A DNA stretch of 64,000 nt, from assembly GCA_026393675.1 (NCBI GenBank), contig JAPKZQ010000040.1, forward strand, positions 62,001-126,000. The letters are read 5' to 3'. Below are positions 1-64,000 of this stretch, one piece after another. Below the pieces are notes generated by a model. The model saw nothing but the letters and a program-made list of their open reading frames with translations. It did no database searches and had not been told where the DNA came from. The position numbers and the translations under genes are program-made. Position 1 is the stretch's first letter; every line of letters begins with the position of its first letter. The stretch is from Acidobacteriota bacterium (lineage in GTDB: Bacteria; Acidobacteriota; Vicinamibacteria; Vicinamibacterales; JAKQTR01).

Positions 1-1
1 A

Positions 2-388
2 CTCGAGCGGCTGCGGAAGATGGCTGGACCAACCGTGTCGTTTCTCGGATGGTTGGACGACAGCCAGATTCGCGATGAATACATCCGGGCGGGCGTCGCG
101 CTGTTGCCCGGCATCGAAGACTTTGGCATCGTGCCGCTCGAGGCGCAGGCGTGCGGCAGGCCGGTGGTCGCGAACAATCAAGGTGGCGCCACCGAGACGG
201 TCGTCGACGGCGTCACGGGCATACTGGTCGGCGAGGTTGGCGCCGAGGCGTTTGGGAAGGCCATTCGGACGACGCTCGATGCCAGGTTTGATGCCGGAGC
301 GATTCGAATCCATGCCGAACAGTTCGGCCGGGCGCGTTTTGAGGCAGAGATGCGGGCGTGCGTGCATGGGGTACTGACCGCGTTGTAA
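2..388 (+). CDS. Glycosyltransferase family 4, C-terminal part (5' truncated by window edge)
   Basis: The reading frame enters from outside the window and ends at TAA 386-388. The visible ~128 residues are the C-terminal nucleotide-sugar half of a GT-B glycosyltransferase. The segment PGIEDFGIVPLEAQACGRPV holds the E-x7-E pair that binds the donor sugar nucleotide in GT4 enzymes, followed by the usual GGATETV-type loop. The next gene, a polyprenyl glycosylphosphotransferase, starts 3 bases after this stop, so the two probably form one operon for exopolysaccharide or O-antigen assembly at the inner face of the membrane. The sugar donor and acceptor cannot be told from this fragment. Confidence 0.85.
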   Translation, partial: LERLRKMAGPTVSFLGWLDDSQIRDEYIRAGVALLPGIEDFGIVPLEAQACGRPVVANNQGGATETVVDGVTGILVGEVGAEAFGKAIRTTLDARFDAGAIRIHAEQFGRARFEAEMRACVHGVLTAL

Positions 389-390
389 TT

Positions 391-1839
391 ATGGTCAAAC
401 GGTACAAGCGAACGCTCGCCGCCTTCTACGTGGCGACCGACGCGGTGCTCGGCGTGATGGCGTTTGTCGGGGCCTATCTGGTCCGCTTCGACACCCAGCT
501 GTTTCAGGTCACCAAGGGCTACCCTCCTTTCTGGCAGTATGCGGCCGTCCTGCCGTTTGTGGGGCTGCTGGTTCCCGTTGCGTTCTACTTCCAGGGACTC
601 TATAGCGTTCGACGCAACCGGTCGCGGGTCGACGACTTCTTTGCGGTCTTCATCGGCAGTGTCGTGGCGGTCGTGCTCGGTGTGCTCACGACTCTCTACG
701 TCGGGGCGTACTACACGCCGGTCGAGTTGAAGGAACGCGGCGTCCTCGAGGTCTCCCAGCTGGTCTGGGGACTGTTCCTGCTGTTCAACGTCACACTCAC
801 CTTCGCGTCACGCGAGGTCGTCAGGCAGACGCTCGAGCGCCGCTGGCGGGCGGGCATCGGACTCAAACGCATTCTGATTGTTGGAGCGGGCGATCTCGGC
901 AAATTGGTGGCCGACAAGATCATCCAGCACCAGGAACTCGGCTATCAGATCGTGGGGTTTCTCGACGACCGGGCTGAGCGCGATCACCTGGGCTACCGCG
1001 GCCTGCCGCTGCTCGGGACGACGGCCGAGACGACCGAGATTTGCGCCCGCGAGCGCGTGGATCACATCTACGTCGCGCTCCCGCTGGAGGAGCACCGCCG
1101 GATGATGGAGGTCATCGAAGCGGCCGCCAAGGACCTGATTGACGTCAAGATCGTGCCCGACCTGCTGCAGTTCATCGCGCTCCGGGCACGGATCGAAGAC
1201 CTCGATGGCGTGCCCATCATCAATCTGAACGAGGTGCCGCTGCAGGGGCTGAACGTCTTCGTGAAACGCGCCGTCGATCTGTTCGTGGCGATTGTCTCCC
1301 TGGTCATCCTGGGGATCCCCCTGGCCATCGTCGCGGCCATCATCCGGCTGACCTCGCCCGGTCCCGTGCTGTACCGCCAGGAGCGAATGAGCCTCGACGG
1401 GTCATCCTTCTCGGTGTACAAGTTCCGCTCGATGTACCGCGAAGCCGAGGAAGACACCGGCCCGATCTGGGCGCGCGACGAGGATCCCCGCTGCACGCCG
1501 CTCGGACGTTACCTGCGCCGCTACGATATCGATGAGCTGCCCCAGCTCTTCAACGTGCTGCGAGGCGAGATGTCGCTGGTCGGGCCGCGCCCAGAACGTC
1601 CGTACTTCGTCGAGCAGTTCAAGAACCGGTATCCGCAGTACATGCTGCGCCATAAGGTCAAGTCGGGCATCACCGGGTGGGCGCAGGTCAACGGGTGGCG
1701 GGGAAACACGTCGCTCGAGAAGCGTATCGAATTCGATCTGTATTACATCGAGAACTGGTCGCTGAGTCTTGACGGGAAAATCATGTGGCTCACCCTCGTC
1801 CGGGGGCTGGGGCTGTTTCACGGAACCACTGCCGAGTAG
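391..1839 (+). CDS. Undecaprenyl-phosphate glycosylphosphotransferase (polyprenyl glycosylphosphotransferase)
   Basis: A 482-residue membrane enzyme that would move a sugar-1-phosphate from a nucleotide sugar onto undecaprenyl phosphate, starting a surface polysaccharide repeat unit. The N-terminal ~130 residues hold several hydrophobic segments. A Rossmann-like CoA-binding-type domain follows ([16 protein letters not shown]), and the last ~200 residues are the bacterial sugar transferase domain ([49 protein letters not shown]). Length and order fit the WcaJ/WbaP class. ATG 391 was chosen because it follows the preceding stop directly and begins with a basic stretch before the first membrane segment. 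The sugar cannot be read from sequence. Confidence 0.92.
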
Positions 1840-1844
1840 TCACC

Positions 1845-2789
1845 ATGTCAAAGCCGCGCGTTGTCATTACCGGAGCCGCCGGGTTCATTGGATCGCACTT
1901 GTCGGAGACGCTGCTCGACCGGGGCTACAGCGTGATTGGCATCGACAATCTGCTGACCGGCGACATGGCCAACCTGACGCACCTCCAGAACCGGGACTTC
2001 CTCTTTATCAAGCACGACGTCACCAACTACATCTACGTCGATGGACCCGTGGATTTCGTGTTGCACTGGGCCAGTCCCGCCAGCCCGATCGATTATCTCG
2101 AACTGCCCATTCAGACCCTCAAAGTCGGGGCGCTTGGCACGCACAAGGCGCTCGGGCTCGCCAAGGCGAAGGGCGCCCGCTTCGTGCTGGCGTCGACCTC
2201 CGAGGTGTACGGGGATCCGCTGGAGCATCCGCAGAAGGAAACCTACTGGGGCAACGTGAATCCGATTGGCCCGCGCGGCGTGTACGACGAGGCCAAGCGG
2301 TTTGCCGAGGCGATGACCGTCGCGTACCACCGGTACCATGGCGTCGACGCCAAGATCGTGCGCATCTTCAATACGTACGGGCCGCGCATGCGGGTGAAGG
2401 ACGGTCGTGCGGTGCCCAACTTCATTTCGCAGGCGCTCCGGGGCGAAGACGTGACGGTGTTTGGCGACGGCCGACAGACGCGCAGCCTCTGCTATGTGAC
2501 CGACCTTGTCGACGGCGTCATCAAGCTGATGCTCTCCTCCACCAATGAACCAGTCAATATCGGCAACCCGCACGAACTGACCATCGAGGAGATCGCCAGG
2601 ACGATCCTCAGGATGATTGGCTCCTCGAGCCAGCTCGTGTACAAGCCACTGCCGACAGACGACCCGAAGGTCCGGCGGCCGGACATCTCGAAGGCACGGG
2701 CCATTCTGGGATGGGAACCGAAGGTGCCGCTCGAAAGCGGGCTCGAACAGACGATTGCCTACTTCAGGACAAAGGTGGCGGCTCGTTGA
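1845..2789 (+). CDS. NAD-dependent sugar epimerase/dehydratase, UDP-glucuronate decarboxylase-like
   Basis: A 314-residue extended short-chain dehydrogenase. The NAD-binding GxxGxxG lies at residues 10-16 (TGAAGFIG) and the catalytic pair is Y147 and K151 in YDEAK. The block [14 protein letters not shown] followed by [18 protein letters not shown] is characteristic of UDP-glucuronate decarboxylase (UDP-xylose synthase), which makes UDP-xylose from UDP-glucuronate. It starts 5 bases after the glycosylphosphotransferase stop and completes a polysaccharide operon. Its 3' end overlaps the convergent pgsA gene by 26 bases. Related SDRs such as dTDP-glucose dehydratase are a less likely alternative. 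Confidence 0.85.
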
Positions 2790-3342
2790 TGATCCGGCGC
2801 ACGTGGACTACATAGTGCGCACCTGACAACAGCGTCAACACCAGGCTCGCGTAGATCCCCACGTCGACCAGCACCGAGGTCTGCTTGAGGTAGTTGAACA
2901 GCATCACCACAATAGCCGTGACGATGTAGGTGGCGGTGGCGGCCTTGCCGTAGATGGACGGTGTGAACGTGCGCGGCCCCAGCGCCAGGGTGATGACGGC
3001 CACCGTCAGCACGATCACCAGGTCGCGACTGATGATGAGCACGGTCAGCCACAGCGGCAGCTTGTTGGTCAGGCCAATTCCGGGCAGCGACAACACGATG
3101 AACGTCGTCAGCAGCAGGAGCTTGTCGGCCATCGGGTCGAGCCACGCGCCCACGGTCGTCCGCTGGTTGGTCACTCGCGCGATGAGGCCGTCGAGCCCGT
3201 CGGTAATGCCGGCGACCACGAACACGATCAGCGCCCACCCCAGTTCCCCATACAACGTGAGGATGGCGAACGCCGGCACGAGCGCCAGCCTGAGCAACGT
3301 CAGCTGATTGGCCAGATTCAGGGGGCTGATAGTCCTCACCAC
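2764..3342 (-). CDS. pgsA: CDP-diacylglycerol-glycerol-3-phosphate 3-phosphatidyltransferase
   Basis: A 192-residue integral membrane enzyme for the committed step of phosphatidylglycerol synthesis. The CDP-alcohol phosphotransferase signature is complete: D51-G52, A55-R56, G65, D69 and D73 (DG-x2-AR-x8-G-x3-D-x3-D), with four or five hydrophobic segments around it. It is the last gene of a leftward run with the TPR/SLH gene upstream, overlapping it by 7 bases. Its end overlaps the convergent epimerase gene. A cardiolipin synthase of the same superfamily is possible but the length and N-terminus ([11 protein letters not shown]) favour PgsA. Confidence 0.9.
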
Positions 3343-4757
3343 GCGCCTCCAACCGTGCCCGCCCCGGGCTTTTTCGCCAGCCGCTCCAGTCGGTCCACCA
3401 CGTCGACCGCTTCGGCGCCGGTCAACCCTCGTGAGGGCCTGAACATCCCACCGTCCACCAGCCCCATGATGCCCGATGACACGGACACGGCCACGTCAGG
3501 GTAGCTCAGGTGATCGGCAGGGACATCAGTAATCGTCGGATGCATGGACGATTTGCCAAACCCTGGCGCGATCATCGCCACCAGGCGGGCGACCACCTGG
3601 GCCATGTCGACCCGTCGCACCGCCCCGGCCGGCTGGAACGTGTGGTTGGCGTAGACCTCCATCACGTTGGCCCTTGTGACGGCCATGATCCAGGTCGAGG
3701 CCCAGTGGCCACGCACGTCGGTTGCCACGACGGTCGGGCCGCGTCTGCCGGCTGCCAGCAGGCCCTGCAACCGAATGCCGACGAGCGCCGCGAGGTCGCC
3801 ACGCGTGACCTGCGGCAGACGCGGGATCGATTGATACTCTGCCGGGAAGCGCGTCGTCGACGGTCGTTCCCGAAGGCGATCGAGCGTCTTCCGCGTCACC
3901 TCGCTTCCGTCGAGCGCCAACGCCCGCTGGTACGCGTCAACCGCGCCTTCGAGGTCGCCCTGCTTTTCCAGCGCGTCCCCAAGTGCCGTGAGCGCCCGAG
4001 CGTCTCCGCCATCAAGCGCCACAGACTTGCGCAAGTGCTGCACCGCGTCTCCAATGGCATCGAGTCTGGTTTCGACGCTGCCGAGGTCGCGATAGAGCAC
4101 GGCGCTGTCCGGAGCGGCCTGGACGGCTTCCGTGTAGGCCCGCCGTGCCTCCTCAAGCTGGCCCTCGTCGGCCGCCCGCTTGGCTACGGCGACCAGTTCC
4201 CGCACGCGGGTGAACTTGATCACCTCGATCCGCCGCCCCAGGTCCGACAAGCTCGGATCAATCTTCAACGCGGATTCGAAGCTGGCCAGCGCCAGTTCAC
4301 GTTGCCCACCGGCGAGGAGCGCGTCAGCCCGGCCGGCGTACCCGGGTGCGTAGCCGGGGGCGACACGGATGGCGTGGTCGAACCACGCCATGGCGTCCTT
4401 GACCTTCTGCTGGGCCAGCAATACGTATCCGAGTCCGACTTCGGCAGGTACGTATCCCGGTGCACGTTTCACCAGCGCGCTGTACTCGTTACTGGCGCCC
4501 CTGAGATCGCCGCTCTGGAGAAGCTCCCACGCCTTTCGATGCTGGGCGGCGAGTCGCTGGTCGCCACCCTTCTCCGGCGGTTGAGGAAAGACGTAGTCCA
4601 CATACACCGGCGCCGACGGCGTGGCCGGAGGCGTGACCGATGCCGCGCACGCCAGCGACGCGGCCACCCACACGAGGCCGGCCACATGCACCCATCGGCG
4701 GCCCGACCACGCTCGCCCACGATTCACGTCCACCTGCGATCCTCGCCCGAGGCTCAC
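3336..4757 (-). CDS. Exported TPR-repeat protein with S-layer-homology-like C-terminus
   Basis: A 473-residue protein. The start is a GTG that overlaps the hflX stop by 4 bases, so translation is probably coupled. The N-terminus has a basic stretch and a hydrophobic run ending ASLACAASV, so it is exported; the site resembles a lipobox but lacks the usual -3 leucine. Residues ~60-290 are tetratricopeptide repeats (for example GYVPAEVGLGYVLLAQQKVKDA). The C-terminal ~150 residues resemble S-layer-homology repeats (DVRGHWASTWIMAVTRANVM; DVPADHLSYPDVAVSVSSGI; FRPSRGLTGAEAVDVV), which bind cell-wall polymer in other bacteria. It is likely an envelope protein; its partner is unknown. Confidence 0.75.
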   Translation of the reverse strand: MSLGRGSQVDVNRGRAWSGRRWVHVAGLVWVAASLACAASVTPPATPSAPVYVDYVFPQPPEKGGDQRLAAQHRKAWELLQSGDLRGASNEYSALVKRAPGYVPAEVGLGYVLLAQQKVKDAMAWFDHAIRVAPGYAPGYAGRADALLAGGQRELALASFESALKIDPSLSDLGRRIEVIKFTRVRELVAVAKRAADEGQLEEARRAYTEAVQAAPDSAVLYRDLGSVETRLDAIGDAVQHLRKSVALDGGDARALTALGDALEKQGDLEGAVDAYQRALALDGSEVTRKTLDRLRERPSTTRFPAEYQSIPRLPQVTRGDLAALVGIRLQGLLAAGRRGPTVVATDVRGHWASTWIMAVTRANVMEVYANHTFQPAGAVRRVDMAQVVARLVAMIAPGFGKSSMHPTITDVPADHLSYPDVAVSVSSGIMGLVDGGMFRPSRGLTGAEAVDVVDRLERLAKKPGAGTVGGAW

Positions 4758-6058
4758 GCGGCACCCTCGGTGTCGGTGGGAATGGTCGTCAGTGCGCTCG
4801 CTGGGAAGAGCGCCAGACCACGTCTTGGCACATCCGCGTCGATGACGATCCGCGTACCGATCGTCTCATGTCGAAGCACGCGGGAGTGGCGATAGAGCCA
4901 CGCAACCTTCCGTCGTCCCGTTTCGCTTCTGGCATCGAGGCTGACGCGGACGCGACGTGTATCGAGTGCCAGAATGGCCATGACGCGCTCGAGCAACGCG
5001 TCACGTCCCTGCCCCATGCTGGCCGACATCACAATCGGGTTATTCAGCGCGACCACGGCCCGATCGATCTCGGGATCGGTCAGCAGATCGGCCTTGTTCA
5101 GCACGTCCACGCGGGGCAGGCCCGCAGCGCCAATCTCCTCGAGCACGGCCTCAACGGCGGCCATGCGCTCGTCGCGCCCCGGCGCGGCTGCGTCGATCAC
5201 GTGAATCAGCAGATCCGCCTCCCGCGCCTCTTCGAGGCTCGCACGGAAGGCGGCCACCAGTGTGTGCGGCAGCCGATCGATGAAGCCAACCGTGTCCGAC
5301 ACGAGCAACTCCCGGTTGTCGCGCAGCTTCACCTGCCTCACGAGCGGATCGAGCGTCACAAAGAGCGCGTCGGACGTCTCTGCCCCGCCACCGGTCAGCA
5401 GATTGAACAGCGTGGTCTTGCCCGCATTGGTGTAGCCGACCAGCGCAACGGTCGGGATGTCGGACTTGTGCCGTCGGTCGCGCAACCGCGCTCGCCTCTG
5501 CCGAACGCCTTCGATGCTGTCGGCGATCGCGGCAATTCGCTGGCGGATGCGTCGGCGGTCTGTCTCGAGTTTGGTTTCGCCAGGCCCCCTGGTGCCGATG
5601 CCGCCGCCAAGCCGCGACAGCTCAATGCCCGATCCGACCAGGCGCGGCAGCAGGTACCGCAACTGCGCCAGTTCGACCTGTGACTGACCTTCCCTCGTCC
5701 TGGCGCGGAGCGCAAAGATGTCCAGGATGAGTTGCGTGCGATCGATCACCCGGCGACCAACGGCCGGCTCAATCTGCCGAAGTTGGGTAGGAGTCAGCTC
5801 GTTGTCGAAGACCACCAGCGAGACATCCTGCTCGTCGCACGCGAGCGCCAGCATTTGCAGTTTGCCTTTGCCGACGAAGGTCGCGGCGTCTGGACGCGGC
5901 CGCTCCTGCAGCGAACGCAGCACCGCGAGTCCGCCGGCCGCGCTCACCAGGCCCGCCAGTTCATCGAGTGAGCGTTCCGCCTCGATCCTCCGTCGGTTCC
6001 CGGTGACCAGTCCAACCAGGGCCGCCCTGTCGCGAATCTTCCGCGTGTCATGTCGCAT
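4754..6058 (-). CDS. hflX: GTPase HflX
   Basis: A 434-residue ribosome-associated GTPase. The N-terminal HflX domain includes TFVGKGKLQML (about 60-70) and the conserved GGIGTRGPGETKLETDRRRI block (151-170). The G domain has P-loop GYTNAGKT (208-215), switch II DTVGF (255-259) and NKAD for guanine recognition. In other bacteria HflX splits stalled or stress-damaged 70S ribosomes. It sits between the threonylcarbamoyl-AMP synthase and the TPR/SLH gene on the same strand, with 9 bases to the former and a 4-base overlap with the latter. Length and motifs are normal for the family. Confidence 0.96.
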   Translation of the reverse strand: MRHDTRKIRDRAALVGLVTGNRRRIEAERSLDELAGLVSAAGGLAVLRSLQERPRPDAATFVGKGKLQMLALACDEQDVSLVVFDNELTPTQLRQIEPAVGRRVIDRTQLILDIFALRARTREGQSQVELAQLRYLLPRLVGSGIELSRLGGGIGTRGPGETKLETDRRRIRQRIAAIADSIEGVRQRRARLRDRRHKSDIPTVALVGYTNAGKTTLFNLLTGGGAETSDALFVTLDPLVRQVKLRDNRELLVSDTVGFIDRLPHTLVAAFRASLEEAREADLLIHVIDAAAPGRDERMAAVEAVLEEIGAAGLPRVDVLNKADLLTDPEIDRAVVALNNPIVMSASMGQGRDALLERVMAILALDTRRVRVSLDARSETGRRKVAWLYRHSRVLRHETIGTRIVIDADVPRRGLALFPASALTTIPTDTEGAA

Positions 6059-6067
6059 GGTGTAAGA

Positions 6068-6697
6068 CTACTCGAGGCATTCTAGCACCTGCTCCCAGGC
6101 GATCGCGCCGGGGCGAACCAGACGCGGGGCCCCGCTGAGCACGTCGACAATGGTTGATGATGGCCCACCGGGTGTCCGGCCACAATCGAGCAGCATGGCG
6201 AGCGAAGAGGCCAGCGACGTCGCGACGGCGTCGGCGTCGGCGGGTGGCGTACCACCCGAGAGGTTGGCGCTTGTTGACGTGATGGGATGCCCGAATGCCT
6301 CACAAAGCGATCGGGCCACGAGGTGACCTGGAACGCGCACCGCCACGGTCCCCTGCCCGCCATGGATTGCGACCGAGAGACCTTTCCAGGCGGGAATCAC
6401 CAGTGTGAGCGGACCGGGCCAGAACCGCTCAGCCAGGGCTCGCGCCAATGCCGGAAGTCCACCGGCCACGGCGACCAACTGATCGAGGCTTCCCGCGATC
6501 AAAGGAACCGCGACTGTCGGCGGCCGAGCCTTCGCACGAAACAACCCGTCAACCGCCCGGTCGCTGCGCGGATCGGCACCGATGCCGTAGAACGTCTCAG
6601 TCGGATATCCGATCAGGCCGCCGTCACGCAGCACCTTTGCGGCCCGCGCGAGTACGCCTGCATCGGGATTGACCTCGGTGATGCTCACCCGCTCCAT
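6068..6697 (-). CDS. tsaC: L-threonylcarbamoyladenylate synthase (TsaC/Sua5 family)
   Basis: A 209-residue YrdC-fold enzyme that makes threonylcarbamoyl-AMP from threonine, bicarbonate and ATP for t6A37 of ANN-decoding tRNAs. The N-terminus shows GGLIGYPTETFYGIGADP with the following KARPP, the ATP and threonine binding region of the family. The middle has HPITSTSANLSG, also diagnostic. The length fits the short form without the Sua5 C-terminal domain. It is the first gene of the leftward hflX run. The 275 bases between it and the MFS gene hold no convincing gene. Confidence 0.93.
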   Translation of the reverse strand: MERVSITEVNPDAGVLARAAKVLRDGGLIGYPTETFYGIGADPRSDRAVDGLFRAKARPPTVAVPLIAGSLDQLVAVAGGLPALARALAERFWPGPLTLVIPAWKGLSVAIHGGQGTVAVRVPGHLVARSLCEAFGHPITSTSANLSGGTPPADADAVATSLASSLAMLLDCGRTPGGPSSTIVDVLSGAPRLVRPGAIAWEQVLECLE

Positions 6698-6972
6698 CGG
6701 ACGTTCAGCTCCTACTTCCCACTACGCTCACAGCGTCCCGGATTCAGATACTCCAGCAAGAAGACGGGTTGTGTTCCGCGAAGCGGCCCCTCGAACCAAG
6801 CCGACTGCATCAGTTCGCAAGACGTGCCGTGAGGGCCGGGACAGGCGTGGGGCTGGGGGCCCCCACGCGCTCTCGGCAACACGCCCCGGTAAGGCATGTC
6901 TTGCCGGCTTGCGTGAGCGGGGACGCGGAGCGAACACTACCCGTCTCTGATCCTACCCGTGGTTGAGCGGGA

Positions 6973-8241
6973 CTACAATTCCGCCGTCTCGGTTGACGCG
7001 GCAGCACTCCTGCCCTGGCCCCGCAGGCTGTCGACCGGCATCTTCCAGGCCACCACGCCAGCAAGGGCGACGAGCATCCCGAGGTCCAGCGCAAACACGG
7101 CCAGCAGGGTGCCGCGACTCAACAACCCGCAGACGGCTGGGCTGATGGCCAATCCCGCCAGCGCACTGCCCGTCAGGAGGCCGAATCCGGTTCCATGTGC
7201 GCCTTCGGGCACCTGCCGGCCTCCCACGGTGTAGGCCGCCGTGGTGCCGACGCCCACACCCGCACCAAAGAGGGCCAGCGCCATGGCGAGCCCGAACGTT
7301 CCGCCGAGCAACAGGAATATTCCCAGCGCCCCGCCCGCCAACAAGAGCGACACCGCGATCACGGCGCGCGCGGACCATCGCCGGAGCATCGCGCCGCAGA
7401 CCTGATTGCCAAGAACCGCGCCGACGGCCGCCGCCGAAAACAGGATCCCGGATACCAGCGCAATCGATCCTGTCTGGAAACCCAGGCGTTCAACGTAGAG
7501 CGGAAGAATCGGACCGAAACTGCGATCGACAAAGGTGATCCCGAAAATCGCCGTCATGACGAGCAGGAAGCCCGGCTTGACGAGAATGGTCCGCCCGATC
7601 CCGTGGTTGCCTTCCGCCTGAGTTGCCGGGTCTGGTTGGCGCACGGGATCGCGATACAACAGCAGCACCAGCACGAAGGCGATCGCGTAGAAGCCGGCCG
7701 TCACGAAGAAGGCGTGACGGATGCCGACCATACCCGCCAGTACGCCACCGATGACGGGCCCGAGAGCCGGGCCCAGGCGTTGCGATGTCTGGACCAGGCC
7801 AATCGCCGTCGCCATACGCTCGCGCGGCGCCGACTCTGCCGCCATGGCGAGCGTCAGCCCCCCGTAGCCGGCGAACAGTCCCTGCAGCGCGCGGAGCGCA
7901 AAAACATGCCAGGGACGTTCGGCAAACGCCGTCACCGACATGATGATGATGAAGCTCACAAGCGATCGCTCGACCATCAGCTTGCGGCCGAACCGATCAG
8001 CGATACGGCCCCACCAGGGGGACAGGACCGCCGTGACGGCAGGCGTTACCCCAAGGCTCAAGCCCGCCCACATGGCGATCTCGCCCTCGTCCTGGGCGCC
8101 CAGTTGATGGATGAAGAGCGGCAGCAACGGCATCACGAGCGTGAAGCCCGCGAAGCCCATGAAGCTGGCGGCGGTGACCGCAAACAGGTTTCGCCGCCAC
8201 GAAACAGGAACCGCCGCGTCAGGCCCCTTTGGTGCTGCCAT
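6973..8241 (-). CDS. MFS transporter, drug-efflux type
   Basis: A 422-residue major facilitator with about 12 hydrophobic segments. Between segments 2 and 3 it carries the MFS signature GRIADRFGRKLMVERSL, and the N-terminal half has a run of Gly/Pro residues typical of the antiporter motif (GPALGPVIGGVLAGMVG). This suggests proton-driven export of small organic molecules through the inner membrane. The start overlaps the end of the acyl-CoA dehydrogenase gene by 23 bases, so the two may be transcribed together, but a functional link is not evident. The substrate cannot be inferred. Confidence 0.88.
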   Translation of the reverse strand: MAAPKGPDAAVPVSWRRNLFAVTAASFMGFAGFTLVMPLLPLFIHQLGAQDEGEIAMWAGLSLGVTPAVTAVLSPWWGRIADRFGRKLMVERSLVSFIIIMSVTAFAERPWHVFALRALQGLFAGYGGLTLAMAAESAPRERMATAIGLVQTSQRLGPALGPVIGGVLAGMVGIRHAFFVTAGFYAIAFVLVLLLYRDPVRQPDPATQAEGNHGIGRTILVKPGFLLVMTAIFGITFVDRSFGPILPLYVERLGFQTGSIALVSGILFSAAAVGAVLGNQVCGAMLRRWSARAVIAVSLLLAGGALGIFLLLGGTFGLAMALALFGAGVGVGTTAAYTVGGRQVPEGAHGTGFGLLTGSALAGLAISPAVCGLLSRGTLLAVFALDLGMLVALAGVVAWKMPVDSLRGQGRSAAASTETAEL

Positions 8242-9430
8242 AGGGAGGCAGTGCGCAGCGCGTTGGCCGATCGCTCCGATACCCGAGCACGTAGTCGGCC
8301 TGCATCACCGCGTGAATCTCGCGGGTGCCTTCGTAGATGACCGCGCCCTTGCAGTTGCGATAGAAACGACCCACCGGATAATCGTCCGAATACCCGTTCG
8401 CCCCGTGAATCTGGACCGCGTTGCCGGCCGCGCGCTCGGAGGCCACCGTCGAGAACCACTTCGCCAGGCCTGTTTCTCTCGTGTTCCGCTGCCCCTGGTT
8501 CTTGAGCCACCCGGCGCGGAGCCACAACAGCCTGGACGCCTGGTAGTCGGATTCCATCAGCGCGATCATCTCTTTGACGAGTTGATGTCGGCCAATCTCG
8601 CTACCGAACGTCTTCCGCTCCTTCGCATACTTGGTGCTCGCATCCCGGCACGCGCGAATCAGGCCTGTGGCACCGGCGGCCACCGTAAAGCGTCCCTGGT
8701 CGAGCGCGAACATCGCGATCTTGAACCCCTCGCCTGGCCGTCCCAGCAGGTTGGCCTCGGGCACTTCCACCTCATCCATCTTGACGTAGCCGGTGTTGCC
8801 CGCCAGGATGCCCCACTTCTCCTTGATGGTCCCGCTCGAGAAGCCCTTGAATCCGCGTTCGATGATGAAGGCGGAAATCCCCGAGGCGTCGCGCGCCTTC
8901 TTCTTGTCGAGATCGCTCCACGCGAACACCAGGAAGTTGTCGGCGACATCCGCCAGCGAGATCCACATCTTCTCGCCGGTCAGGTAGTACCGGTCGCCCT
9001 TCTTGACCGCCACCGTCTGAATGCCGCGCACGTCACTGCCAGCTGCCGGTTCGGTCAACCCGTAGGTGGCAATCTTCCTGCCCTGCGCTTGCGGCACCAG
9101 GTACCGCTGCTTCTGATCCTCGTTACCCCAGGTGAGCAGGCTCAGGCAGTTCAGCCCGGCGTGCACCGACATGATCACGCGCAGCGAGGTATCGACGTAC
9201 TCCAGTTCCTCGCTCGCGATCCCCAGGCTGATGTAGTCCATGCCCGCGCCGCCATATTCAGCGGGTACTGAAATGCCAAGCAACCCGAGCTCGGCCATTT
9301 GGGGAAAGATGTTCCGATCGAAGCGGTGTTCGCGGTCCAGATCCTTAATCCGTGGCGCGACTTCACGTCCAGCCCATTCCCGGACGGACTGCTCCACGAG
9401 GCGATGTTCATCCGTAAGAAGAAAGTCCAT
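8219..9430 (-). CDS. Acyl-CoA dehydrogenase, glutaryl-CoA dehydrogenase-like
   Basis: A 403-residue FAD flavoenzyme of the acyl-CoA dehydrogenase family. It has the N-terminal helical domain, the FAD/substrate strand motif YGLTEPAAGSDVRG followed by GEKMWIS, and the C-terminal helical domain (GRFTVAAGATGLIRACRDAS; IHGANGYSDDYPVGRFYRNCK). The probable catalytic base is E367 in VIYEGTREIH. The motifs and length suggest oxidation of a short or branched acyl-CoA; assignment to glutaryl-CoA or another substrate is uncertain. The last ~25 residues after GYRSDRP look like a non-conserved tail and overlap the MFS gene start. Confidence 0.93.
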   Translation of the reverse strand: MDFLLTDEHRLVEQSVREWAGREVAPRIKDLDREHRFDRNIFPQMAELGLLGISVPAEYGGAGMDYISLGIASEELEYVDTSLRVIMSVHAGLNCLSLLTWGNEDQKQRYLVPQAQGRKIATYGLTEPAAGSDVRGIQTVAVKKGDRYYLTGEKMWISLADVADNFLVFAWSDLDKKKARDASGISAFIIERGFKGFSSGTIKEKWGILAGNTGYVKMDEVEVPEANLLGRPGEGFKIAMFALDQGRFTVAAGATGLIRACRDASTKYAKERKTFGSEIGRHQLVKEMIALMESDYQASRLLWLRAGWLKNQGQRNTRETGLAKWFSTVASERAAGNAVQIHGANGYSDDYPVGRFYRNCKGAVIYEGTREIHAVMQADYVLGYRSDRPTRCALPPYGSTKGA

Positions 9431-9518
9431 AAGCTTGTCAGACTAGCACAGCCTTCTACGGCCTGACCACCACGACCTCGGTTCCCGATCCCCCATTGAG
9501 GCGATCGGCCGTGACGCC

Positions 9519-10211
9519 TCAGCGACTCGAGCCCGCGTGCATCGGTTTGTGGAACAGCGTCTCCCGCTGCCGATGGGTCAGCAGGAAGGACTCGTCGACC
9601 TCCAGATTGGCCAGGAGCAGCTGCACATCGCGACTTGACCAGAGCCGGTGCGGTCCCTGTGCGGCCGGATAACTCCGATGACGCAGGTGGTGTTCGTCGA
9701 CCATCACGTACTTCCGATAACGCTGCTCGTTGGATCGAATCGTCGAGAAAACAGCCATGCCCATTCCTCCCGGTTTGAGCATACGCGCCAGCTCAGACAG
9801 CAACGCCGCCGCCGCCGGCTGTGAGAGATAGTCGATCACGTCCCAGCAGAGAATGCCGTCGATGCTGCTATCAGGATGACTGAACCGGGTAGGCAGTTCC
9901 GCGCAGATCTCGGAGTCGCGACGGTCTTTCATCAAGCGGTCGATATCCCCGAAGACGTTTTCGATGTGGAGCTTGCAGCCAAGCAAATCACCAAGCAGCG
10001 CCACGTTCTCGCCCACGACCGGCCCGAGGTCGACGAGAACAGGCGCCTCGCGGCCGCGCATGACGGAAAAGAACCTGGGCAACGCCCGCGACAGGTGCAC
10101 TGCGCCGTCGGCCGCATCGCCCAGTTCCGCGTAGTCGAGCGTCCCACGCAGCGACGCGCCCAGGCGCGCCAGCCAGCCGGTCAGCGAGCGACGGTTCTCG
10201 CCGTCCGACAC
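9519..10211 (-). CDS. SAM-dependent methyltransferase, class I
   Basis: A 230-residue protein starting at GTG 10211, preceded by AAGGAAG. The SAM-binding strand is APVLVDLGPVVGENVALLG. The later DGILCWDVIDYLSQP and ELARMLKPGGMGMAVFS match motifs II and III of Methyltransf_11-type enzymes. The first motif reads DLGPVVGEN rather than the usual E/DxGxGxG, so the glycine loop is slightly altered. The substrate is unknown. It lies between the acyl-CoA dehydrogenase and the bactofilin gene on the same strand. Structured repeat copy A fills the interval upstream of it. Confidence 0.78.
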   Translation of the reverse strand: MSDGENRRSLTGWLARLGASLRGTLDYAELGDAADGAVHLSRALPRFFSVMRGREAPVLVDLGPVVGENVALLGDLLGCKLHIENVFGDIDRLMKDRRDSEICAELPTRFSHPDSSIDGILCWDVIDYLSQPAAAALLSELARMLKPGGMGMAVFSTIRSNEQRYRKYVMVDEHHLRHRSYPAAQGPHRLWSSRDVQLLLANLEVDESFLLTHRQRETLFHKPMHAGSSR

Positions 10212-10237
10212 GCCAGCTTCCTTTCTGACTCAGTGCG

Positions 10238-10354
10238 TCGACTCGCAACGACGGTTGCGTATTCTTGCGAGGCGATCCCGTGAAGAATGCTCGCTCAGCA
10301 CTGAGTCCTGAGGGAATAAGTTCGTTGTCGAACTTATGAATCAAAGGACTCAGG
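10238..10354 (+). repeat. Dispersed structured repeat, copy A
   Basis: One of three ~120-bp related sequences (others at 33943-34062 and 35858-35978). The shared core reads TCGCTCAGCACTRAGTCCTG. The outer stem is CTGAGTCCT (10301-10309) pairing with AGGACTCAG (10345-10353). An inner 8-bp stem TAAGTTCG/CGAACTTA closes a TTGT loop. The right end overlaps the last codon of the bactofilin gene. In the other copies the third base pair of the outer stem is A-T instead of G-C, a compensatory change. Confidence 0.8.
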
Positions 10355-10805
10355 CACCAGTGCCGGGCTCGGCTTGCCCGACCGCAACCGGCACACGCGT
10401 TTCCTGGAGAACTCCCATCGCCGACGATGGACTGGTGGGCTGCCCTTTCCGCTGCATGTCGATGCTGCCGCGGAAGTGCGCGCCCTCGGCAATCGCAACC
10501 CGCGGCGAGACGATGTCGCCATCGACGGAACCGTTCTCGCGGATTTCGACCCGCTCGCTCGCATTGATGTTGCCCGCCAGTTCGCCAAGGACAACGACGG
10601 ACTTGGCAAACACATGGGCCTTGACGCGGCCGTCAACGCCGATCGTCAGCGTGTGATCCCGCAGTTCGACTTTACCTTCGACATGTCCTTCGATGGTGAG
10701 GTCCTCACTCCCGTTGAGCTCACCATTGATGACGACCGACCGCCCAATCAGTGCGACGCCGCGGTCCGCTTGTGCTTTTCCAGTGGGTGGTGCCTCGGGT
10801 GCCAT
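10350..10805 (-). CDS. Bactofilin
   Basis: A 151-residue bactofilin, a self-assembling cytoskeletal beta-helix protein. The start at ATG 10805 has an AGGAGGG site upstream; a longer open frame extends further but lacks such a site. The core from about residue 20 to 115 shows repeated short strands separated by glycines: IGRSVVINGELNGSEDLTIEG, then VEGKVELRDHTLTIG, VKAHVFAKSVVVLGELAGN and VEIRENGSVDGDI. These are the hydrophobic repeats that stack into a right-handed beta helix. Such proteins form nucleotide-independent filaments at the membrane and shape cells or recruit cell-wall enzymes. The Pro-rich tail is typical. Confidence 0.9.
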   Translation of the reverse strand: MAPEAPPTGKAQADRGVALIGRSVVINGELNGSEDLTIEGHVEGKVELRDHTLTIGVDGRVKAHVFAKSVVVLGELAGNINASERVEIRENGSVDGDIVSPRVAIAEGAHFRGSIDMQRKGQPTSPSSAMGVLQETRVPVAVGQAEPGTGA

Positions 10806-11020
10806 GTCCTTCTGTCCCTCCTGGCCCACGAGACGGCGGGGCCGGCCGGAACGCTTCACTCGCGCATCAGTCCGGCGCACAGCTGTCGAGCGGGCGCCTG
10901 CCGCGCAGTATATGGAACGCTTTCGAACCTTGTCTAGTCCTTTCATTTCCATGGGTTAGCGTTCCATGCAACATCCCCATCGGTGGGAGGCGCGAAACAT
11001 CCAACCATGTCGGCTGCAGG

Positions 11021-11073
11021 GGTGGGCCCCTGTGCCCACCCGAATCACCTCGGGCAACCACGGGGGGTTGCCC
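11021..11073. repeat. Pair of REP-like hairpins upstream of the cysteine desulfurase
   Basis: Two adjacent palindromes lie in the 502-base gap between the bactofilin and the cysteine desulfurase. The first has GGTGGGC/GCCCACC arms (11021-11040); the second has GGGCAACC/GGTTGCCC arms (11052-11073). They resemble widespread intergenic repetitive palindromes rather than a terminator, since no T-run follows. No open frame of interest overlaps them. Confidence 0.6.
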
Positions 11074-11128
11074 CTACACCCCGCACGTCGGCGAATCTGT
11101 CGTAGGGGGCGGTTCACCGCGCCCTGCC

Positions 11129-11267
11129 CTGGATTCCGGCGTTCGCCAGAATGACGAAGGAAAAGCGTCATGCCGGCGGAAGCCGGCATCCAGTCCTGCG
11201 GTCACCTGACCACGAACCCTCCTAACCAACGGCGTCTCTCTGGATTCCGGCGTTCGCCGGAATGACG
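11129..11267. repeat. Cluster of three REP-like palindromes (GGATTCCGGCGTTCGCC type)
   Basis: Three 28-bp units: 11129-11156 (CTGGATTCCGGCG...), 11166-11193 (inverted, CGTCATGCCGGCG...) and 11240-11267 (direct). Each has CCGGCG/CGCCGG-type arms and ends in ATGACG. Further units lie at 12540-12597 and 13762-13789. Alternating orientation and confinement to gene gaps are typical of REP/RAYT-type elements. No RAYT transposase gene is in the window. The rest of the gap 10806-11307 holds nothing else I can support. Confidence 0.75.
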
Positions 11268-11307
11268 ACTAGCGGGCCTCCGGCGCGAATGGTATCGTTG
11301 GATCATC

Positions 11308-12489
11308 GTGCGCATCTACATGGATCACAACGCCACGACCCCGGTCGAAGCCGAGGTTGCTGACGCCGTATCGGTCGCCTTGCGGGAGCAGTTCGGCAAT
11401 CCGTCAAGTGTCCACTCGTTCGGGCAGCAGGCTAAATCCGCGCTCGATGAGGCACGCGATCGGGTGGCGTCCCTGCTCGGTGCATCCGCCTCCGACGTCG
11501 TGTTCACGGGTGGCGGAACCGAAGGCGATAATCTCGCGCTGCGCGGGCTGTCGGGGCTGCCGACGATGGCCTCCAGACGGCACATCGTGATGAGCGCGAT
11601 CGAGCACGAAGCCGTGCGCAACACGGCCAAGGCGTTGGCCAGGCAGGGCTGGCGGGTCACCGAGGTCCGGGTCGGTCCGGTGGGAGTCGTCGCGCCCGAC
11701 CAGTTGCGACGCGCCATGCAGCCAGATACCGCCGTCGTGGCGGTGATGCACGCCAACAACGAGATCGGCACGATTCAGCCCATCGCGGAGTTGGCTCGCA
11801 TCGCGCACGAAGCGGGCGCCCTCTTCCTGACCGACGCGGTCCAGTCGGCCGGCAAGATCCCGGTTGATGTCGCGGCGCTTGGCATCGACATGCTGACCAT
11901 CTCGGCCCACAAGTTCGGCGGTCCCAAGGGCGTGGGCGCCATCTGGATCCGACGCGGCCTCAGCTTGAGCCCGATCCTGACCGGCGGACGGCAGGAGAGA
12001 GGCCGCCGCGCCGGTACTGAGAATGTCCCGGCGTTGGTGGGCCTGGGTGTCGCCGCCCGGGTGGCGAGCGAGCGTCTGGCCTCCGCCAACAGCCAGATGA
12101 CGGCCCTGAGGGATCGTCTCGAGCACGGCATCCTCGAGCGGGTACCTGGCACAACGGTCAACGGCGATCGCGAGAGGCGCGTGCCCAATACCACGAACAT
12201 CAGTTTCGAAGCCGTCGAAGGCGAGTCGCTGGTCATCGCGCTCGATCTCGAGGGTATCGCCGTGTCCACGGGATCGGCTTGCTCGTCGGGCACGCTCGAG
12301 CCCTCCCACGTGCTGCGCGCACTCGGCCTGCCCGCCTCTCGCGTCCAGAGCGCGATTCGATTCAGCCTCGGCCCGCCGACCACCGGCGCCGACGTCGATC
12401 GCGTCCTCGACGTCCTGCCGCGTGCTGTCAACCGCCTGCGGCTCCGCGGCGACAGTCGACTGCGCCTGCGCGAAGACACCCGATCATGA
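11308..12489 (+). CDS. Cysteine desulfurase (NifS/IscS family)
   Basis: A 393-residue PLP enzyme that removes sulfur from cysteine as an enzyme-bound persulfide. The start is GTG 11308. The PLP lysine is K202 in SAHKFGGPKG, and H105-type and N-region motifs (SAIEHEAV, MHANNEIGTIQPI) are present. The catalytic cysteine is C325 in STGSACSSGTLEPSH; the short loop with SSG marks the class I IscS/NifS type. Its neighbour is mnmA, which needs such a desulfurase as sulfur donor, so the pair probably supplies 2-thiouridine in tRNA. The last residues (RLRLRGDSRLRLRE) are a short repetitive tail. Confidence 0.93.
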   Translation: MRIYMDHNATTPVEAEVADAVSVALREQFGNPSSVHSFGQQAKSALDEARDRVASLLGASASDVVFTGGGTEGDNLALRGLSGLPTMASRRHIVMSAIEHEAVRNTAKALARQGWRVTEVRVGPVGVVAPDQLRRAMQPDTAVVAVMHANNEIGTIQPIAELARIAHEAGALFLTDAVQSAGKIPVDVAALGIDMLTISAHKFGGPKGVGAIWIRRGLSLSPILTGGRQERGRRAGTENVPALVGLGVAARVASERLASANSQMTALRDRLEHGILERVPGTTVNGDRERRVPNTTNISFEAVEGESLVIALDLEGIAVSTGSACSSGTLEPSHVLRALGLPASRVQSAIRFSLGPPTTGADVDRVLDVLPRAVNRLRLRGDSRLRLREDTRS

Positions 12490-12539
12490 GTGGCTAGAAG
12501 TCTTCTATGGGCCTCATCTTGCCGAATGAAGCAACACGT

Positions 12540-12597
12540 CGTCGCCCCGGCGAACGCCGGGGTCCAGGTCTGGATGCCCGCGTTCGCGGGAATGACG
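12540..12597. repeat. Two REP-like palindromes between cysteine desulfurase and mnmA
   Basis: Units at 12540-12567 (CCCCGGCGAACGCCGGGG core) and 12570-12597 (CCCGCGTTCGCGGG core), arranged head to head and ending in ATGACG on the right. They belong to the same family as 11129-11267 and 13762-13789 but have diverged arms. Confidence 0.7.
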
Positions 12598-12668
12598 AAC
12601 TGGATGTGCCTCTTCCTGCGCCAATCGTCGGCAGGAGCGCTCGGCGGCTTGAGACGGAGCTTCACTAG

Positions 12669-13736
12669 ATGCGAGTTGTCGTCGCGATGTCCGGTGGTGT
12701 GGATTCTTCTGTGGCCGCTGCCCTGCTTGTCGACGCGGGACACGACGTGATTGGCGTGTCGATGCAGCTCTACGATCAGGAACAGGGCGACGCGCGTTTT
12801 GGGACCTGCTGCACCATCGATGATCTCCACGACGCCCGCCGTGTGGCCGCCGGACTCGGCATCCCCCATTACGTGCTCAATCTGGAACGTGAGTTCGACG
12901 ACGTCGTGGTCGACAATTTCGTCCGGGAGTACGCTGCCGGGCGAACACCGATTCCGTGCGCCCACTGCAACAACGAACTGAAGTTCGCCACCCTCGTTGA
13001 GAAGGCGGCCGGGTTTGGCGCCGAGATGGTCGCCACCGGGCACTACGCCCGTGTCACCAGCGGAGACGACAATCTGTACCATCTGTGGCGCGGCCTTGAT
13101 GACACGAAGGATCAGGCGTACTTCCTGTTCGGCCTCACCCAGGTGCAGCTGCAGCGAGCCCTGTTTCCGATCGGCGAGATGCGAAAAGTCGACGTCCGCG
13201 CGGCCGCTCGAGCTCGGGGCATTCCGGTATCCGACAAGCCCGACAGTCAGGAGATCTGTTTTGTTCCGGACGGCAACTACGCGGCCGTTGTCGAGCGCCG
13301 CCTGCCAGGCGACGTCTCAGGAGCGATCGTCGATCTGTCTGGAGCAGTCGTCGGCCGGCACGAAGGTGTGCATCGGTTCACCGTCGGGCAGCGGAAGGGC
13401 CTGGGCGTCGCCCTCGGCGAACCAGCCTATGTCGTGAAACTCGATGCCGCGCGACGGATGGTCACAATAGGACCGCGGTCGGCAATCGAGCAGGACTCGC
13501 TCACCGCTTCGAGCGTGAACTGGATTACCGGTGCGACACCCGGCGGTCTCCTTCGCGTGACCGCGCAGATACGCCACCGGCACGCCGCTGCCGACGCGAC
13601 AGTCACACCAATCGGGGACGACCGGGTCCAGGTGCAGTTCGACCGCGCCCAATCCGCGATGACACCCGGACAGGCGGTCGTGTTCTTCGACAGGGATGAG
13701 GTTCTCGGAGGCGGCTGGATCGACTCAGAGCCCTGA
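12669..13736 (+). CDS. mnmA: tRNA-specific 2-thiouridylase MnmA
   Basis: A 355-residue ATP pyrophosphatase that adds sulfur to U34 of tRNA-Lys, -Glu and -Gln. The PP-loop SGGVDSS lies at residues 8-14. The two catalytic cysteines are C97 in [11 protein letters not shown] and C197 in [11 protein letters not shown], as expected for MnmA. The C-terminal half ([19 protein letters not shown], then the beta-barrel) is complete. The neighbouring cysteine desulfurase would supply the persulfide. The window also carries tRNA-Lys(UUU) and tRNA-Glu(UUC), both predicted substrates. Confidence 0.96.
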
Positions 13737-13761
13737 GCCCCGACCGTTTATTTCCTTGATG

Positions 13762-13789
13762 CGTCATGCCGGCGAACGCCGGCATCCAG
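13762..13789. repeat. REP-like palindrome between mnmA and trxB
   Basis: A single 28-bp unit with ATGCCGGCG/CGCCGGCAT arms around AAC, lying between the convergent ends of mnmA and trxB. It belongs to the family seen at 11.1 and 12.5 kb and could help end transcription from both sides, though no T-run is present. Confidence 0.65.
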
Positions 13790-13830
13790 ACGGCGTGGGG
13801 CCAGGCACCAAGTCCTGTCGATGTCTCGTG

Positions 13831-14757
13831 CTATTGGCCCTCGAGGAAGCGCTCGGCGTCGATGGCCGCCATGCAACCTGAGCCGGCGGCCGTGATCGCC
13901 TGCCGGTACTTGTGGTCCTGGACGTCGCCGCACGCAAACACACCCGGCACACTGGTCTTGGTGCCGTCGTGTGTACTGATGTAGCCGTTGTCGTCCAACA
14001 CGAGGGAGCCTGAAAACAGCGACGTGTTCGGCGTGTGGCCAATGGCCACAAACACCCCATCCACCGGAATCTCACGGGGCACGCCGGTCTCGACGTCACG
14101 AAGCACGATGCCCGTGACCTCGCCTTTGCCCGTGTCCTTGATATCCTCGACCACCGAATGCCAGGCGAACTCGATCTTTGGGTTCGCCTGCGCCTTGTCC
14201 TGCATGATCTTCGACGCGCGCAGGCTGTGGCGACGGTGCACCAGCGTCACTTTCGACGCGAACTTTGTCAGGAAGATGGCTTCCTCAAGTGCGGAGTCTC
14301 CCCCGCCCACCACGGCGATGGGCTTGCCGCGATAGAAGAACCCATCGCACGTCGCGCACGTCGAGACGCCGTGGCCCATCAACGCGCGCTCCGCGGGAAG
14401 CCCCAGCAGCTTCGCCGAGGCCCCGGTGGCAATGATCAGCGCGTTGGCGGTATACACCGTCCCGTCGGCCGTGACGGAGAACGGCCGATTCGACAGGTCC
14501 ACCTCTGTGACGTCGCCCTGCAGGATGTCGGCCCCGAACCGCTCGGCCTGGGCCCGCATCTCCGCCATCAGATCGGGGCCCATGATGCCGTTCCTGAATC
14601 CCGGGAAGTTCTCGACTTCCGTGGTCATCATCAACTGTCCGCCCGCGAGCAGGCCCTCGATGATCAACGGGTTGAGATTGGCGCGCGCGGTGTACACGCC
14701 AGCCGTCAGGCCAGATGGTCCCGAACCAATGATGATGACGTCCCGAGTCGTGTCCAC
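13831..14757 (-). CDS. trxB: Thioredoxin reductase
   Basis: A 308-residue flavoprotein that reduces thioredoxin with NADPH. The FAD motif [13 protein letters not shown] lies at residues 8-20. The redox pair is C134-A-T-C137, followed by [23 protein letters not shown], which is the NADPH site. The C-terminal [23 protein letters not shown] is diagnostic. The start is GTG 14757 with a GAGGGA site upstream. It follows trxA on the same strand after 31 bases, a natural operon of enzyme and substrate. Confidence 0.97.
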
Positions 14758-14788
14758 CGTAATCCCTCGCGAGGCCAGCCAGGGCCAT

Positions 14789-15124
14789 CTAGCCGGCGAC
14801 GTGCGGCGTCACCATCTTCTTCAACTCATCCTTCGAAACCAGTCCAATCGACTGATCCACCGCCTGTCCGCCCTTGAAGAGCACCAGCATCGGAATCGAC
14901 CGTACACCGAACCGGCTTGGGGTCGTGGGGTTCTCGTCGACGTTCATTTTGCCGACGATGAGCTTGCCGTCGAACTCCGCCGCCAACCCGTCAACCGTCG
15001 GCCCGAGCCGAAGGCAGGGCTGGCACCACTCCGCCCAGAAGTCGACCAGAACCGGCACGGTCGCGTTTTTGATGGTCGATTCGAAATTGCTGTCAGTAAT
15101 CGTCTGCACCTTGTCTGAAGCCAT
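14789..15124 (-). CDS. trxA: Thioredoxin with WCQPC active site
   Basis: A 111-residue thioredoxin of standard length. It has the [13 protein letters not shown] motif with redox cysteines C34 and C37, the cis-proline region [12 protein letters not shown], and the family's usual strand/helix order. The active site reads W-C-Q-P-C rather than the canonical W-C-G-P-C; glutamine in the second position would change the redox potential or pKa. trxB follows 31 bases downstream. The cytosolic disulfide-reductase role follows from the family. No signal peptide is visible. Confidence 0.93.
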
Positions 15125-15206
15125 TGCTCGCCTCGCTGTCTGTCTTCATTGCGGCCGGACCCGACTGTCCGGCCTCCTTCAATGATTCACTTTCCCGCCG
15201 TTGGAT

Positions 15207-16661
15207 TCAAGAATGCATTGCGCGCTGGTAGGCTCTCACGTATTCGCGGGCCGATACGGCCCAGGAATGGTCCTGCTTCATGCCAGCCACCTGGATCTTC
15301 CGCCACACGTCCTGGCGCCTGAACACCTCGATCGCAGTCTGCAGTGTGGTCTGCATCGCCTGCGGCGAGTACTCGGCAAACTTGAAACCGGTCCCTTCTC
15401 CCGTTGTCACGTCTGCCTGCTGAACCGTGTCGTCCAGCCCACCTGTCGCCCTCACGACTGGAACCGTCCCGTACCGAAGGCTGTACATCTGGTTGAGTCC
15501 GCACGGTTCGAACTGCGATGGCATCAGGAAGATGTCGGCGCCACCCTCAATCAAGTGCGCCAGTTCCTCGCTGAAGCCCACCGTCGCCCACACGCGATCA
15601 GGATGCTGTGCGGCAAGCCTCCGCCACATCCGCTCATATTTCGGCTCGCCGGCCCCAAGGATGATAAACGTCGCGTCCAGACGCATCAGGTCGGAAGTCC
15701 CCGCCTCGATGATGTCGAGGCCCTTCTGGTCGACCATCCTCGACACCATGCCAACGACCGGGCGCGTCATGTGTTCCGTGGTCTTCATCCCACACCGCTC
15801 GAGCAAGGCCTTCTTGATGACCGTCTTACCCGACAGGTCCTTTGCCGTGTAGGACGCGGGAAGCCACCGATCGGATGCCGGATTCCAGACGGCCGTATCG
15901 ATGCCGTTGGGGATGCCAACCAGCACGCTGCTCCGCTGCTGCAACACGCCGTCGAATCCGCATCCGTGTTCTGGGGTCAGGATTTCCTGCGCGTAGCGCC
16001 GGCTGACGGTCGTCACGACGTCCGCGAAGCAGATGCCCGATTTCAGGAAACTGACCTGTCCCCAGAACTCGAGCCCCTCGCCGGTGAACGACTCCCATCC
16101 GAGATCGAGGGCTGGCAGCGCCTCAGCGGCAAACAGACCCTGGTACGCCAGATTGTGGATCGTGAAGACGGTTGGCACATTTGCGAGCGTCGGGTCGTTC
16201 TGGTACCGATACTTCAGGTACGCCGGCACAAGGCCGGCCTGCCAGTCGTGGGCGTGCACGACCGAGGGGCGCCAGCCCAGGTGGGCGGCCGTCTCAAGTC
16301 CCGCTCTGGACAGCACCGCGAAGCGGCGGTCGTTGTCAGGATAATCGCCGGCCTCACTCCCGTAGATACCCTCCCGGTCGAAATAGTCCGGACAGTCCAC
16401 CAACCACACCCGGACGCCGTCGTCGTGAATGCGCTGCACCACTCGCAGATCCGGCGCGCCCGGCCAAGCACCCGCGCTGAACCGGACGACCTCGGCCCCA
16501 TCGTCGATGCCACGGTAGCGTGGCATGACGACTGTGACGGCGCAGCCCAGCCGAGCGAGCGCCGACGGCAACCCGCCACCGATGTCGCCGAGGCCGCCGG
16601 TCTTCGCGTACGGCAGGGCCTCCGACATCACCATCAATACGGCGGGCATCGCCTTCTTCAC
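15207..16661 (-). CDS. glgA: Glycogen synthase (ADP-glucose type)
   Basis: A 484-residue GT5 enzyme that adds glucose from ADP-glucose to an alpha-1,4-glucan. The N-terminal KTGGLGD motif (K20) binds ADP-glucose. Other family blocks are HAHDWQAGLVPAYLK, TIHNLAYQG, the second KTVIKKALLERCGM region and MPSQFEPCGLNQMYSLRYGT, which contains the C-terminal catalytic glutamate. The start is a GTG followed by AAG AAG GCG. It is not beside other glycogen genes here. A terminator for the upstream TonB receptor separates the two units. Confidence 0.95.
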   Translation of the reverse strand: MKKAMPAVLMVMSEALPYAKTGGLGDIGGGLPSALARLGCAVTVVMPRYRGIDDGAEVVRFSAGAWPGAPDLRVVQRIHDDGVRVWLVDCPDYFDREGIYGSEAGDYPDNDRRFAVLSRAGLETAAHLGWRPSVVHAHDWQAGLVPAYLKYRYQNDPTLANVPTVFTIHNLAYQGLFAAEALPALDLGWESFTGEGLEFWGQVSFLKSGICFADVVTTVSRRYAQEILTPEHGCGFDGVLQQRSSVLVGIPNGIDTAVWNPASDRWLPASYTAKDLSGKTVIKKALLERCGMKTTEHMTRPVVGMVSRMVDQKGLDIIEAGTSDLMRLDATFIILGAGEPKYERMWRRLAAQHPDRVWATVGFSEELAHLIEGGADIFLMPSQFEPCGLNQMYSLRYGTVPVVRATGGLDDTVQQADVTTGEGTGFKFAEYSPQAMQTTLQTAIEVFRRQDVWRKIQVAGMKQDHSWAVSAREYVRAYQRAMHS

Positions 16662-16681
16662 GGCAAACAGTTTAACATCGC

Positions 16682-16751
16682 GATGTACAAAACAAACGCC
16701 CCGGAGAAGTGAGTCCCCGGGGCGTGAAGAGTCGCCTGGTTCGCCAGGCGA
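16682..16751 (-). terminator. Double hairpin with T-run after the first TonB receptor
   Basis: Read on the minus strand, an 8-bp hairpin TCGCCTGG/CCAGGCGA with a 4-base loop (16732-16751) comes first. A 9-bp hairpin ACGCCCCGG/CCGGGGCGT (16696-16725) follows, and then TTGTTTTGT. The second hairpin plus the T-rich tail is a good intrinsic terminator just after the receptor stop at 16759 and before glgA. Confidence 0.8.
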
Positions 16752-16758
16752 GAAACAG

Positions 16759-19488
16759 CTAGAACGACCAGCGGCCGCCGATCGTGAGCTGACGGCCCGC
16801 GTTCATGTACTGCGGATCACCGAATAGCACCGTAACCGACTGGCCCGTTGCCGGGCTGGTCAGGCTCTGGTTCGGGTAGCGCGACAGCCGGCCCGTGACG
16901 ATCTCCTTGTTGAACAGGTTCGAGATATCGGCATACACGCCGAAGCGATGGAAGCCGATATTGAAGACCTTTTCGAACCGGATATCGGTCAGGCTCTGGC
17001 TGTCGTTCAGGTTCGAGCCGAGCGGCTGGAGGTTGACGTTGATCGAGTTGGGCCAGGCGAAGTTGCTGCCGCTGATGCGGCGGTACGCTGTGTAGGGCGT
17101 CCCCGAAAGGTACTTGAAGGAGCCCGCCACCTGCACCTCGACGACCGGAATCTGGTACGAGGCATAGATCTTGACCTCGTGCCGCGCGTCATAGGCCGTC
17201 GGACCGTCCGTATTCACGACGGCGGTGTTCGGCGTCTCGAACTGGCCGCTGGAAATCCCCGCGTACGTGCTGTTGTTGATCGTCCCCTTGGTCTTGGAGA
17301 TGACCCACGACGCCTGCCCCTGCCACCTGTCCTTGTACGCCTTCTGCAGGACGAACATCAGGCCGCGGTAGTTGCGGTAGGCCTTGGGGGCCGTCATCGT
17401 GCCGCCCGTAGACAGATTGTAAGTGACCTGATCGGTGTTCTGAATCAGGAACGACGGCACGTCAGACGGATTCGCCCACTTATAGAGCGTCATCGCCTGG
17501 CTGGTCAACGGGTTCGTGTAGCTGAACGGCGTCCAGGTGGCGTTCTGGAGTACCGAGTTCACGAAGTTCTTCCAGTCCCGAGCGATTCCCGTCGCCGTGA
17601 ATTTGAAGTTCTTCGCGAACTGCTGCTCCCACGACACGTTGAACTCGTCCACCCGTGGATGCTTGATGTCGCTGCCCGTCGTGTAGCTTCTTGCCGTCGT
17701 GTAGTCCAGCGTCAGAGTGTTGTTCGGCCCGACACTGTAGTTGTAGGTGGGCGTGAGACCCGGTGCCGCCCGGCTCCAGGACGAAAACACCGCGCCGTCA
17801 TAGAGCTGGCCGTAGTACGCGCGCAGCACGGACACGCCTCTGCCCGTCAGGTCGAAGGCCGCGCCCAACCGGGGTCCGAACGACTTGGTCGAGTACAGCT
17901 CGGCGTCCGTCGTGGTCGCATAGCCGCGCACGTTGTCGAACCGGAGGCCCAGGTTGGCCGTGAACCGGTTGATCTTCCACTGATCCTGCGCGTAGTACGA
18001 CTCCCGCTTGCTTGACCCCTGCAGGTCGTACGCGTAGCCGTACGCGATGTACGGGCCGCCGTAGTCGTAGTAGAACACGCCGGCCGGCGCCTGCGCCGAC
18101 GCGCCCGAGTACGCGAAGCGGTCGCGGATCGAGCTGCGCTCGACTTCGACGCCGAACTTGAAGCTGTGCTGGCCAGCCGCCCGCGCGTACTTGGTCAGCG
18201 ACGCGTTCAACTGGTTGCGCGTGCGGTCGTACTGCGCGGTGTACCCGGCGCCGCCGGAGTAGGCGCTCGTGTCGCCGTCAAAGTGCGTCGGGTTCGGGCT
18301 GACCGGGTTCAAATCGTAGTAGCCCCACCAGCCGGTGAACTTCGCCTCGAAGAAGGTGGAGGCGCCCATCACCTTGCGGTACACGCCGTTATAGACGATT
18401 TCAGGCGAGTCCTGGTCGATCGTCTGGCTGTGGTTCGACACCGCGTATCCGGGAATAAGCCCCGTGCGGCCGGTCTGGTTGTAGTTGTCGTACTGGACCG
18501 ACCCCGTGAGCGTGTCATTCGGCGTCATCTGGTACGTCAGCTTGAGGTTAAACCGCGGGCTCACCTCGCCGCGAACCGGCGGCCGGTACTCTGAGGTGTG
18601 ATAGCGCTGAATGCTGGCGAAGAAGAACAGCTTGTCCTTCGCCAGGGGGCCGCCCAACTGCACCGTGTAGTCCTGCAGCTTCAGCAACTTGACCGGCGTC
18701 GCGAGCGTCGCGTTCTTCGCAATGATGTCCGCAGAGACGTTGCTCCAGCCGAGACTGTCATTCGAGTAGCGATACTCCGACAGGAAGCTGAACCGGTTGC
18801 CGCCCGACTTGGTCACGGTGTTGATGATGGCGCCGGTGAACCCGCCATACTCGGCGGGCTGGCCGAGGCTGCCCACCTGGACATCATCGATGATGTTGTA
18901 GTTGTAGAACACCCACGCCGTTCCGCCCTCCGGGTCGCGCGTGTCAACGCCGTCGAGCATCAGCGAGTTGGCCCCGTCGGCCGCGCCGCCGAAGGCCGAG
19001 CCCGAATTCACTCCCGGCGTGTAATTGAGCAGGTTGACGGCCGGGTTCGCATGCGTCATCGGCAAGTTGAACAGCACGTTCTGCGACAGGTTCGTGTCGG
19101 TCGCCGTCGTGGTGGTGTCCACTGACACGGCGTTCGCCACGACCTCGACGCTCTCGGTCAGTCCACCGACCACCATCGTCAGCTTGACTTCGGCCACCTT
19201 GCCGATGCCCGCATCCACTCTCTGCTCGCGCGGACGGAAGCCCGACAGTTCGGCCTTCACCGTGTATTCACCCGGAGTCAGCCCAAGGAACCGATACTCG
19301 CCCTGCGCGTCGGTCACCTGGGTCTGTGCGCCCGTCCTGCCCGTCAACGTCACAGTGACGCCCGGCAGCACGCCGCCCTGCTGATCCACGACCCTGCCCG
19401 TCACGGTCCCGGTCAGCGTCTGCGCGCCAGCCGTCACCGCCAGAGCCAGGAACGCGACAAGGACGGCAGAAATCCACATACGTCTCAT
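16759..19488 (-). CDS. TonB-dependent receptor, Oar-like, with carboxypeptidase-regulatory N-terminal domain
   Basis: A 909-residue outer-membrane protein. The signal peptide MRRMWISAVLVAFLALAVTAGAQ is followed by a carboxypeptidase-regulatory-like beta domain (TVTGRVVDQQGGVLPGVTVTL, then YRFLGLTPGEYTVKAEL) at ~30-110, a plug domain (SLMLDGVDTRDPEGG, TGAIINTVTKSGGNRFS) and a long beta barrel ending in aromatic GGRWSF. ATG 19488 is preferred because AAGGAGG stands 7 bases upstream; a second ATG lies two codons earlier but is too close. Such receptors take up large substrates, often glycans or peptides. A small exported protein (19505-19867) ends just upstream. Confidence 0.9.
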   Translation of the reverse strand: MRRMWISAVLVAFLALAVTAGAQTLTGTVTGRVVDQQGGVLPGVTVTLTGRTGAQTQVTDAQGEYRFLGLTPGEYTVKAELSGFRPREQRVDAGIGKVAEVKLTMVVGGLTESVEVVANAVSVDTTTTATDTNLSQNVLFNLPMTHANPAVNLLNYTPGVNSGSAFGGAADGANSLMLDGVDTRDPEGGTAWVFYNYNIIDDVQVGSLGQPAEYGGFTGAIINTVTKSGGNRFSFLSEYRYSNDSLGWSNVSADIIAKNATLATPVKLLKLQDYTVQLGGPLAKDKLFFFASIQRYHTSEYRPPVRGEVSPRFNLKLTYQMTPNDTLTGSVQYDNYNQTGRTGLIPGYAVSNHSQTIDQDSPEIVYNGVYRKVMGASTFFEAKFTGWWGYYDLNPVSPNPTHFDGDTSAYSGGAGYTAQYDRTRNQLNASLTKYARAAGQHSFKFGVEVERSSIRDRFAYSGASAQAPAGVFYYDYGGPYIAYGYAYDLQGSSKRESYYAQDQWKINRFTANLGLRFDNVRGYATTTDAELYSTKSFGPRLGAAFDLTGRGVSVLRAYYGQLYDGAVFSSWSRAAPGLTPTYNYSVGPNNTLTLDYTTARSYTTGSDIKHPRVDEFNVSWEQQFAKNFKFTATGIARDWKNFVNSVLQNATWTPFSYTNPLTSQAMTLYKWANPSDVPSFLIQNTDQVTYNLSTGGTMTAPKAYRNYRGLMFVLQKAYKDRWQGQASWVISKTKGTINNSTYAGISSGQFETPNTAVVNTDGPTAYDARHEVKIYASYQIPVVEVQVAGSFKYLSGTPYTAYRRISGSNFAWPNSINVNLQPLGSNLNDSQSLTDIRFEKVFNIGFHRFGVYADISNLFNKEIVTGRLSRYPNQSLTSPATGQSVTVLFGDPQYMNAGRQLTIGGRWSF

Positions 19489-19504
19489 GATCATGCCTCC
19501 TTGT

Positions 19505-19867
19505 TTACTGTCCGGTCCGCACCACAGAGTGGATGCGGTCGTGTTTCCAGGAATAAATCGCGTAGCCGGTGCCTGCAACCAGCACCGCCATCGTGACGAT
19601 TCCCGCCGGCGTCTTGAAGAACGACGGGGTATCGAGGGCGGACTTGTCGGCCGTCTTGCCGGTCTGCTGGCTCTGCTGGGCCATGCTCCGAGCCGCCGCG
19701 GCGGCCTCATGGCTGGCCGCTTTCGCGATCGACGCCCTGAGGTTTGGCGCCTGCGTAGACGAACCGGGTTCTGCCGCCGCCACGGGCAGCGGGATCAGCG
19801 CAACGGCAACCGCGAGCATGACTGCCCGGGGTAAGGCGCCGCGCCAGGAAGCAATCCTGACTGTCAC
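19505..19867 (-). CDS. Small exported protein with one C-terminal membrane segment
   Basis: A 120-residue protein starting at GTG 19867, with AAGGAGGAG upstream. The N-terminus has a signal-like stretch (AVMLAVAVALIPLPVAAAEP). An Ala/Ser/Gln-rich middle follows, then a hydrophobic segment (PAGIVTMAVLVAGTGYAIYSW) and a short basic end. The longer upstream open frame has no ribosome site. It lies 16 bases before the TonB receptor start on the same strand and is probably co-transcribed with it. I do not recognise the family. A periplasmic or inner-membrane anchored partner of the receptor is possible but is only inferred. Confidence 0.65.
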   Translation of the reverse strand: MTVRIASWRGALPRAVMLAVAVALIPLPVAAAEPGSSTQAPNLRASIAKAASHEAAAAARSMAQQSQQTGKTADKSALDTPSFFKTPAGIVTMAVLVAGTGYAIYSWKHDRIHSVVRTGQ

Positions 19868-20059
19868 GTTGTGCTCCTCCTTGAAAAAAGACCAGACAGC
19901 AATGACGGCATCGGAGACTACTGCCGGTGTATCTCGCACACGCCGTGCCAGCCGGAGTATACAGAAAAGTGCCTATCAAGCGCCAGTTTCTTGAGAGGAA
20001 GCCGTCACGCCAAGGCCAGCCCATCCAACTGTTTGTAGCAAATTCAAGAGGATGGATCC

Positions 20060-22477
20060 ATGCTGATGCTCGGGTTGACGGCGGTGGGCGCAGCAGGTCA
20101 CGATGGAGGGGTGAATCGCACCGGTCTGGTCGCTGTGTTCCTGCTATCTACGCTGACGCTGGTCGGCGCTGCGGTCGCGTGGTGGCAATGGTGGCCGCAC
20201 TCGCAGCAGGCGCAGGGTGGAGTTGACCTGGGAGCCCTCCCCGGCCGGGCCGGTCGCGACGGCCTGAACCTGCTGGTCATCACGCTGGACACGACGCGTG
20301 CGGATCGGATCGGCGCGTACGGGTACCGCAACATCGAGACACCCGCCATCGACCGGCTCGCCGCTGACGGCGTCCTGTTCGAGCAGGCGATGAGCAGTGC
20401 ACCGCTGACGCTACCGTCCCATTGCAGCATCTTCACCGGCCGATTCCCTCCCGAGCACGGCGTGCGGGACAATGGCGGGTTCTTCCTCTCCCCGACACAA
20501 ACCACCCTTGCCACGATGCTGAAAGCCCGAGGGTTCCAGACCGGCGCGGTCGTCGGTGCCTACGTGCTCGACGGCAAGTGGGGCCTCAACCAGGGTTTCA
20601 CAACGTACGTCGACGATTTCGAGTTGCCCGAGAACAGCGGATTCGGCATCGGGGATGTGAAGCGGCCCGGCAATGACGTCGTGGATCGCGCGCTGCCGAT
20701 GCTGGAGAAGATGAAGCACTCGCGGTTCTTCGCGTGGATTCACTTCTACGACCCGCACTCGCCCTACGAGTCGCCCGAGCCCTTCAAGTCGCGCTATGAG
20801 AGGCGGCCCTACGCCGGCGCGATCGCGTTCACCGACTCGCAGGTGGCCCGCCTCATCGCGTTTCTTGAAAGCAACCAACTGCTGGATCGCACGATCGTCG
20901 CCGTGCTGGGCGATCACGGCGAGGGCCTGAATCAGCACGGCGAAGGTACACACGGGTTCTTTATCTACGAGAGCACGACGCGGGTGCCCTTCATCATCCG
21001 CGCACCCTTTGAGAAGACGCGCGGCCGTCGCATCGCGGACCCGGTCCGCACCGTGGACCTCGTGCCCACGGTGCTCGACCTGCTTGGTCTGCCCGCGGCA
21101 AGGGACATCGCCGGCGTCAGTCTCGCGCCATTGCTGGCTGGTACCAGAAAGACACTCGATCTCGAGGGCTACGCCGAGGCGCTCTATCCCCTCCACCATT
21201 TCGGGTGGAGCGAGATCAGGGCGTGGCGCGCCGGCCAGTATAAGGTGATCGATGCGCCGCGGCCCGAATTATTCGATCTCGACAAGGACCCGGAGGAAAC
21301 GCACAACCTCTACGCGGAGCGGCGTGCTGTCGCCGATGGCATGCTGGCCAGGTTGCGCGCGCACGAACATGACGCCGCCGGCCCCGCCGCGCAAAGCATG
21401 CCTGACGTGGATCCCGAGGCGCGCGCCCGGCTGGCCGCCCTGGGCTACGTTGGGTCGTTTGTCGCAACGGTCTCCGGGCCGAAGAGCGATCGCGCCGACC
21501 CCAAGGACAAAATCGAACTGTTCAATCTGATGATCCAGTCGCGCGAGATCGCCAAGGACAAGGCGTCGTCCGAGCGCGTCATCGCGATGCTCAATAAGGT
21601 GATCGCCGAAGACCCGAAGGTGATCGATGCGTGGTTCAACCTCGGCAACGTCCACTATAAACTGGGGCGTTTCGAGGAGGCCATCAGGTACTTCTCGAAG
21701 ACGCTCGAACTCAAACCAGACTACGACCTGGCCGTGGTCAACATGGCCAACGCTTACCGGCGGTTGGGAAAAGACGATGCGGCACTGGCCGGGTACGAGC
21801 GGTACCTCAGCATCGATCCCAAGAACGCGCACGTGCGGTACCAGCTTGGCGAAATCTACCTCGACCGCGGTGACGTCCCGCGCGCCGAGAAGAATTTCCG
21901 GCAGGCGCTCGAGATCGACAAGCGCGTCGCCGCCGCGCGCAACGCGCTGGGCGCCATCGCTTTCACGCGCGGGGATCTCGCCACCGCCGAGCGGGAGACG
22001 CGCGCGGCCCTCGCCCTGAAGAGCACCGTACGACTGGCGCACTTCAACCTTGCGCTGATTGCCGAGGAGCGCGGCGATCTCACGACGGCCGAGTCCGAGT
22101 ACAAACAAGAGCTCGCGCTGCACGCCAAGACCTACAAGGCCGCGTTCAATCTGAGCCGAGTATACGAACGTCAGAACAGGATCAATGATCAGATCGCCCT
22201 GCTCAAGCAGTCGATTGCCGCCAATCCCTTGTTTGCCGAGGGCCATTTCTTCCTGGCCAAGGCCTACCTCGACGCCGGCACGAATCTACTGGAGGCCATG
22301 TCGTTGGCTCGAAAGGGACTCGAGATCGACCCGTTGTCAACGGTCGCCCCCCTCGGTCACTTCGTGATCGCCGGCGTGATGCTCAAACAAGGACAGCCAG
22401 CGGCGGCCGCCGCCGAAATGGCCCGAGGAAACGCGCTCGAGGCGCGGCTGGCCCGCGAGAAACAGGTGACGCGATGA
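20060..22477 (+). CDS. Sulfatase/alkaline-phosphatase-fold protein fused to TPR repeats
   Basis: An 805-residue protein with an N-terminal membrane anchor (VAVFLLSTLTLVGAAVAWW). The alkaline-phosphatase-superfamily domain starts at LLVITLDTTRADR (metal-binding D77) and includes DHGEGLNQHGEGTHG. Where sulfatases carry the formylglycine C/S-x-P-S-R, this protein has T117-L-P-S-H, so the nucleophile would be threonine, as in phosphoethanolamine and phosphoglycerol transferases. Residues ~500-800 are about eight TPRs (IDAWFNLGNVHYKLGRFEEA and similar). ATG 20060 follows AGGATGG; GTG 20111 is an alternative. It overlaps the FdhE-like gene by 4 bases. It acts outside the membrane on an unknown phospho- or sulfo-ester. 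Confidence 0.82.
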   Translation: MLMLGLTAVGAAGHDGGVNRTGLVAVFLLSTLTLVGAAVAWWQWWPHSQQAQGGVDLGALPGRAGRDGLNLLVITLDTTRADRIGAYGYRNIETPAIDRLAADGVLFEQAMSSAPLTLPSHCSIFTGRFPPEHGVRDNGGFFLSPTQTTLATMLKARGFQTGAVVGAYVLDGKWGLNQGFTTYVDDFELPENSGFGIGDVKRPGNDVVDRALPMLEKMKHSRFFAWIHFYDPHSPYESPEPFKSRYERRPYAGAIAFTDSQVARLIAFLESNQLLDRTIVAVLGDHGEGLNQHGEGTHGFFIYESTTRVPFIIRAPFEKTRGRRIADPVRTVDLVPTVLDLLGLPAARDIAGVSLAPLLAGTRKTLDLEGYAEALYPLHHFGWSEIRAWRAGQYKVIDAPRPELFDLDKDPEETHNLYAERRAVADGMLARLRAHEHDAAGPAAQSMPDVDPEARARLAALGYVGSFVATVSGPKSDRADPKDKIELFNLMIQSREIAKDKASSERVIAMLNKVIAEDPKVIDAWFNLGNVHYKLGRFEEAIRYFSKTLELKPDYDLAVVNMANAYRRLGKDDAALAGYERYLSIDPKNAHVRYQLGEIYLDRGDVPRAEKNFRQALEIDKRVAAARNALGAIAFTRGDLATAERETRAALALKSTVRLAHFNLALIAEERGDLTTAESEYKQELALHAKTYKAAFNLSRVYERQNRINDQIALLKQSIAANPLFAEGHFFLAKAYLDAGTNLLEAMSLARKGLEIDPLSTVAPLGHFVIAGVMLKQGQPAAAAAEMARGNALEARLAREKQVTR

Positions 22478-23361
22478 CCGAGCCGCCAACCAGGCAGCGG
22501 TTGGAACGCCCCGACACGCCGGAGGTCGCGGCACTCAGGCGCCTCAAGACTGCGCAGCCCCAACTGGCCAGCGCGGTAGACATGCAAGTCGAACTCGTCA
22601 CGCTGTATCGTCGGGCCCAGACCCGGGTGACCACCCGGGTATTCGACCTCGGAGCCGAGGCCCTCGCGGGCAGGCTTTCGGCCGGCACGCCGATCGTGCA
22701 GTTCAGCGACGTCCCGTTCGATTGGCCGGAACTGAGGGGATTGTTCAGACAGATCGTGGACCTGCTCCGGCGATTCGACCTGGTTGAGCCATCGGAGTAC
22801 GACGCGATGCAGGCGCTGGTGCGATCGGGGCGCCCGAATCCTGATGAAGTTGCGGCCTGGTACAACCTCAGGGCCACTCAAGGGCATGCCGATGCCGCAA
22901 TCCCGGATGCCGGCAGCACCCAGACGCAGGTACTGTCGCTGGCCAGCCGTCCGTTTCTGAGCCGGGCGGTGGAGATGATCCACCAGCGCGTCGACTTGTC
23001 GCCGTGGATGCGCCCCTATTGCCCGTTCTGCGGCGGCGATCCTGAACTCGGCGCGATCAGTGAGACCGGCAAGCGCCGGCTCATCTGCGGCCGGTGTGCC
23101 GGGCAGTGGCCGTTTGACGATACGGCGTGCCCGTACTGCGACAGCCGTGACCCGGGACAAGTCACGTCATTTGAATACGGCTGCTGGCCCGACGCGAGCA
23201 AGGACGGTGTCTACCGCCTGACCGGCTGCGACGCGTGCCACCGCTATCTGAAGTCGTATGTCACCCGGGGCGCATCGCGACCGGTGATGCTGGACGTCGA
23301 CACCATCGGCTCGCTCCTGCTGGACGCAGCCGCCGCGCAACGCGGGTATACCGGCGGTTAG
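22474..23361 (+). CDS. fdhE: FdhE-like formate dehydrogenase accessory protein
   Basis: A 295-residue zinc-binding protein. The C-terminal half has the paired rubredoxin-like knuckles of FdhE: YCPFCGGDPELG, LICGRCAGQWPF, CPYCDSRD and GCDACHRYLKSY, eight cysteines in four CxxC pairs. FdhE helps mature or keep active respiratory formate dehydrogenase, binding its catalytic subunit. No formate dehydrogenase gene is in this window. The start overlaps the sulfatase/TPR stop by 4 bases (ATGA), so translation is coupled. The N-terminal helical half is less conserved, so a role with another molybdoenzyme is possible. Confidence 0.8.
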   Translation: MTEPPTRQRLERPDTPEVAALRRLKTAQPQLASAVDMQVELVTLYRRAQTRVTTRVFDLGAEALAGRLSAGTPIVQFSDVPFDWPELRGLFRQIVDLLRRFDLVEPSEYDAMQALVRSGRPNPDEVAAWYNLRATQGHADAAIPDAGSTQTQVLSLASRPFLSRAVEMIHQRVDLSPWMRPYCPFCGGDPELGAISETGKRRLICGRCAGQWPFDDTACPYCDSRDPGQVTSFEYGCWPDASKDGVYRLTGCDACHRYLKSYVTRGASRPVMLDVDTIGSLLLDAAAAQRGYTGG

Positions 23362-24410
23362 TGCTGGGTCTGTGAGGCGGGACCGTGAGGCTGCCCAGGG
23401 CGCCCGCCGAGCAGCGACTGCGCCTTGCTGGTCACCCAGCTAAGCAGGTTCTTCGTCTCCGAGAACCGGCCCGCATTCGAACGGGCGCCCAGCACGACAA
23501 CCGCGACGGTCTGGTCGAGGTCGGGCAGATGGAGCAGCGTCACGAGACAGTAGCCGGCCCGAGCGATGAAGCCCGTCTTGCCACCCCGCACGTCCACGCC
23601 GGTTGAGCGCAGCAACTGGTTCGTGCTGTGGATGGTGAGGGCCCTCCTGCTCGTGCGGAACGAGTACGCCTCGGTGCGCATGATGGTCGAGATCAGCGAA
23701 TCGTCGGCGGCGTAGGCGATCAGCCTGGCCATGTCGTATGCCGATGACACATTCTGAGCGAGCAGACCTGACGGGTCGGCGTAGCTCGTGCTGGTCAGCC
23801 CCAGTTCGGCCGCTTTCTGATTCATCCGCACGACGAATCCCGCCGCCCCGTAGGGAGAGACGCGGGCGATCACTCTGGCCGCCACATTGTCGGACGAGAT
23901 CAGCATCAAGTGCAGGAGATTCTGGAGCGACACCTTCTCGAGCGGCCGCAAGTGTGTCACCGAGGCGCCCCGGATATCGGCAGCGGTGATGATCACCTGC
24001 TGCGCCATGTCGGGCGCCTCTTCCAGGAAGCACAACGCCGTCATCACCTTGGTGATGCTCGCGATTGACCGTTGGTCAAACGCCTTTTCTTCCCACAACA
24101 CCTTATTGGTCGCGGGGTTATAGATGATGGCCGCCTCGGCACGAACATCCGGCACCACATCACCCTGGGCGTCGAGTTTCAGCCGTGGCTGGTTCGCCTG
24201 CGCCTCGCGGGCCCGCGCTGCCGCCTCGGCCTGCGCCAACCGGGCCTTCCTCGCCTGCGACGTCGCGGCGGAGTACTTCGCCGACGCACGACCCCTTGCG
24301 GCGCCCTGCGCCTGCACCCTCGCCACACAGAAGTCGCCAGCCGCCACCGCGACCAGGCACACGACGCCCGCCGTGACGACGCGCTTCAACTGACGCTTCG
24401 GATGGCTCAT
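23358..24410 (-). CDS. D-alanyl-D-alanine carboxypeptidase (peptidase S11)
   Basis: A 350-residue secreted penicillin-binding protein of the PBP5/DacA type. The catalytic motifs are complete: S118-I-T-K121, S173-D174-N175 and K278-T279-G280. An N-terminal hydrophobic segment at ~12-26 directs export, and an Ala/Arg/Lys-rich linker (40-75) precedes the catalytic domain. The enzyme trims the terminal D-alanine of peptidoglycan stem peptides. ATG 24410 is chosen since it directly precedes the export signal; an upstream ATG near 24476 would add 22 residues. The 3' end overlaps the convergent FdhE-like gene by 4 bases. The usual C-terminal amphipathic helix domain is short or absent. Confidence 0.9.
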   Translation of the reverse strand: MSHPKRQLKRVVTAGVVCLVAVAAGDFCVARVQAQGAARGRASAKYSAATSQARKARLAQAEAAARAREAQANQPRLKLDAQGDVVPDVRAEAAIIYNPATNKVLWEEKAFDQRSIASITKVMTALCFLEEAPDMAQQVIITAADIRGASVTHLRPLEKVSLQNLLHLMLISSDNVAARVIARVSPYGAAGFVVRMNQKAAELGLTSTSYADPSGLLAQNVSSAYDMARLIAYAADDSLISTIMRTEAYSFRTSRRALTIHSTNQLLRSTGVDVRGGKTGFIARAGYCLVTLLHLPDLDQTVAVVVLGARSNAGRFSETKNLLSWVTSKAQSLLGGRPGQPHGPASQTQH

Positions 24411-24543
24411 AGCAACGGCCCGTAGCAATTGGACAGACTTAAACGCAGAGTCTAGCAAATCATGGTGCAAACGCATACGGAAAACTGCCTCTCCGCGGTG
24501 AATCTCCACACCCGGTCGCTCGTTCCGAGCGGGGGGCGTGCCG

Positions 24544-24846
24544 TCAGTCGTCGTCGTACGGATCCGGTCCAACCGACTCCGGAAGGCGGAATGGATCCTC
24601 CTTCTGCATCGCCTCCGCGTGTTCAATCACCCGGGTCCACGTCTCGACGTTGAAGCCGACGACCGCCTCGTAGCCCGCCACGAGGGTCGGGACCTCGGCT
24701 CGACCAGTCAGGGTCAGCATGTCCCGCAGCGCCTCTGGATTGTCGGTGATGCCATATTCGACGTAAATGGGTGCTCGCCGGTCGAGAAACGCCTTGGCGT
24801 CCCGGCAGTGCGGACAGTCGCGCATCGTGAACAGTTTGTTCTTCAT
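24544..24846 (-). CDS. Glutaredoxin-like protein with CPHC active site
   Basis: A 100-residue thioredoxin-fold protein. It begins KLFTMRDCPHCRDAKAFLD with the redox pair C11-P-H-C14, continues with the cis-proline region EVPTLV and ends in an acidic DPYDDD tail. The core (~80 residues) matches glutaredoxins, which reduce disulfides or glutathione adducts or bind Fe-S clusters. C-P-H-C differs from the common C-P-Y-C. No signal peptide is visible, so it is cytosolic. It lies alone upstream of the carboxypeptidase gene on the same strand, 133 bases away. Confidence 0.85.
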   Translation of the reverse strand: MKNKLFTMRDCPHCRDAKAFLDRRAPIYVEYGITDNPEALRDMLTLTGRAEVPTLVAGYEAVVGFNVETWTRVIEHAEAMQKEDPFRLPESVGPDPYDDD

Positions 24847-25152
24847 CGGCGGCCGCCCATACCATCGTTATCGGCTCCACGGGCTTCCAACTGGAGTCGT
24901 TTGTCGATTCTTCCCACTTTGAGTATGCGAGCTCCCAGGCCGCCTTGCGATCCAAGGAACGGAATCGTCAATCCAATCGTCCAGAGTTGTAGACGGATCG
25001 GCGGCGAAGCCTGTCGACGACACGACTGGCCCTTGGCTCAAGATCCGCATGATGTGGCCGATATTCGTAGTAGATCGCCGGACTGTCGTGCAATTGATTC
25101 ACGCACTTACGTCGGTACATCATTTGCATATACGCCCGGTAAGGAGAGTGTC
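24847..25152. other. Intergenic stretch without a supported gene
   Basis: About 306 bases between the glutaredoxin-like gene and the small 71-residue gene. Open frames here are short, lack ribosome sites and show no recognisable motif. It probably holds divergent promoters for the two flanking genes; I cannot pick out clear -35/-10 boxes. Confidence 0.5.
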
Positions 25153-25368
25153 ATGAGCCTGGTTCGGCTCCTCGGATTTGCGACGCTGTCGTGCGGTTGC
25201 GTGGTCGGCCGGTACCGCGAGCTGGCGACCAACCGCGAAGTCGCCTATGTTGAAGAAAAGGGACAGTGCTGCGATGCGCATGCCCACCGCCGGAATCACA
25301 CGATCCAGGCGAGCCGGGCGGCGGTGGCCGTGTTTCCTCAGCAAATGGTGACCGCGAAAGCGTCCTGA
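25153..25368 (+). CDS. Small Cys/His-rich conserved protein
   Basis: A 71-residue protein with a good ribosome site (AAGGAG, 6 bases before ATG 25153). The N-terminal part reads GFATLSCGCVVGRYRELATN, followed by EVAYVEEKGQCCDAHAHRRNH. The C-G-C, C-C and H-x-H-x3-H pattern suggests a small zinc- or metal-binding fold. I recall no named family with confidence. The protein is too short and cysteine-rich to be a shadow of another gene, and no overlapping gene competes for the region. Its function is unknown. A metal-bound regulatory or chaperone role is only a guess. Confidence 0.6.
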   Translation: MSLVRLLGFATLSCGCVVGRYRELATNREVAYVEEKGQCCDAHAHRRNHTIQASRAAVAVFPQQMVTAKAS

Positions 25369-25519
25369 ACAGCCAGACTTCCCTGCCACCTCGGCCGGTG
25401 CCATCGCCCGGCCGCTCGCCTTGTCGTCTCCATCAGTACTTCCCAACGCCATCGCCTCTGATCCGCCGGGTCGAATCGTCTGCGCCCCGGCCTACGGCCC
25501 TTCCATGCCCGTGGAACGC

Positions 25520-25554
25520 GAACGGGGCCGGCGCCCGAAGCGCCGACCCCGTTC
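25520..25554 (-). terminator. Hairpin after the second TonB receptor
   Basis: A 15-bp stem (GAACGGGGCCGGCGC with GCGCCGACCCCGTTC, one G-U when read as minus-strand RNA) closes a 5-base loop, 25 bases past the receptor stop at 25579. There is no T-run, so it may be a processing or Rho-assisted stop. Confidence 0.65.
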
Positions 25555-25578
25555 GACGTCACGAAACGTGCGAAGAGC

Positions 25579-28500
25579 CTAGAAGCGGAACCGGACGCCG
25601 AACTGGGCTTGCCACCGCGACCGCAGATCGTCGCGCGTCAAGACGTTCGCGTACATGTTCTGAGTCGTGGCAGCCACGCTGTACTTGAGCAGCCCGGTGG
25701 CCTGGTCGATGCTATAGCCAATCGCCTGGCCGCTCGACGGGAACGGCCCCCACCACTGCCAGCCCCAGTTCTTGTTCAACAGGTTGAGCAAGTTGATCAC
25801 GTCGGCGGTCAATTCGACCTTCGTCTTGCCAGGGGTCGAAATCGTCACGGCGTATCGGAAGTCGAGCTGATTAGCCCACGGCGCCCGCAGCGCGTTGCGA
25901 GGCATGATCTTGCCGGCGTAGTCGAGGGCGCCGGGAAAACGCTGGAGCCAACCGTAGAAATTGTCCCAGGTCCCGCTCGTGATCACGACCTGGCTCGAAG
26001 CCGCTGGGATGTACAGCAAGTCGTTGCCGCTGGCAGAGTCACCGTTGGCGTCCTGGCTGTACCGGAGGTCAAACGGACGGCCCGACTGGCCGTTGTAGAA
26101 GAACGACACGCTGCTCCTGATTCCGCCCCAGAGCGGGATCGGGAGCGTTGCCGACAGATTGACGCGGCTACCTGGTGAGTAGTTGGACAACGCGAGCGCG
26201 GGGTGATTCGCGTCGAAGCCGATCGGCGTGCCCGTGAAGTTCGAATTCGCCACGCTGGATGTGCCATCAACCGTGGAGTAGGCGCGGCCATACAGGTACG
26301 ACGCCGCAAAATTGAACCCATTCTTGAACGGGCGTTCCACCTTGAAGGCCATCGACCAGTTGTACCCCTGGTTCGTGTTGGTCAGGAGGAGGACGTTGTT
26401 CAGGTTGGGATCCGGACGCAAGGTCTGCTGCCCGAATGACCACGCCGTACCGACTGGTTGTGGACCCGTCCCGTTGTACTGCGTCCGGCCATCCGGCTGC
26501 AGGCCCGTCGCCTTCATGTTCAGGTTCTGGTAGAAGATGTCCTTGACAGTCTTCGAGTAGAGCATTTCGACCGTGCCGAACAGGCCCCAGAACCCGAGGT
26601 CGCGGTCTAACGCGATGTTGCCCCTGAGGACCGACGGGAAGCTGTAGTTCGGATCGATGACGTTAATGGTCTGCCGACCCGCCGCGCCGCCCGTCACTGT
26701 CGTCGGCTGGTTATTCGGATCCGCAACGAACGGGATCATGTTGCTCGTGCTGTATGACGTCGACAGGTTGGTGAACTGCACGCCCGTGTTGCCGTACTGA
26801 TTCGACAGCCACACATATGGCGTCCTACCGGTGAACAGGCCGAGGCCGCCGCGAATCTGCGAGCGCTTCGACCCGCCCCCGCTCAAATCCCAGTTGAAGC
26901 CCGCCCGCGGTGACCACATCGCCGGTGACGGCACCACGTTGGTGGCGTATCCGAAGTCGGTGACCGCAAGGGGATTGGCCAGTGGTTTGTCCGGGAACCG
27001 CGGCAGGTCGACGCGGGCGCCGTACGTCACTGTGAAGTTGGACGCTGCGCGCCACTTGTCACCGGCGTAGAAGCCGAACTGCTGCACCGAGAACTGCGCC
27101 GACTCGTTGGGGTTCGCGGTGTTGGAGAAGTAGTGATAGAACTGCTGTGCGAGCCCCGCCTGGAAGTTCGCAATGCTCGAGAAGGTGTAGGCACCGTAGG
27201 CGTCCTGAATGAACAGGTTGTAGAACTTGTAGAACTCGTTGTGCGTGCCGATGGAAATCGTGTGGTTGCCCTTGACCAGCGTCAGGTCGTCGGTCAACTC
27301 GATGATGTCCTGGTTCAGCGCGTTCGCCTGCGACGAGTACTCGGTGCCGAAATAAATGCTGTTGCTCGTGCTGCCTGGCATGTAGATCCGCATCTCGGGG
27401 AACGCCGGATTCCCCGGCTGGCCGCCACGCACGTTGCGCTCGCGCTGATAGGTGACGCGCATTTCGTTGAACATCGAACTGCCAATCGTCGTGTTCAACT
27501 GCGCCACCGACGACAGCATCTTGTCCGTCATGTAGTAGAAGTGGTCCGGCAGGTTGTAGGTGCTCGCGCTCTGCGAGCCCACCGACGCGACAGCGTTCAC
27601 GTAATTCACGCGCGTCGTCAGCTGGTTGTGCGATGAGAGGTTGAAGTCGGCCCGCCCGAAGATCTTGTCGCTGTTGTTCGGCTTGCTCACCTCGCTCACG
27701 CCACCGGGATTGTACTGATACACCGTCTGGAGAATATTGAGCACCGACTGGACGTCGGCGAGGTTGTTGTTCCACTGCGAGCCCGAGGTGCCGTCGAGCG
27801 AGAAGCCGACCGGCGTCAACTTGCGGGCCCAGTCCATGTTGCCGAAGAAAAATGCCTTGTTCTTGACGATCGGCCCGCCAATGCTGAAGCCGACTTGCTT
27901 GTCGCTGAACGCGCCGACCTTGCTGTCAGGCGGCGTCGCATTCGCGAAAGTGGGAAGGGCGGGAATCGTGCCCATGAACTTCTGGTTGCGGCCGAAGTAA
28001 TACGCCGTCCCATGGAAGTTATTCGAACCGCTCTTGGTGATGGCATTGATGCCGCCGCCCGAGAACCCGCCCTGCCGCACGTCGTAGGGCGACACGAGGA
28101 CCTGGATCTCCTGAATGACATCCAGGCTGACCGGCTGCGTGCCCGTCTGCCCACCCGGCGTGCCCGTCGACGACAACCCGAACACGTCGTTATTCACCGC
28201 ACCGTCGATCAGCATGTTGTTGTAACGGTTGGGTCGGCCAGCCACGCTGACCTCCTGATCGTTGCCGGTCGCAGCCTGCGAGATGTTGACGAACGGCGAG
28301 GTGCGCGCAAAGTCGTTGATGCTGCGCGAAATCGAGGGCAACGCCTCGATCGTCTGCGTCGCGATGTTCGAGGCCGTGCCCGCCCGCGTCGTGTCGATAA
28401 TCTGCGCGGTCGCTACGACCGTCACCGATTCCTGCACCGACTGCAGCGCCAGCACGAACTCCACCTCGTGCGACTCGCCGAGCGCCACCTGGAGACCATT

Positions 28501-28791
28501 CTGATCCTGCGTCTTGAACCCGCTCATCGTCGCGGTCACCTTATAGGGACCGCCGACGCGAACGGCTAGGAACGTGAAGCGCCCATCGGCCTGCGTCACG
28601 GTCTCGTAACTGGTTCCTGTTGGTCCGTGCACGGCGACCACGGTCGCGCCGGGCAGCACGGCTTTCTGCGCATCCATCACCACGCCGACCAACGTTCCGG
28701 TCGTGAGGTTCTGGGCCGACGCAGACTGTGCGCCAATCATCAGCGCGCATACCACGGCGAACGCCAGCACGGCCCTCATCTTCAGCTGCAT
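25579..28791 (-). CDS. TonB-dependent receptor, Oar-like, large
   Basis: A 1070-residue outer-membrane protein. The signal peptide is MQLKMRAVLAFAVVCALMIG up to SASAQN; ATG 28791 has GGAGA seven bases upstream. A carboxypeptidase-regulatory-like domain (GTLVGVVMDAQKAVLPGATVV) occupies ~30-115, then the plug (NNMLIDGAVNNDVFGLSSTG; ISGGG-type turn GGFSGGGINAITKSGSNNFHG) and a barrel ending in RFRF. It is the longest chromosomal gene of the window. The type is abundant in acidobacteria and myxobacteria (Oar) and imports or displays macromolecules. The VWFA-domain gene lies upstream on the same strand. Confidence 0.92.
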   Translation of the reverse strand: MQLKMRAVLAFAVVCALMIGAQSASAQNLTTGTLVGVVMDAQKAVLPGATVVAVHGPTGTSYETVTQADGRFTFLAVRVGGPYKVTATMSGFKTQDQNGLQVALGESHEVEFVLALQSVQESVTVVATAQIIDTTRAGTASNIATQTIEALPSISRSINDFARTSPFVNISQAATGNDQEVSVAGRPNRYNNMLIDGAVNNDVFGLSSTGTPGGQTGTQPVSLDVIQEIQVLVSPYDVRQGGFSGGGINAITKSGSNNFHGTAYYFGRNQKFMGTIPALPTFANATPPDSKVGAFSDKQVGFSIGGPIVKNKAFFFGNMDWARKLTPVGFSLDGTSGSQWNNNLADVQSVLNILQTVYQYNPGGVSEVSKPNNSDKIFGRADFNLSSHNQLTTRVNYVNAVASVGSQSASTYNLPDHFYYMTDKMLSSVAQLNTTIGSSMFNEMRVTYQRERNVRGGQPGNPAFPEMRIYMPGSTSNSIYFGTEYSSQANALNQDIIELTDDLTLVKGNHTISIGTHNEFYKFYNLFIQDAYGAYTFSSIANFQAGLAQQFYHYFSNTANPNESAQFSVQQFGFYAGDKWRAASNFTVTYGARVDLPRFPDKPLANPLAVTDFGYATNVVPSPAMWSPRAGFNWDLSGGGSKRSQIRGGLGLFTGRTPYVWLSNQYGNTGVQFTNLSTSYSTSNMIPFVADPNNQPTTVTGGAAGRQTINVIDPNYSFPSVLRGNIALDRDLGFWGLFGTVEMLYSKTVKDIFYQNLNMKATGLQPDGRTQYNGTGPQPVGTAWSFGQQTLRPDPNLNNVLLLTNTNQGYNWSMAFKVERPFKNGFNFAASYLYGRAYSTVDGTSSVANSNFTGTPIGFDANHPALALSNYSPGSRVNLSATLPIPLWGGIRSSVSFFYNGQSGRPFDLRYSQDANGDSASGNDLLYIPAASSQVVITSGTWDNFYGWLQRFPGALDYAGKIMPRNALRAPWANQLDFRYAVTISTPGKTKVELTADVINLLNLLNKNWGWQWWGPFPSSGQAIGYSIDQATGLLKYSVAATTQNMYANVLTRDDLRSRWQAQFGVRFRF

Positions 28792-28971
28792 GAGTCATTC
28801 TCCAAAAGGAAAGAGCGTCCCTGGGATTGGGGTGTCGCGCGTTGCGAGATCCCCTGAAGGAGTACGAATACCCAACAGCACACAGGGGCCAACACGCCAG
28901 CAAGCAGTATACACCGAAGGGGCACGTGTCAAGGCGGCACGCGCGGCCCCACCCGGACGGCCGACCCCGGC

Positions 28972-30318
28972 CTACTTTGTGACTTTCGTGACTTTCGGCG
29001 CGGGGGCCTTCTTGAGCGAGTAGGTCTGCCGCGACCAGACGTCCAGATCTTTCCGCGTGACTTTGACTTCGACGCGACGGGTGCGCCTGAGCGGATCCGG
29101 ATTCGACGAATAGTAGCCGAGCATGTAGTAGTCGCTGGTCTCGGCGTCAATGCGCTTGAGCGCCTTCTCGTAGTCATTCTGATTGACCACAGCGATGCCG
29201 CCCGTCAGTTCGGCGAGCACCCGCAGGCTGCTGATCGACTTCTCGACGTAATTCGCCCACTCGGTGGGATCCACGTTCTCGTCGAGATCGGGCATGCCGA
29301 TCAGGCCTCGCGGGTCGAACGTGTAAATGGTCGCGTTGGCCCGATTGGCCGACCGCGTCAACTCGGAGAGCTCGCGCGCAAGATCGGCATCCGCGAAGCG
29401 ATTGCCCGACGTGGACGACGGATCGGTCGAGGTGCTGGTCGTGTCCGAACCCGCCTGTTGCGCCGCCTGCTGCGCCGCCTGCTTCTCCTGCGTCTTCTGC
29501 TGGTTGTTCTCGAAGACCGAGTCGGCTTCGCCCGACCGCGATTTCTCGAACGGATTGAAGTCGTACCCGTTACTCAGATAGATCAGGGCCTTGCGCCGAT
29601 TGTGCACCTGTTCGAGTTGCGCCATCAGATCTTCGGCCGTCGAAAACGCCACGTGCGCCCGATAGCGGACCTCGCTCGGCCCCTCCTGCCCTTCCGGCGC
29701 CTGGATGATGTCGGTCGGCTTCAGCGCGCCGCCCATCACCTTCCCGATCGCTTCGTCAATACGCTTCGCGTCGTACGTGAGGTCGATGGCGATAGACGAG
29801 GTGCCCGTCGACACGATGCCGAACATGTCCCCCTCGTGGATGAGCGTGTTCTTGATCTTCTTCAGCAGGTCCCGCACCCGATGCGTGTTCTTGAAGTCCA
29901 GGTGCAGGTCGTCGATAAACAGGATGAAGACGCGCCCCGAGGCATCGTTGGTCGGACGCGCCGGAGGCAAAATAATGCCTTCGGGCGGCGGCGGTGGCGG
30001 AGGCAGCGCGACGTTGGTCACCCGGCCTCCATGCACCAGGACCAGCGACGACACGTTCTGCACAACCCCGTCTTCGAGCACCTCGAATTGTTCTTTGGAC
30101 AGATCGGCGACAAACTGGCCCCGCCCGTCCCGCACGATCACGTCGGTCGTGACCAGATCCACCGACGTCCGGTAGACCGGCTTCTGCATGGTGTCGGCGA
30201 CCGGCGTTGCCGGCGGTTGGCTCTGCTGGCCCGGCGGCGGCGGGGACTGCGCCATCAGCACGGCGCTTGCCAGGAGCATGCCCACACACGTCGCATATCG
30301 GGACCGTACGGATTTCAT
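28972..30318 (-). CDS. Exported VWFA-domain protein of the acidobacterial type
   Basis: A 448-residue protein with a signal peptide (MKSVRSRYATCVGMLLASAV) followed by a Pro/Gln-rich linker. The region VDLVTTDVIVRDGRGQFVADL, then QFEVLEDGVVQNVSSLVLVHGG, is the conserved N-terminal strand block of these proteins. The VWFA fold shows FILFIDDLHLDFKN with a MIDAS-like D-x-D arrangement. A Gln/Ala run (QEKQAAQQAAQQAG) interrupts the domain at ~290. The last part, VEVKVTRKDLDVWSRQTYS, is also typical. The family is large in Acidobacteriota; its ligand and role are unknown. Confidence 0.88.
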   Translation of the reverse strand: MKSVRSRYATCVGMLLASAVLMAQSPPPPGQQSQPPATPVADTMQKPVYRTSVDLVTTDVIVRDGRGQFVADLSKEQFEVLEDGVVQNVSSLVLVHGGRVTNVALPPPPPPPEGIILPPARPTNDASGRVFILFIDDLHLDFKNTHRVRDLLKKIKNTLIHEGDMFGIVSTGTSSIAIDLTYDAKRIDEAIGKVMGGALKPTDIIQAPEGQEGPSEVRYRAHVAFSTAEDLMAQLEQVHNRRKALIYLSNGYDFNPFEKSRSGEADSVFENNQQKTQEKQAAQQAAQQAGSDTTSTSTDPSSTSGNRFADADLARELSELTRSANRANATIYTFDPRGLIGMPDLDENVDPTEWANYVEKSISSLRVLAELTGGIAVVNQNDYEKALKRIDAETSDYYMLGYYSSNPDPLRRTRRVEVKVTRKDLDVWSRQTYSLKKAPAPKVTKVTK

Positions 30319-30445
30319 GGCAAATCCTTCAGCGCTTGGGGTTTCTTCCGCTTCTATTCTACCGCAGACGCACCCCCACTCGGCACGGTGTGCCCGGGCG
30401 TACGACCCGACAAAACTTCAGACGTCGAACCGGCGAGGCTGGCCG

Positions 30446-31081
30446 CTATCTGCCCTTCCGAACGGCCTTGCTGGCGGGCTTGCTTTTCGTCTTTGCGGCT
30501 GAGGTGGGTTTCGCCTTCGGCCGGACTTTCGCCGTCGTCTTCGATCGAACCTTGGCCTTGACAGGCCGGGCCTTCGCCGCCTTGTGACCAGCGGCTTTCT
30601 TGCGGGGCGCCGCGGCCGCTGCCGCCGCCCTCGCGGCCGAGAGCTTGGCGTCAATCGGCGACTTGAACACCTGCGTGAACCGGATCTGATCCCCGATCAG
30701 GTGGTAGGTCCAGATCTCGGTGACGCCAATCCTGTTGTCGCGGCACAGGCGCTTGGCCACTTCCACCGATCCGGCCGGCACGTACAGCGCGAATTCCGTC
30801 GGCAGGCGGCCGTAGGCGGCCCATTGGGCCATGGCTTCAAGGGCGTTGACCGACTCGCCGGTCTCGACCTCGACAACGCCCGCGAGCTTCTTGCTGCGGC
30901 CTGTGGGCATCAACACCAGATCCGGGTAGATCGTCTCAGGCCCCGTCCCCACCGGCGCGGTGGTCTCGTTGCCCGGGTTGAGCCCCACGTTGAAACGACG
31001 ACGGTACCGCGGCTGGAGCAGCCGGATAATACGGTCGTGTTCCAGTTGTTCCCGCACCGGACGGACGAGAATCGGGCTCAC
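30446..31081 (-). CDS. PD-(D/E)xK-like protein with histone-H1-like tail
   Basis: A 211-residue protein starting at GTG 31081. Residues ~45-120 read IYPDLVLMPTG, then LAGVVEVETGESVNALEAMAQW, a D...ExE arrangement that resembles the restriction-endonuclease fold, though the final lysine of the motif is replaced (E-T-G-E). From ~150 on the sequence is almost entirely Ala, Lys, Pro and Arg (KKAAGHKAAKARPVKAKVR), a histone-H1-like tail that should bind DNA without specificity. The pairing suggests a DNA-handling role. Catalytic activity is uncertain, and I have no named family. Confidence 0.7.
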   Translation of the reverse strand: MSPILVRPVREQLEHDRIIRLLQPRYRRRFNVGLNPGNETTAPVGTGPETIYPDLVLMPTGRSKKLAGVVEVETGESVNALEAMAQWAAYGRLPTEFALYVPAGSVEVAKRLCRDNRIGVTEIWTYHLIGDQIRFTQVFKSPIDAKLSAARAAAAAAAPRKKAAGHKAAKARPVKAKVRSKTTAKVRPKAKPTSAAKTKSKPASKAVRKGR

Positions 31082-31269
31082 AAAGCCCTCCAGTTGCGTC
31101 GAATCAAGGCTCCACCAGCGGAGCGACCGAGTTTAGCACGGAATCCCCCAGATTTCGCGGCCTTGCTCGCCTGTTTCGCCAGATGTTTGCCCGATTGGAG
31201 GCCAAGCCGGTGTGCAATTGTGTGCAAGACCTGCGGATCACGACTGCAGGCGCCGATACAGCCACAGTG

Positions 31270-31494
31270 ATGAACACCGCCACCGCTGCTGCCACCGTCA
31301 ACGTCACGCAGGTTCGGCTCCCCCACGTCGTACTGGTCGAAGACCAGGAACGAGCGGCGCGCGGACTCGAAGAACTGCTCGAGATCGAGGGATTCCGGGT
31401 CACGCTCGCTCAGTTGACCAACGTGCACGACCGGACGGTCGAGTACGTCGGGCCTGATAGAATGATTGAGCTGGCTCCACACGATCAGGGCTAA
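31270..31494 (+). pseudogene. Possible remnant of a response-regulator receiver domain
   Basis: The frame gives MNTATAAATVNVTQ, then LPHVVLVEDQERAARGLEEL and LEIEGFRVT, which resembles the first strand and helix of a receiver domain (acidic pocket VEDQ). The phosphorylated aspartate strand and the rest of the domain are missing, and the frame stops after a non-homologous tail. There is no good ribosome site. It may be a decayed gene end or a chance resemblance. Confidence 0.3.
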
Positions 31495-31522
31495 TTTCTT
31501 TTCTTCCAGAGAGTCGGTCGCG

Positions 31523-32155
31523 ATGAATGCAAGACGCCTAGCCGCCGGTGGTGTGTGCCTTCTTCTGTGTCTGTGCGCCGCCACGGCCTTCGCTGATCCG
31601 CCCACCCCTGCCGCCGCCGCCGCGGTATTGAAGCGGATTCGTTCGGCCGACACGAACCTGCTGGCGGTCTCTGAGGAAGACGGACGGATGCTGCGGCTGC
31701 TCGCCGCCTCGAACCACACCAGGCGCGCACTCGAAATCGGATCGGCCCAGGGCTACTCCGCGATTTGGATTGGGCTGGGCCTGCGCGAGACCGGCGGCCG
31801 CCTGGTCACCATCGAGTACGATCCGCAGCGCGCGAAAGAGGCCGAGGCCAACATCCGCGCCGCCGGTCTCGCCGACATCGTGCAGGTGGTGTCCGGAGAC
31901 GGGTTCAAGGTCATCCCCTCACTCACCGGGACATTCGATTACGTGTTCCTTGACGCGTGGAAGCGAGATTACCAGCGGTTCTTTGATCTCGTGTTTCCCC
32001 GGCTCGACAAAGGCGGCCTGTTTCTCGGCCACAACGTGGTGAACAAGGCCGGCGAGATGGGTGACTTCCTCAAGACACTCCGCACGCACCCTGGCATGCT
32101 CAGCACCATCGTGTCGCCGTCGGGCGAAGGCATCTCGGTGTCGTGGAAACGGTAG
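31523..32155 (+). CDS. O-methyltransferase-like protein with a signal peptide
   Basis: A 210-residue class I SAM methyltransferase of the catechol/caffeoyl O-methyltransferase type. The SAM motif is RRALEIGSAQGYSAIWIGL, followed by GRLVTIEYDPQRAKEAEANI and the metal/substrate strand FDYVFLDAWKRDY. Unusually the N-terminus is a typical export signal (MNARRLAAGGVCLLLCLCAA, then TAFADPP), so the protein should be periplasmic or secreted, where SAM is normally absent. ATG 31523 follows GAGAG. No other start lies close downstream, so the signal belongs to the protein unless translation begins near residue 35. Substrate unknown. Confidence 0.8.
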   Translation: MNARRLAAGGVCLLLCLCAATAFADPPTPAAAAAVLKRIRSADTNLLAVSEEDGRMLRLLAASNHTRRALEIGSAQGYSAIWIGLGLRETGGRLVTIEYDPQRAKEAEANIRAAGLADIVQVVSGDGFKVIPSLTGTFDYVFLDAWKRDYQRFFDLVFPRLDKGGLFLGHNVVNKAGEMGDFLKTLRTHPGMLSTIVSPSGEGISVSWKR

Positions 32156-32231
32156 GATCCGCCCGCTCCCGCCCATCTGATAAACTCATCTGAACGACTC
32201 GCGTCAACCGCCCTCCGAGGAGGATACGCAG

Positions 32232-32774
32232 ATGACGACTCGCACCCGTGTCTTCGCGGCCGCTTTGATTGCCGCTACTTTGATCACGGCGCCTCTCGCG
32301 CTGACCATCGACGCCCAGCAACCCCCGCTCAGCCCGCCCGGGACTGCCAGTATCAAGATCGGCGCGGCCACGATCACGATCGATTACAGCCGTCCGTCGA
32401 TTCGCGGGCGGAAGATCATGGGCGCCCTGGTGCCCTACGACAAGGTGTGGAGGACGGGCGCCAACGCGGCCACAACCCTCAAGACCGATGCGGCGCTGGA
32501 CCTTGGTGGCGCCGTCGTGCCGGCCGGCACGTACACGATCTATTCGTGGCCAGGCGAGAAGGCCTGGAAGCTCATCATCAACAAGCAGACCGGCCAGTGG
32601 GGCACGCAGTATGACGAGAAGCAGGATCTCGCCCGCGTGGATCTGAAGGTGGAGTCGCTGCCAGCCCCGGTGGAACTGTTCACGATCACGCTGGCCGCCG
32701 CTGGCGCCAACGCCGGCACGTTGACGCTGGAGTGGGAGACCACGAAGCTGAGCGTCCCGTTCAAACTGAAGTAG
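32232..32774 (+). CDS. DUF2911-family exported protein
   Basis: A 180-residue protein with a strong ribosome site (GAGGAGG, 10 bases before ATG). The signal peptide is MTTRTRVFAAALIAATLITA up to ALTIDAQ. The mature part shows the DUF2911 pattern: ITIDYSRPSIRGRKIMGALV, VPYDKVWRTGANAATT, VPAGTYTIYSWPGEKAWKLI and QYDEKQDLARVDLKV. The domain is common in secreted proteins of Bacteroidota and Acidobacteriota, and its function is not known. It stands 76 bases after the exported methyltransferase on the same strand. Confidence 0.88.
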   Translation: MTTRTRVFAAALIAATLITAPLALTIDAQQPPLSPPGTASIKIGAATITIDYSRPSIRGRKIMGALVPYDKVWRTGANAATTLKTDAALDLGGAVVPAGTYTIYSWPGEKAWKLIINKQTGQWGTQYDEKQDLARVDLKVESLPAPVELFTITLAAAGANAGTLTLEWETTKLSVPFKLK

Positions 32775-32892
32775 CCTCGTCGACGGCGAGCCCGGGCGCG
32801 CAGTCTCTGGCGCACTGGCTCGCCGTTGGTGTGTTCGGACTCCCCTGCTTCGGCCCAACGGCGGGTTGGAGGAGGTAGAATACCGATCGGTC

Positions 32893-32967
32893 GGGCCGGT
32901 AGCTCAGTGGTAGAGCATCGCACTTTTAATGCGGTGGTCGTGGGTTCGATCCCCACCCGGCTCACCA
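32893..32967 (+). tRNA. tRNA-Lys (anticodon UUU)
   Basis: A full cloverleaf of 75 bases with encoded CCA. The 7-bp acceptor stem GGGCCGG/CCGGCTC has one G-U pair, the D arm is GCTC/GAGC, and the anticodon loop CTTTTAA carries TTT. The T arm GTGGG-TTCGATC-CCCAC is intact. The anticodon makes it a predicted MnmA substrate. The region after it to 33208 holds no clear gene. Confidence 0.95.
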
Positions 32968-33208
32968 GCCTTCGCTCACCTCCGGTTCGTTTCGCTTTCC
33001 TCGGTGAGCTTCGGCTGGCTTCGCGAACCGGTAATGGCGAAGGCTGCGCGTCGAAGCGACGGGAGGAGGATGTCAATCCGGACCGTTGCGAAGGCGGGCC
33101 TCCTTCGGCTGGCTTTGCAAGCAACCAAGGCGGCGTCTCTACGTCGCCCATCGGCAGCAGCGGTCGGGCGCCGCGACGGGCACCCTTTGGAACAATGAGG
33201 AACGACAC

Positions 33209-33937
33209 ATGAAGAAGCTCATCCTGGCGGCGCTCGTGCTCCTGATCGCGGTTCCGTCCGCGTTCGCCGACACCTACGTGAAAACCAAGACCCACAGCGA
33301 CGCCGTGGCCATGATGGGCCAGAGTACGCCGGCGCGCGACGAGACGATGGAATCCTGGATCTCCGCCGGCCGATACGCCACTGGCGGCGCCGACTCCTGG
33401 TTCGTGATCGATGTCGGGAAGAAGGTCGCGTACTTCATCAATCACAAGGACAAGTCCTACGTCGAGACACCGCTGCCGCTGGACTTCGCCAAGCTTCTCC
33501 CAGTCGAAGCGGCTGGCATGGCCGACATGATCAAGGCGTCGGCGACGGTCAAGCCGACGACCGAGACGAAGAAAATCGGCTCCTGGGACTGCACCGGATA
33601 CGACGCCACGATGACGGTGATGGGCATGCAGATGAACATGCGCATCTGGGCTTCCACTGCCGTCCCATTCGATTTCGCCTCCTTCAACGCGACGATCATG
33701 CCGGTGGTCCTGCAGGGACAGATGCGCGTCGCCGACGCGTCAGTGGCCGAATTCGCCAAAATCAAGGGCTACCAGATCGCCTCGGAGATGACGGCGGACA
33801 TGATGGGCGCGAAGATGCGCATGACGCAGGAAGTAGTCGAAATCGCTGAACGTCCGGCGCCCGAGAACATCTACGCCCCGCCGGCTGGGTACAAGAAGAA
33901 CGCCACACTGAGCATGACGGATCTGCAGAGGCGCTAA
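33209..33937 (+). CDS. Exported DUF4412-like protein
   Basis: A 242-residue protein beginning with a clear signal peptide (MKKLILAALVLLIAVPSAFA) and a good ribosome site (GAGGAA before ATG 33209). The mature part is Met- and Thr-rich: DSWFVIDVGKKVAYFINHKD, KKIGSWDCTGYDATMTVMGM and MNMRIWAST. This fits the DUF4412-like periplasmic lipid- or metal-associated fold, but I cannot assign a ligand. A longer open frame upstream overlaps the tRNA-Lys side and has no ribosome site. Structured repeat copy B begins 6 bases after its stop. Confidence 0.72.
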   Translation: MKKLILAALVLLIAVPSAFADTYVKTKTHSDAVAMMGQSTPARDETMESWISAGRYATGGADSWFVIDVGKKVAYFINHKDKSYVETPLPLDFAKLLPVEAAGMADMIKASATVKPTTETKKIGSWDCTGYDATMTVMGMQMNMRIWASTAVPFDFASFNATIMPVVLQGQMRVADASVAEFAKIKGYQIASEMTADMMGAKMRMTQEVVEIAERPAPENIYAPPAGYKKNATLSMTDLQRR

Positions 33938-33942
33938 GCGGT

Positions 33943-34062
33943 GCTTCGACTCGCAATGACAGTTTCGTCTGCTTGCGTGCCGAACCGGTGAAGGACGCTC
34001 GCTCAGCACTAAGTCCTGAGTGAATAGACTCGTCGCCGAAATCATGAATCGATGGACTTAGG
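33943..34062 (+). repeat. Dispersed structured repeat, copy B
   Basis: Second member of the ~120-bp family, in the same orientation as copy A. The outer stem is CTAAGTCC (34009-34016) with GGACTTAG (34054-34061). Its right end runs directly into the GGAGG ribosome site of the KduI/IolB gene, so the hairpin is placed where it could affect translation of that gene. The 5' half (TTCGACTCGCAATGAC) matches the other copies. Confidence 0.8.
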
Positions 34063-34070
34063 AGGCACAC

Positions 34071-34889
34071 GTGTCGACGGCTGAACTTGCCCGTGATCGG
34101 ATCGTGTTTCGGCGGACCAATGCACTGAAGGGCCGGCATCTATCGGTGACGCCGGCCAACAGTGCGACGCGGCATCTGAGCTACGGACGCATCATCCTCG
34201 ATCGGAGCGTCCCGAGCGTGCAGTTCGGCTCGGGTGGAGACGAAGTCGGCCTGGTGTGCTTCAGCGGCTCGGCCACGGTTGCGACCAGCGGCTCGGTGTT
34301 CACACTGGGACGGTACGACGCGCTCTACATTCCGCGCGATCAGACGATCGAGGTCGCGACCTCGTCCGAGGTCGACATCGTCGAGTGCCGGGCGCCGGTC
34401 GAGGGGCACTACCCGCTTCGCTTCGTGCCGTACGCCGAGGTGAAGAAAGACCCGGGCCTGCACTTCCGCGCCGGCGGGCCCGCGACGACGCGAACGTTAA
34501 ACGTGTTACTCGGCAAGAACGTCGAGGCGGGGCGGCTCATGGCCGGCGTGACGTGGTCGGAACCGGGCAACTGGACGAGTTGGCCGCCCCACGAGCACGC
34601 GGCGCTGGCCGAGGAGCTGTACGTCTTCTACGACATGCCGCCTGAGGCCTTCGCCATTCAGATGGTGTACACAGACAAGATGGAACCGGAGCGCGTCGAG
34701 GTCGTGCATGATGGTGATGTCATCGTCATGCCGACTGGATTCCATCCCAACGTATCCATCCCCGGCCATGCCGTCAGCTTCATGTGGATCATGGCCGCGC
34801 ATCGCGAGACCGAAGACCGCAAGTTCGGGCTCGTGAACGTGCATCCCGATTTCGCGCAGGCGCCGTCGGGCCTCGACAAGGGGAGATAG
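34071..34889 (+). CDS. KduI/IolB-family sugar-acid isomerase
   Basis: A 272-residue cupin-fold isomerase starting at GTG 34071, with GGAGG 6 bases upstream. The C-terminal cupin has the metal-binding motifs TSWPPHEH and EELYVFYDMPPE, then a late histidine in GFHPNVSIPGH. KduI converts 5-keto-4-deoxyuronate to 2,5-diketo-3-deoxygluconate in pectin and alginate breakdown; IolB acts in inositol breakdown. The downstream gene is a KduD-like dehydrogenase, which favours KduI and a uronate pathway. Length fits both families. Confidence 0.8.
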   Translation: MSTAELARDRIVFRRTNALKGRHLSVTPANSATRHLSYGRIILDRSVPSVQFGSGGDEVGLVCFSGSATVATSGSVFTLGRYDALYIPRDQTIEVATSSEVDIVECRAPVEGHYPLRFVPYAEVKKDPGLHFRAGGPATTRTLNVLLGKNVEAGRLMAGVTWSEPGNWTSWPPHEHAALAEELYVFYDMPPEAFAIQMVYTDKMEPERVEVVHDGDVIVMPTGFHPNVSIPGHAVSFMWIMAAHRETEDRKFGLVNVHPDFAQAPSGLDKGR

Positions 34890-34961
34890 GGATTCGGGTG
34901 CCTTCGGCTTCGGCGTGCCAGCGAATCGGGGTTCGGGAGTGCGTGTGACAGTCGATTTCCT

Positions 34962-35019
34962 GGGATCGCCGGGCTCCAGCCCGGCCCGAGGAAGAGCCAC
35001 GCTGGAGCGTGGCGATCCC
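34962..35019. repeat. REP-like nested hairpins between kduI-like and kduD-like genes
   Basis: A 9-bp outer stem GGGATCGCC (34962-34970) with GGCGATCCC (35011-35019) encloses two hairpins, GGGCTCCAGCCC and CCACGCTGGAGCGTGG. The structure is typical of repetitive extragenic palindromes. The sequence between the two genes (200 bases) holds nothing else clear. Confidence 0.65.
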
Positions 35020-35089
35020 GGGGAGTCTGCCTGAGGGCTTCGGCGAAGCAAGCGGGATTCGGTATTCGGGATTTGTCCGAGGAGAGACG

Positions 35090-35857
35090 ATGAGTGGCAT
35101 CGCACGACAGTTCAGCCTGGAAGGGCGCGTGGCACTGGTGACCGGAGCCGCCGGTGGTCTTGGCGCGGGGATGGCCATTGGTTTGGCCGAAGCGGGCGCT
35201 GATGTAGTCTGCCACGACCTGCTGGCGCCCGACGCCACAGCGGAGAAGGTGCGGGCGCTCGGCCGCCGCTCCGCTGCGGTCGCCGCCGACCTGAGTGACC
35301 ACACAGCCCCGGCCCGCCTCGCCGCCGACGCCGAAGCGGCGCTCGGGCCGATCGATCTGTTGGTCAACAACGCCGGCACGATTCGGCGGGCTCCCGCCGC
35401 TGATCATTCAGACGACGACTGGGACCTCGTGCTCGCCGTCGATCTATCGAGTGCGTTCCGGCTCTCGCGAGAGGTCGGACGTCGGCTGATTGCCCGGGGC
35501 GCGCCCGGGAAGATCGTCAACATCTGTTCGCTGCTGTCGTTTCAGGGTGGCATTCTGGTGCCATCGTACGCGGCGGCCAAGGGTGGCCTCGCGCAGTTGA
35601 CCAAGGCCCTGGCCAACGAGTGGGCCTCAAAGCGTATCAACGTCAACGGGATCGCGCCCGGCTACATGGCCACCGATAACACGGCGCCGCTCCGCGCCGA
35701 TCCGGTGCGCAGCCGTCAGATTCTCGACCGCATTCCAGCCGGACGATGGGGAGACCCGGCGGATGTCGCCGGCACGGCAGTCTTTCTCTGTGCGCCCGCC
35801 AGCGACTACGTCACCGGTCACATCCTGGTCGTCGACGGGGGCTGGCTGGCGCGGTAG
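35090..35857 (+). CDS. kduD: 2-deoxy-D-gluconate 3-dehydrogenase-like SDR (KduD)
   Basis: A 255-residue classical short-chain dehydrogenase. The cofactor motif is TGAAGGLGAGMA, the NNAG motif is present, and the catalytic Ser-Tyr-Lys appears in CSLLSFQGGILVPSYAAAK. The C-terminus WGDPADVAGTAVFLCAPASDYVTG is typical. In the KduI/KduD pathway this enzyme reduces 2,5-diketo-3-deoxygluconate to KDG. The neighbouring KduI-like gene supports this, but gluconate 5-dehydrogenase activity cannot be excluded. ATG 35090 has a GGAGAG site. Confidence 0.8.
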   Translation: MSGIARQFSLEGRVALVTGAAGGLGAGMAIGLAEAGADVVCHDLLAPDATAEKVRALGRRSAAVAADLSDHTAPARLAADAEAALGPIDLLVNNAGTIRRAPAADHSDDDWDLVLAVDLSSAFRLSREVGRRLIARGAPGKIVNICSLLSFQGGILVPSYAAAKGGLAQLTKALANEWASKRINVNGIAPGYMATDNTAPLRADPVRSRQILDRIPAGRWGDPADVAGTAVFLCAPASDYVTGHILVVDGGWLAR

Positions 35858-35978
35858 CTAAGTCCTTCGATTCATGAATTCGACAACAAGTTTATTCACT
35901 CAGGACTTAGTGCTGAGCGAGCATTTTTCATCGGATCGCCTCGCAAGAATACCCGACCGTCATTGCGAATCGAAGCAC
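35858..35978 (-). repeat. Dispersed structured repeat, copy C
   Basis: Third member, inverted relative to A and B. It fills exactly the gap between the kduD stop (35855-35857) and the stop of the convergent cysteine synthase gene (35978-35980). The outer 9-bp stem is CTAAGTCCT (35858-35866) with AGGACTTAG (35902-35910), perfect. It could act as a two-way terminator here, but the identity with the other copies extends well outside the hairpin. Confidence 0.82.
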
Positions 35979-37054
35979 TACGCCTGCTTCACTTGCCCGG
36001 GAAGTTCGGGACAGGCCGAACACAGTCTGCCAACCGCGCGGAATCCGAGCACCTCGATATCCGGCGACAGATAGCCTGGCTTCACCGGCTCGTCTCGCAA
36101 CAAGTCGGTGCTCAAGTATTTCTTGTTACTGTCGGAGAAGACGGTCGTAACCACCGCTGCCGGCCCCAGTTGGTTCTGGACCTTCACCGCACCGATGAAG
36201 TTCGCGCCGGAGGAAATCCCAACCGCCAGCCCGATGTGCGCAAGCTTCTGCGCCAGCAGGATGGCGTCGCCATCCGACGATTCGACGATGGCATCAAGCT
36301 CGTTGAGTTTGACGATGGCCGGGATGAACTCGTCCGAGATGCCCTGGATGCGATGGTGCCCCACCTTGTGACCCGTTGACATCGTGGGTGATTCCGCCGA
36401 CTCCAGCGGGTGAATCCGCACATCCGGCTTCTGTGATCGCAGGAATCGTCCGACGCCCATCACCGTGCCGCCCGTGCCCACGCCGGCGACGAACGCGTCG
36501 GGCGTAAGGCCTTCGAGCTGCAACTGTCCCCAGATCTCTGGCCCCGTCGTCATCATGTGCGCCTCGACGTTGGCCTCGTTGGCAAACTGGCATGGCAGAA
36601 ACACGTGTTTCTCGCGCGCCGCCAGCTCCTCCGACATCCGGATGCTGCCAAGAAAGCCCCCCTGGGTCCGACTGACCAGGACAATCGACGCGCCGAAGCT
36701 CGAAATCAGTGAGAGACGCTCCGCACTCATCCAATCGGGTATGAAGATCGTGACTGGATGCCCGAGCGCGCGGCCAATCGCGGAGAACGAGATGCCCGTG
36801 TTGCCGCTGGTGGCCTCGGCGATCATGTCGCCCGGGTGAATCGCGCCGTTCTCGTACGCACGCCGAAGCACGTGCAGCGCCATCCGATCCTTGATGCTGC
36901 CGGTGAGGTTCACCTGTTCGTACTTCGCGTACAGCACGCGCGGCGCCCCGCGGTAGGTAAAGTCGATGGCGAGCAACGGTGTATTGCCGATGATTCGTTC
37001 GAGCGCGTTGAACTTCTTGAGCATCGCCGGGGCAAGTGTTGTGGTGGTCAGCAT
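35978..37054 (-). CDS. Cysteine synthase-like PLP enzyme (fold type II)
   Basis: A 358-residue PLP-dependent beta-elimination enzyme. The Schiff-base lysine is in [11 protein letters not shown], the phosphate/substrate loop is [12 protein letters not shown], and [15 protein letters not shown] binds the PLP phosphate. The end carries CSACP, a short Cys pair not found in ordinary CysK. The family makes cysteine from O-acetylserine and sulfide, or cystathionine. An N-terminal extension of ~15 residues precedes the usual start. No cysE is nearby. The gene is convergent with kduD, with repeat copy C between. Confidence 0.88.
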
Positions 37055-37201
37055 GTGTGCGTCGGAAATGAATCGGGGCGGCCAGGGGGACGCTGCCGCA
37101 ATCAGCGCGGCGCCCAGATCTTATAACGAACTGCCGTTGAGACACACGCGGGCGCGATGAATCCTCGCCTGACAAGAAGGCTTGCCAGAGTTCTGGTGGA
37201 G

Positions 37202-37301
37202 CCCCGGGCCTTCAGACCCGGGGTGGCCGAAGGTACCGAAGGACTGCTCGGATCCCGCCCGTCCGCCTGTGTGTACGTGTGGCGTCGGGTCTGAAGACCC
37301 G
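37202..37301. repeat. Two REP-like palindromes before tRNA-Glu
   Basis: Units CCCCGGG/CCCGGGG (37202-37223) and CGGGTC/GACCCG (37286-37301) contain the related cores TTCAGACCCG and GGTCTGAAGACC in inverted order. They lie in the 364-base gap between the cysteine synthase and tRNA-Glu. The rest of the gap shows no gene. Confidence 0.55.
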
Positions 37302-37418
37302 GCCTCCATTCGGACAGACCCGCGATCAGCGCATTGCGAACCGGTGAGGCGTTCTGGTACTATTTGTTGTTCGTCATTCGTGCGTGGTGCACGCCGTGGC
37401 GTACTCGCCTTCCAAGTC

Positions 37419-37493
37419 GTCCCCATCGTCCAGGGGTTAGGACGTGGCCCTTTCAAGGCCGAAACCCGGGTTCGAATCCCGGTGGGGACGCCA
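37419..37493 (+). tRNA. tRNA-Glu (anticodon UUC), attachment target of the element
   Basis: A complete 75-base cloverleaf with CCA. The acceptor stem GTCCCCA/TGGGGAC is perfect, the anticodon loop CTTTCAA carries TTC, and the T arm is CCGGG-TTCGAAT-CCCGG. The final 17 bases are repeated at 58882-58898, so the element entered at the 3' end and left this gene intact. It is a predicted MnmA substrate. Confidence 0.96.
37477..37493 (+). other. attL core of the element
   Basis: The 17-base sequence TCCCGGTGGGGACGCCA, part of tRNA-Glu, is identical to 58882-58898. Flanking bases differ at once on both sides (A and T here, G and C there), which fixes the core length. Confidence 0.88.
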
Positions 37494-37545
37494 TCGATTT
37501 TGCACTCACGGAAGTCTACGGAATTGTGATGGTCGCCTGATCGGT

Positions 37546-37683
37546 ATGGCGCGAACGAACATCCATCTGAACCGCTGGATCGAGCGGAAGGCGCCGTCCA
37601 AGGCGGACCGCCCCGAGGCGCCCGCGAAGGCGAAACCCGCGCCCGCCCCGCTCAAGGCCGACGACGCCCACTCGAAAGTCTAG
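37546..37683 (+). CDS. Small Ala/Pro/Lys-rich protein at the left end of the element (uncertain)
   Basis: A 45-residue open frame (MARTNIHLNRWIERKAPSKA, then an Ala/Pro/Lys-rich end) just inside attL. No clear ribosome site precedes ATG 37546. In the excised circle this frame would follow directly after the end of the serine recombinase. It may be a real small gene or a chance frame. Confidence 0.3.
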   Translation: MARTNIHLNRWIERKAPSKADRPEAPAKAKPAPAPLKADDAHSKV

Positions 37684-37694
37684 GTGCCGGGCGA

Positions 37695-38306
37695 CTACCT
37701 GGATAGAAACTCAGCAATCTTCAGTGCGAGAAGGTGGCCTCCGCCCGCCTCTAGCACGTGGCGAATCGACTGGAGGCAGTCCGCGACGATTGAACGCTTG
37801 GGCGTCGGGTTTGATAGTTGCGCGGCGATCGTGTTGACATCGCTCTCGACCGACTGTCGACCATCGCCTGGTAGATCGAGGTGACTGAGGGCTGTCCGGA
37901 TCTCACTCAGGAGTGCCTGAACAGCCGGCGCATCAGAAGCGCCCATCGTGAACGTCTGCACGCTGTCTCTGCTTCCCTGCTGGATCTGCGAGTGCTCCAT
38001 CCGTTCGACGTTGATGATGTTGACTGGTGGGAAGTACGTCGTCGCCGTGCCCGGCTCAGACACGGCGCGTTCGTACTCGCAAATACCTTCGTGAGTAATC
38101 CCCATGTTGTGGCCGAACGCCACACATTCGATAAGGCGTTCCGCGGTCAGATACTGGACGACGGCTTCCAGGCGGTCGTCGGTCCAACCGAGCTCGGAGC
38201 CGATTTCCCTCTCGTCGATCGCCTCGTCTGAGGCACCATCGGTCCGATTGTAGATGGCCTCGAGGAACGCAAATCGGTCCGCTTTCTTCCTGTCAATCGG
38301 CTCCAT
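37695..38306 (-). CDS. Winged-helix-like protein with IQQGS motif (leftward gene of the element)
   Basis: A 203-residue protein with a strong ribosome site (AGGAGG) before ATG 38306. Residues ~1-75 (DRFAFLEAIYNRTDGASDEA, IGSELGWTDDRLEAVVQYL) look like a winged helix that would read DNA. A linker then carries INVERMEHSQIQQGSRDSVQ, a short motif shared by several uncharacterised proteins, some linked to abortive infection. The C-terminal ~80 residues are helical. It runs opposite to the main cassette, where temperate elements usually keep their repressor or superinfection genes. I do not recognise the family. Confidence 0.7.
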   Translation of the reverse strand: MEPIDRKKADRFAFLEAIYNRTDGASDEAIDEREIGSELGWTDDRLEAVVQYLTAERLIECVAFGHNMGITHEGICEYERAVSEPGTATTYFPPVNIINVERMEHSQIQQGSRDSVQTFTMGASDAPAVQALLSEIRTALSHLDLPGDGRQSVESDVNTIAAQLSNPTPKRSIVADCLQSIRHVLEAGGGHLLALKIAEFLSR

Positions 38307-38548
38307 GATTCCTCCTGGCGGCTCCCCGCAGAGTGGGGGCGTTTCTTGAGTAGGGGGCAGGTACATCTTCCCGCGGGCAAACCGGTCGTGTACGCCCTAC
38401 TAGCCAGCGCTTCCCGCGCCCTTGGAGCCTACCCAGTCGTCGGTCCGCCCAGCGTCCGATAACTTTCCATTCTCAGCCTCAACGACAGCGACGCGCGCCC
38501 GGGCCGCTCAGCGCCCCGTAGAAGCGTCGAGCGATCGAAGGGCTCTAT

Positions 38549-38938
38549 TCATCGACCCGCGTCAGAAGTCTCGCCAGCCGACAGGAGCGTGTCAGCGCGG
38601 GGGTGTTTCGGTGAATCCTGCGCCAGTGGGTTATCGAGGAAGCCGGGCGAGTCGTCCAGTAGCAGCCAGGCGCCGAGGGGATTCGCGTCGGTGATGCCGA
38701 ACCGCCCCGAGTCGTTCTCTGTGTCCGCACCGCGGAGCCGCGCTTGGTCGAGTCGCAGATTGAGGCGACGCGCGATGCGTGCCTCAATCGCCGGCGCCGC
38801 CTGATCGTCCTTGGCGTCGTCGCGCCGTTCCCAGTCCGGACGCAGGCCAACGAGCTCGCCCTTCGTCTTCGACCAGGGACTCACAAACCCCATCATTCCC
38901 CCGTGCCACACGACTTCGAAGTTCGGCATCGGTCTCAT
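38549..38938 (-). CDS. Hypothetical protein of the element
   Basis: A 129-residue frame starting near a CGGAG site. The sequence (FEVVWHGGMMGFVSPWSKTK, later GAWLLLDDSPGFLDNPLAQD) shows no motif I can name. Codon use is ordinary for the element and no competing gene is better on the other strand, so it is more likely real than not. It may be transcribed with the winged-helix gene to its left, 242 bases away. Confidence 0.5.
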   Translation of the reverse strand: MRPMPNFEVVWHGGMMGFVSPWSKTKGELVGLRPDWERRDDAKDDQAAPAIEARIARRLNLRLDQARLRGADTENDSGRFGITDANPLGAWLLLDDSPGFLDNPLAQDSPKHPRADTLLSAGETSDAGR

Positions 38939-39078
38939 CTCCGAGCGGCATTATCGCACCGGTGCCAGCGCGACAGTGAGAACGAGATTGACTGTTCCCA
39001 CCGCCGGTCGCTTCTGCTGGCGCTACTATGTGCCGTGCGGGAAGTCTGACCGCGAGTGCCCCTGCGAGGAGGTGGCCG

Positions 39079-39612
39079 GTGAGGGTTTCAACGCGCCTGA
39101 TAGCGGTAGCTGCGGCGGTTCTTGTTCTGGCCGGGGCTTTTGGCCTCCGAGCGGCGTTGCTGGAACAGGAAAGGGACCGGGTGCAGCAAGAGAAATACCA
39201 GAAGATGCGGGACGACTTGGCGTTTTCTCAAGCGCTCGATCGCATAGCAGAGGAGGATGCAATCAGGGCGGGCAGGCAGCGACGCGTCCCGGCGCTCGTC
39301 GAGAGGACGCCCGATACATTGTCGATGCCATGCACTCCAGCGGCGTGGGTTCAAGTTGTTGGAGAGAGCAGCGTCGTGAGCATCGGTGTCGGATTGACCG
39401 CGAGCGTGTTCCTGCTCCTGCGTCGACTGGTGAGGCGATTTGCGTGGTGGCGCATCTTGACCGGGGCGGCTCTCGCGCTGGCTTTCGTCTTCCTGTGGTG
39501 CGCCGCCGCCGAGACCAAGGTGGGCCCGTTCTCGCACGCCCAATGGCGCCTGCTCGGCTGCGTCGCGATGCTGGCCGCTGGCGGGTTGGCCTGGCGGGCC
39601 AGGTGGAAGTGA
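39079..39612 (+). CDS. Hypothetical four-helix membrane protein
   Basis: A 177-residue protein starting at GTG 39079, with a perfect AGGAGG 6 bases upstream. The hydrophobic segments are LIAVAAAVLVLAGAFGL, VVSIGVGLTASVFLLL, ILTGAALALAFVFLWCAA and LLGCVAMLAAGGLAW. A charged stretch with a likely coil (QERDRVQQEKYQKMRDDLAF) follows the first. An element-borne membrane protein might act in exclusion or lysis; the sequence gives no direct sign of either. A longer frame upstream has no ribosome site. Confidence 0.6.
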   Translation: MRVSTRLIAVAAAVLVLAGAFGLRAALLEQERDRVQQEKYQKMRDDLAFSQALDRIAEEDAIRAGRQRRVPALVERTPDTLSMPCTPAAWVQVVGESSVVSIGVGLTASVFLLLRRLVRRFAWWRILTGAALALAFVFLWCAAAETKVGPFSHAQWRLLGCVAMLAAGGLAWRARWK

Positions 39613-39745
39613 CCGAGCGCGCCGGATATGCACTTCACAAAGGCAGGAGCGCCGCCCGGGCAACGGGCGAACCAGAAGAGCACCCTGATTCCGGTAGACG
39701 CGGCGGTCGCCGGCAACCCGCGTGAATCGCGGTCACAATAGGGTG

Positions 39746-39774
39746 TTGACACGCGTATGCGTTTAGAATACAAT
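39746..39774 (+). promoter_or_regulatory. Strong sigma70-type promoter, probably leaderless
   Basis: TTGACA (39746-39751), 17-base spacer, TACAAT (39769-39774): a perfect -35, consensus spacing and a near-perfect -10. The predicted start site falls at about 39781, next to the ATG at 39782, so the CopG-like mRNA would have almost no leader. The spacer holds an ACGC-GTAT-GCGT inverted repeat that could be an operator. Confidence 0.8.
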
Positions 39775-39781
39775 CTCATAT

Positions 39782-39970
39782 ATGCCGCCTACCCGAACAG
39801 TTACCACAATCCGACTCGACGAGGAGCTGCTCGAGGGACTACAGCTCGTCCACAAGCGCGATGGGGTTCCGCCCTCTGAGCAGGTGCGGCGAGCGATTCG
39901 AATGTGGCTGGAGTCGAAAGGTGTCATGAAGTCGGAGCGCCCGCGGGCTGTCACCCGCAAGCGCCCCTAA
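39782..39970 (+). CDS. Ribbon-helix-helix (CopG/Arc-type) regulator
   Basis: A 62-residue DNA-binding protein. The N-terminal strand TVTTIRLDEELLEGL is the DNA-contacting ribbon, and helices follow in PSEQVRRAIRMWLESKG. The basic tail (SERPRAVTRKRP) adds DNA contacts. No ribosome site fits upstream because the promoter lies directly before the ATG. It probably represses its own promoter or the cassette downstream. It is the first gene of the rightward block. Confidence 0.82.
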   Translation: MPPTRTVTTIRLDEELLEGLQLVHKRDGVPPSEQVRRAIRMWLESKGVMKSERPRAVTRKRP

Positions 39971-40051
39971 ACCGTCAACCTGCGATACCAGGCCGACGAT
40001 CTGCTGGCTATTCTACCAGCGTCCCGCCGGCCTCCGACCCTGGAGGCACCG

Positions 40052-40429
40052 ATGAAGCAGAACCAGTCTACACGGAAGGCGCCGGTCGCGCGAAAGCGCC
40101 CGTCGGTCGACGCGTTGGTCGATCGCGTTCTACAGAAGGCGCTCACGTACAGCAACCTCACCGAACTGGCGGAACTCGAGTTTGAGGCCGTCGAACAGCA
40201 CTGCCTCGCCATCCGGGACGCGGCGTCGGCGAAGGCCGGGCAGCTCACGAGCAAGCATGCCAACGCGCTGGAGCACCGGCTGAGGGATGCCCTGGGCTCG
40301 GACGAACTGCGGGGCGTATTCGTCAGCTATCAGATGACCCAAGCGGAAGTGAAGTTCGCCGGAGAAGACGCGGCGTACGCGATTGGCCTGGCGGTCGGGC
40401 GCTGTGTCGCGGCGGGCGGTGCCCGATGA
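40052..40429 (+). CDS. Hypothetical protein of the element
   Basis: A 125-residue protein with a good ribosome site (GGAGG before ATG 40052). A basic N-terminus (KQNQSTRKAPVARKRPSVDA) leads to helical segments (VLQKALTYSNLTELAELEFE). No family recognised. The stop overlaps the next start by 4 bases (ATGA), so the two proteins are made together. Confidence 0.7.
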   Translation: MKQNQSTRKAPVARKRPSVDALVDRVLQKALTYSNLTELAELEFEAVEQHCLAIRDAASAKAGQLTSKHANALEHRLRDALGSDELRGVFVSYQMTQAEVKFAGEDAAYAIGLAVGRCVAAGGAR

Positions 40430-40959
40430 GCGCTAGTGTCCTTCGTTTCCCAGCCCTCGAAGACCGCGCCCGCATCGTTGCCGCGCGAGCCTCTGGAAGC
40501 GCGTTGGGGCTGTCGCCAACGGAGGCGGGGCTTGTCGCGCAGTTCCGTGCTCTGCCGGCACACGTCCAGCCCCTGATGGTCAACGTAATGCTGGAGACGT
40601 TCGACAAGTTCATGTGCGAGCCGGCCCCTCCGCCCGCTCTCAGTTGGGACGAGCCGTACCGCGAGTCGCAGAGGCAGGCGGTTGAAGCCTTGCGCCAGCG
40701 CCACCACCCGACCCCGCAGACCCCCGTTCCCGGTCCAGACTCGCCCGATGGAGTGTCCGCCCGTGCGTTAGCTCGACTTCACGCCGTGGGCCTGTTCACA
40801 CTGGGGGACCTTGCGCGCTTCAGGAAACACGAACTTGGGCGCTCCGTGAAGTATCTCAACATGAACGCCGCCGACAAGCTGGAGCGGTGGTTCCAGGCGG
40901 CCGGGCTCACGTGGCGCGACGACACGGTTTCGAGCGAAGCGAAAGGCGGCGCGTCATGA
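40426..40959 (+). CDS. Protein with RNA-polymerase alpha-CTD-like C-terminus
   Basis: A 177-residue protein. The last ~55 residues (ARLHAVGLFTLGDLARFRKH, then AADKLERWFQAAGLTW) follow the helix pattern of the RNA polymerase alpha C-terminal domain, a helix-hairpin-helix DNA- and factor-binding fold. The N-terminal half has no name I can give. It overlaps its neighbours by 4 bases on both sides and precedes the tyrosine recombinase. It might act in recombination accessory binding or transcription control; both are inferences. Confidence 0.65.
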   Translation: MSASVLRFPALEDRARIVAARASGSALGLSPTEAGLVAQFRALPAHVQPLMVNVMLETFDKFMCEPAPPPALSWDEPYRESQRQAVEALRQRHHPTPQTPVPGPDSPDGVSARALARLHAVGLFTLGDLARFRKHELGRSVKYLNMNAADKLERWFQAAGLTWRDDTVSSEAKGGAS

Positions 40960-41987
40960 ACACCGCTCCCGCCCTCGCTGTCCCACGGCCGGAGCTCCTG
41001 TCGCCGGCGCTGATGTTCGGCGACCAGCGCCAGCGCAACGCGCGCAGCATCCTGGAGGCCTGGCGGGCCGGCAAGTCGCCCCACACGATGCGAAGCTACG
41101 AGCACGACCTTGAGGCCTTCGCCCGGTTCCTCTCGGCGGGCCTGGACATCGCCCCGTCGCTCACGGTCGAGGCTGCGCTCGATCGACTCTTCCAACAGGA
41201 CAGCGCGAGCGCGCACGGGATCGTTCTGAATTTCCGCGGGTCGCTCCTGGCTGCCAACCTCGCGCCAGCAACGATCAACCGGGCGCTTGCAACTCTCCGC
41301 TCTGTCTCGAAACTCGCTCGCATGCTTGGCGTGGTTCAGGGCGGTTGGATCATCGAGGTTCCGGGCGTGAAGGCCGAACGTCGCCGCGACACGCGCGGGC
41401 CGGCGGTGGAGGACGTGAGACGGATGCTTGAGGCGACGGCCGCCGACACCGAGACGGAGACACGCGACCACGCGATCGTCGCGACGCTGTTCTGCTTGGG
41501 CCTCCGGGTTTCGGAACTGTGCGGACTCAATCTCGAAGAGACGGACCTCGCGCGAGGCACCACCTGGATCCGCGGTAAGGGTCGACGCGAGCGCGAGCTC
41601 GTGCCCCTGCCAGAGACCGTCGTCGCGGCGCTGCGCCGGTATCTGGCGCACCGCGGCGCCGTTGGCCAGGGGCCGCTGTTTCTCAGCCGATCGCATCGGC
41701 CCGGGATCGGCGGCACTAAGAGGCTCCACGCGCGATCGGTGCTGCGCCTGGTCACTGACCTTGGGGAGCGCGTCGGCGTGCGCGTGTGGTGTCACGCGCT
41801 GAGGCACACAGCGATTACAACGGCCGTCGCACGCGGCGCTGCGGCCGGTCTTCGCCTTGACCAGGTGCGCGCCTACAGCCGACACAAGACGGTCGCCACG
41901 TTGATCGGGTATGTCGACGAACACGACCGGGCCGGCGTTCAACGGCAGATTACCGACGTCGTCGCGGCGGCGCTTGCGGCGGCGTGA
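40956..41987 (+). CDS. Tyrosine recombinase (XerC/D-like integrase)
   Basis: A 343-residue recombinase beginning at ATG 40956, which overlaps the previous stop. The N-terminal SAM-like DNA-binding domain includes SPHTMRSYEHDLEAFARFL. The catalytic set is complete: R184 (GLRVSEL), a lysine in the beta hairpin (RGKGRRERELVPLP), H280-x2-R283 (HALRHTAIT), H310 (YSRHKTVATLIGY) and Y319. It cuts and rejoins DNA through a 3'-phosphotyrosine. It is paired with an excisionase-like HTH gene just downstream. Its relation to the element's attachment site is unclear because a serine recombinase gene actually contains attR. Confidence 0.93.
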   Translation: MNTAPALAVPRPELLSPALMFGDQRQRNARSILEAWRAGKSPHTMRSYEHDLEAFARFLSAGLDIAPSLTVEAALDRLFQQDSASAHGIVLNFRGSLLAANLAPATINRALATLRSVSKLARMLGVVQGGWIIEVPGVKAERRRDTRGPAVEDVRRMLEATAADTETETRDHAIVATLFCLGLRVSELCGLNLEETDLARGTTWIRGKGRRERELVPLPETVVAALRRYLAHRGAVGQGPLFLSRSHRPGIGGTKRLHARSVLRLVTDLGERVGVRVWCHALRHTAITTAVARGAAAGLRLDQVRAYSRHKTVATLIGYVDEHDRAGVQRQITDVVAAALAAA

Positions 41988-42053
41988 AGGTTGAGACGGA
42001 GAACGGCGCCTATCGGTCCCACGGTGACGCCGCGAAGAATGGCGAGGCAGTAA

Positions 42054-42251
42054 ATGAACCCGATCGCGCCGCTCTACTACACGCCGCAGGAGGCCGCGCT
42101 CGTGCTGGGCGTGCCAGTGCGGACCATCTACTCGATGATCGCCTCCGGGCGGTTGGCCGTGAAGCGCATCGGCAAGACCGGGCGCACCTACCGTATTCCA
42201 CGTCGGGACGTGGATCCGCCCGAGACGATGCGATTTCGGAAGGGAACATGA
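42054..42251 (+). CDS. Excisionase-like helix-turn-helix protein
   Basis: A 65-residue DNA-binding protein of the MerR/Xis-like HTH_17 type. It reads LYYTPQEAALVLGVPVRTIY, then ASGRLAVKRIGKTGRTYRIP: helix-turn-helix followed by a wing. Such proteins act as excisionases or small regulators. It starts 67 bases after the tyrosine recombinase stop on the same strand, the classic int-xis neighbour position. Confidence 0.85.
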   Translation: MNPIAPLYYTPQEAALVLGVPVRTIYSMIASGRLAVKRIGKTGRTYRIPRRDVDPPETMRFRKGT

Positions 42252-42285
42252 GCCACGGCGCGCCCGTCGCCCGAGAGGGAAACAC

Positions 42286-42798
42286 GTGACAGAGCATGCC
42301 ATCCAGATCCGAGCAATGGAACTGCGCGATCGCCTGGCGCCCCTCCTGGACGGCCGGGTGTTCCACATGACGCCAGGCGATCGTCTGCCAGTCATTCGAC
42401 AGGATGGGCGGATTCGAGCGAACCACGATGGGGCCCTCGGTAACACGTATCCACAATCGAGGCTCAGTGTCGGGCGAAGGAGGGGCTACGTCTGCCTCTT
42501 CGATTTCAGGGGCCAGTCGGAAACGGCCATTCAGAGGGGTCTCGGCTGCTTCTTGCCGAGAGGGGACACGATCGCCGTTCTCTTCGTCGCGCCAGCGGTG
42601 TACCCGCAACTCGTCCTATGGAACGATATCCGGTCAATCGATCTGGTGCCGTTTCGAATTCCGGAGGTCGAATGTTGGTTTCCGACTGACCTCCCCTTTT
42701 CAGCGATCGAGGAGTCCCTTCTCGTGACGGTGCTCCGAGAGCCGGATCCGCTCGCGGAGGCGTTGAAAGCGTCGAACGAGCCGACGCCGTCGAAGTAG
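42286..42798 (+). CDS. Possible ADP-ribosyltransferase-fold protein (DarT-like N-terminus)
   Basis: A 170-residue protein starting at GTG 42286 after GAGAGGGA. Residues ~25-45 give VFHMTPGDRLPVIRQDGRIR, the H-x-T-x4-L-x2-I-x3-G pattern seen at the NAD site of DarT-like and related ADP-ribosyltransferases. A later Glu-rich stretch (AIEESLLVTVLREPD) could hold a catalytic acid. The similarity is to a short pattern only, so the fold is an inference. It lies between the excisionase-like gene and an HTH gene, a place where elements often keep anti-host or defence genes. Confidence 0.6.
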   Translation: MTEHAIQIRAMELRDRLAPLLDGRVFHMTPGDRLPVIRQDGRIRANHDGALGNTYPQSRLSVGRRRGYVCLFDFRGQSETAIQRGLGCFLPRGDTIAVLFVAPAVYPQLVLWNDIRSIDLVPFRIPEVECWFPTDLPFSAIEESLLVTVLREPDPLAEALKASNEPTPSK

Positions 42799-42903
42799 AA
42801 TTCACTCGCCGCCTAGCGCCGGCCTCATGAACCGGCGCGAACGCCAGTCCCTCGCTGGTCGGCGGCGACTTTTCTTCCCGAGGGAGCATCAGGCGAGGGC
42901 ACG

Positions 42904-43326
42904 ATGATTATCGGCAGCAAACAACGGACGAAGCAGCACGGCGTCCCCGAGGATGCCGGCCCAGGCATCAAGACGCCCAGCCGGCGAGAGTGGCGGAAGC
43001 GACAAGCCGAGCTGCTTCGTCAGTATGGTTGGGCGCCCGATCAGCTATCGCCACAACCGACCCCAGCCCCCGTGGCGGCAAAACAACGCAACGCGGACGC
43101 TTGCGTGTCCGGCCCAAACGTGGAGTGCGCGGCCTGGCTGAAAGCCGAAATGAAGCAGCGGAAATTCAACAAGCGCTCCCTGTCTGATGCGGGCGGCCCG
43201 GACCCGAAGACTACCAGCAAGATCCTCGACGGCCAGCCGGTGAGCGAAGACGTGCGCGACAAGGTAGCCGACGCCCTCTCGAAAAAAGGGTCCAGAGTCA
43301 CCGTGCGCGACGTTCCGACCAAGTAG
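42904..43326 (+). CDS. Helix-turn-helix-like hypothetical protein
   Basis: A 140-residue protein with GGAGCATCAGGCGAGGGC upstream of ATG 42904. The basic N-terminal half leads to a C-terminal helical part (AEMKQRKFNKRSLSDAGG, KTTSKILDGQPVSEDVRDKV) that resembles a lambda-repressor-type HTH. It ends 25 bases before a long hairpin. A regulatory role is likely, but the family is not recognised. Confidence 0.6.
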   Translation: MIIGSKQRTKQHGVPEDAGPGIKTPSRREWRKRQAELLRQYGWAPDQLSPQPTPAPVAAKQRNADACVSGPNVECAAWLKAEMKQRKFNKRSLSDAGGPDPKTTSKILDGQPVSEDVRDKVADALSKKGSRVTVRDVPTK

Positions 43327-43351
43327 TCGCGGCCCGTCCTCTCCCAATACC

Positions 43352-43393
43352 TTCCCGACTTTCCGCACTTTCCCGACTGCGGAAAGTCGGGAA
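43352..43393. other. Perfect 16-bp hairpin in the element
   Basis: TTCCCGACTTTCCGCA (43352-43367) pairs fully with 43378-43393 across a 10-base loop that itself repeats TTTCCCGAC. No T-run follows, so a plain intrinsic terminator is unlikely. It may be an operator, a replication-protein site or an RNA structure between the HTH gene and the AlpA gene. Confidence 0.7.
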
Positions 43394-43437
43394 TCGCCTT
43401 CCAGTCATCTAGCCACATCTCTACGCTTTAGGTGTTT

Positions 43438-43455
43438 TGAATCCATCTGGATTCA
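43438..43455. promoter_or_regulatory. Palindrome upstream of the AlpA-like gene
   Basis: TGAATCC-ATCT-GGATTCA, a perfect 7-bp inverted repeat, ends 17 bases before ATG 43472. The size and place suit an operator for a dimeric regulator, perhaps AlpA itself. Confidence 0.5.
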
Positions 43456-43471
43456 TTGGAGGCCCGAAGCG

Positions 43472-43663
43472 ATGAGCAAGATTCTGCGGCTGCCGGAAGT
43501 TATCGAGATCACGCAGCGGCGACGCTCGACCATCTACGCCGACATCAAGGCGGGGCGGTTCCCGAAACCACTGCCACTCGGCCCGCGGGCTCGAGGTTGG
43601 CTCGCAGACGACATCGAAAAGTGGATCCGCTCGTGCGCGGAGTCGCGACAGGGCGCAGCGTGA
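43472..43663 (+). CDS. AlpA-family regulator
   Basis: A 63-residue protein with the AlpA pattern: ILRLPEVIEITQRRRSTIYA, then IKAGRFPKPLPLGPRARGW and LADDIEKWIRS. AlpA-type proteins are small winged-HTH activators of excision and late genes in prophages. A GGAGG site precedes ATG 43472. The perfect palindrome just upstream could be its binding site. Confidence 0.88.
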   Translation: MSKILRLPEVIEITQRRRSTIYADIKAGRFPKPLPLGPRARGWLADDIEKWIRSCAESRQGAA

Positions 43664-43726
43664 ACCAGGGCTGAAGACGGCAACGCCCGGCACGTGGCAA
43701 GCGGCCGGGCGTGGAAGGGGGCACCG

Positions 43727-43924
43727 ATGGACACGACAAGTTTAGCACAGCGTCGACTGGAGCTTGCGCTCGAGAACGAAATCGATGCAGAGACCGCACT
43801 TCACGACCGATCGGCCGCAGTGATGCGCGACCTGTCGTCTCTCCGAGCGGCGAAGGCCGCGCTGGCGTCGGCCCGCGTCACGCTCGCAGCGGCGGTTGAC
43901 GCAGCGAAAAGTGAAGCCGCCTGA
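43727..43924 (+). CDS. Small coiled-coil-like protein
   Basis: A 65-residue protein starting at ATG 43727 after GGAAGGGGG. It is almost wholly helical and Ala-rich (LAQRRLELALENEIDAETAL, then LRAAKAALASARVTLAAAVD), with heptads suitable for a coiled coil. Its stop overlaps the primase-helicase start by 1 base. Function unknown; it may bind or regulate the replication protein. Confidence 0.65.
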   Translation: MDTTSLAQRRLELALENEIDAETALHDRSAAVMRDLSSLRAAKAALASARVTLAAAVDAAKSEAA

Positions 43925-45987
43925 TGGAGACTGCGCTGGCGACCACCCCGCTCGATCGTTTCCTGGCCGCACTCCCGCGGCCGGCGCAACAGAACGGCGG
44001 CGGATGGATGGCCCGATGCCCGGCGCACGAAGATGATCGCGCGTCGCTCTCCATCACGACAGGCGACGACGGCCGCGTGCTGCTCAAGTGTCACGCGGGT
44101 TGCCAGGCGGCCGCGATCACCGCGGCGATGAGTCTGGAACTGCGCGATCTGTTCCCTCCTCGTGACCAACACGACTCCGAGCTGACGTACGACTACCGCG
44201 ACGAGACGGGCGCGGTGCTGTTTCAGGTCGTGCGTTTTCCGAACAAGCAATTCCGTCAACGCCGCCCAGACGGCCGCGGCGGGTGGAGCTGGTCGCTCAA
44301 TGGCGTGCGCCGCGTGCCGTACCGTCTGCCAGACCTCAAGGGCCGTGAAGCAATCTTCATCGCCGAGGGCGAGAAGGACGTCGAGAACCTCTGGCGCGTG
44401 GGCCTGCCGGCGACGACGAACGCGGGCGGCGCCGGGAAGTGGGCACCGGAGTATTCGACGCTACTGAAGGCGTTGGGCTGTCAACGCGTCGCGATCTTTC
44501 CCGACAACGATGCGCCTGGCGATGCGCACGCGCGCGCCGTGGCTCGGAGCTGTCACGACGCCGGCCTGTTCACGAAGATCGTGCCCCTTGCCGGCCTCGA
44601 ACAGAAAGGCGACGTCAGCGATTGGCTGCGCTCGCACACGAAGGCGGAGCTGCTCGAGGCGATCCGAGTGGCCCCGCCGTTCAATCCGGGCCAGCTCGCC
44701 GCGGCGCCACTGAAGTTCGAGCTTACGACGCTCGCCGATCTGCTCAACGAACCGGACGAGGCGGCGGATTGGCTCATCGAAGAGCGAATGCCTTCCGGCG
44801 GCGTGATACTCCTCGCTGGCCGTCCAAAGGCCGGTAAGTCGACGTTGGCGCGGGACCTGGCCTTTGCGGTCGCCAGCGGGGAGAAGTGGCTCGGGGGCTG
44901 GCGTACGCATCGCTGCGCGGTGTGGTATCTCGCACTCGAAGACAAACGCAGCGAGGTCCGAAAGCACTTTCGAGCGATGGGCGCCACCGGCTGCGAACCG
45001 ATTCGCATCTTCGCCGGCCAGGCACCGAACGAGATCCTGCCCGCGTTGCACGTGCTCGCGGCAACCGAACAGCCAGGGCTCATCGTGGTCGACACGCTAC
45101 AGCGGCTCATCCGGGCGCGTGACTTCTCCGACTACGCCGACGTCACGTCACGCTTCGAGCCCCTGCTTCGGCTGTCTCGCGAGACCGGCGCGACGCTGCT
45201 GCTCTTGACCCATGCCAGCACGCACACCGATCGCTCGGGCCTCGATGCGGTGCTGGGCTCAACGGCCCTCACCGGTTCCGCCGACAACGTCTTCGTGCTG
45301 CAACGCTCGGACAAGTATCGGACCCTCTCCAGCGTGCAACGCGTCGGCCACGACCTCGAGCCCGTCGTGCTCGTGCTGGACGAATCGACCGGGCGCGTGA
45401 CGGTGGCCGGAACCAAGCGGAACGTCGACGACCGGGAGCTCGGGGAGCGCCTACTTGTAACCCTCGAAGGCGAAGCCGAGCCCGTCGCTGAAAAGTGGTT
45501 CGACTCTCACGTCGAAGGCCGCAACCAGGACAAGGGCCGCGTGCTGCGGCGCCTGGTCGGGATGGGCCGCGTCGTGCGCTCTGGCGCCGGCGGCCATCGA
45601 GACCCCTACCGCTACCAGTTGAGTCCCGAAGGCTCAGGACCCCGCAACTCGGCACTTTCATCCGAAACAGCGAAAAGTGCGGGAACCTCACTCGGACCCG
45701 ATTTTACCGATGGGAATCTCGATTTCAGGGATGAGGTTCCCGAGGTTCCTATAAGGAATACCGGGAACCTGATCTCTGAAGAGCCTGTACTTACTCCTCA
45801 AAGGGCTTCTGACCTCGATACCGAGTGCTTGCAGGTTCCCGAGGTTCCGGAGGTTCCCGACTCTTCTGGAAACTGCGGTTCAGCCACGCTCCAAGCATCA
45901 AACGGACCCGATGAAATGGGCTCCGACTTAGGTTCCCGGGAACCGCCCTATCCCCCCGAGTGGGACATCGAGGAGAGCGCACGATGA
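43924..45987 (+). CDS. Primase-helicase replication protein
   Basis: A 687-residue protein combining a zinc-binding primase start (C32-P-A-H35 and C56-HAG-C60), a TOPRIM region (AIFIAEGEKDVENLWRVGLP) and a RecA-like helicase core with Walker A G299-RPKAGK305-S and Walker B IVVD390. Such proteins prime and unwind phage or plasmid DNA. The C-terminal ~100 residues are low-complexity with repeated E-V-P (EVPEVPEVPD), so that part may be a flexible tether. It overlaps the next gene by 4 bases. Its presence implies the element replicates on its own after excision. Confidence 0.9.
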   Translation: METALATTPLDRFLAALPRPAQQNGGGWMARCPAHEDDRASLSITTGDDGRVLLKCHAGCQAAAITAAMSLELRDLFPPRDQHDSELTYDYRDETGAVLFQVVRFPNKQFRQRRPDGRGGWSWSLNGVRRVPYRLPDLKGREAIFIAEGEKDVENLWRVGLPATTNAGGAGKWAPEYSTLLKALGCQRVAIFPDNDAPGDAHARAVARSCHDAGLFTKIVPLAGLEQKGDVSDWLRSHTKAELLEAIRVAPPFNPGQLAAAPLKFELTTLADLLNEPDEAADWLIEERMPSGGVILLAGRPKAGKSTLARDLAFAVASGEKWLGGWRTHRCAVWYLALEDKRSEVRKHFRAMGATGCEPIRIFAGQAPNEILPALHVLAATEQPGLIVVDTLQRLIRARDFSDYADVTSRFEPLLRLSRETGATLLLLTHASTHTDRSGLDAVLGSTALTGSADNVFVLQRSDKYRTLSSVQRVGHDLEPVVLVLDESTGRVTVAGTKRNVDDRELGERLLVTLEGEAEPVAEKWFDSHVEGRNQDKGRVLRRLVGMGRVVRSGAGGHRDPYRYQLSPEGSGPRNSALSSETAKSAGTSLGPDFTDGNLDFRDEVPEVPIRNTGNLISEEPVLTPQRASDLDTECLQVPEVPEVPDSSGNCGSATLQASNGPDEMGSDLGSREPPYPPEWDIEESAR

Positions 45988-46271
45988 CCGAGAGCGAGCT
46001 ACGACAGTACGGCGCTGCCTTGCGGGAGCGGCTGAGTATTGTTGCGGGCATGGACGTCGCCACGCTCAGTAACGGCGTCCGGGTCGTTCATTGCCCCGGC
46101 TGCCACGCCGAAGAATCGTTCGCGCCGCGCGAGGCGGCGTTCCTCTGTGACACGCGCGTGCCCGGAACCGACTTCCCGCCGTTTATGCACAACGACGCCG
46201 GGTGTCCGGTGCTCCGCAAGATTCGATCGGCGAGCGAGGCGTTTGTCGCAACGACAGAGGTGTACGCATGA
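45984..46271 (+). CDS. Small Cys-rich protein before the terminase
   Basis: A 95-residue protein with CPGCHAEESFAPREAAFLCD and a later C-x-V segment, perhaps a zinc-binding fold. It starts inside the primase stop (ATGA) and overlaps the small terminase start by 4 bases. The place suggests a link to packaging or replication, but no family is recognised. Confidence 0.65.
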   Translation: MTESELRQYGAALRERLSIVAGMDVATLSNGVRVVHCPGCHAEESFAPREAAFLCDTRVPGTDFPPFMHNDAGCPVLRKIRSASEAFVATTEVYA

Positions 46272-46759
46272 AAGGCGGACGGAGATGGGCGGTTCGACCG
46301 GTTGTGGCGGAGAAGGTGCGTTCCCGGTCCCAACGGCCGGCGGCTCCTGCCCGGACGAGTCGCCCCCTGCTTGAACGTCAACGGCGCTTTGTTGAAATCC
46401 TCATGGGTGCCGCGTGCGGCAACGCGACGAAGGCGGCGCGGATGGCCGGCTACGCGGAGACGACCGCTGAGAAGCAGGCTAGCCGCTTGTTGGGAAATGT
46501 AGGGATCCGGCGGGCGATCGACGAACGGGCGAAGAGCGACCCGATCGTCTGGACCCGCGAGCAACGGCAACGATTCTGGACGACTATCGCGAGCGGCGCC
46601 GCGGGCTACGACGACGCGGACCTGCGCGATAGGTTGAAGGCTTCCGAGATGCTCGGCCGCAGCCAGGCCGACTTCGTCGACACCGTCAAGCACACGGGCA
46701 CCGTCACGCTCGAGCAGGCGCTCGGGGCTTCGCGAAAGTCGGAGGCGCCCCGTGGTTGA
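46268..46759 (+). CDS. Phage terminase small subunit
   Basis: A 163-residue protein with the terminase small subunit pattern: PLLERQRRFVEILMGAACGN, ATKAARMAGYAETTAEKQAS, then NVGIRRAIDER. The first ~80 residues form the HTH that recognises the packaging site, and the rest is helical. It overlaps the large subunit by 8 bases. Together they form the packaging motor, which cuts and feeds DNA into a procapsid. Confidence 0.85.
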   Translation: MKGGRRWAVRPVVAEKVRSRSQRPAAPARTSRPLLERQRRFVEILMGAACGNATKAARMAGYAETTAEKQASRLLGNVGIRRAIDERAKSDPIVWTREQRQRFWTTIASGAAGYDDADLRDRLKASEMLGRSQADFVDTVKHTGTVTLEQALGASRKSEAPRG

Positions 46760-48209
46760 CCTGGTCACGATGGGCGCGACGCTCCGACGCTGGCGCGAGA
46801 ACATCCTCGCGTTCGTGACCGAGGAGTTGCACGTCGAGCCCGACACTTGGCAGCGAGACGCGCTCGAAGCGTTTGCCAGCCCGGACCCGTCGAAGCGCCG
46901 GATCAGCCTCCAGGCGTGCGTAGGACCAGGCAAGAGCAGCGTTCTCGCCTGGTGCGCGTTGCACTTCCTCGGCACACAAGGCGAACCAGGAGAACACCCG
47001 AAGGGCGCCGCGGTCGCGGTGACCGGCGACAACCTGCGCGACAACCTCTGGGCCGAGCTCTCGAAGTGGATGAGCCGCAGCATCTACCTCTCAACCGCCT
47101 TCACCTGGACGGCCTCGCGCATCTTCGCGAACGACCATCCTGAAACGTGGTTCCTCTCCGCCCGCTCCTGGCCGAAGACGGGCAACGCCGACGAGCAGGG
47201 GAAGACGCTTTCCGGCCTTCACTCGAAGTACGTGCTTGCCCTCATCGACGAGTCTGGGGTGATCCCGCTGACGGTCCTTCGAGCTGCCGAGCAGGCTCTC
47301 TCTAACTGCACGTTCGGCAAGATCGTCCAGGCCGGCAATCCGATCAGCACGGACGGGATGCTCTACGCTGCAGCCGCGCAGCTCCGGCACCTATGGTACG
47401 TCCTCGTCGTCACTGGCGACCCCGACGATCCGAAGCGGGCCCCGAGAGTCGACATCGAGTGGGCGAAGCAGCAGATTGAAACGTACGGCCGGGACAATGC
47501 GTGGGTGGCAAGCTACATCCTCGGGAAGTTCCCGGCGCAGTCGTTCAACAGCCTTCTGAGCGTCGAAGAGGTTCAGGCCGCGATGGGGCGTCACGTCCGA
47601 GAGGACGCCTACACCTGGAGCCAAAAGCGCCTCGGCGTAGACGTCGCGCGCTTTGGTGACGACCGAACGGTCATCTTCCCGCGCCAGGGGCTCGCCGCGT
47701 TCAAGCCCGTGGTGATGCGGGCCGCGCGGACCACCAACATCGCCGCCCGCGTCGCGAAGGGGATCGCCAAGTGGGGCGCCGAGCTGACGACCGTTGACGA
47801 CACTGGGACGTGGGGAGCTGGGGTCATTGACAATCTGCTGGCCGCCGGCGAGTCCGTGCTCGGGATCGTCTTCTCAGACCAGGCGCTCAACCCGCGATAC
47901 CGCAACCGTCGCGCGGAAATGTGGTTCGAGATGGCCGAGTGGGTGAAACGCGGCGGGGGCCTCCCGAACATCCCCGAGATGGTTGCCGAGCTCACGCAAC
48001 CTACCTACACGTTCGCCAACGGCAAGTTCCTGATCGAGGAGAAGGACCAGATCAAGAAGCGGCTCGGCCGCTCCCCCGACCTGGCCGACGCGCTCGCACT
48101 CACGTTCGCCTTCCCCGATCAGCCGGCGTCGCTCTCCGGTGGCTTCGATCGGCAGTCGGTTGGGCACGTGAAACATGAATTTGACCCCTACGCGGAGGCA
48201 CAACGATGA
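46752..48209 (+). CDS. Phage terminase large subunit
   Basis: A 485-residue packaging ATPase and nuclease starting at GTG 46752. The Walker A loop is VGPGK61SS, and LALIDESGVIP forms the Walker B aspartate/glutamate. The nuclease domain begins RLGVDVARFGDDRTVIF with D297 as metal ligand, and later acids lie in SPDLADALALTFAF. The length is normal, so the gene is intact. It is followed by a 98-residue unknown protein rather than the usual portal gene. Confidence 0.9.
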   Translation: MVDLVTMGATLRRWRENILAFVTEELHVEPDTWQRDALEAFASPDPSKRRISLQACVGPGKSSVLAWCALHFLGTQGEPGEHPKGAAVAVTGDNLRDNLWAELSKWMSRSIYLSTAFTWTASRIFANDHPETWFLSARSWPKTGNADEQGKTLSGLHSKYVLALIDESGVIPLTVLRAAEQALSNCTFGKIVQAGNPISTDGMLYAAAAQLRHLWYVLVVTGDPDDPKRAPRVDIEWAKQQIETYGRDNAWVASYILGKFPAQSFNSLLSVEEVQAAMGRHVREDAYTWSQKRLGVDVARFGDDRTVIFPRQGLAAFKPVVMRAARTTNIAARVAKGIAKWGAELTTVDDTGTWGAGVIDNLLAAGESVLGIVFSDQALNPRYRNRRAEMWFEMAEWVKRGGGLPNIPEMVAELTQPTYTFANGKFLIEEKDQIKKRLGRSPDLADALALTFAFPDQPASLSGGFDRQSVGHVKHEFDPYAEAQR

Positions 48210-48502
48210 GCCTGCGTGTCCGAGTGTTGCATCGCGGGTGCTACGGGAACAGCCTCCGTCGCGAGAGCGACATCTTCACGCTCGCGCGTGAGGAGCACTT
48301 CTCGGCCCGATGGATGGTGCGCGTGTCCGAGGACATCCCGGAACATCGGGCGAGTGCACAGCAGTCGCTGAACGCCGAGCTCGGGAAGATGAGCCCGTTG
48401 GGGTCGGCGCGGCGAGTCTTGATTCCGGTCGACCCCGGCGAAGACGCGGGCGTGATTCACGACTTCAACCCGTTCGAAACCAGCGAGAGCTGCCATGGCT
48501 GA
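48206..48502 (+). CDS. Hypothetical protein after the terminase
   Basis: A 98-residue protein starting inside the terminase stop. It reads SLRVRVLHRGCYGNSLRRES, then EEHFSARWMVRVSEDIPEHR. No family known to me. In a complete phage the portal gene stands here, so this gene may mark the site of a deletion or a different strategy. Confidence 0.6.
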   Translation: MSLRVRVLHRGCYGNSLRRESDIFTLAREEHFSARWMVRVSEDIPEHRASAQQSLNAELGKMSPLGSARRVLIPVDPGEDAGVIHDFNPFETSESCHG

Positions 48503-48782
48503 GAACGCCTGTTATCCGTCTGAAGCGAAACCGACAGGAGCGACCGTGCAAACGATTCACAGGAAGGGGCCCCCGCCACCGCCGGAACCAGAGCCGGAGC
48601 GGCGGCCCGCTTGGATGGTGAGGTTGCTTGGCGTGTCGTCGGCTCCAGCAGCCACGGGACCGGACGCCCTCCCCGACGTGGCGGGAACGCCCCCCAGCCT
48701 GCCGGCAGCCACAGAGACGCCGACGAACACGGAACCCGAGACGAGTGCAGCGACCGCCCCGCGGGTGCTGTTCGGAACGTAG
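48495..48782 (+). CDS. Proline-rich small protein
   Basis: A 95-residue protein, low complexity, with GPPPPPEPEPERRPAWMVRL and a Thr/Pro-rich end. It overlaps the previous gene by 8 bases. Its amino-acid bias suggests a disordered linker or scaffold-like protein; no function can be given. Confidence 0.55.
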   Translation: MAENACYPSEAKPTGATVQTIHRKGPPPPPEPEPERRPAWMVRLLGVSSAPAATGPDALPDVAGTPPSLPAATETPTNTEPETSAATAPRVLFGT

Positions 48783-48798
48783 GTCGAAAGGAACCGAG

Positions 48799-50859
48799 AT
48801 GCCCACCGTACGATCGTACCAACGACAAGTCGGACTGGCCCCTCTCCCCGGCGCGCGGCTCACAGCCGCCGAGACGCCGGAGTCGGAAGGCGCCGGCGTG
48901 GCACTCGCGAAGGGCAAACTCGACGTGGCCACCGCGCAGGGCGCAGAGGTCAAGGCGCTCGGTCAGGCGCAGACGTTCGGCGCGATCGCGGGCGTCGCGG
49001 GCAAGGTGGCGAACATTGGCGCGTCGGTCTACGCGGACATCGTCGCGAAGGCGCGGAAGGAGGCGAACGAGACCGCGCTGCTCGGGGCGAAGAACCAGCT
49101 CGACGCCTGGAAAAGCGCGGCGCTCTATGACGAACAGAAGGGCGCTCTCAGGGTCAAGGGAGCGGATGCGCTCGGGCTCCACGAGAAGGTCATGTCGGCC
49201 TTCAACCAAACCGCGGACGCAATCGGCGGGAAACTCACGCCCGAACAGCGGCCCTACTTTGAGAACCTCCGATCGCAGGAGTGGAGCCGAATTGACCTTG
49301 AGGTCCAGCAGCACGCCGAGAGAGAGACCGAGTTAGTCAAGACGGGCGAGGTCGCCACCTTCCAAACGAACCGCGTGATCGAGGCGGTCCACTACGCGGC
49401 GAACCCCAAGGTCTTCCGGGCAAGCCTCGACGCGGGGCTCGCGTCCGTCGACGCCAACGCGTCGCTCTTTCGCATGGGACCGGAACAGGTCGCGGCGAGG
49501 AAGTTGGAGATGACCACGGCGGCACACATCGGGGCGATTCACAATCTCGTCGCGCAGGACCAGGACTCGTTGGCCGCAACTTGGTTCACGGCAGCGAAGG
49601 ACGAGATCGCTCCCGACAAGTGGGACGAACTCCAAACGAAGATCACCGAGGCCACCACAACGCAGACGGCGCAGCGAGAGTCTGACCGGATCATCGCCTC
49701 TGATCTAGATATCGACGGGCAGCGCGCCGAAGCGAAGAAGCTCGACGGCAAGGTGCGCGATATGACGCTGCAGTACGTCGAGCACGACTGGAACGTCAAA
49801 AAGACCAAGGAACACGACCAGGCCGCAGCGCAGAGCTTGGACGCCTACAACGCGCTAGAGGCGTCGGGGTGGAATCTCCGCGTTGCCCATCATCTCCCCT
49901 ACTGGACCCAACTCGATCCAGGCGTGCGGAACATGCTGGAGGAGAAAGCGGCTCGCAAGGCGAAGGGCGAGACCACCCAAACAGACCGCCGCACGTACGA
50001 CGCCCTGATGAATCTGGCGGACAACAACCCTGACGGCTTCATTAGGGAAGACCTGTTGAAGTACCGTCTCGACGAAACCGACTACAAGCACCTGGCGTCG
50101 ATCCGCTCCTCAATTAAGGCCGGCAACCGGCAGGCGGCCGACAAAGAACTGACGCCCTTCCTCACGCGGCAGGAAGTCGTCGACGCTACCCTGAGGCAAT
50201 TCGGCGTCAACCCTAAAGCCAAAGAAGACACGCCGGAGGCGAAGGCCATCGCGCAGCTTCACCTCATGGTGGACCGGCGCGTCTCGGCTATGCAGACTCC
50301 CGCGGTGGACAAGGCCACTGGTGCGGCGCTTCCGGGCAAGAAGGCCAGCAACCAGGACATCCAGTCGATCGTGGACAACATCCTCTCCCAGAAGGCCACG
50401 GTTCCGGGTTCGTGGTGGGGGATCTTCGGTAGCGCGACAAGACCGCTGCTCGACGTGTCCATCGGCGACATTACGCCAGACGAGAAGAAGGCGCTCTCTG
50501 ACGCGCTGGTCGCGAGGGGCAAGAGGCCCAGCGACGCGGCCATTCTCGACTTCTATAAGGAGTTCAAGCAGCGCCACCCAAACGAACCGATCGTCGCTGC
50601 GCCGCTACCGAAAGTGCCGGCCCCGAAGGCGGCGCCTGCGCCCACGACGACACAGGCGCCTGGTGGTGGAGCTATTGACTGGCTGAAGGGGACCGCGAAG
50701 GACGCGGCCGGCGCTGTGGTTGGTGCCGGTCAAGCGGCATGGGAGGGCATCGACGCCGGCGACCGTGTGGCCGCCGCGGCCGTCAAGAAGAACGCCGAGA
50801 GGAAAGCTGCTGAGGACAAGAAGAAAGCCGAAGCGAAGAAGTCCGGGGGGAAACAGTAG
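48799..50859 (+). CDS. Phage internal-virion-like helical protein (686 aa)
   Basis: A 686-residue protein with an AAGGA site before ATG 48799. It is mostly helical and coiled (VATAQGAEVKALGQAQTFGA, EWSRIDLEVQQHAERETELV), with no signal peptide and a Pro/Ala linker before a basic KKKAEAKKSGGKQ end. Such long helical proteins next to giant polyvalent proteins resemble the ejection or internal core proteins of podoviruses. It ends one base before the 2042-residue gene. The role is inferred from size, composition and place. Confidence 0.65.
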   Translation: MPTVRSYQRQVGLAPLPGARLTAAETPESEGAGVALAKGKLDVATAQGAEVKALGQAQTFGAIAGVAGKVANIGASVYADIVAKARKEANETALLGAKNQLDAWKSAALYDEQKGALRVKGADALGLHEKVMSAFNQTADAIGGKLTPEQRPYFENLRSQEWSRIDLEVQQHAERETELVKTGEVATFQTNRVIEAVHYAANPKVFRASLDAGLASVDANASLFRMGPEQVAARKLEMTTAAHIGAIHNLVAQDQDSLAATWFTAAKDEIAPDKWDELQTKITEATTTQTAQRESDRIIASDLDIDGQRAEAKKLDGKVRDMTLQYVEHDWNVKKTKEHDQAAAQSLDAYNALEASGWNLRVAHHLPYWTQLDPGVRNMLEEKAARKAKGETTQTDRRTYDALMNLADNNPDGFIREDLLKYRLDETDYKHLASIRSSIKAGNRQAADKELTPFLTRQEVVDATLRQFGVNPKAKEDTPEAKAIAQLHLMVDRRVSAMQTPAVDKATGAALPGKKASNQDIQSIVDNILSQKATVPGSWWGIFGSATRPLLDVSIGDITPDEKKALSDALVARGKRPSDAAILDFYKEFKQRHPNEPIVAAPLPKVPAPKAAPAPTTTQAPGGGAIDWLKGTAKDAAGAVVGAGQAAWEGIDAGDRVAAAAVKKNAERKAAEDKKKAEAKKSGGKQ

Positions 50860-53800
50860 ATGGCGATCAACCTCTACGACGCAACCCTCGAAGCTCTGGA
50901 CGACCAAGAGCCGTCGCCACCAAAGAATCTCTTGCAGCAGACCCTCGATGAGATCACCGCTGACCACTCTCGGTCCTTGCGGGTCGCGACGATGCAGGCA
51001 CGCGACACCACGCCAGATCGCGCAGTCCAGGTGCGACAGCTCTCCGGCACGTTAGGACTCCCACAAGACGTCGTCGAGCGGAACTTCGACTCGCTCTCGA
51101 AGCGGGCCGTTGTGGAGACCACGCCGTACGACGCGATGCTCCAGCAGACTCCGAAGCTGGCCGAGTGGGCATCCGATCCTCACAACGCGGCGATCGCCAA
51201 AGACGACATGGAGCGCCTCGGGTTCCTGGAGTGGATTGTCAAAGCGCCATCGGCCGCCTACGCGAAGACCACTCTTGAGAGCCGCGCGGCGCAGCTCCGC
51301 ACACGGGAACTTCTCGGTGAGCCACTGACGCAACAGCAGTACTTCGAGATGGAGGAACTACAGAAGGCGGCACAGCAGATTGGCGCCGCGGGAGCGGGGG
51401 ATTCGTGGTTCAAGGGAGCCGTCACAGGCGCGGGCAATCTCCTGGCGAACTTCGTCGAGGGTATGGTCACTGCGGCGCCAGAGGTGGCGATCGGCACCGG
51501 CGTCGGTGCGGTCGTCGGTGGCGTCGGTGGCGGGCTTGCGACCGGTGGTGCAGGTATCCTCCCCGGTCTTCGTGCCGGCGCCGCGCTCGGCGCCCGCGTG
51601 GGCGGGTTGGTCGGCGGCGCGAAGTACACCTTCCAGATCGAGGCGGGCAACGCCTACGACGAATACCGCACCTTCAAGGACGAGCTCGGTCGTCCGCTCG
51701 ATCGCGAGACGGCTCGGGCCGCCGCGTTTGCTGCGGGCTCCATCAATGCCGTGCTCGAAGTGGGCGGCATCGAAATGTTCCTCCGAACCATCCCGGGCAT
51801 CAAGGATCTCGGCAAGAAGGGCGTCCGCGAAGTGGTCAAAAGCGCGCTCCGGAATCCGACGATCCGCGCGCAGCTTGTGGCGGTCGCGAAGGACTACGGC
51901 AAGACGCTGACTGGCGAGTCGTTCATTGAAGCCGCTCAGCGTTACTCGACCATCCTGAGCGGGGAATTTGGCAAGGTGGCCGCCGGGCCGAACATTCCCC
52001 TCCGCACGCCTGGCGACATCGCCGGCGACGTGGCGCGCGAATTCGGCGGCGCCCTGCAGTCCTTCTCGCTCGGCCTGGCCATCATGCCGACGGTGGGTCT
52101 CGTGCACGACGCGCAGCGCGCGGTGCGAGCCACCCAAAACGAACACTTCTTCGCGGCACTCGGTGAGGGCGTGTCGCAGTCGAAGACGGTCCAGCGGATG
52201 CCCGAGGCCGCGCAGGCGTTCCTCGCGCAGGCGACGAAGGACGGCCCCGTCGAGACGCTGTACGCGCCCGTGGACACGTTCACGACCTACTGGCAGTCGA
52301 AGGGGTTGGACCCTGCGATCGTCGCGCAGGAGCTGACTGGCAAGGCCGATGCTCTTGAAGTCGCGCAGCGCACGGGTGAGGACCTGGCCATCCCCACCGC
52401 CGCGTATGCGGTGAAGGTGGCCGGCACTGAGCACAATGCGTTCTTCGCGCAGGAACTGCGGCTCGCTCCAGACGAGATGAACGCTCGTGAGGCGACAGCG
52501 TTCCGAGAGACCCTCACGCGGCAGATGGACGAGGCCAAACAGCGCCAGGCTGAAGGGGTCCAGGTGGCGGCGCCGTCCCAGACTGCGCCGATCCACGTGG
52601 CGATTCTTCAGCAACTCGAACAGGCCGGCGTGCCGAGCGAGACGGCGACCAACTACGCGACGCTGGTGGAGTCGGCGATCGGCACGATGGCCGAGCGGGC
52701 CGGCGTCAATCCGGTGGCGCTCTATAACCGGTATCGGCTTCGGGTGCAGCGTCCCGATCTGCAATCTGCTTCAGTGAACGAGACCGCCCCGGCAGTGGTC
52801 AGGCCCGCCGTTGTCGGCGACGCCGGCGCGGCTGCGACACCTCTCGTGGCTGCGCCGGCGTCCTCTCGGACCGCACCGGCCGTCTCAGGCATGGCGGTCG
52901 CGCAACCCACTACTCGTCTCGCGCCGGCGTCGGACGCTTCGCGGGCGCACCAGCCTGCCAGCGGGCAGGCGCGATCGGTCGTCGATGGCCTCCTCACACT
53001 ATCGCAGGACCGCCGCGGCTCGATCACCTTCGGACCCGACCGCCAGGCGACCATCACGCTGCTCGAGCGGGCCGACCTCAGTTCGTTCCTCCACGAGGGT
53101 GGTCACTTCTTCCTCGAAGTCTTCAGCGATCTGGCCGACCAACTGCGCGCGCTCGACCCTGCCACGCTCACGGCCGAACAGCGCCAGCAGCTCGCCGACT
53201 ACGACGCCACGCTGAAGTTTCTGGGTATTGAGAACCGAGCTGGCCTGAGCACCGACCAGCATGAGACGTTCGCTCGCGCGTTCGAATCCTACCTGATGGA
53301 AGGCAAGGCGCCGAGTGTCGCGCTCCGTTCCACGTTTGCCCGGTTCCGCGCTTGGCTCATCGGGATCTACCGGACGCTGGCCGGGTTGGGCGTGAAACTG
53401 TCCGACGACGTACGCGGCGTGTTCGACCGGATACTGACGAGCGACCAGGCCATTGCCGAAGCGGAGGCCGCCGGCAAGGTCGAGGCGATGTTCACGACGC
53501 CCGAGAGCGCCGGCATGGACGCCGCGACGTTCGGCCTCTACTCACAGACCGTCGCCGATGCCTCCCGGATCGCCCGCGAAACGCTCGAACGCCAGGCGCT
53601 GACCGAAGTCCAGCGCGAGCAGACCGACCAGTGGAAGGCGCAGCGCGCCGAGATTGAACAGGCGGTCACGACGGAAGTCCACCAGGAACCGGTCTACGCG
53701 GCCCTGTGGGCGATTCGGAAGGGGACGCGTCCGGATGGTTCCGCGCTCGTCGAAGGCCAGCCAGCCGAGCCGCTACATCTGTCCCGCGCGATTCTGGTGG

Positions 53801-56800
53801 AACGCTACGGCGAAGCGCGGCTGAAGAGGCTGCCGCCGTTCACCTACGCCAAGGAGGGCGGGCTCGACCCCGACGTCGTCGCGGGGCAATTCGGGTTCTC
53901 GTCGGGCGACGAGATGCTGACGGCCATCAGCCAGGCGCCGGCGATGTCGAAGGCGATCGGGCAGGAGGCGAACCGGAGAATGTTGCAGCAGCATGGGTCG
54001 CTCCTCCTGGATGGCAGCCTCCACGAGAAAGCGCAAGCGGCCGTCGCGAACGAGTCACGCGAGCAGGTCGTCCGGCAGGAACTTCGCGCGCTGGCAAAAC
54101 TGAAACGCATCGCCACGCCCTTTGAGCGCGCCGGCAAAGCGGCTGTTGCTGACGCCGAGACGGCACGCGCCTATGAACGCCGCTGGTTCGAAGCCGAAGC
54201 CAAACTCCGGATCGCCATCGCCGAGGGACGCAAGCAGACGGAGATCGACGAGCTGCAGGACGAGCTGCAGGCGGCTCGTGAGAAGACCCAGAGCGGACCG
54301 TCCGTCATCGATGCCGCGATTCCCCGTGCCGCCGACCTGCGGCAGATGGCAGTCGACCGGATCGCCCGCACGCGGATCCGCGACATCAATCCACAGGCCT
54401 TCTGGTCGGCCTCGCGGCGTTCTGCGCAGCTCGCGATCGACGCCGCGGCCAGACAGGACTTCGACGCGGCGATCGTCGCGAAGCAGCAGGAGTTACTGAC
54501 GCTCGCGCTCTACCGCGAAGCGATGCGCGTCAAAGAAGACGTCCAAAAGCGGGTCGGGCGCGCGAAGGACCTGGCAAAGCCGGCTGCCCGAGAACGGCTG
54601 GGCAAGGCCGGCGAGTCGTATCTTGACCAGGTCGACGGGATTCTCGACCGCTACGAATTCGCGCCAGTGTCGAGAACGGCACTCGACCGCCGGGCTTCGC
54701 TGCGGAAGTGGGTCGCGGCGCAGGAGGCTGACGGGATCCCGGTGGATCTGCCCGAGCAACTGCTCGAGGAAACGCGACGCGTCAACTGGCAGGAACTCAC
54801 CGTCGAGGAACTCGTCGGCGTTACCGACGGGCTGCAACAAATCATGCACCTGGCTCGCCTGAAGAACCGACTTCTGAAACTCCAACAGGGCCGCGCGCTC
54901 GACACCGCCGCCACCGCGATCGATCAGTCCATCCGTGCCAACACGCCAGCCAAGGCCCTCCCGTTGGAGTTTGGCCCGCGCGAAGAGCGTCGACGCTCGA
55001 TTGCGGATGTGTTCGCGAGCCTCGCCAAGATTTCCCTGCTCTCACGTGCGCTCGACGGTTACAAGGACGGCGGAGAGATGTGGTCGTCGTTCGTAATGCC
55101 CCTCAACCAGGCGGCCGACTGGGAACAAACGCGCAAGGGGAAGGCCGGCGAAGCGTACTGGGCCATCCTGCGATCGCACTACGCGCCGATGGAGTATGCG
55201 CACTTCGGGCGGAAGACCTTCATCCGAGCCATCAACGCCAGTCTGACCACGGAAGCCCGGCTCGCGGTCGCCCTGAACTGGGGCAACCAGACGAGTCGTG
55301 ACCGCATCCTCTCCGATCCGAGCCGGCGCTGGACCGAGCCGCAAGTCGAAGCGATTCTCGACACGCTCGACGAACGTGACTGGCGATTTGTGCAAGCGAC
55401 GTGGGATTTCCTCGACACGTTCTGGCCTGAGATTGCGGCCAAACAGGAGCGCGTCACTGGAGTGGCTCCCGAGAAAGTGGCTGCGGAGCCGGTCTCAACG
55501 AAGTTCGGGGTAATGCCCGGCGGCTACTACCCGCTGGCGTACGACGCTCGGCTCTCGCCTCGCGCCGCGCGACTCGCCGAAGCCGAAACGGGAAAGACCT
55601 TACTCCAAGCGGCGTACGTGAGTAGCACCACGAGGCGCGGCCACGTCGAGACGCGCGTCTCACATCTCGAACGCCCGGTCCGACTGGATCTGGGCGTGGC
55701 GTTCGGCCACCTCGACCAGGTCATTCACGATCTGGCCTACCACGAGACCCTAATCGACCTCTCCCGACTCCTTCGCGACAAGCGCGTCGCTGAGGCGATT
55801 TACGAGACGCGCGGCGACGCGGTCTATCACCAGTTTACCGAGATGCTCAAGGACGCGGCCACTGGGACGGCACCAGCCACGAATCGCATGGACAAGGCCG
55901 CGAACTGGATGCGCACGGGCACGCAGATCAGCCTGCTCGGGTTCAATTTCTGGACGGCCCTGCAGCAACCGCTCGGGATGTTCAACGGCATGGCGCGTGT
56001 CGGCCCGGTCTGGGTGATGCGCGGGCTCGGCCGGTGGCTGCGCGACGCGGCGCACATGGAAGCGACGACGACTTGGATCGCGGAGGTGTCGCCGCTCATG
56101 CGCGACCGCGTGACGAACGCCACGCAGGACATCAGCGAGCTCCGCTCCGCGCTCCGGCAACCAGGCGGCTGGTTCGATGCGCTCGTGCGCGAGGTCTCGC
56201 GGGGCCGGATGTCCACGGCGCAACTCGCGGACGTCTACCTCTGGCACATCGGCATGGCGCAGCGCGTCGCCGACGTGCCGACGTGGCTCGGGCAGTACAT
56301 GAAAGCGATGGCCGAGCCGACGGAGGGCCTGACCACGCCGGCCGAGCACGAGGCCCGCGCGATCGCGCTCGCCGACCAGGTGGTGCGGGACTTCCAGGGC
56401 ACCTGGCAGGTTCAGGATCTGGCGCATGTCCAGCGCGGCGGGCCAGTGGCGCGGCTGTTTATGGTGTTCTATTCGTACGGCAACGTCGTCTTCAACAGCA
56501 CCGCCGAGATCGTGGGGCGTACGAACTTCCGTAAACCCGGCGACGTCGCCTCGATGCTCGGCGGGCTCTCGCTGCTCTATCTGATGCCCGCGATGGCGAC
56601 GGTCGCGCTGGGGCAACTGGTCGGCCGGAAGCCGCCCTCAGACGAACCCGACAAGTGGGTGAAACAGATCGCGCAAGAGTCGATCGGCACCGCCATGAAC
56701 AGCGTGGTGTTCCTCCGCGAACTCGGCCAACTCGCGCAGGACGGCACGCGTGGGTACGCGGGCCCGGCCGGGATGCGGATGATCCAGGCGGTCTACGGAC

Positions 56801-56988
56801 TCGGTCAGCAAGTGAAGCAGGGCGAATTCGACGAGGGCCTGTGGAAGGCGGTGAACAGCACCGCCGGGATCCTGTTCAGGTATCCCGCGTTGCAGGTTCA
56901 GCGGAGCATCGATGGCGTCGTGGCCTTGTCGGAAGGCACGACCAGCAACCCGATGGCGCTGGTCTCGGGGAAGCCGCTGAAGAAGTAG
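50860..56988 (+). CDS. Giant polyvalent protein with HEGGH metallopeptidase motif (2042 aa)
   Basis: The longest gene of the window. The N-terminal ~400 residues hold Gly-rich hydrophobic stretches (IGTGVGAVVGGVGGGLATGG). A metallopeptidase-like region follows at ~735-845: H745-E746-G747-G748-H749 fits HExxH, with acids E802 and E809 in HETFARAFESYL that could be the third zinc ligand. A long coiled middle leads to a C-terminal part with VARLFMVFYSYGNVVFNSTA and membrane-like segments. The layout matches the large polyvalent proteins that phages and conjugative elements inject with their DNA. It follows the 686-residue gene without a gap. Activity of the peptidase is untested. Confidence 0.82.
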   Translation: MAINLYDATLEALDDQEPSPPKNLLQQTLDEITADHSRSLRVATMQARDTTPDRAVQVRQLSGTLGLPQDVVERNFDSLSKRAVVETTPYDAMLQQTPKLAEWASDPHNAAIAKDDMERLGFLEWIVKAPSAAYAKTTLESRAAQLRTRELLGEPLTQQQYFEMEELQKAAQQIGAAGAGDSWFKGAVTGAGNLLANFVEGMVTAAPEVAIGTGVGAVVGGVGGGLATGGAGILPGLRAGAALGARVGGLVGGAKYTFQIEAGNAYDEYRTFKDELGRPLDRETARAAAFAAGSINAVLEVGGIEMFLRTIPGIKDLGKKGVREVVKSALRNPTIRAQLVAVAKDYGKTLTGESFIEAAQRYSTILSGEFGKVAAGPNIPLRTPGDIAGDVAREFGGALQSFSLGLAIMPTVGLVHDAQRAVRATQNEHFFAALGEGVSQSKTVQRMPEAAQAFLAQATKDGPVETLYAPVDTFTTYWQSKGLDPAIVAQELTGKADALEVAQRTGEDLAIPTAAYAVKVAGTEHNAFFAQELRLAPDEMNAREATAFRETLTRQMDEAKQRQAEGVQVAAPSQTAPIHVAILQQLEQAGVPSETATNYATLVESAIGTMAERAGVNPVALYNRYRLRVQRPDLQSASVNETAPAVVRPAVVGDAGAAATPLVAAPASSRTAPAVSGMAVAQPTTRLAPASDASRAHQPASGQARSVVDGLLTLSQDRRGSITFGPDRQATITLLERADLSSFLHEGGHFFLEVFSDLADQLRALDPATLTAEQRQQLADYDATLKFLGIENRAGLSTDQHETFARAFESYLMEGKAPSVALRSTFARFRAWLIGIYRTLAGLGVKLSDDVRGVFDRILTSDQAIAEAEAAGKVEAMFTTPESAGMDAATFGLYSQTVADASRIARETLERQALTEVQREQTDQWKAQRAEIEQAVTTEVHQEPVYAALWAIRKGTRPDGSALVEGQPAEPLHLSRAILVERYGEARLKRLPPFTYAKEGGLDPDVVAGQFGFSSGDEMLTAISQAPAMSKAIGQEANRRMLQQHGSLLLDGSLHEKAQAAVANESREQVVRQELRALAKLKRIATPFERAGKAAVADAETARAYERRWFEAEAKLRIAIAEGRKQTEIDELQDELQAAREKTQSGPSVIDAAIPRAADLRQMAVDRIARTRIRDINPQAFWSASRRSAQLAIDAAARQDFDAAIVAKQQELLTLALYREAMRVKEDVQKRVGRAKDLAKPAARERLGKAGESYLDQVDGILDRYEFAPVSRTALDRRASLRKWVAAQEADGIPVDLPEQLLEETRRVNWQELTVEELVGVTDGLQQIMHLARLKNRLLKLQQGRALDTAATAIDQSIRANTPAKALPLEFGPREERRRSIADVFASLAKISLLSRALDGYKDGGEMWSSFVMPLNQAADWEQTRKGKAGEAYWAILRSHYAPMEYAHFGRKTFIRAINASLTTEARLAVALNWGNQTSRDRILSDPSRRWTEPQVEAILDTLDERDWRFVQATWDFLDTFWPEIAAKQERVTGVAPEKVAAEPVSTKFGVMPGGYYPLAYDARLSPRAARLAEAETGKTLLQAAYVSSTTRRGHVETRVSHLERPVRLDLGVAFGHLDQVIHDLAYHETLIDLSRLLRDKRVAEAIYETRGDAVYHQFTEMLKDAATGTAPATNRMDKAANWMRTGTQISLLGFNFWTALQQPLGMFNGMARVGPVWVMRGLGRWLRDAAHMEATTTWIAEVSPLMRDRVTNATQDISELRSALRQPGGWFDALVREVSRGRMSTAQLADVYLWHIGMAQRVADVPTWLGQYMKAMAEPTEGLTTPAEHEARAIALADQVVRDFQGTWQVQDLAHVQRGGPVARLFMVFYSYGNVVFNSTAEIVGRTNFRKPGDVASMLGGLSLLYLMPAMATVALGQLVGRKPPSDEPDKWVKQIAQESIGTAMNSVVFLRELGQLAQDGTRGYAGPAGMRMIQAVYGLGQQVKQGEFDEGLWKAVNSTAGILFRYPALQVQRSIDGVVALSEGTTSNPMALVSGKPLKK

Positions 56989-57048
56989 GACCCGCGCCTC
57001 TCGTGGGCGCAAAGAGCGCATCAGAAACACCGAGTCTGAAGATTACCC

Positions 57049-57255
57049 GTGTCGAGCCAAACCGCCGTATCATCGTGCGCGCAACCGCCGGATCTCGCCG
57101 AGGTCCTGACGGAAGCGCTCGCCCGCGCGCTTGTGTCGCGGTACCGGCGAACGCACGACATCGGCAACCCTCCACGCGCGCAGCGAGACCGAGCGCTGCA
57201 GGCGCCGCCAACGGAGAGCCATGATCGGGGCCATCTACGCCCGGAAGAGCACTGA
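57049..57255 (+). CDS. Small protein upstream of the serine recombinase (uncertain)
   Basis: A 68-residue frame starting at GTG 57049. Its first half (QPPDLAEVLTEALARALVSR) is a clear helix of the kind found in short genes preceding serine recombinases. The second half overlaps the recombinase start by 35 bases and may be a run-on. No strong ribosome site is visible. Confidence 0.45.
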   Translation: MSSQTAVSSCAQPPDLAEVLTEALARALVSRYRRTHDIGNPPRAQRDRALQAPPTESHDRGHLRPEEH

Positions 57256-58906
57256 GCAGGCCGGCGTCGCCGACGAGCAGAAGTCGGTCACGCGCCAGGT
57301 CGAACGAGCCCGCGCCTACGCGCACCGAAAAGGTTGGACCGTCGCCGACGCCTGTGTGTTCGTCGACGATGGGATCAGCGGCGCCGAATTCGCGGGCCGT
57401 CCTGGGTTCCTTCGGTTGATGAACGCGCTCAAGCCGCGGTCGCCCTTCCAGATCCTCATCATGTCGGAGGAGTCGCGCCTCGGGCGCGAAGCGATCGAAA
57501 CCGCGTACGCCCTGAAGCAGATCATCAGCGCCGGCGTGCGCGTGTTCTTCTACCTCGAAGACCGGGAACGCACGCTCGACACGCCCACCGACAAGATTAT
57601 GTTGAGCCTCACCGCGTTCGCAGACGAGCTCGAGCGCGAGAAGGCGCGACAGCGGACCTACGACGCGATGGCACGGAAGGCTCAGGCGGGCCACGTCACG
57701 GGCGGTCGGGTGTTCGGTTACGACAACGTCCCGGTGATGCTGCCAGGGGCGGACGGGCAATCGTGCAAATCGCACGTCGAGCGCCGCGTCAACGAGGCGG
57801 AGGCGGGCATCATCCGCCGGATCTTCGAGCTCGCCGCGGCCGGCTACGGGAAGAAGCGGATCGCGAAGACTCTCAACGACGAAGGGGCGCCGTGCCCGCG
57901 CGCCCAACAGGGCCGGCCCACCTCCTGGTCGCCGTCGTCGGTGTTCGAAGCCCTGGCCCGTCCGCTCTACCGCGGCGAGATTGTCTGGAACGCGACGAAG
58001 AAGCGGGACCAGTGGGGCCGTCGGCACCAGGCGCCGCGACCAGAGGCCGAGTGGATGCGACTGCCGGCGGAACACCTGCGGATCATCGACGCCGCCCTGT
58101 GGCGTGCCGCACAGGGCCGTCTGACCGAGTCCCGAGACGCGTATCTCTCGAACACCGGCGGAAGCGCCTGGGGCCGGCCGGTAGGCCGCAAGCCGAAATA
58201 CCTGCTGAGCGGGTTCGGCACGTGCTCCGCGTGCGGCGGTTCACTCTACGTCCGCAGTCGCCCTGACGGACCGCATCGGGCCTTCTCCTACGGCTGTTCG
58301 AGCTATCACCTGCGCGGTCGGACGGTCTGCGAGAACTGCTTCGAGATGCCGATGGAACTCGCCAACCGGACGGTGCTCGGCACGCTCCGCAACGAGCTGC
58401 TGCAGCCGGCCATCGCCCGGGCGGCCGTCGAGCGGGCACTCGCCTATCTGCGACCGTCAAGCGAGAACGGGAACCTTGACAACCTCCGGTCAGACCTGGC
58501 CGGGCTCGACGGTGAGCTTGGACGGCTGAGCGGGGCGATCGCAGCTGGCGGGGAATTGCCGACGTTGCTGTCAGCCATCCAGGAGCGCGAGCGACGGCGG
58601 GCGGCCGTGGCTACACGGCTGCACTTAGCGGAAGCCTGGTCGAAGACCACCAGCCTGGACGCCAAGCGCCTCGAGCGCGAGCTACTGAGCGAGCTGGCCG
58701 ACTGGCGGGGCCTGTTGGCGGACGATGCGGAAGCGGCCCGCCCGGTGCTCCAGCAGCTCCTGGTCGGGCGCTTAGCATTTACCCCGCTCGAAGCCGGGCT
58801 CCATGCGCCCGTAGAGTTTCGGGGAAAGGCGTCGATCGGCGGGTTATTGGCCGGCGTGGTTGGGGTGCAAAAAGGGACGTGTCCCGGTGGGGACGCCACA
58901 AGATGA
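57221..58906 (+). CDS. Large serine recombinase whose 3' end contains attR
   Basis: A 561-residue recombinase starting at ATG 57221 (GGAG upstream). The N-terminal resolvase domain has the catalytic serine S10 in YARKSTEQ and the SRLGREAIE region. The recombinase domain follows (GYGKKRIAKTLNDEGAPCPR), then a zinc ribbon (CSACGG and CENC pairs) and a coiled segment (LRSDLAGLDGELGRLSGAIA). The last codons, CPGGDATR-stop, lie across the attR core (58882-58898). In the excised circle the frame would instead run into the left end of the element, replacing the final TR with about 15 other residues ending in GIVMVA. Confidence 0.93.
   Translation: MIGAIYARKSTEQAGVADEQKSVTRQVERARAYAHRKGWTVADACVFVDDGISGAEFAGRPGFLRLMNALKPRSPFQILIMSEESRLGREAIETAYALKQIISAGVRVFFYLEDRERTLDTPTDKIMLSLTAFADELEREKARQRTYDAMARKAQAGHVTGGRVFGYDNVPVMLPGADGQSCKSHVERRVNEAEAGIIRRIFELAAAGYGKKRIAKTLNDEGAPCPRAQQGRPTSWSPSSVFEALARPLYRGEIVWNATKKRDQWGRRHQAPRPEAEWMRLPAEHLRIIDAALWRAAQGRLTESRDAYLSNTGGSAWGRPVGRKPKYLLSGFGTCSACGGSLYVRSRPDGPHRAFSYGCSSYHLRGRTVCENCFEMPMELANRTVLGTLRNELLQPAIARAAVERALAYLRPSSENGNLDNLRSDLAGLDGELGRLSGAIAAGGELPTLLSAIQERERRRAAVATRLHLAEAWSKTTSLDAKRLERELLSELADWRGLLADDAEAARPVLQQLLVGRLAFTPLEAGLHAPVEFRGKASIGGLLAGVVGVQKGTCPGGDATR
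58882..58898 (+). other. attR core of the element
   Basis: Same 17 bases as the 3' end of tRNA-Glu (37477-37493), here inside the last codons of the serine recombinase. The chromosome resumes after it. Confidence 0.88.
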
Positions 58907-59172
58907 CAAGACCGTCCAGTAGCCCCTCGGCCTTGGCTGGGGCCTCCCATGCTTCGCTAGTTCGCGTGTGGCGGGAGACTGGAGGGAGCTTTACAGAACC
59001 TTCGTCCGTGTCGGCGTTGTGGGTTCCTTCCACTCGCCGCCCAGCCGATCCAGGTCCTGCACGTCGATCTGTGTCGCTTGTGAAACACGGAATCGTCCTG
59101 CGCGTCGGCCGCGGGTGTCATCTATCGAGTATGATGCGAGTACTCATTTTTCCCCAGAAAGGTAGCCATGTC

Positions 59173-60012
59173 ATGAGGCAGTCGTTTGCAATGCTCTCGG
59201 CTGCTGTGCTCGTGTTGGCGATGACGGCGTGTGGAGGCGGCGGCGGTGGTGGTGGTGGGACGCCCCCAACAACGCCTTCGGTTGTGGTCACATCCGTCAC
59301 AATTAGTGGATCGACGGACATGCTGAAGGTGAGGGAATCGGTCACCTTTACCGCGACGGCAACTCATTCCGACGGCTCCAACGCGGCCGTCACTCAGTGG
59401 TCGACGGACGCGGTCAGCGTGATGACCGTGGACGCGGTAACAGGGTCGGCGACCGGCGTGGCAGCCGGCAAGGCTACGCTCATCGCCAGCCATGACGGTG
59501 TGGTAGGGACTCGGCTCATCCGAGTGGTTCCTGACTATCAGGGCACGTGGTCAGGTTCTTACCGCGTTTCATCGTGCAGCGATACGGGAGATTACACGAC
59601 GTTTGGGTGGTGCAACACAGTACGTGGGCAAGTGCTACCCCTCACGCTCTCGCTCAGTCAGACCCGCGACACGGTCAGCGGCACCATCACCATCTATGAA
59701 TACACCGGCGCTACGTCGGGGCCGATAGCCGACAACGGCGTGATCACTCTGTCGGGCACGGCGGTGAACGGCAACGCGAGCATGACGATCACGAAGTGGA
59801 GCACAACCGCGGCTTCGCCGGGATTAATGACGGGATCGTTCTCAATCCGCAACACTTCGACCGACCTAAGCGGCAGTGCGGAGATGAATTGCGACATTAC
59901 GACGATGCAGAAATCTGCGATGGATCCCGGGGTCGGCCTCGACTCGCCCCGGTGGGGTAGCTCGGTCCTGTCGATTGGCGATGCCCTCCGTGCGATGGGT
60001 GTGAGAAGGTAG
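59173..60012 (+). CDS. Lipoprotein with Gly tract and Ig-like (Big_2-type) domain
   Basis: A 279-residue protein. The signal MRQSFAMLSAAVLVLAMTAC ends in a lipobox cysteine, directly followed by nine glycines and a TPPTTPS linker. Residues ~40-115 resemble a bacterial Ig-like domain (VTISGSTDMLKVRESVTFTA, DAVTGSATGVAAGKATLIAS). The rest is Ser/Thr/Gly-rich. It should be anchored in the outer membrane or exposed. The poly-Gly codons form a GGC/GGT tract. The start is ATG 59173; a longer open frame upstream has no ribosome site. Confidence 0.8.
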   Translation: MRQSFAMLSAAVLVLAMTACGGGGGGGGGTPPTTPSVVVTSVTISGSTDMLKVRESVTFTATATHSDGSNAAVTQWSTDAVSVMTVDAVTGSATGVAAGKATLIASHDGVVGTRLIRVVPDYQGTWSGSYRVSSCSDTGDYTTFGWCNTVRGQVLPLTLSLSQTRDTVSGTITIYEYTGATSGPIADNGVITLSGTAVNGNASMTITKWSTTAASPGLMTGSFSIRNTSTDLSGSAEMNCDITTMQKSAMDPGVGLDSPRWGSSVLSIGDALRAMGVRR

Positions 60013-60063
60013 ACGGTCGGGAGACCACGTAGGAGGGCCGAGGTCAGACGAACGGGAGACCGG

Positions 60064-60399
60064 GTGAACATCCGCCGCATCGCCAAGCTGGATTCGCTGA
60101 AGAATGGCACCATCATCGGCGCCTGCGTGGGAGCAGTCTTCGGGGCAGTAGCGCTAGGCCTTGAGCAGCCAGTCGACAGCGCCGGGAAGAAGATCGGTTT
60201 TGTGCCCGACACCGTCGGGAAGAAGATCGGCGTGATGGCCGGGGTAATCGCCATGTACGCGGGAATCGGCGCGCTGATCGACTATGCCATCAAAGGCCGC
60301 GAGACGGTGTACGAGCGGCCGGTGGGGGTTCCCAGCGTGCATCTCTCACCCATCGTCGCGCCGCACAGCGTCGGCGTTGCCGGGACGATCGCGTGGTAA
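60064..60399 (+). CDS. Small membrane protein with glycine-zipper-like helix
   Basis: A 111-residue protein starting at GTG 60064. The hydrophobic stretches IIGACVGAVFGAVALGLEQ and IGVMAGVIAMYAGIGALIDY have Gly/Ala every three or four residues, as in glycine-zipper membrane proteins. The end is hydrophobic (VGVAGTIAW). It follows the lipoprotein after 51 bases on the same strand. Function unknown. Confidence 0.6.
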   Translation: MNIRRIAKLDSLKNGTIIGACVGAVFGAVALGLEQPVDSAGKKIGFVPDTVGKKIGVMAGVIAMYAGIGALIDYAIKGRETVYERPVGVPSVHLSPIVAPHSVGVAGTIAW

Positions 60400-60451
60400 A
60401 GACGTCGGCATCGTCGTGTTCACGGAAGAGGTCCCTGCGGCCCTTACAGCG

Positions 60452-61042
60452 CTACTTGCCCTGCAAGAGCGTCACACCTTGATCGAGCAGGCCTTTGACC
60501 TTCGCGAAGTCCAAAACGTCGATGGATACCCGAGTGGCCCCAACGAAACCGGATGACATGAAACCCCGCTGGTCTCGCTTTTGTTGGTGGAAGCCGATGA
60601 GGAAGTCGCCCTTGGTAGCGAATTGGACCTCCGTGTACTCCTGTTTCTCAGTGTCTTTCCACCTCGCCGCAAGTTCGATCATGTGGGCGAGAGCCTTGGA
60701 AAGGCCCTCGACTTCTTCCAGATCCAGAAAACTGGTGTCGGGTCTTGAGAGTCGGCCCGCCTCCACGACTTCGATTCGGAGCCCTCGAGTCCGCCGTTCC
60801 TCGCGGCCAGGCTCAGTCGCGACAGTGGCGTCGAAGGTCATCCTTCCCACCCCCTCGCCAACAACGAACCAGCCGAGTTGGTAGAAATCCGCGACAACCA
60901 GTCTGCCCTTCGTTGCCAGGACGGCCTCCAGCCTCGTCTTCGGCAAGACGTCAGGAGCATTCAACTGCGTTGTGGCCTCTTGCCCATTGGTCCCGATCGT
61001 TGCGCTGGCCAACAGCACCGTAATCACGAGCGACCTTCTCAT
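60452..61042 (-). CDS. Secreted hypothetical protein
   Basis: A 196-residue protein with GGGAGGA seven bases before ATG 61042. The signal peptide is MRRSLVITVLLASATIGTNG. The mature part (RLVVADFYQLGWFVVGEGVG, later SSGFVGATRVSIDVLDFAKV) has no motif I can name. It is convergent with the small membrane protein. A longer upstream frame is not supported. Confidence 0.65.
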   Translation of the reverse strand: MRRSLVITVLLASATIGTNGQEATTQLNAPDVLPKTRLEAVLATKGRLVVADFYQLGWFVVGEGVGRMTFDATVATEPGREERRTRGLRIEVVEAGRLSRPDTSFLDLEEVEGLSKALAHMIELAARWKDTEKQEYTEVQFATKGDFLIGFHQQKRDQRGFMSSGFVGATRVSIDVLDFAKVKGLLDQGVTLLQGK

Positions 61043-61229
61043 CACTGAATCCTCCCGGCGTTCTATCGTTACCCCGACCAGCAGGCGCATCGCCTTCGAG
61101 GGGACGGCGCGACTTGGGTGAACAGGTTGAGCGCAGACGGACTTGCCAGGGATACCTAACATCGTGCCCGTCGGAGTTGGCCGACTGTCGGTCCAGATCG
61201 GCGGAGGGCTGCGTTGAAACGGGCGCTCG

Positions 61230-61619
61230 TTACGGAACCGTCGGGTCTCTCGCCAGCATGTCGATGATGACGGTCTTCAGTTGGGCGAAGGGCGTGTCCT
61301 TGAGGATGTAGCCAGCCGCGCCGGCCGAGATGCAGCGCATCACGGTGTCGCTGTCGGCCTTGGCCGTCAGGACGACGATGCGAGCGTCCTGGAACTCCCG
61401 CCGCACTTCCCGCAACGCTTCCTCGCCCGACTTGTTCGGCATTTTCAAATCGAGGAGCATGAGGTCTGGGCGCTCCTTCCGGAATAGCCCCACGGCTTCG
61501 TATCCATCCCGGCCCTCTCCGACGACCTCGCAGTTGACCGACTCCACGAGGGCCTTCCACAGCGGGCGTATGTTATCGTCGTCGTCGACGACCACCACGC
61601 GGTTTTTTCGAGCTTCCAC
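61230..61619 (-). CDS. CheY-like single-domain response regulator
   Basis: A 129-residue receiver domain with no output domain. The acidic pocket is VVVVDDDDN (D12-D15), the phosphorylated residue is D57 in LMLLDLKMPNKSGEEAL, and T and K follow in VVLTAK and ILKDTPF. It passes phosphate to a partner protein, as CheY or Spo0F do. No kinase is beside it. The gap of 187 bases to the next gene on its right-hand side holds nothing clear. Confidence 0.93.
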   Translation of the reverse strand: MEARKNRVVVVDDDDNIRPLWKALVESVNCEVVGEGRDGYEAVGLFRKERPDLMLLDLKMPNKSGEEALREVRREFQDARIVVLTAKADSDTVMRCISAGAAGYILKDTPFAQLKTVIIDMLARDPTVP

Positions 61620-62003
61620 GGCCCATTCCCCTATCGGTAACGTGTCGGTGACGGTGGCTCCTGGTCGGGACCGCCCACTTCCTTATCGGTTGGTCTCCGG
61701 GGGGACACCAGACCTACCGGCGCAACTTCCTTGGTCGACGTCCGGGCGCTTGAGTTTCCACAGTCTCGAGCTGCCGGCCGACCAGGCCGCACGGGGTTGA
61801 GCGCCTTCTTCGCGCGGTTCCGAATCGCCGGCAGGTCGTGGCATGCGGCTGAGTCTACGCCAACTTGCCGCGATTCTAACCAACAACGCGCACGCCCGCA
61901 CCTTGATCCCGATCGGGAGAAGTCTCCATCCTGCAGGATGTGACCGCCTTCACCGAGGTGACGGCGGTCCGCCGACGCGGCACGCGAAGGCGGAAGGCGG
62001 TTG
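61620..62003. other. Intergenic stretch without a supported gene
   Basis: 384 bases between the receiver gene and the RNA methyltransferase. Open frames on both strands are short or rich in Arg/Ser/Pro and lack ribosome sites, so I take them as chance frames. It probably carries the promoter of the receiver gene. Confidence 0.5.
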
Positions 62004-63200
62004 CTACGGTTTCTTCCGAAGCACGACGACCGACTCGATGTGCGGCGTATGCGGGAGCATGTCGACGGGCTGGACGAGCGAGATGCCGTAGTTCCCACTC
62101 ACGAGCGCCTTCAAGTCCACGGCCAGGGCTTCGGGGTTACAGGAGATGTAGACGATTCGGGGCGGGCGCAGCGACCGGACGATCCAGTCGAGCATCGGCG
62201 CCGCGCACCCCTGCCGGGGCGGATCGAGCACAACCGCATCAGGCGACGCCAGCACCAGGCGGCGGCTGGCGCCCGCCGCGATGTCTTCCACGCGGGCACG
62301 CACGAACCGGCACGACGCTTCGGAGATTCTGTTGAGCCGGCGGCTGGCCTCGCCATCCGCCACGGCCTCCGCGTTCTCCTCGACGGCAGTCACGCTGGCG
62401 CCGCGCTTCGCGAGTGCCAGCGAGAAGAGTCCCGCGCCAGCATAGAGATCCAGGATCCGATCGGCCCCGCGTGTGTGATCGAGCACCAGGTGCACCATGG
62501 CCGCGGCCGCACTCACGTTGGTCTGGAAACACGCCGTGGGAGAAACCAGGTACCCGAGCCCGGCGATCTCCTCTCGCACACGTTCGGCTCCGGCCAGTCG
62601 CCTCGTCGTCGTCCCGAAGAGAAAAGAACCGGGGCGATCATGGAGATTGAGATGCAGGCCAGTCGGCGCGAGCGGCCCGGCCAGGATGTCCCGGACGGCC
62701 GGTCGCAACGCGCGCGCGTTCTCGGTGACGACGAGCGTCGCCAGCAGTTCAGGTGCCGGCCCAGCCACCCGAATCACCAGGTGGCGAGCCACCCCATCTC
62801 TGAGATCTGGCGTCGTCGCTTCGACACCAGCCTTCCGCAGCGCATCCCGAACAGCGAACGCGAGTTGGTTGCCCGCCTCGGCGTGGACGGGACACTCCTC
62901 CACCGGCACGACGGACTGCGATCCCCGCCGGTAGTGTCCCATCACGAGGCCGCGTCCGCGTGCCCCGGTTGCGAATACGAAGTGCACGTTGTTGCGATAA
63001 CCCCAGGGCGTCGACGCGCCGGGAACAACCGGCTGGACCGGCGGACAGCGCGCGCCGAGCGACGCGCGAAGCAACGTCCGCAGCGTGTCGGACTTCACCC
63101 GCAACTGTTCGTCGTACGGAATGTGCTGCCAGAGACATCCGCCGCAATCCTCATGATGGCGGCATCTGGGCTTTACGCGACGAGGGGAGGATTTCGACAT
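62004..63200 (-). CDS. RlmD/TrmA-family 23S rRNA/tRNA uracil-C5 methyltransferase
   Basis: A 398-residue class I methyltransferase of the TrmA/RlmD family. An N-terminal [4Fe-4S] site has C13, C19 and C22 (CRHHEDCGGC), with a later EECPVH supplying a fourth cysteine. The catalytic domain shows ILDLYAGAGLFSLALA for SAM, VVLDPPRQG, and the nucleophile cysteine in VYISCNPEA. Members methylate U1939 or U747 of 23S rRNA or U54 of tRNA. ATG 63200 is used; a TTG at 63269 would overlap the zinc-ribbon gene end by 44 bases. The TRAM domain is missing or very short. Confidence 0.88.
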   Translation of the reverse strand: MSKSSPRRVKPRCRHHEDCGGCLWQHIPYDEQLRVKSDTLRTLLRASLGARCPPVQPVVPGASTPWGYRNNVHFVFATGARGRGLVMGHYRRGSQSVVPVEECPVHAEAGNQLAFAVRDALRKAGVEATTPDLRDGVARHLVIRVAGPAPELLATLVVTENARALRPAVRDILAGPLAPTGLHLNLHDRPGSFLFGTTTRRLAGAERVREEIAGLGYLVSPTACFQTNVSAAAAMVHLVLDHTRGADRILDLYAGAGLFSLALAKRGASVTAVEENAEAVADGEASRRLNRISEASCRFVRARVEDIAAGASRRLVLASPDAVVLDPPRQGCAAPMLDWIVRSLRPPRIVYISCNPEALAVDLKALVSGNYGISLVQPVDMLPHTPHIESVVVLRKKP

Positions 63201-63225
63201 GTACGGTTTGCGCCCGATCGGCTGG

Positions 63226-63855
63226 TCAGTCGCCACCGGCTCCCTTGAACTGGTCGCGCTCGTCTGCAAAGAGCACGTTGAAACTGGTGAGCGTGCCGTA
63301 GCACCCGGTGATGTAGCCCTGCAGCCGAATCTTCACGTCCTCGGGCAAGTCCATCGCGTTGACGTGCTGCTCGAAGGTGCGCAGACGGTTTCGAATCATC
63401 ACGATCTTGTGGAAAAACGTCTCAATCGGCCATGACTTGTCCTGCAGCGATGCGTTACCAGGCTTGAGCACCATCGTTCCACCGCGCCATTTCTCGGCCG
63501 GCACCGCCGGGGTCAAACCGGACTCCTCGCGGATGACCCGGCGAAGCATCGTCTCGAGATCGGTCACACTCGTCTGCTCGGCCATGATCGCCTCCCCGAC
63601 TCGTTCCCGCTCAGATACGGGCGGCAGCGGAATCCCCTCGTCGGCACTCGAACCTGCCGGAGCCACCCGCGGGGCTGCCGGGCTGCGCGCCACGTCGCCG
63701 GCCATCCCGCGCGAGTTGTGCTGGCTCCCGCAGTAGTCACACTGCACGCGCACGGGCCGGCCGGCCGCGTCGGCCACGATCACGGTATGAAGCCGATCGA
63801 TCTTGCACGCCCGGCACAACTCCTCAACCGTGTCTCCGGCTCGGTACGTCCTCAT
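63226..63855 (-). CDS. Zinc-ribbon protein with helical C-terminus
   Basis: A 209-residue protein. The N-terminal C14-x2-C17 (ELCRACKID) and C39-x2-C42 (VQCDYCGSQHNSRG) form a likely zinc ribbon. A Pro/Ala-rich linker follows, then helices (LETMLRRVIREESGLTPAVP, FFHKIVMIRNRLRTFEQHVN, EDVKIRLQGYITGCYGTLTS). The family is not known to me by name; similar proteins occur beside RNA-modification genes. It lies 25 bases upstream of the RNA methyltransferase on the same strand, so the two are probably co-transcribed. Confidence 0.7.
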   Translation of the reverse strand: MRTYRAGDTVEELCRACKIDRLHTVIVADAAGRPVRVQCDYCGSQHNSRGMAGDVARSPAAPRVAPAGSSADEGIPLPPVSERERVGEAIMAEQTSVTDLETMLRRVIREESGLTPAVPAEKWRGGTMVLKPGNASLQDKSWPIETFFHKIVMIRNRLRTFEQHVNAMDLPEDVKIRLQGYITGCYGTLTSFNVLFADERDQFKGAGGD

Positions 63856-64000
63856 GCCTGACTCCCCCGATCAGACTGTACATGAAAAGGGGTCGGGACG
63901 AATTATCAACACAGTCTCCAGACGATGACGGATTCGTCATCCGCACCAGTCACTTACAGTTCTCTAATCAGAATGAGACCTCGTCGATGATTCGTCCCGA

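Follow-up and report, generated by a model that had tools for sequence, protein, structure and literature searches.

A predicted winged-helix protein with an AbiT-type C-terminal module, a candidate defence gene at the edge of an element integrated at tRNA-Glu in an acidobacterium

Results

The gene and its reading frame

The window analysed here is the whole 64,000-nucleotide stretch of acidobacterial DNA, in which a reverse-strand gene encodes a protein of 203 residues. The gene and the features upstream of it on the same strand are as follows.

37695–38306, reverse strand: gene of the 203-residue protein with winged-helix, SQIQQGS and AbiT-C parts; its stop codon lies 201 bp from the left att core of the surrounding element
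38311–38316, reverse strand: AGGAGG ribosome site, seen in the sequence 4 nt before the ATG
38549–38938, reverse strand: upstream ORF of 129 residues without a family, a possible, putative operon partner of the gene

The protein begins with MEPIDRKK and carries INVERMEHSQIQQGSRDSVQTF, with SQIQQGS at residues 106–112. The same frame stays open upstream to an alternative ATG at 38366, and the start was placed at 38306 because the ribosome site stands 4 nt upstream of that codon. The GC content at the three codon positions (0.63/0.43/0.72) is as in the adjoining genes. When the bases of the 1-kb stretch that holds it were shuffled 500 times, a frame of equal length (233 codons between stops) appeared in 11 of the shuffles, and frame length is therefore weak evidence by itself. 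A full-length homologue exists, however, with an identity of 31–37% by four methods, and by this comparison 37695–38306 is confirmed as a real coding gene. It is present as a single copy in its own genome (3.25 Mb, 46 contigs). No membrane span was found in the protein, the highest mean hydropathy over 19-residue stretches being 1.04. Counted from the left edge of the element inwards, no gene precedes it. It is directed away from the rightward main cassette, as the first-pass annotation had described together with the excellent ribosome site.

Boundaries and contents of the element

The element that carries the gene was delimited by an exact repeat, one copy of which lies in a tRNA gene. Its boundaries and main genes are listed below.

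37419–37493, forward strand: tRNA-Glu (TTC), the integration site of the element, found with ARAGORN
37477–37493, forward strand: left att core TCCCGGTGGGGACGCCA, the 3' end of tRNA-Glu (exact 17-bp repeat)
40887–41987, forward strand: tyrosine recombinase, inside the element (Pfam Phage_integrase, E = 2e-19)
43924–45987, forward strand: phage-type primase/helicase (PHROG 239, E = 1e-39)
46752–48209, forward strand: terminase large subunit (PHROG 2, E = 1.4e-23)
48628–50859, forward strand: lysozyme-like virion protein (PHROG 10475), in an order that matches a Pseudomonas phage
50860–56988, forward strand: virion-type protein of 2042 residues (LPD22; Pfam and PHROGs)
57131–58906, forward strand: large serine integrase with Resolvase, Recombinase and Zn-ribbon domains; the conserved part starts near 57221
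58882–58898, forward strand: right att core (exact 17-bp repeat), overlapping the 3' end of the serine integrase gene

The stretch bounded by the att cores comprises 21,405 bp (21.4 kb, 37494–58898). Of 500 simulated right flanks, 1 had a word of this length (17 bases) in common with the left flank, and a chance repeat is even less likely because the cores sit at the tRNA end and the integrase end. The sister genome G237, of the same genus, supports the element's edge that the first-pass annotation had assumed, since similarity crosses tRNA-Glu, ends at 37493, the last base of the tRNA, and returns only at 62004, save for one serine integrase fragment. A serine integrase relic lies near tRNA-Glu in this sister genome (L035, 3554–3967), and the site was therefore used there too. 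The 3 kb from the right att core to the conserved flank (58899–62003) is absent from G237 and is unaccounted for by the 21.4-kb element; this stretch contains an ORF for an Ig-like protein, at 58879–60012.

The exact att cores thus bound a 21.4-kb phage-derived element with two recombinases, one of the tyrosine and one of the serine type, and the 203-residue gene lies just inside attL. In the Pseudomonas phage with the same order of lysozyme and giant protein, portal, capsid and tail genes lie between terminase and lysozyme. No portal, capsid or tail gene, tail-tube included, was seen among the element ORFs scanned, and on this basis the element is a reduced prophage or a phage satellite. Five other small ORFs of the element gave no PADLOC match.

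Homologues of the protein

With the 203-residue protein as query, matches at E ≤ 0.001 were found in 2 of 396 genomes of the phylum, its own included, and in 2 of 162 of the order (its own and G402), and a profile of four relatives matched 4 of the 396. Single-protein scans of genome_contigs and viral_contigs and one alignment scan of viral_contigs yielded no confirmed relative, and tblastn against phages gave no match for the protein or for its L015 homologue. This best homologue (L015, identical to L020), from G402, another acidobacterium, has 231 residues and the same three parts. Its gene ends 6 bp upstream of a serine integrase that is 53.6% identical to that of the window and whose 3' end overlaps tRNA-Glu.

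The relative at L021 has a winged helix and the module without SQIQQGS. Its gene adjoins what we take, from the translation, to be an exonuclease III-like gene, among ordinary chromosomal genes, and this neighbourhood does not suggest a mobile element. At L017 (314–3429), an AbiT-C protein with a winged-helix region, or a possible winged helix, adjoins an N6-methylase/HSDR_N gene, and its other neighbour, read from a truncated frame, may be HsdS-like. The N6-methylase with the HSDR_N part is weakly similar, below the cut-off, to MAD2 of the MADS defence system. The L018 match is a winged helix alone, so it was not counted as a full-length homologue; this lone ORF has a GHKL-type ATPase on one side and a DUF2726/zinc-ribbon protein on the other (5927–9002), a gene group that is possibly a defence operon. 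L037 (G307) was rejected as a family member, its match being weak and confined to the winged-helix part; its neighbours are presumably translation genes.

Domain structure

The protein is divided into three parts.

38052–38306, reverse strand: winged-helix domain, codons 1–85, assigned by homology to L015, L018 and L021 and by the fold of L021
37950–38021, reverse strand: strand-like linker, codons 96–119, with SQIQQGS (codons 106–112), shared with AbiTii-type tails
37698–37937, reverse strand: four-helix AbiT-C module, codons 124–203, assigned by PADLOC AbiTi and PDC-M14B and by tblastn against plasmids

The N-terminal domain aligns with those of L015, L021 and the short L018. For the 203-residue protein alone nothing significant was obtained with Pfam (best CggR_N, E = 0.14), PHROGs or NCBIfam, and L021 matches HTH_Crp_2 at E = 2.1e-4 and MarR_2 at E = 2.3e-3, values short of the Pfam cut-offs. 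The AlphaFold2 model of L021, built from three sequences (mean pLDDT 79.6), has the topology helix-helix-helix-strand-strand-helix, followed by four helices. The 50 Foldseek matches listed for this model are mostly winged-helix regulators (GntR, MntR, MarR, IclR and CRP among others). The best of these matches has E = 0.007, and none reaches E ≤ 0.001. Less confidence attaches to the model of the window protein itself (mean pLDDT 71), with confident tail helices but not so residues 93–119, where the SQIQQGS linker region is modelled as unstructured (pLDDT < 50). Foldseek with this model gave nothing significant (best E = 0.65), nor did PDB sequence searches. The winged helix proposed in the first-pass annotation is consequently backed by the fold topology of L021, with Pfam matches of L021 below the cut-offs, and is not recovered from the window protein by itself.

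Over residues 1–90 the net charge of the protein is −11, and its helix 3 region TDDRLEAVVQYLTAERL is acidic. L015 has a net charge of −6 over residues 1–105 with a likewise acidic helix-3 region, and the value for L017, taken over residues 1–112, is +11. The charge and the acidic helix-3 regions make an ordinary reading of DNA by the N-domain less likely, as a test at the level of sequence only.

Two PADLOC models match the C-terminal half: PDC-M14B, with a best E of 6.3e-6, and AbiTi, which covers residues 102–202 (E = 4e-4). AbiTi is matched with E = 3.4e-8 in L015 and 3.2e-13 in L006; at the lax threshold of E ≤ 1, 6 of 14 control genomes gave matches to this model as well. In a tblastn search of the 203-residue protein against 72,556 plasmid records, 49 were matched (best E = 4e-15), none over 80% of the protein. 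Each of the five plasmid relatives examined (L004–L008, five of 20 matches listed) has an AbiTii domain by Pfam, at E = 3.3e-10 to 3.9e-47, and behind it a strand motif with helices that align with the 203-residue protein. Homology of the winged helix to part of the AbiTii domain was considered, as the plasmid alignments seemed to extend into it, and was rejected, the strong similarity to AbiTii-type proteins starting near residue 95. AbiTi corresponds approximately to the strand-plus-helices module alone (in the PADLOC model, positions 10–111 of 114 are matched), and the helices of this module are predicted at residues 125–202 of the window protein. Judged by these alignments, the strand and tail share ancestry with the C-terminal module that AbiT abortive-infection proteins carry, and the connection of SQIQQGS with abortive-infection genes that had been proposed earlier holds for the motif and the C-terminal helices, which match AbiTi and AbiTii tails. 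An AbiT-C module also stands at the end of a pentapeptide-repeat protein (L016, 7215–8663).

Comparison with known systems

The C-terminal strand-plus-helices module is shared with AbiT of Lactococcus (AbiTi/AbiTii), whereas the N-terminal part of the 203-residue protein is a winged helix and not an AbiTii domain. The AbiTii domain (PF18864) is absent from the protein, and from the genome at E ≤ 0.01, and no second gene of an abiTi/abiTii two-gene operon was recognised, the neighbouring ORF at 38549–38938 being without a family. Because of these two absences the protein, as far as its sequence goes, is not an AbiT member as such. PDC-M14B, a PADLOC defence candidate, matches residues 96–201 with its C-terminal part (about 160–260), whereas its N-terminal half is unmatched; no mention of "PDC-M14" was found in the literature searched. 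According to PMC3985639, AbiEi antitoxins have a comparable two-domain plan of an N-terminal winged helix and a C-terminal domain. Unlike these, the 203-residue protein has no PADLOC AbiEi match, no recognised adjacent toxin and an acidic winged helix. The likeness to FRG-domain proteins (PDC-S15) is one of position only, the proteins being unrelated: an FRG gene fills the slot upstream of the related integrase at tRNA-Glu in L068.

The slot beside the serine integrase

At E ≤ 1e-60, relatives of the window integrase were found in 18 of the order's 162 genomes, its own included (20 matches). Nineteen integrase loci were examined, made up of 18 fetched stretches and L015, with the window itself left out. 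In 12 of the 19 (L015, L059, L060, L062–L068, L073 and L076) tRNA-Glu (TTC) is no more than 400 bp away from where the integrase match ends, and the integrases abut or overlap it. The contents of the slot upstream of the integrase vary among the loci. The family of the 203-residue gene stands beside the integrase only in L015, with a weak match in L065 (E = 0.013). In L068 (4525–5382) a protein with an FRG domain is encoded 2 bp upstream of the serine integrase. It is matched by Pfam at E = 4.5e-23 and by the PADLOC model of the defence candidate PDC-S15 at E = 1.8e-41, and it is the only one matched by PADLOC among eight integrase-neighbour proteins, the eighth of which is the L015 resolvase-type recombinase. 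Both genomes of the order that have the 203-residue gene fall among the 18 with the integrase (chance under random placement, 0.012). The other 16, several of them incomplete, lack a homologue at E ≤ 0.001, and the protein is therefore not an obligate integration partner; an obligate directionality factor, with the family in just 2 of 18 such genomes, was rejected.

Discussion

The att boundaries, the AbiT-C tail and the recurrence of the architecture at the related L015 element make the 203-residue gene likely anti-phage cargo, and we give an even chance to the view that the protein, carried at the attL edge, works like a one-gene abortive-infection protein against superinfecting phages. The serine integrase would insert the 21.4-kb element into tRNA-Glu with the gene as an accessory. 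The acidic winged-helix domain would sense a protein signal of the incoming phage, not DNA, the SQIQQGS strand would drive assembly, and the assembled AbiT-C helices would stop growth or replication, which would protect the resident element and its host from superinfecting phages. The assignment of the winged helix as sensor and of the tail as output is made by analogy with AbiT, where AbiTii would sense and the tail act. The cargo status suggested by the first-pass annotation is supported by the att edge, the G237 boundary and the survey of the integrase family. That annotation had also named homologues occurring only as core genes away from mobile elements as evidence against it, a pattern that the full-length homologues do not follow, although L021 lies among chromosomal genes. 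The FRG gene in the same slot of L068 and the position of L017 beside an HSDR_N gene are counted in favour of a defence role. Counted against it are the presence of the gene in only two full-length elements, the negative PADLOC results for the other slot proteins and the five small element ORFs, the ordinary neighbours of L021, and the modest model (pLDDT 71).

AbiT was reportedly described in 2002. According to PMC3985639, E. coli is poisoned by the AbiTi of C. catus, which counts in favour of the defence reading; the same assay showed no toxicity for the AbiTi and AbiTii of Lactococcus, and C. catus AbiTii fails to neutralise C. catus AbiTi. The activity of the AbiT-C module is therefore uncertain. 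In other proteins the AbiTii domain is followed by HEPN domains, which are predicted RNases (PMC3710099), an arrangement that would fit a sensing AbiTii and an acting tail.

The main rival explanation is that the protein is a regulator of the element, either a winged-helix repressor or a directionality factor acting on the serine integrase and encoded beside att, which we regard as rather unlikely. Directionality factors often sit near the integrase, and the gene adjoins att here and the serine integrase in L015; the gene-bearing genomes of the order (2 of 2) fall within the 18 of 162 with the integrase (chance 0.012). The predicted fold is also that of a winged helix, and the nearest solved structures among the Foldseek matches listed for the L021 model are transcription regulators. 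However, 16 of the 18 genomes with related integrases, several incomplete, have no homologue at E ≤ 0.001, the N-domain has a net charge of −11 with an acidic helix 3, and the tail is a defence-family module. The acidity would weaken the repressor in particular, which was one of the two functions first proposed, and the other, defence or superinfection exclusion, fits better as a predicted function.

It is improbable that the gene is a passenger without present function in a decaying prophage. Genes for terminase, lysozyme-like protein and giant virion protein are indeed kept in the element with portal, capsid and tail-tube unseen among the ORFs scanned, but the frame of the gene is intact, with a good ribosome site and a conserved architecture, and the serine integrase frame is intact as well. 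Slightly less probable still is an amyloid-type signalling effector, in which SQIQQGS would be a predicted prion-like motif of the RHIM/BASS3 kind and would pair with a receptor that bears it too. The relative L008 reads SQIQIGSNSSNQ, which resembles the RHIM core. BASS3 is described as RHIM-like in PMC8086366 and PMC12261475. Against this reading, the published motifs came from association with NLR proteins, L021 lacks SQIQQGS, and no same-motif partner was found, since QIQQG occurs once in the genome, in this very gene, by an exact pattern that diverged partners would escape.

The occurrence of the AbiT-C module behind differing N-terminal domains points to an output role for the module. As a more tentative proposal, doubtful but possible, AbiT-C would be a portable, self-assembling defence output module that stands behind exchangeable sensors (AbiTii, winged helix, pentapeptide repeat) in bacteria and mobile elements; small serine-integrase elements at tRNA-Glu would carry it in an exchangeable att-side slot for defence genes, the window gene being the winged-helix version. 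Further defence genes of acidobacteria may be found in the slot next to related serine integrases at tRNA-Glu. In genome G373, partial copies of the tRNA-Glu end are found at about 87, 203, 13735 and 15772 (L078, 87–15772), as if by repeated element insertion.

Follow-up and report, generated by a model that had tools for sequence, protein, structure and literature searches.

In the Myxococcus phage Mx8 (int/intX), attP lies within the integrase gene; once integrated, the gene acquires a different 3' end and its product a different C-terminus, and the properties of the protein are altered (PMC6070905, citing Tojo 1996 and Magrini 1999). In the mycobacteriophages BPs, Brujita and their relatives, which show integration-dependent immunity, attP lies within a gene, attB is a tRNA gene, and integration strips a tag; both the integrases and the repressors of BPs-like phages carry -AA tags, and it is the repressor tag that is lost by integration (PMC4557955, PMC9934374, PMC9262239, PMC8092301). 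SSV-type archaeal integrases, in which attP at a tRNA gene falls inside the integrase gene, have been named alongside Mx8 in the Islander paper of 2014, which also states that tRNA genes were not among the known targets of serine integrases (PMC4383910). The main text of a 2022 survey of large serine recombinases (LSRs) makes no mention of tRNA. We did not find the arrangement presented here described in the open-access literature that we searched, most subscription papers lying outside that search.

The window (the whole stretch of DNA analysed, 64,000 nucleotides from an Acidobacteriota bacterium) carries the following features:

37419-37493, + strand: target gene tRNA-Glu(TTC), left complete by integration (ARAGORN)
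37477-37493, + strand: attL core copy, tRNA side of the element (exact repeat)
37494-37540, + strand: displaced 3' end of the recombinase gene, putatively encoding the excised-form tail IDFALTEVYGIVMVA and stop (in-silico join; tail conservation in relatives)
37494-58898, no strand: integrated phage-like element, ~21.4 kb (bounded by the cores; PHROG matches)
37498-37505, + strand: attP arm TTTTGCAC (in-silico join, inverted repeat)
57221-58906, + strand: LSR gene, integrated form, 561 aa, ending GGDATR (ORF translation, domain matches)
58865-58872, + strand: attP arm GTGCAAAA, within coding sequence (in-silico join, inverted repeat)
58882-58898, + strand: attR core copy within the recombinase gene (exact repeat)
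58899-58906, + strand: host-side DNA giving the end of the integrated protein, TR and stop (sequence)

The recombinase open reading frame runs from an ATG at 57221 to a stop at 58904-58906. A protein was counted as an LSR if it combined a Resolvase N-terminal domain, a Recombinase domain and a zinc ribbon in ~450-650 aa; the 561-aa product matches all three (PF00239, PF07508 and PF13408) above the cut-offs and has the catalytic-serine motif (Y/I)xRxS as IYARKS, with S10 invariant in 11 aligned relatives. Judged by its sequence, it is a large serine recombinase (phage Int-S) and resembles the large serine integrases Bxb1, PhiC31, TP901-1 and A118 in domain order, fold and conserved catalytic serine. 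The differences from this group lie in the tRNA target and at the C-terminus; distant LSRs on viral contigs mostly have no -AA extension of the kind described below.

The window contains exactly two copies of the 17-bp core TCCCGGTGGGGACGCCA, at 37477-37493 and 58882-58898, and none on the other strand; for any given 17-mer, the probability that 128 kb of strand holds a further copy by chance is ~1e-5. The first copy is the 3' end of tRNA-Glu(TTC), and the second falls in frame within the final codons of the recombinase gene, as had been claimed in an earlier note on this DNA, whose coordinates and translations were right. The integrated protein indeed ends TR (C-terminus CPGGDATR). The note had also placed a second ending in the excised circle, and in our in-silico join the frame does pass from 58898 to 37494 and read IDFALTEVYGIVMVA to a TGA at 37538-37540. 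The joined protein has the C-terminus CPGGDAIDFALTEVYGIVMVA, and the predicted excised form ends GGDAIDFALTEVYGIVMVA, that is, in -MVA, differing from the canonical -AA.

PHROG matches in the element include a terminase, a primase/helicase, an endolysin-like protein and a 2042-aa protein; the gene of the last (50860-56988; phrog_9880, LPD22 domain) accounts for over a quarter of the element's length. A search of 20 relatives with both flanks returned no empty attachment site, because the right flank had no real match; the left flank and the tRNA were matched. In a same-genus genome (L145, G004:C21:62846-63966), a broken relative of the recombinase follows the same tRNA-Glu and has the usual orientation.

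How general is the overlap between recombinase gene and core? Of the related LSR genes with an antisense tRNA gene directly adjoining them, all 44 run through the core and into the tRNA before reaching a stop, and none of these homologues stops short of the core. Their targets are tRNA-Glu, -Met, -Ala, -Ser, -Leu or -Arg, and their hosts are Acidobacteria, Nitrospira and others. The integrated proteins of the relatives end in translated antisense tRNA, such as ASPTGFEPVFQP, GVPNGI, WRPQRDSNP and AGAGFEPATFGL. All three reading frames occur at tRNA-Glu (18, 5 and 2 cases), so the integrated endings have no protein signal in common. At the level of sequence, integration is shown to sever the gene from its last codons and to give the protein a host-encoded end; the two protein forms set by integration state, as the earlier note had proposed, are supported and hold true across the family. 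Host-encoded tails would explain the odd antisense-tRNA endings (GFEPATFGL, RDSNP) on the integrated recombinases seen here, and they would be a warning for genome engineering, in which LSRs taken from integrated genomes may have host-encoded rather than native tails. Such tRNA-adjacent LSRs would also be relevant to the published view that tRNA genes are not known targets of serine integrases. Some elements form tandem arrays behind one tRNA gene (G043C37, L031-L032; G232b, L315-L317; G003C1, L044-L047), and within one such array several far ends each restore an -AA or -VA tail.

To reconstruct excised tails, the far end of an element was located by a direct repeat covering 11 bp or more of the core, regardless of the outcome, and joined to the gene, which gave 20 candidate joins. 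Without filtering, 15 of the 20 end in -AA, -VA or -LA ([AVL]A, a set picked after the first tails had been seen). The same ending was found in 119/4987 random joins (2.4%; same genes, random points within the same elements), in 43/876 long ORFs of the same DNA (4.9%) and in 1/44 integrated tails. Compared to the random joins, the binomial p is ~6e-21, a value that overstates independence because some elements are mutually related. The statistics include extra joins without -AA (G152, one at G162 and two at G056), some of which are probably chance repeats. Additional -AA tails were reconstructed at tRNA-Glu, tRNA-Ala and a tRNA without assigned type; those of G158, G156, G171C83, G232a and G232b (two) come from elements that have no recognised tRNA or were added later. 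Among the excised forms, the tail of G112C11 ends ..VTRHLAA and that of G151 (Nitrospira moscoviensis, with an element of 17.2 kb) ends ..IPFQGVVQAA. Exceptions are G154, with a tail ending -AVAI, and three distant relatives, located at tRNA-Met or sites like it, whose tails end -KK, -LQ or -TA (G235/L326, G167C88/L327 and G188/L318). The 11 closest LSRs on viral contigs appear to display the free form directly: 8 of them end RAA, KAA, MAA or KVA, compared to 5 of 57 more distant viral-contig LSRs. A free-form-like case ending ..TTRRAA is also present on a Gemmatimonadetes contig (L082). A scan of viral contigs with the window protein alone gave no match.

The last codons vary (GCA, GCC, GCG, GCT, GTG, GTC and TTG) and stops of all three kinds are used. 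Because the Ala codons and the stop codons vary, the amino acids are the conserved feature, and a DNA-level cause of -AA (e.g. a fixed GCATGA overlapping a downstream start) was ruled out. G153 and G158 cross the core in a different frame from G162, and the tail LSFxIxLxVxAA is still common to them. Moreover, the tails of G153 and G158 share ~80% DNA identity as far as the stop but show no relationship immediately beyond it; this abrupt loss of similarity is better evidence than the codon-position bias in tail pairs, which is modest by itself. In a structure model of the L129 free form (mean pLDDT 79.8), a disordered linker spans the att region (551-573) and is followed by a strand (575-582) and three flexible last residues. 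The tail is thus predicted to consist of a strand followed by a C-terminal dipeptide that looks like an ssrA-like ClpXP degron. The idea that it forms the usual final strand of all LSRs was not supported, as distant viral-contig LSRs are without the extension and mostly without -AA. A search for the host tmRNA tag gave tRNA-like matches only. The earlier note had named a conserved IDFALTEV-like tail as something that would support its reading; a tail is indeed conserved, as a beta strand and a C-terminal -AA/-VA and not as the IDFALTEV sequence itself. In the sequences compared, conservation of the lost tail (strand and terminal -AA, -VA or -LA) is shown in related LSRs at several tRNA genes, and this family-wide conservation makes an integration-state switch plausible.

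We think it rather probable that the element was integrated at the tRNA-Glu 3' end by its own LSR, with attP in the 3' end of the LSR gene, and that the free form carries an ssrA-like degron that is lost on integration. The terminal residues would be recognised by ClpXP or a similar protease, and therefore the recombinase of the free element would be short-lived and that of the integrated copy stable. We infer that the tail would affect recombinase stability, the free-form protein being a protease substrate and the integrated form not. A short-lived free form would limit the enzyme in infection or replication, and the integrated copy would hold a stable pool of recombinase ready for RDF-driven excision; after excision, newly made enzyme would be unstable again and re-integration disfavoured. 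If this is true, the enzyme that catalyses integration thereby edits its own lifetime, which would make a one-gene switch without a repressor, across phyla. It is about an even call whether these proteins represent a class of tRNA-targeting large serine integrases that is widespread, has not been described before and regulates itself through a recombination-removable degron, with the enzyme short-lived from the free element and stable from the integrated one.

With Mx8 the locus shares an attP inside the reading frame of the integrase and a C-terminus that is altered by integration, both in the window sequence and in 44/44 relatives. It differs in that the enzyme is a serine recombinase and that the host-side end in the relatives is a tRNA gene read antisense; relatives with a common removable -AA tail are not described for Mx8 in the part of its literature available. 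In BPs and Brujita it is the repressor gene that is split, and the tyrosine integrase keeps its own tag, whereas here the split gene is that of the integrase itself, a serine enzyme and the one recombinase common to all elements. The tag may have a counterpart in the -AA, -VA or -LA of the relatives' joins (15/20) and in the predicted -VA of the window's tail. As attP of the window lies within the recombinase gene and not in a repressor gene, the locus would work like integration-dependent immunity and is not a member of it. Mycobacteriophage repressors, cited in the earlier note, are an apt comparison; Mx8, with attP in int itself, comes closer. The best reading of our analysis is that the present case would join Mx8 int/intX and BPs-type tag removal in one protein, a serine enzyme at tRNA genes. 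SSV integrases belong to the tyrosine family, and their integration partitions the gene; here, a complete catalytic protein remains and the tail alone changes.

Could the tail instead be chiefly structural? Its beta strand would then complete or cap the C-terminal domain, and loss of the tail would alter the activity of the enzyme or its choice of site, an effect reported for Mx8; the alanines would be secondary. The strand is predicted in the tail, and the specificity of the Mx8 integrase shifts after integration (PMC6070905). This is the leading alternative, given that the homologous strand FSPTIRVPLR persists without -AA in two distant relatives: two of G235, G167C88 and G188 share it and end -KK or -LQ (the third ends -TA), and the strand is therefore kept where -AA is not. 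However, the most constant feature of the tails is the terminal dipeptide, whereas the strand differs in sequence between tails and is not clearly present in several of them (G075C61, ..TEQRLLIAAA; G088C98, ..LYRQLCWAAA). We consider a chiefly structural tail unlikely, though by no means negligible. It is improbable that the overlap simply results from compact packing, with both tails dispensable and without effect. The integrated tails run through the tRNA in all three frames with no common sequence logic, and many LSRs do without such an extension, but neutral tails would not be expected to end in [AVL]A in 15/20 joins, nor to be common in frame to genes that cross the core in different frames.

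When the ends of the element are joined, attP contains a perfect 8-bp inverted repeat, GTGCAAAA at 58865-58872 and TTTTGCAC at 37498-37505, whose arms are 30 bp apart and centred within the core; 8/8 was reached in 1/2000 shuffles. Among the relatives, attP dyads exceed background in a few only, and we therefore do not use the dyad as a general argument. We take the LSR to be the integrase, which would recombine attP with attB, because its gene overlaps the tRNA core in 44/44 relatives, the attP arms are centred in the core and the tyrosine integrase of the window has no relative in any other element examined. That this intact-looking tyrosine integrase (40887-41987) uses the tRNA-Glu core, the serine recombinase merely lying at the element end, is very improbable: islands at tRNA genes are classically credited to tyrosine integrases (PMC4383910), but it is the LSR that adjoins the tRNA core in all 44 cases, and the core is central in a long-spaced dyad, as expected of an LSR attP. 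The tyrosine integrase itself ends ..VVAAALAAA, another -AA end.

Finally, the orientation of the site distinguishes the window from its relatives. In 44/44 relatives the tRNA gene lies at the recombinase end and opposes the gene, whereas in the window it is at the opposite end of the element. The left-end half-site of the window, when reverse-complemented, matches the recombinase-side half-site of L002, a 70%-identical relative, at 21/24 bases. If the 30 bp enclosed by the 8-bp arms are inverted in silico, the frame is kept and the result is VGVQNRWRPHRDTSLFALTEVYGIVMVA, to which VGVHERWRPQRDSNP of L002 is similar. Compared with all 44 relatives, the att site (37494-37505 and 58865-58898) lies inverted with respect to the recombinase gene. 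The simplest account would be an inversion between the arms of the inner part of attP (equivalently, of the element body) with the terminal tail retained. At a Nitrospira locus (L110, L110:6329), the core lies beside the recombinase in the orientation of the window, and this seems to be a second inverted case.
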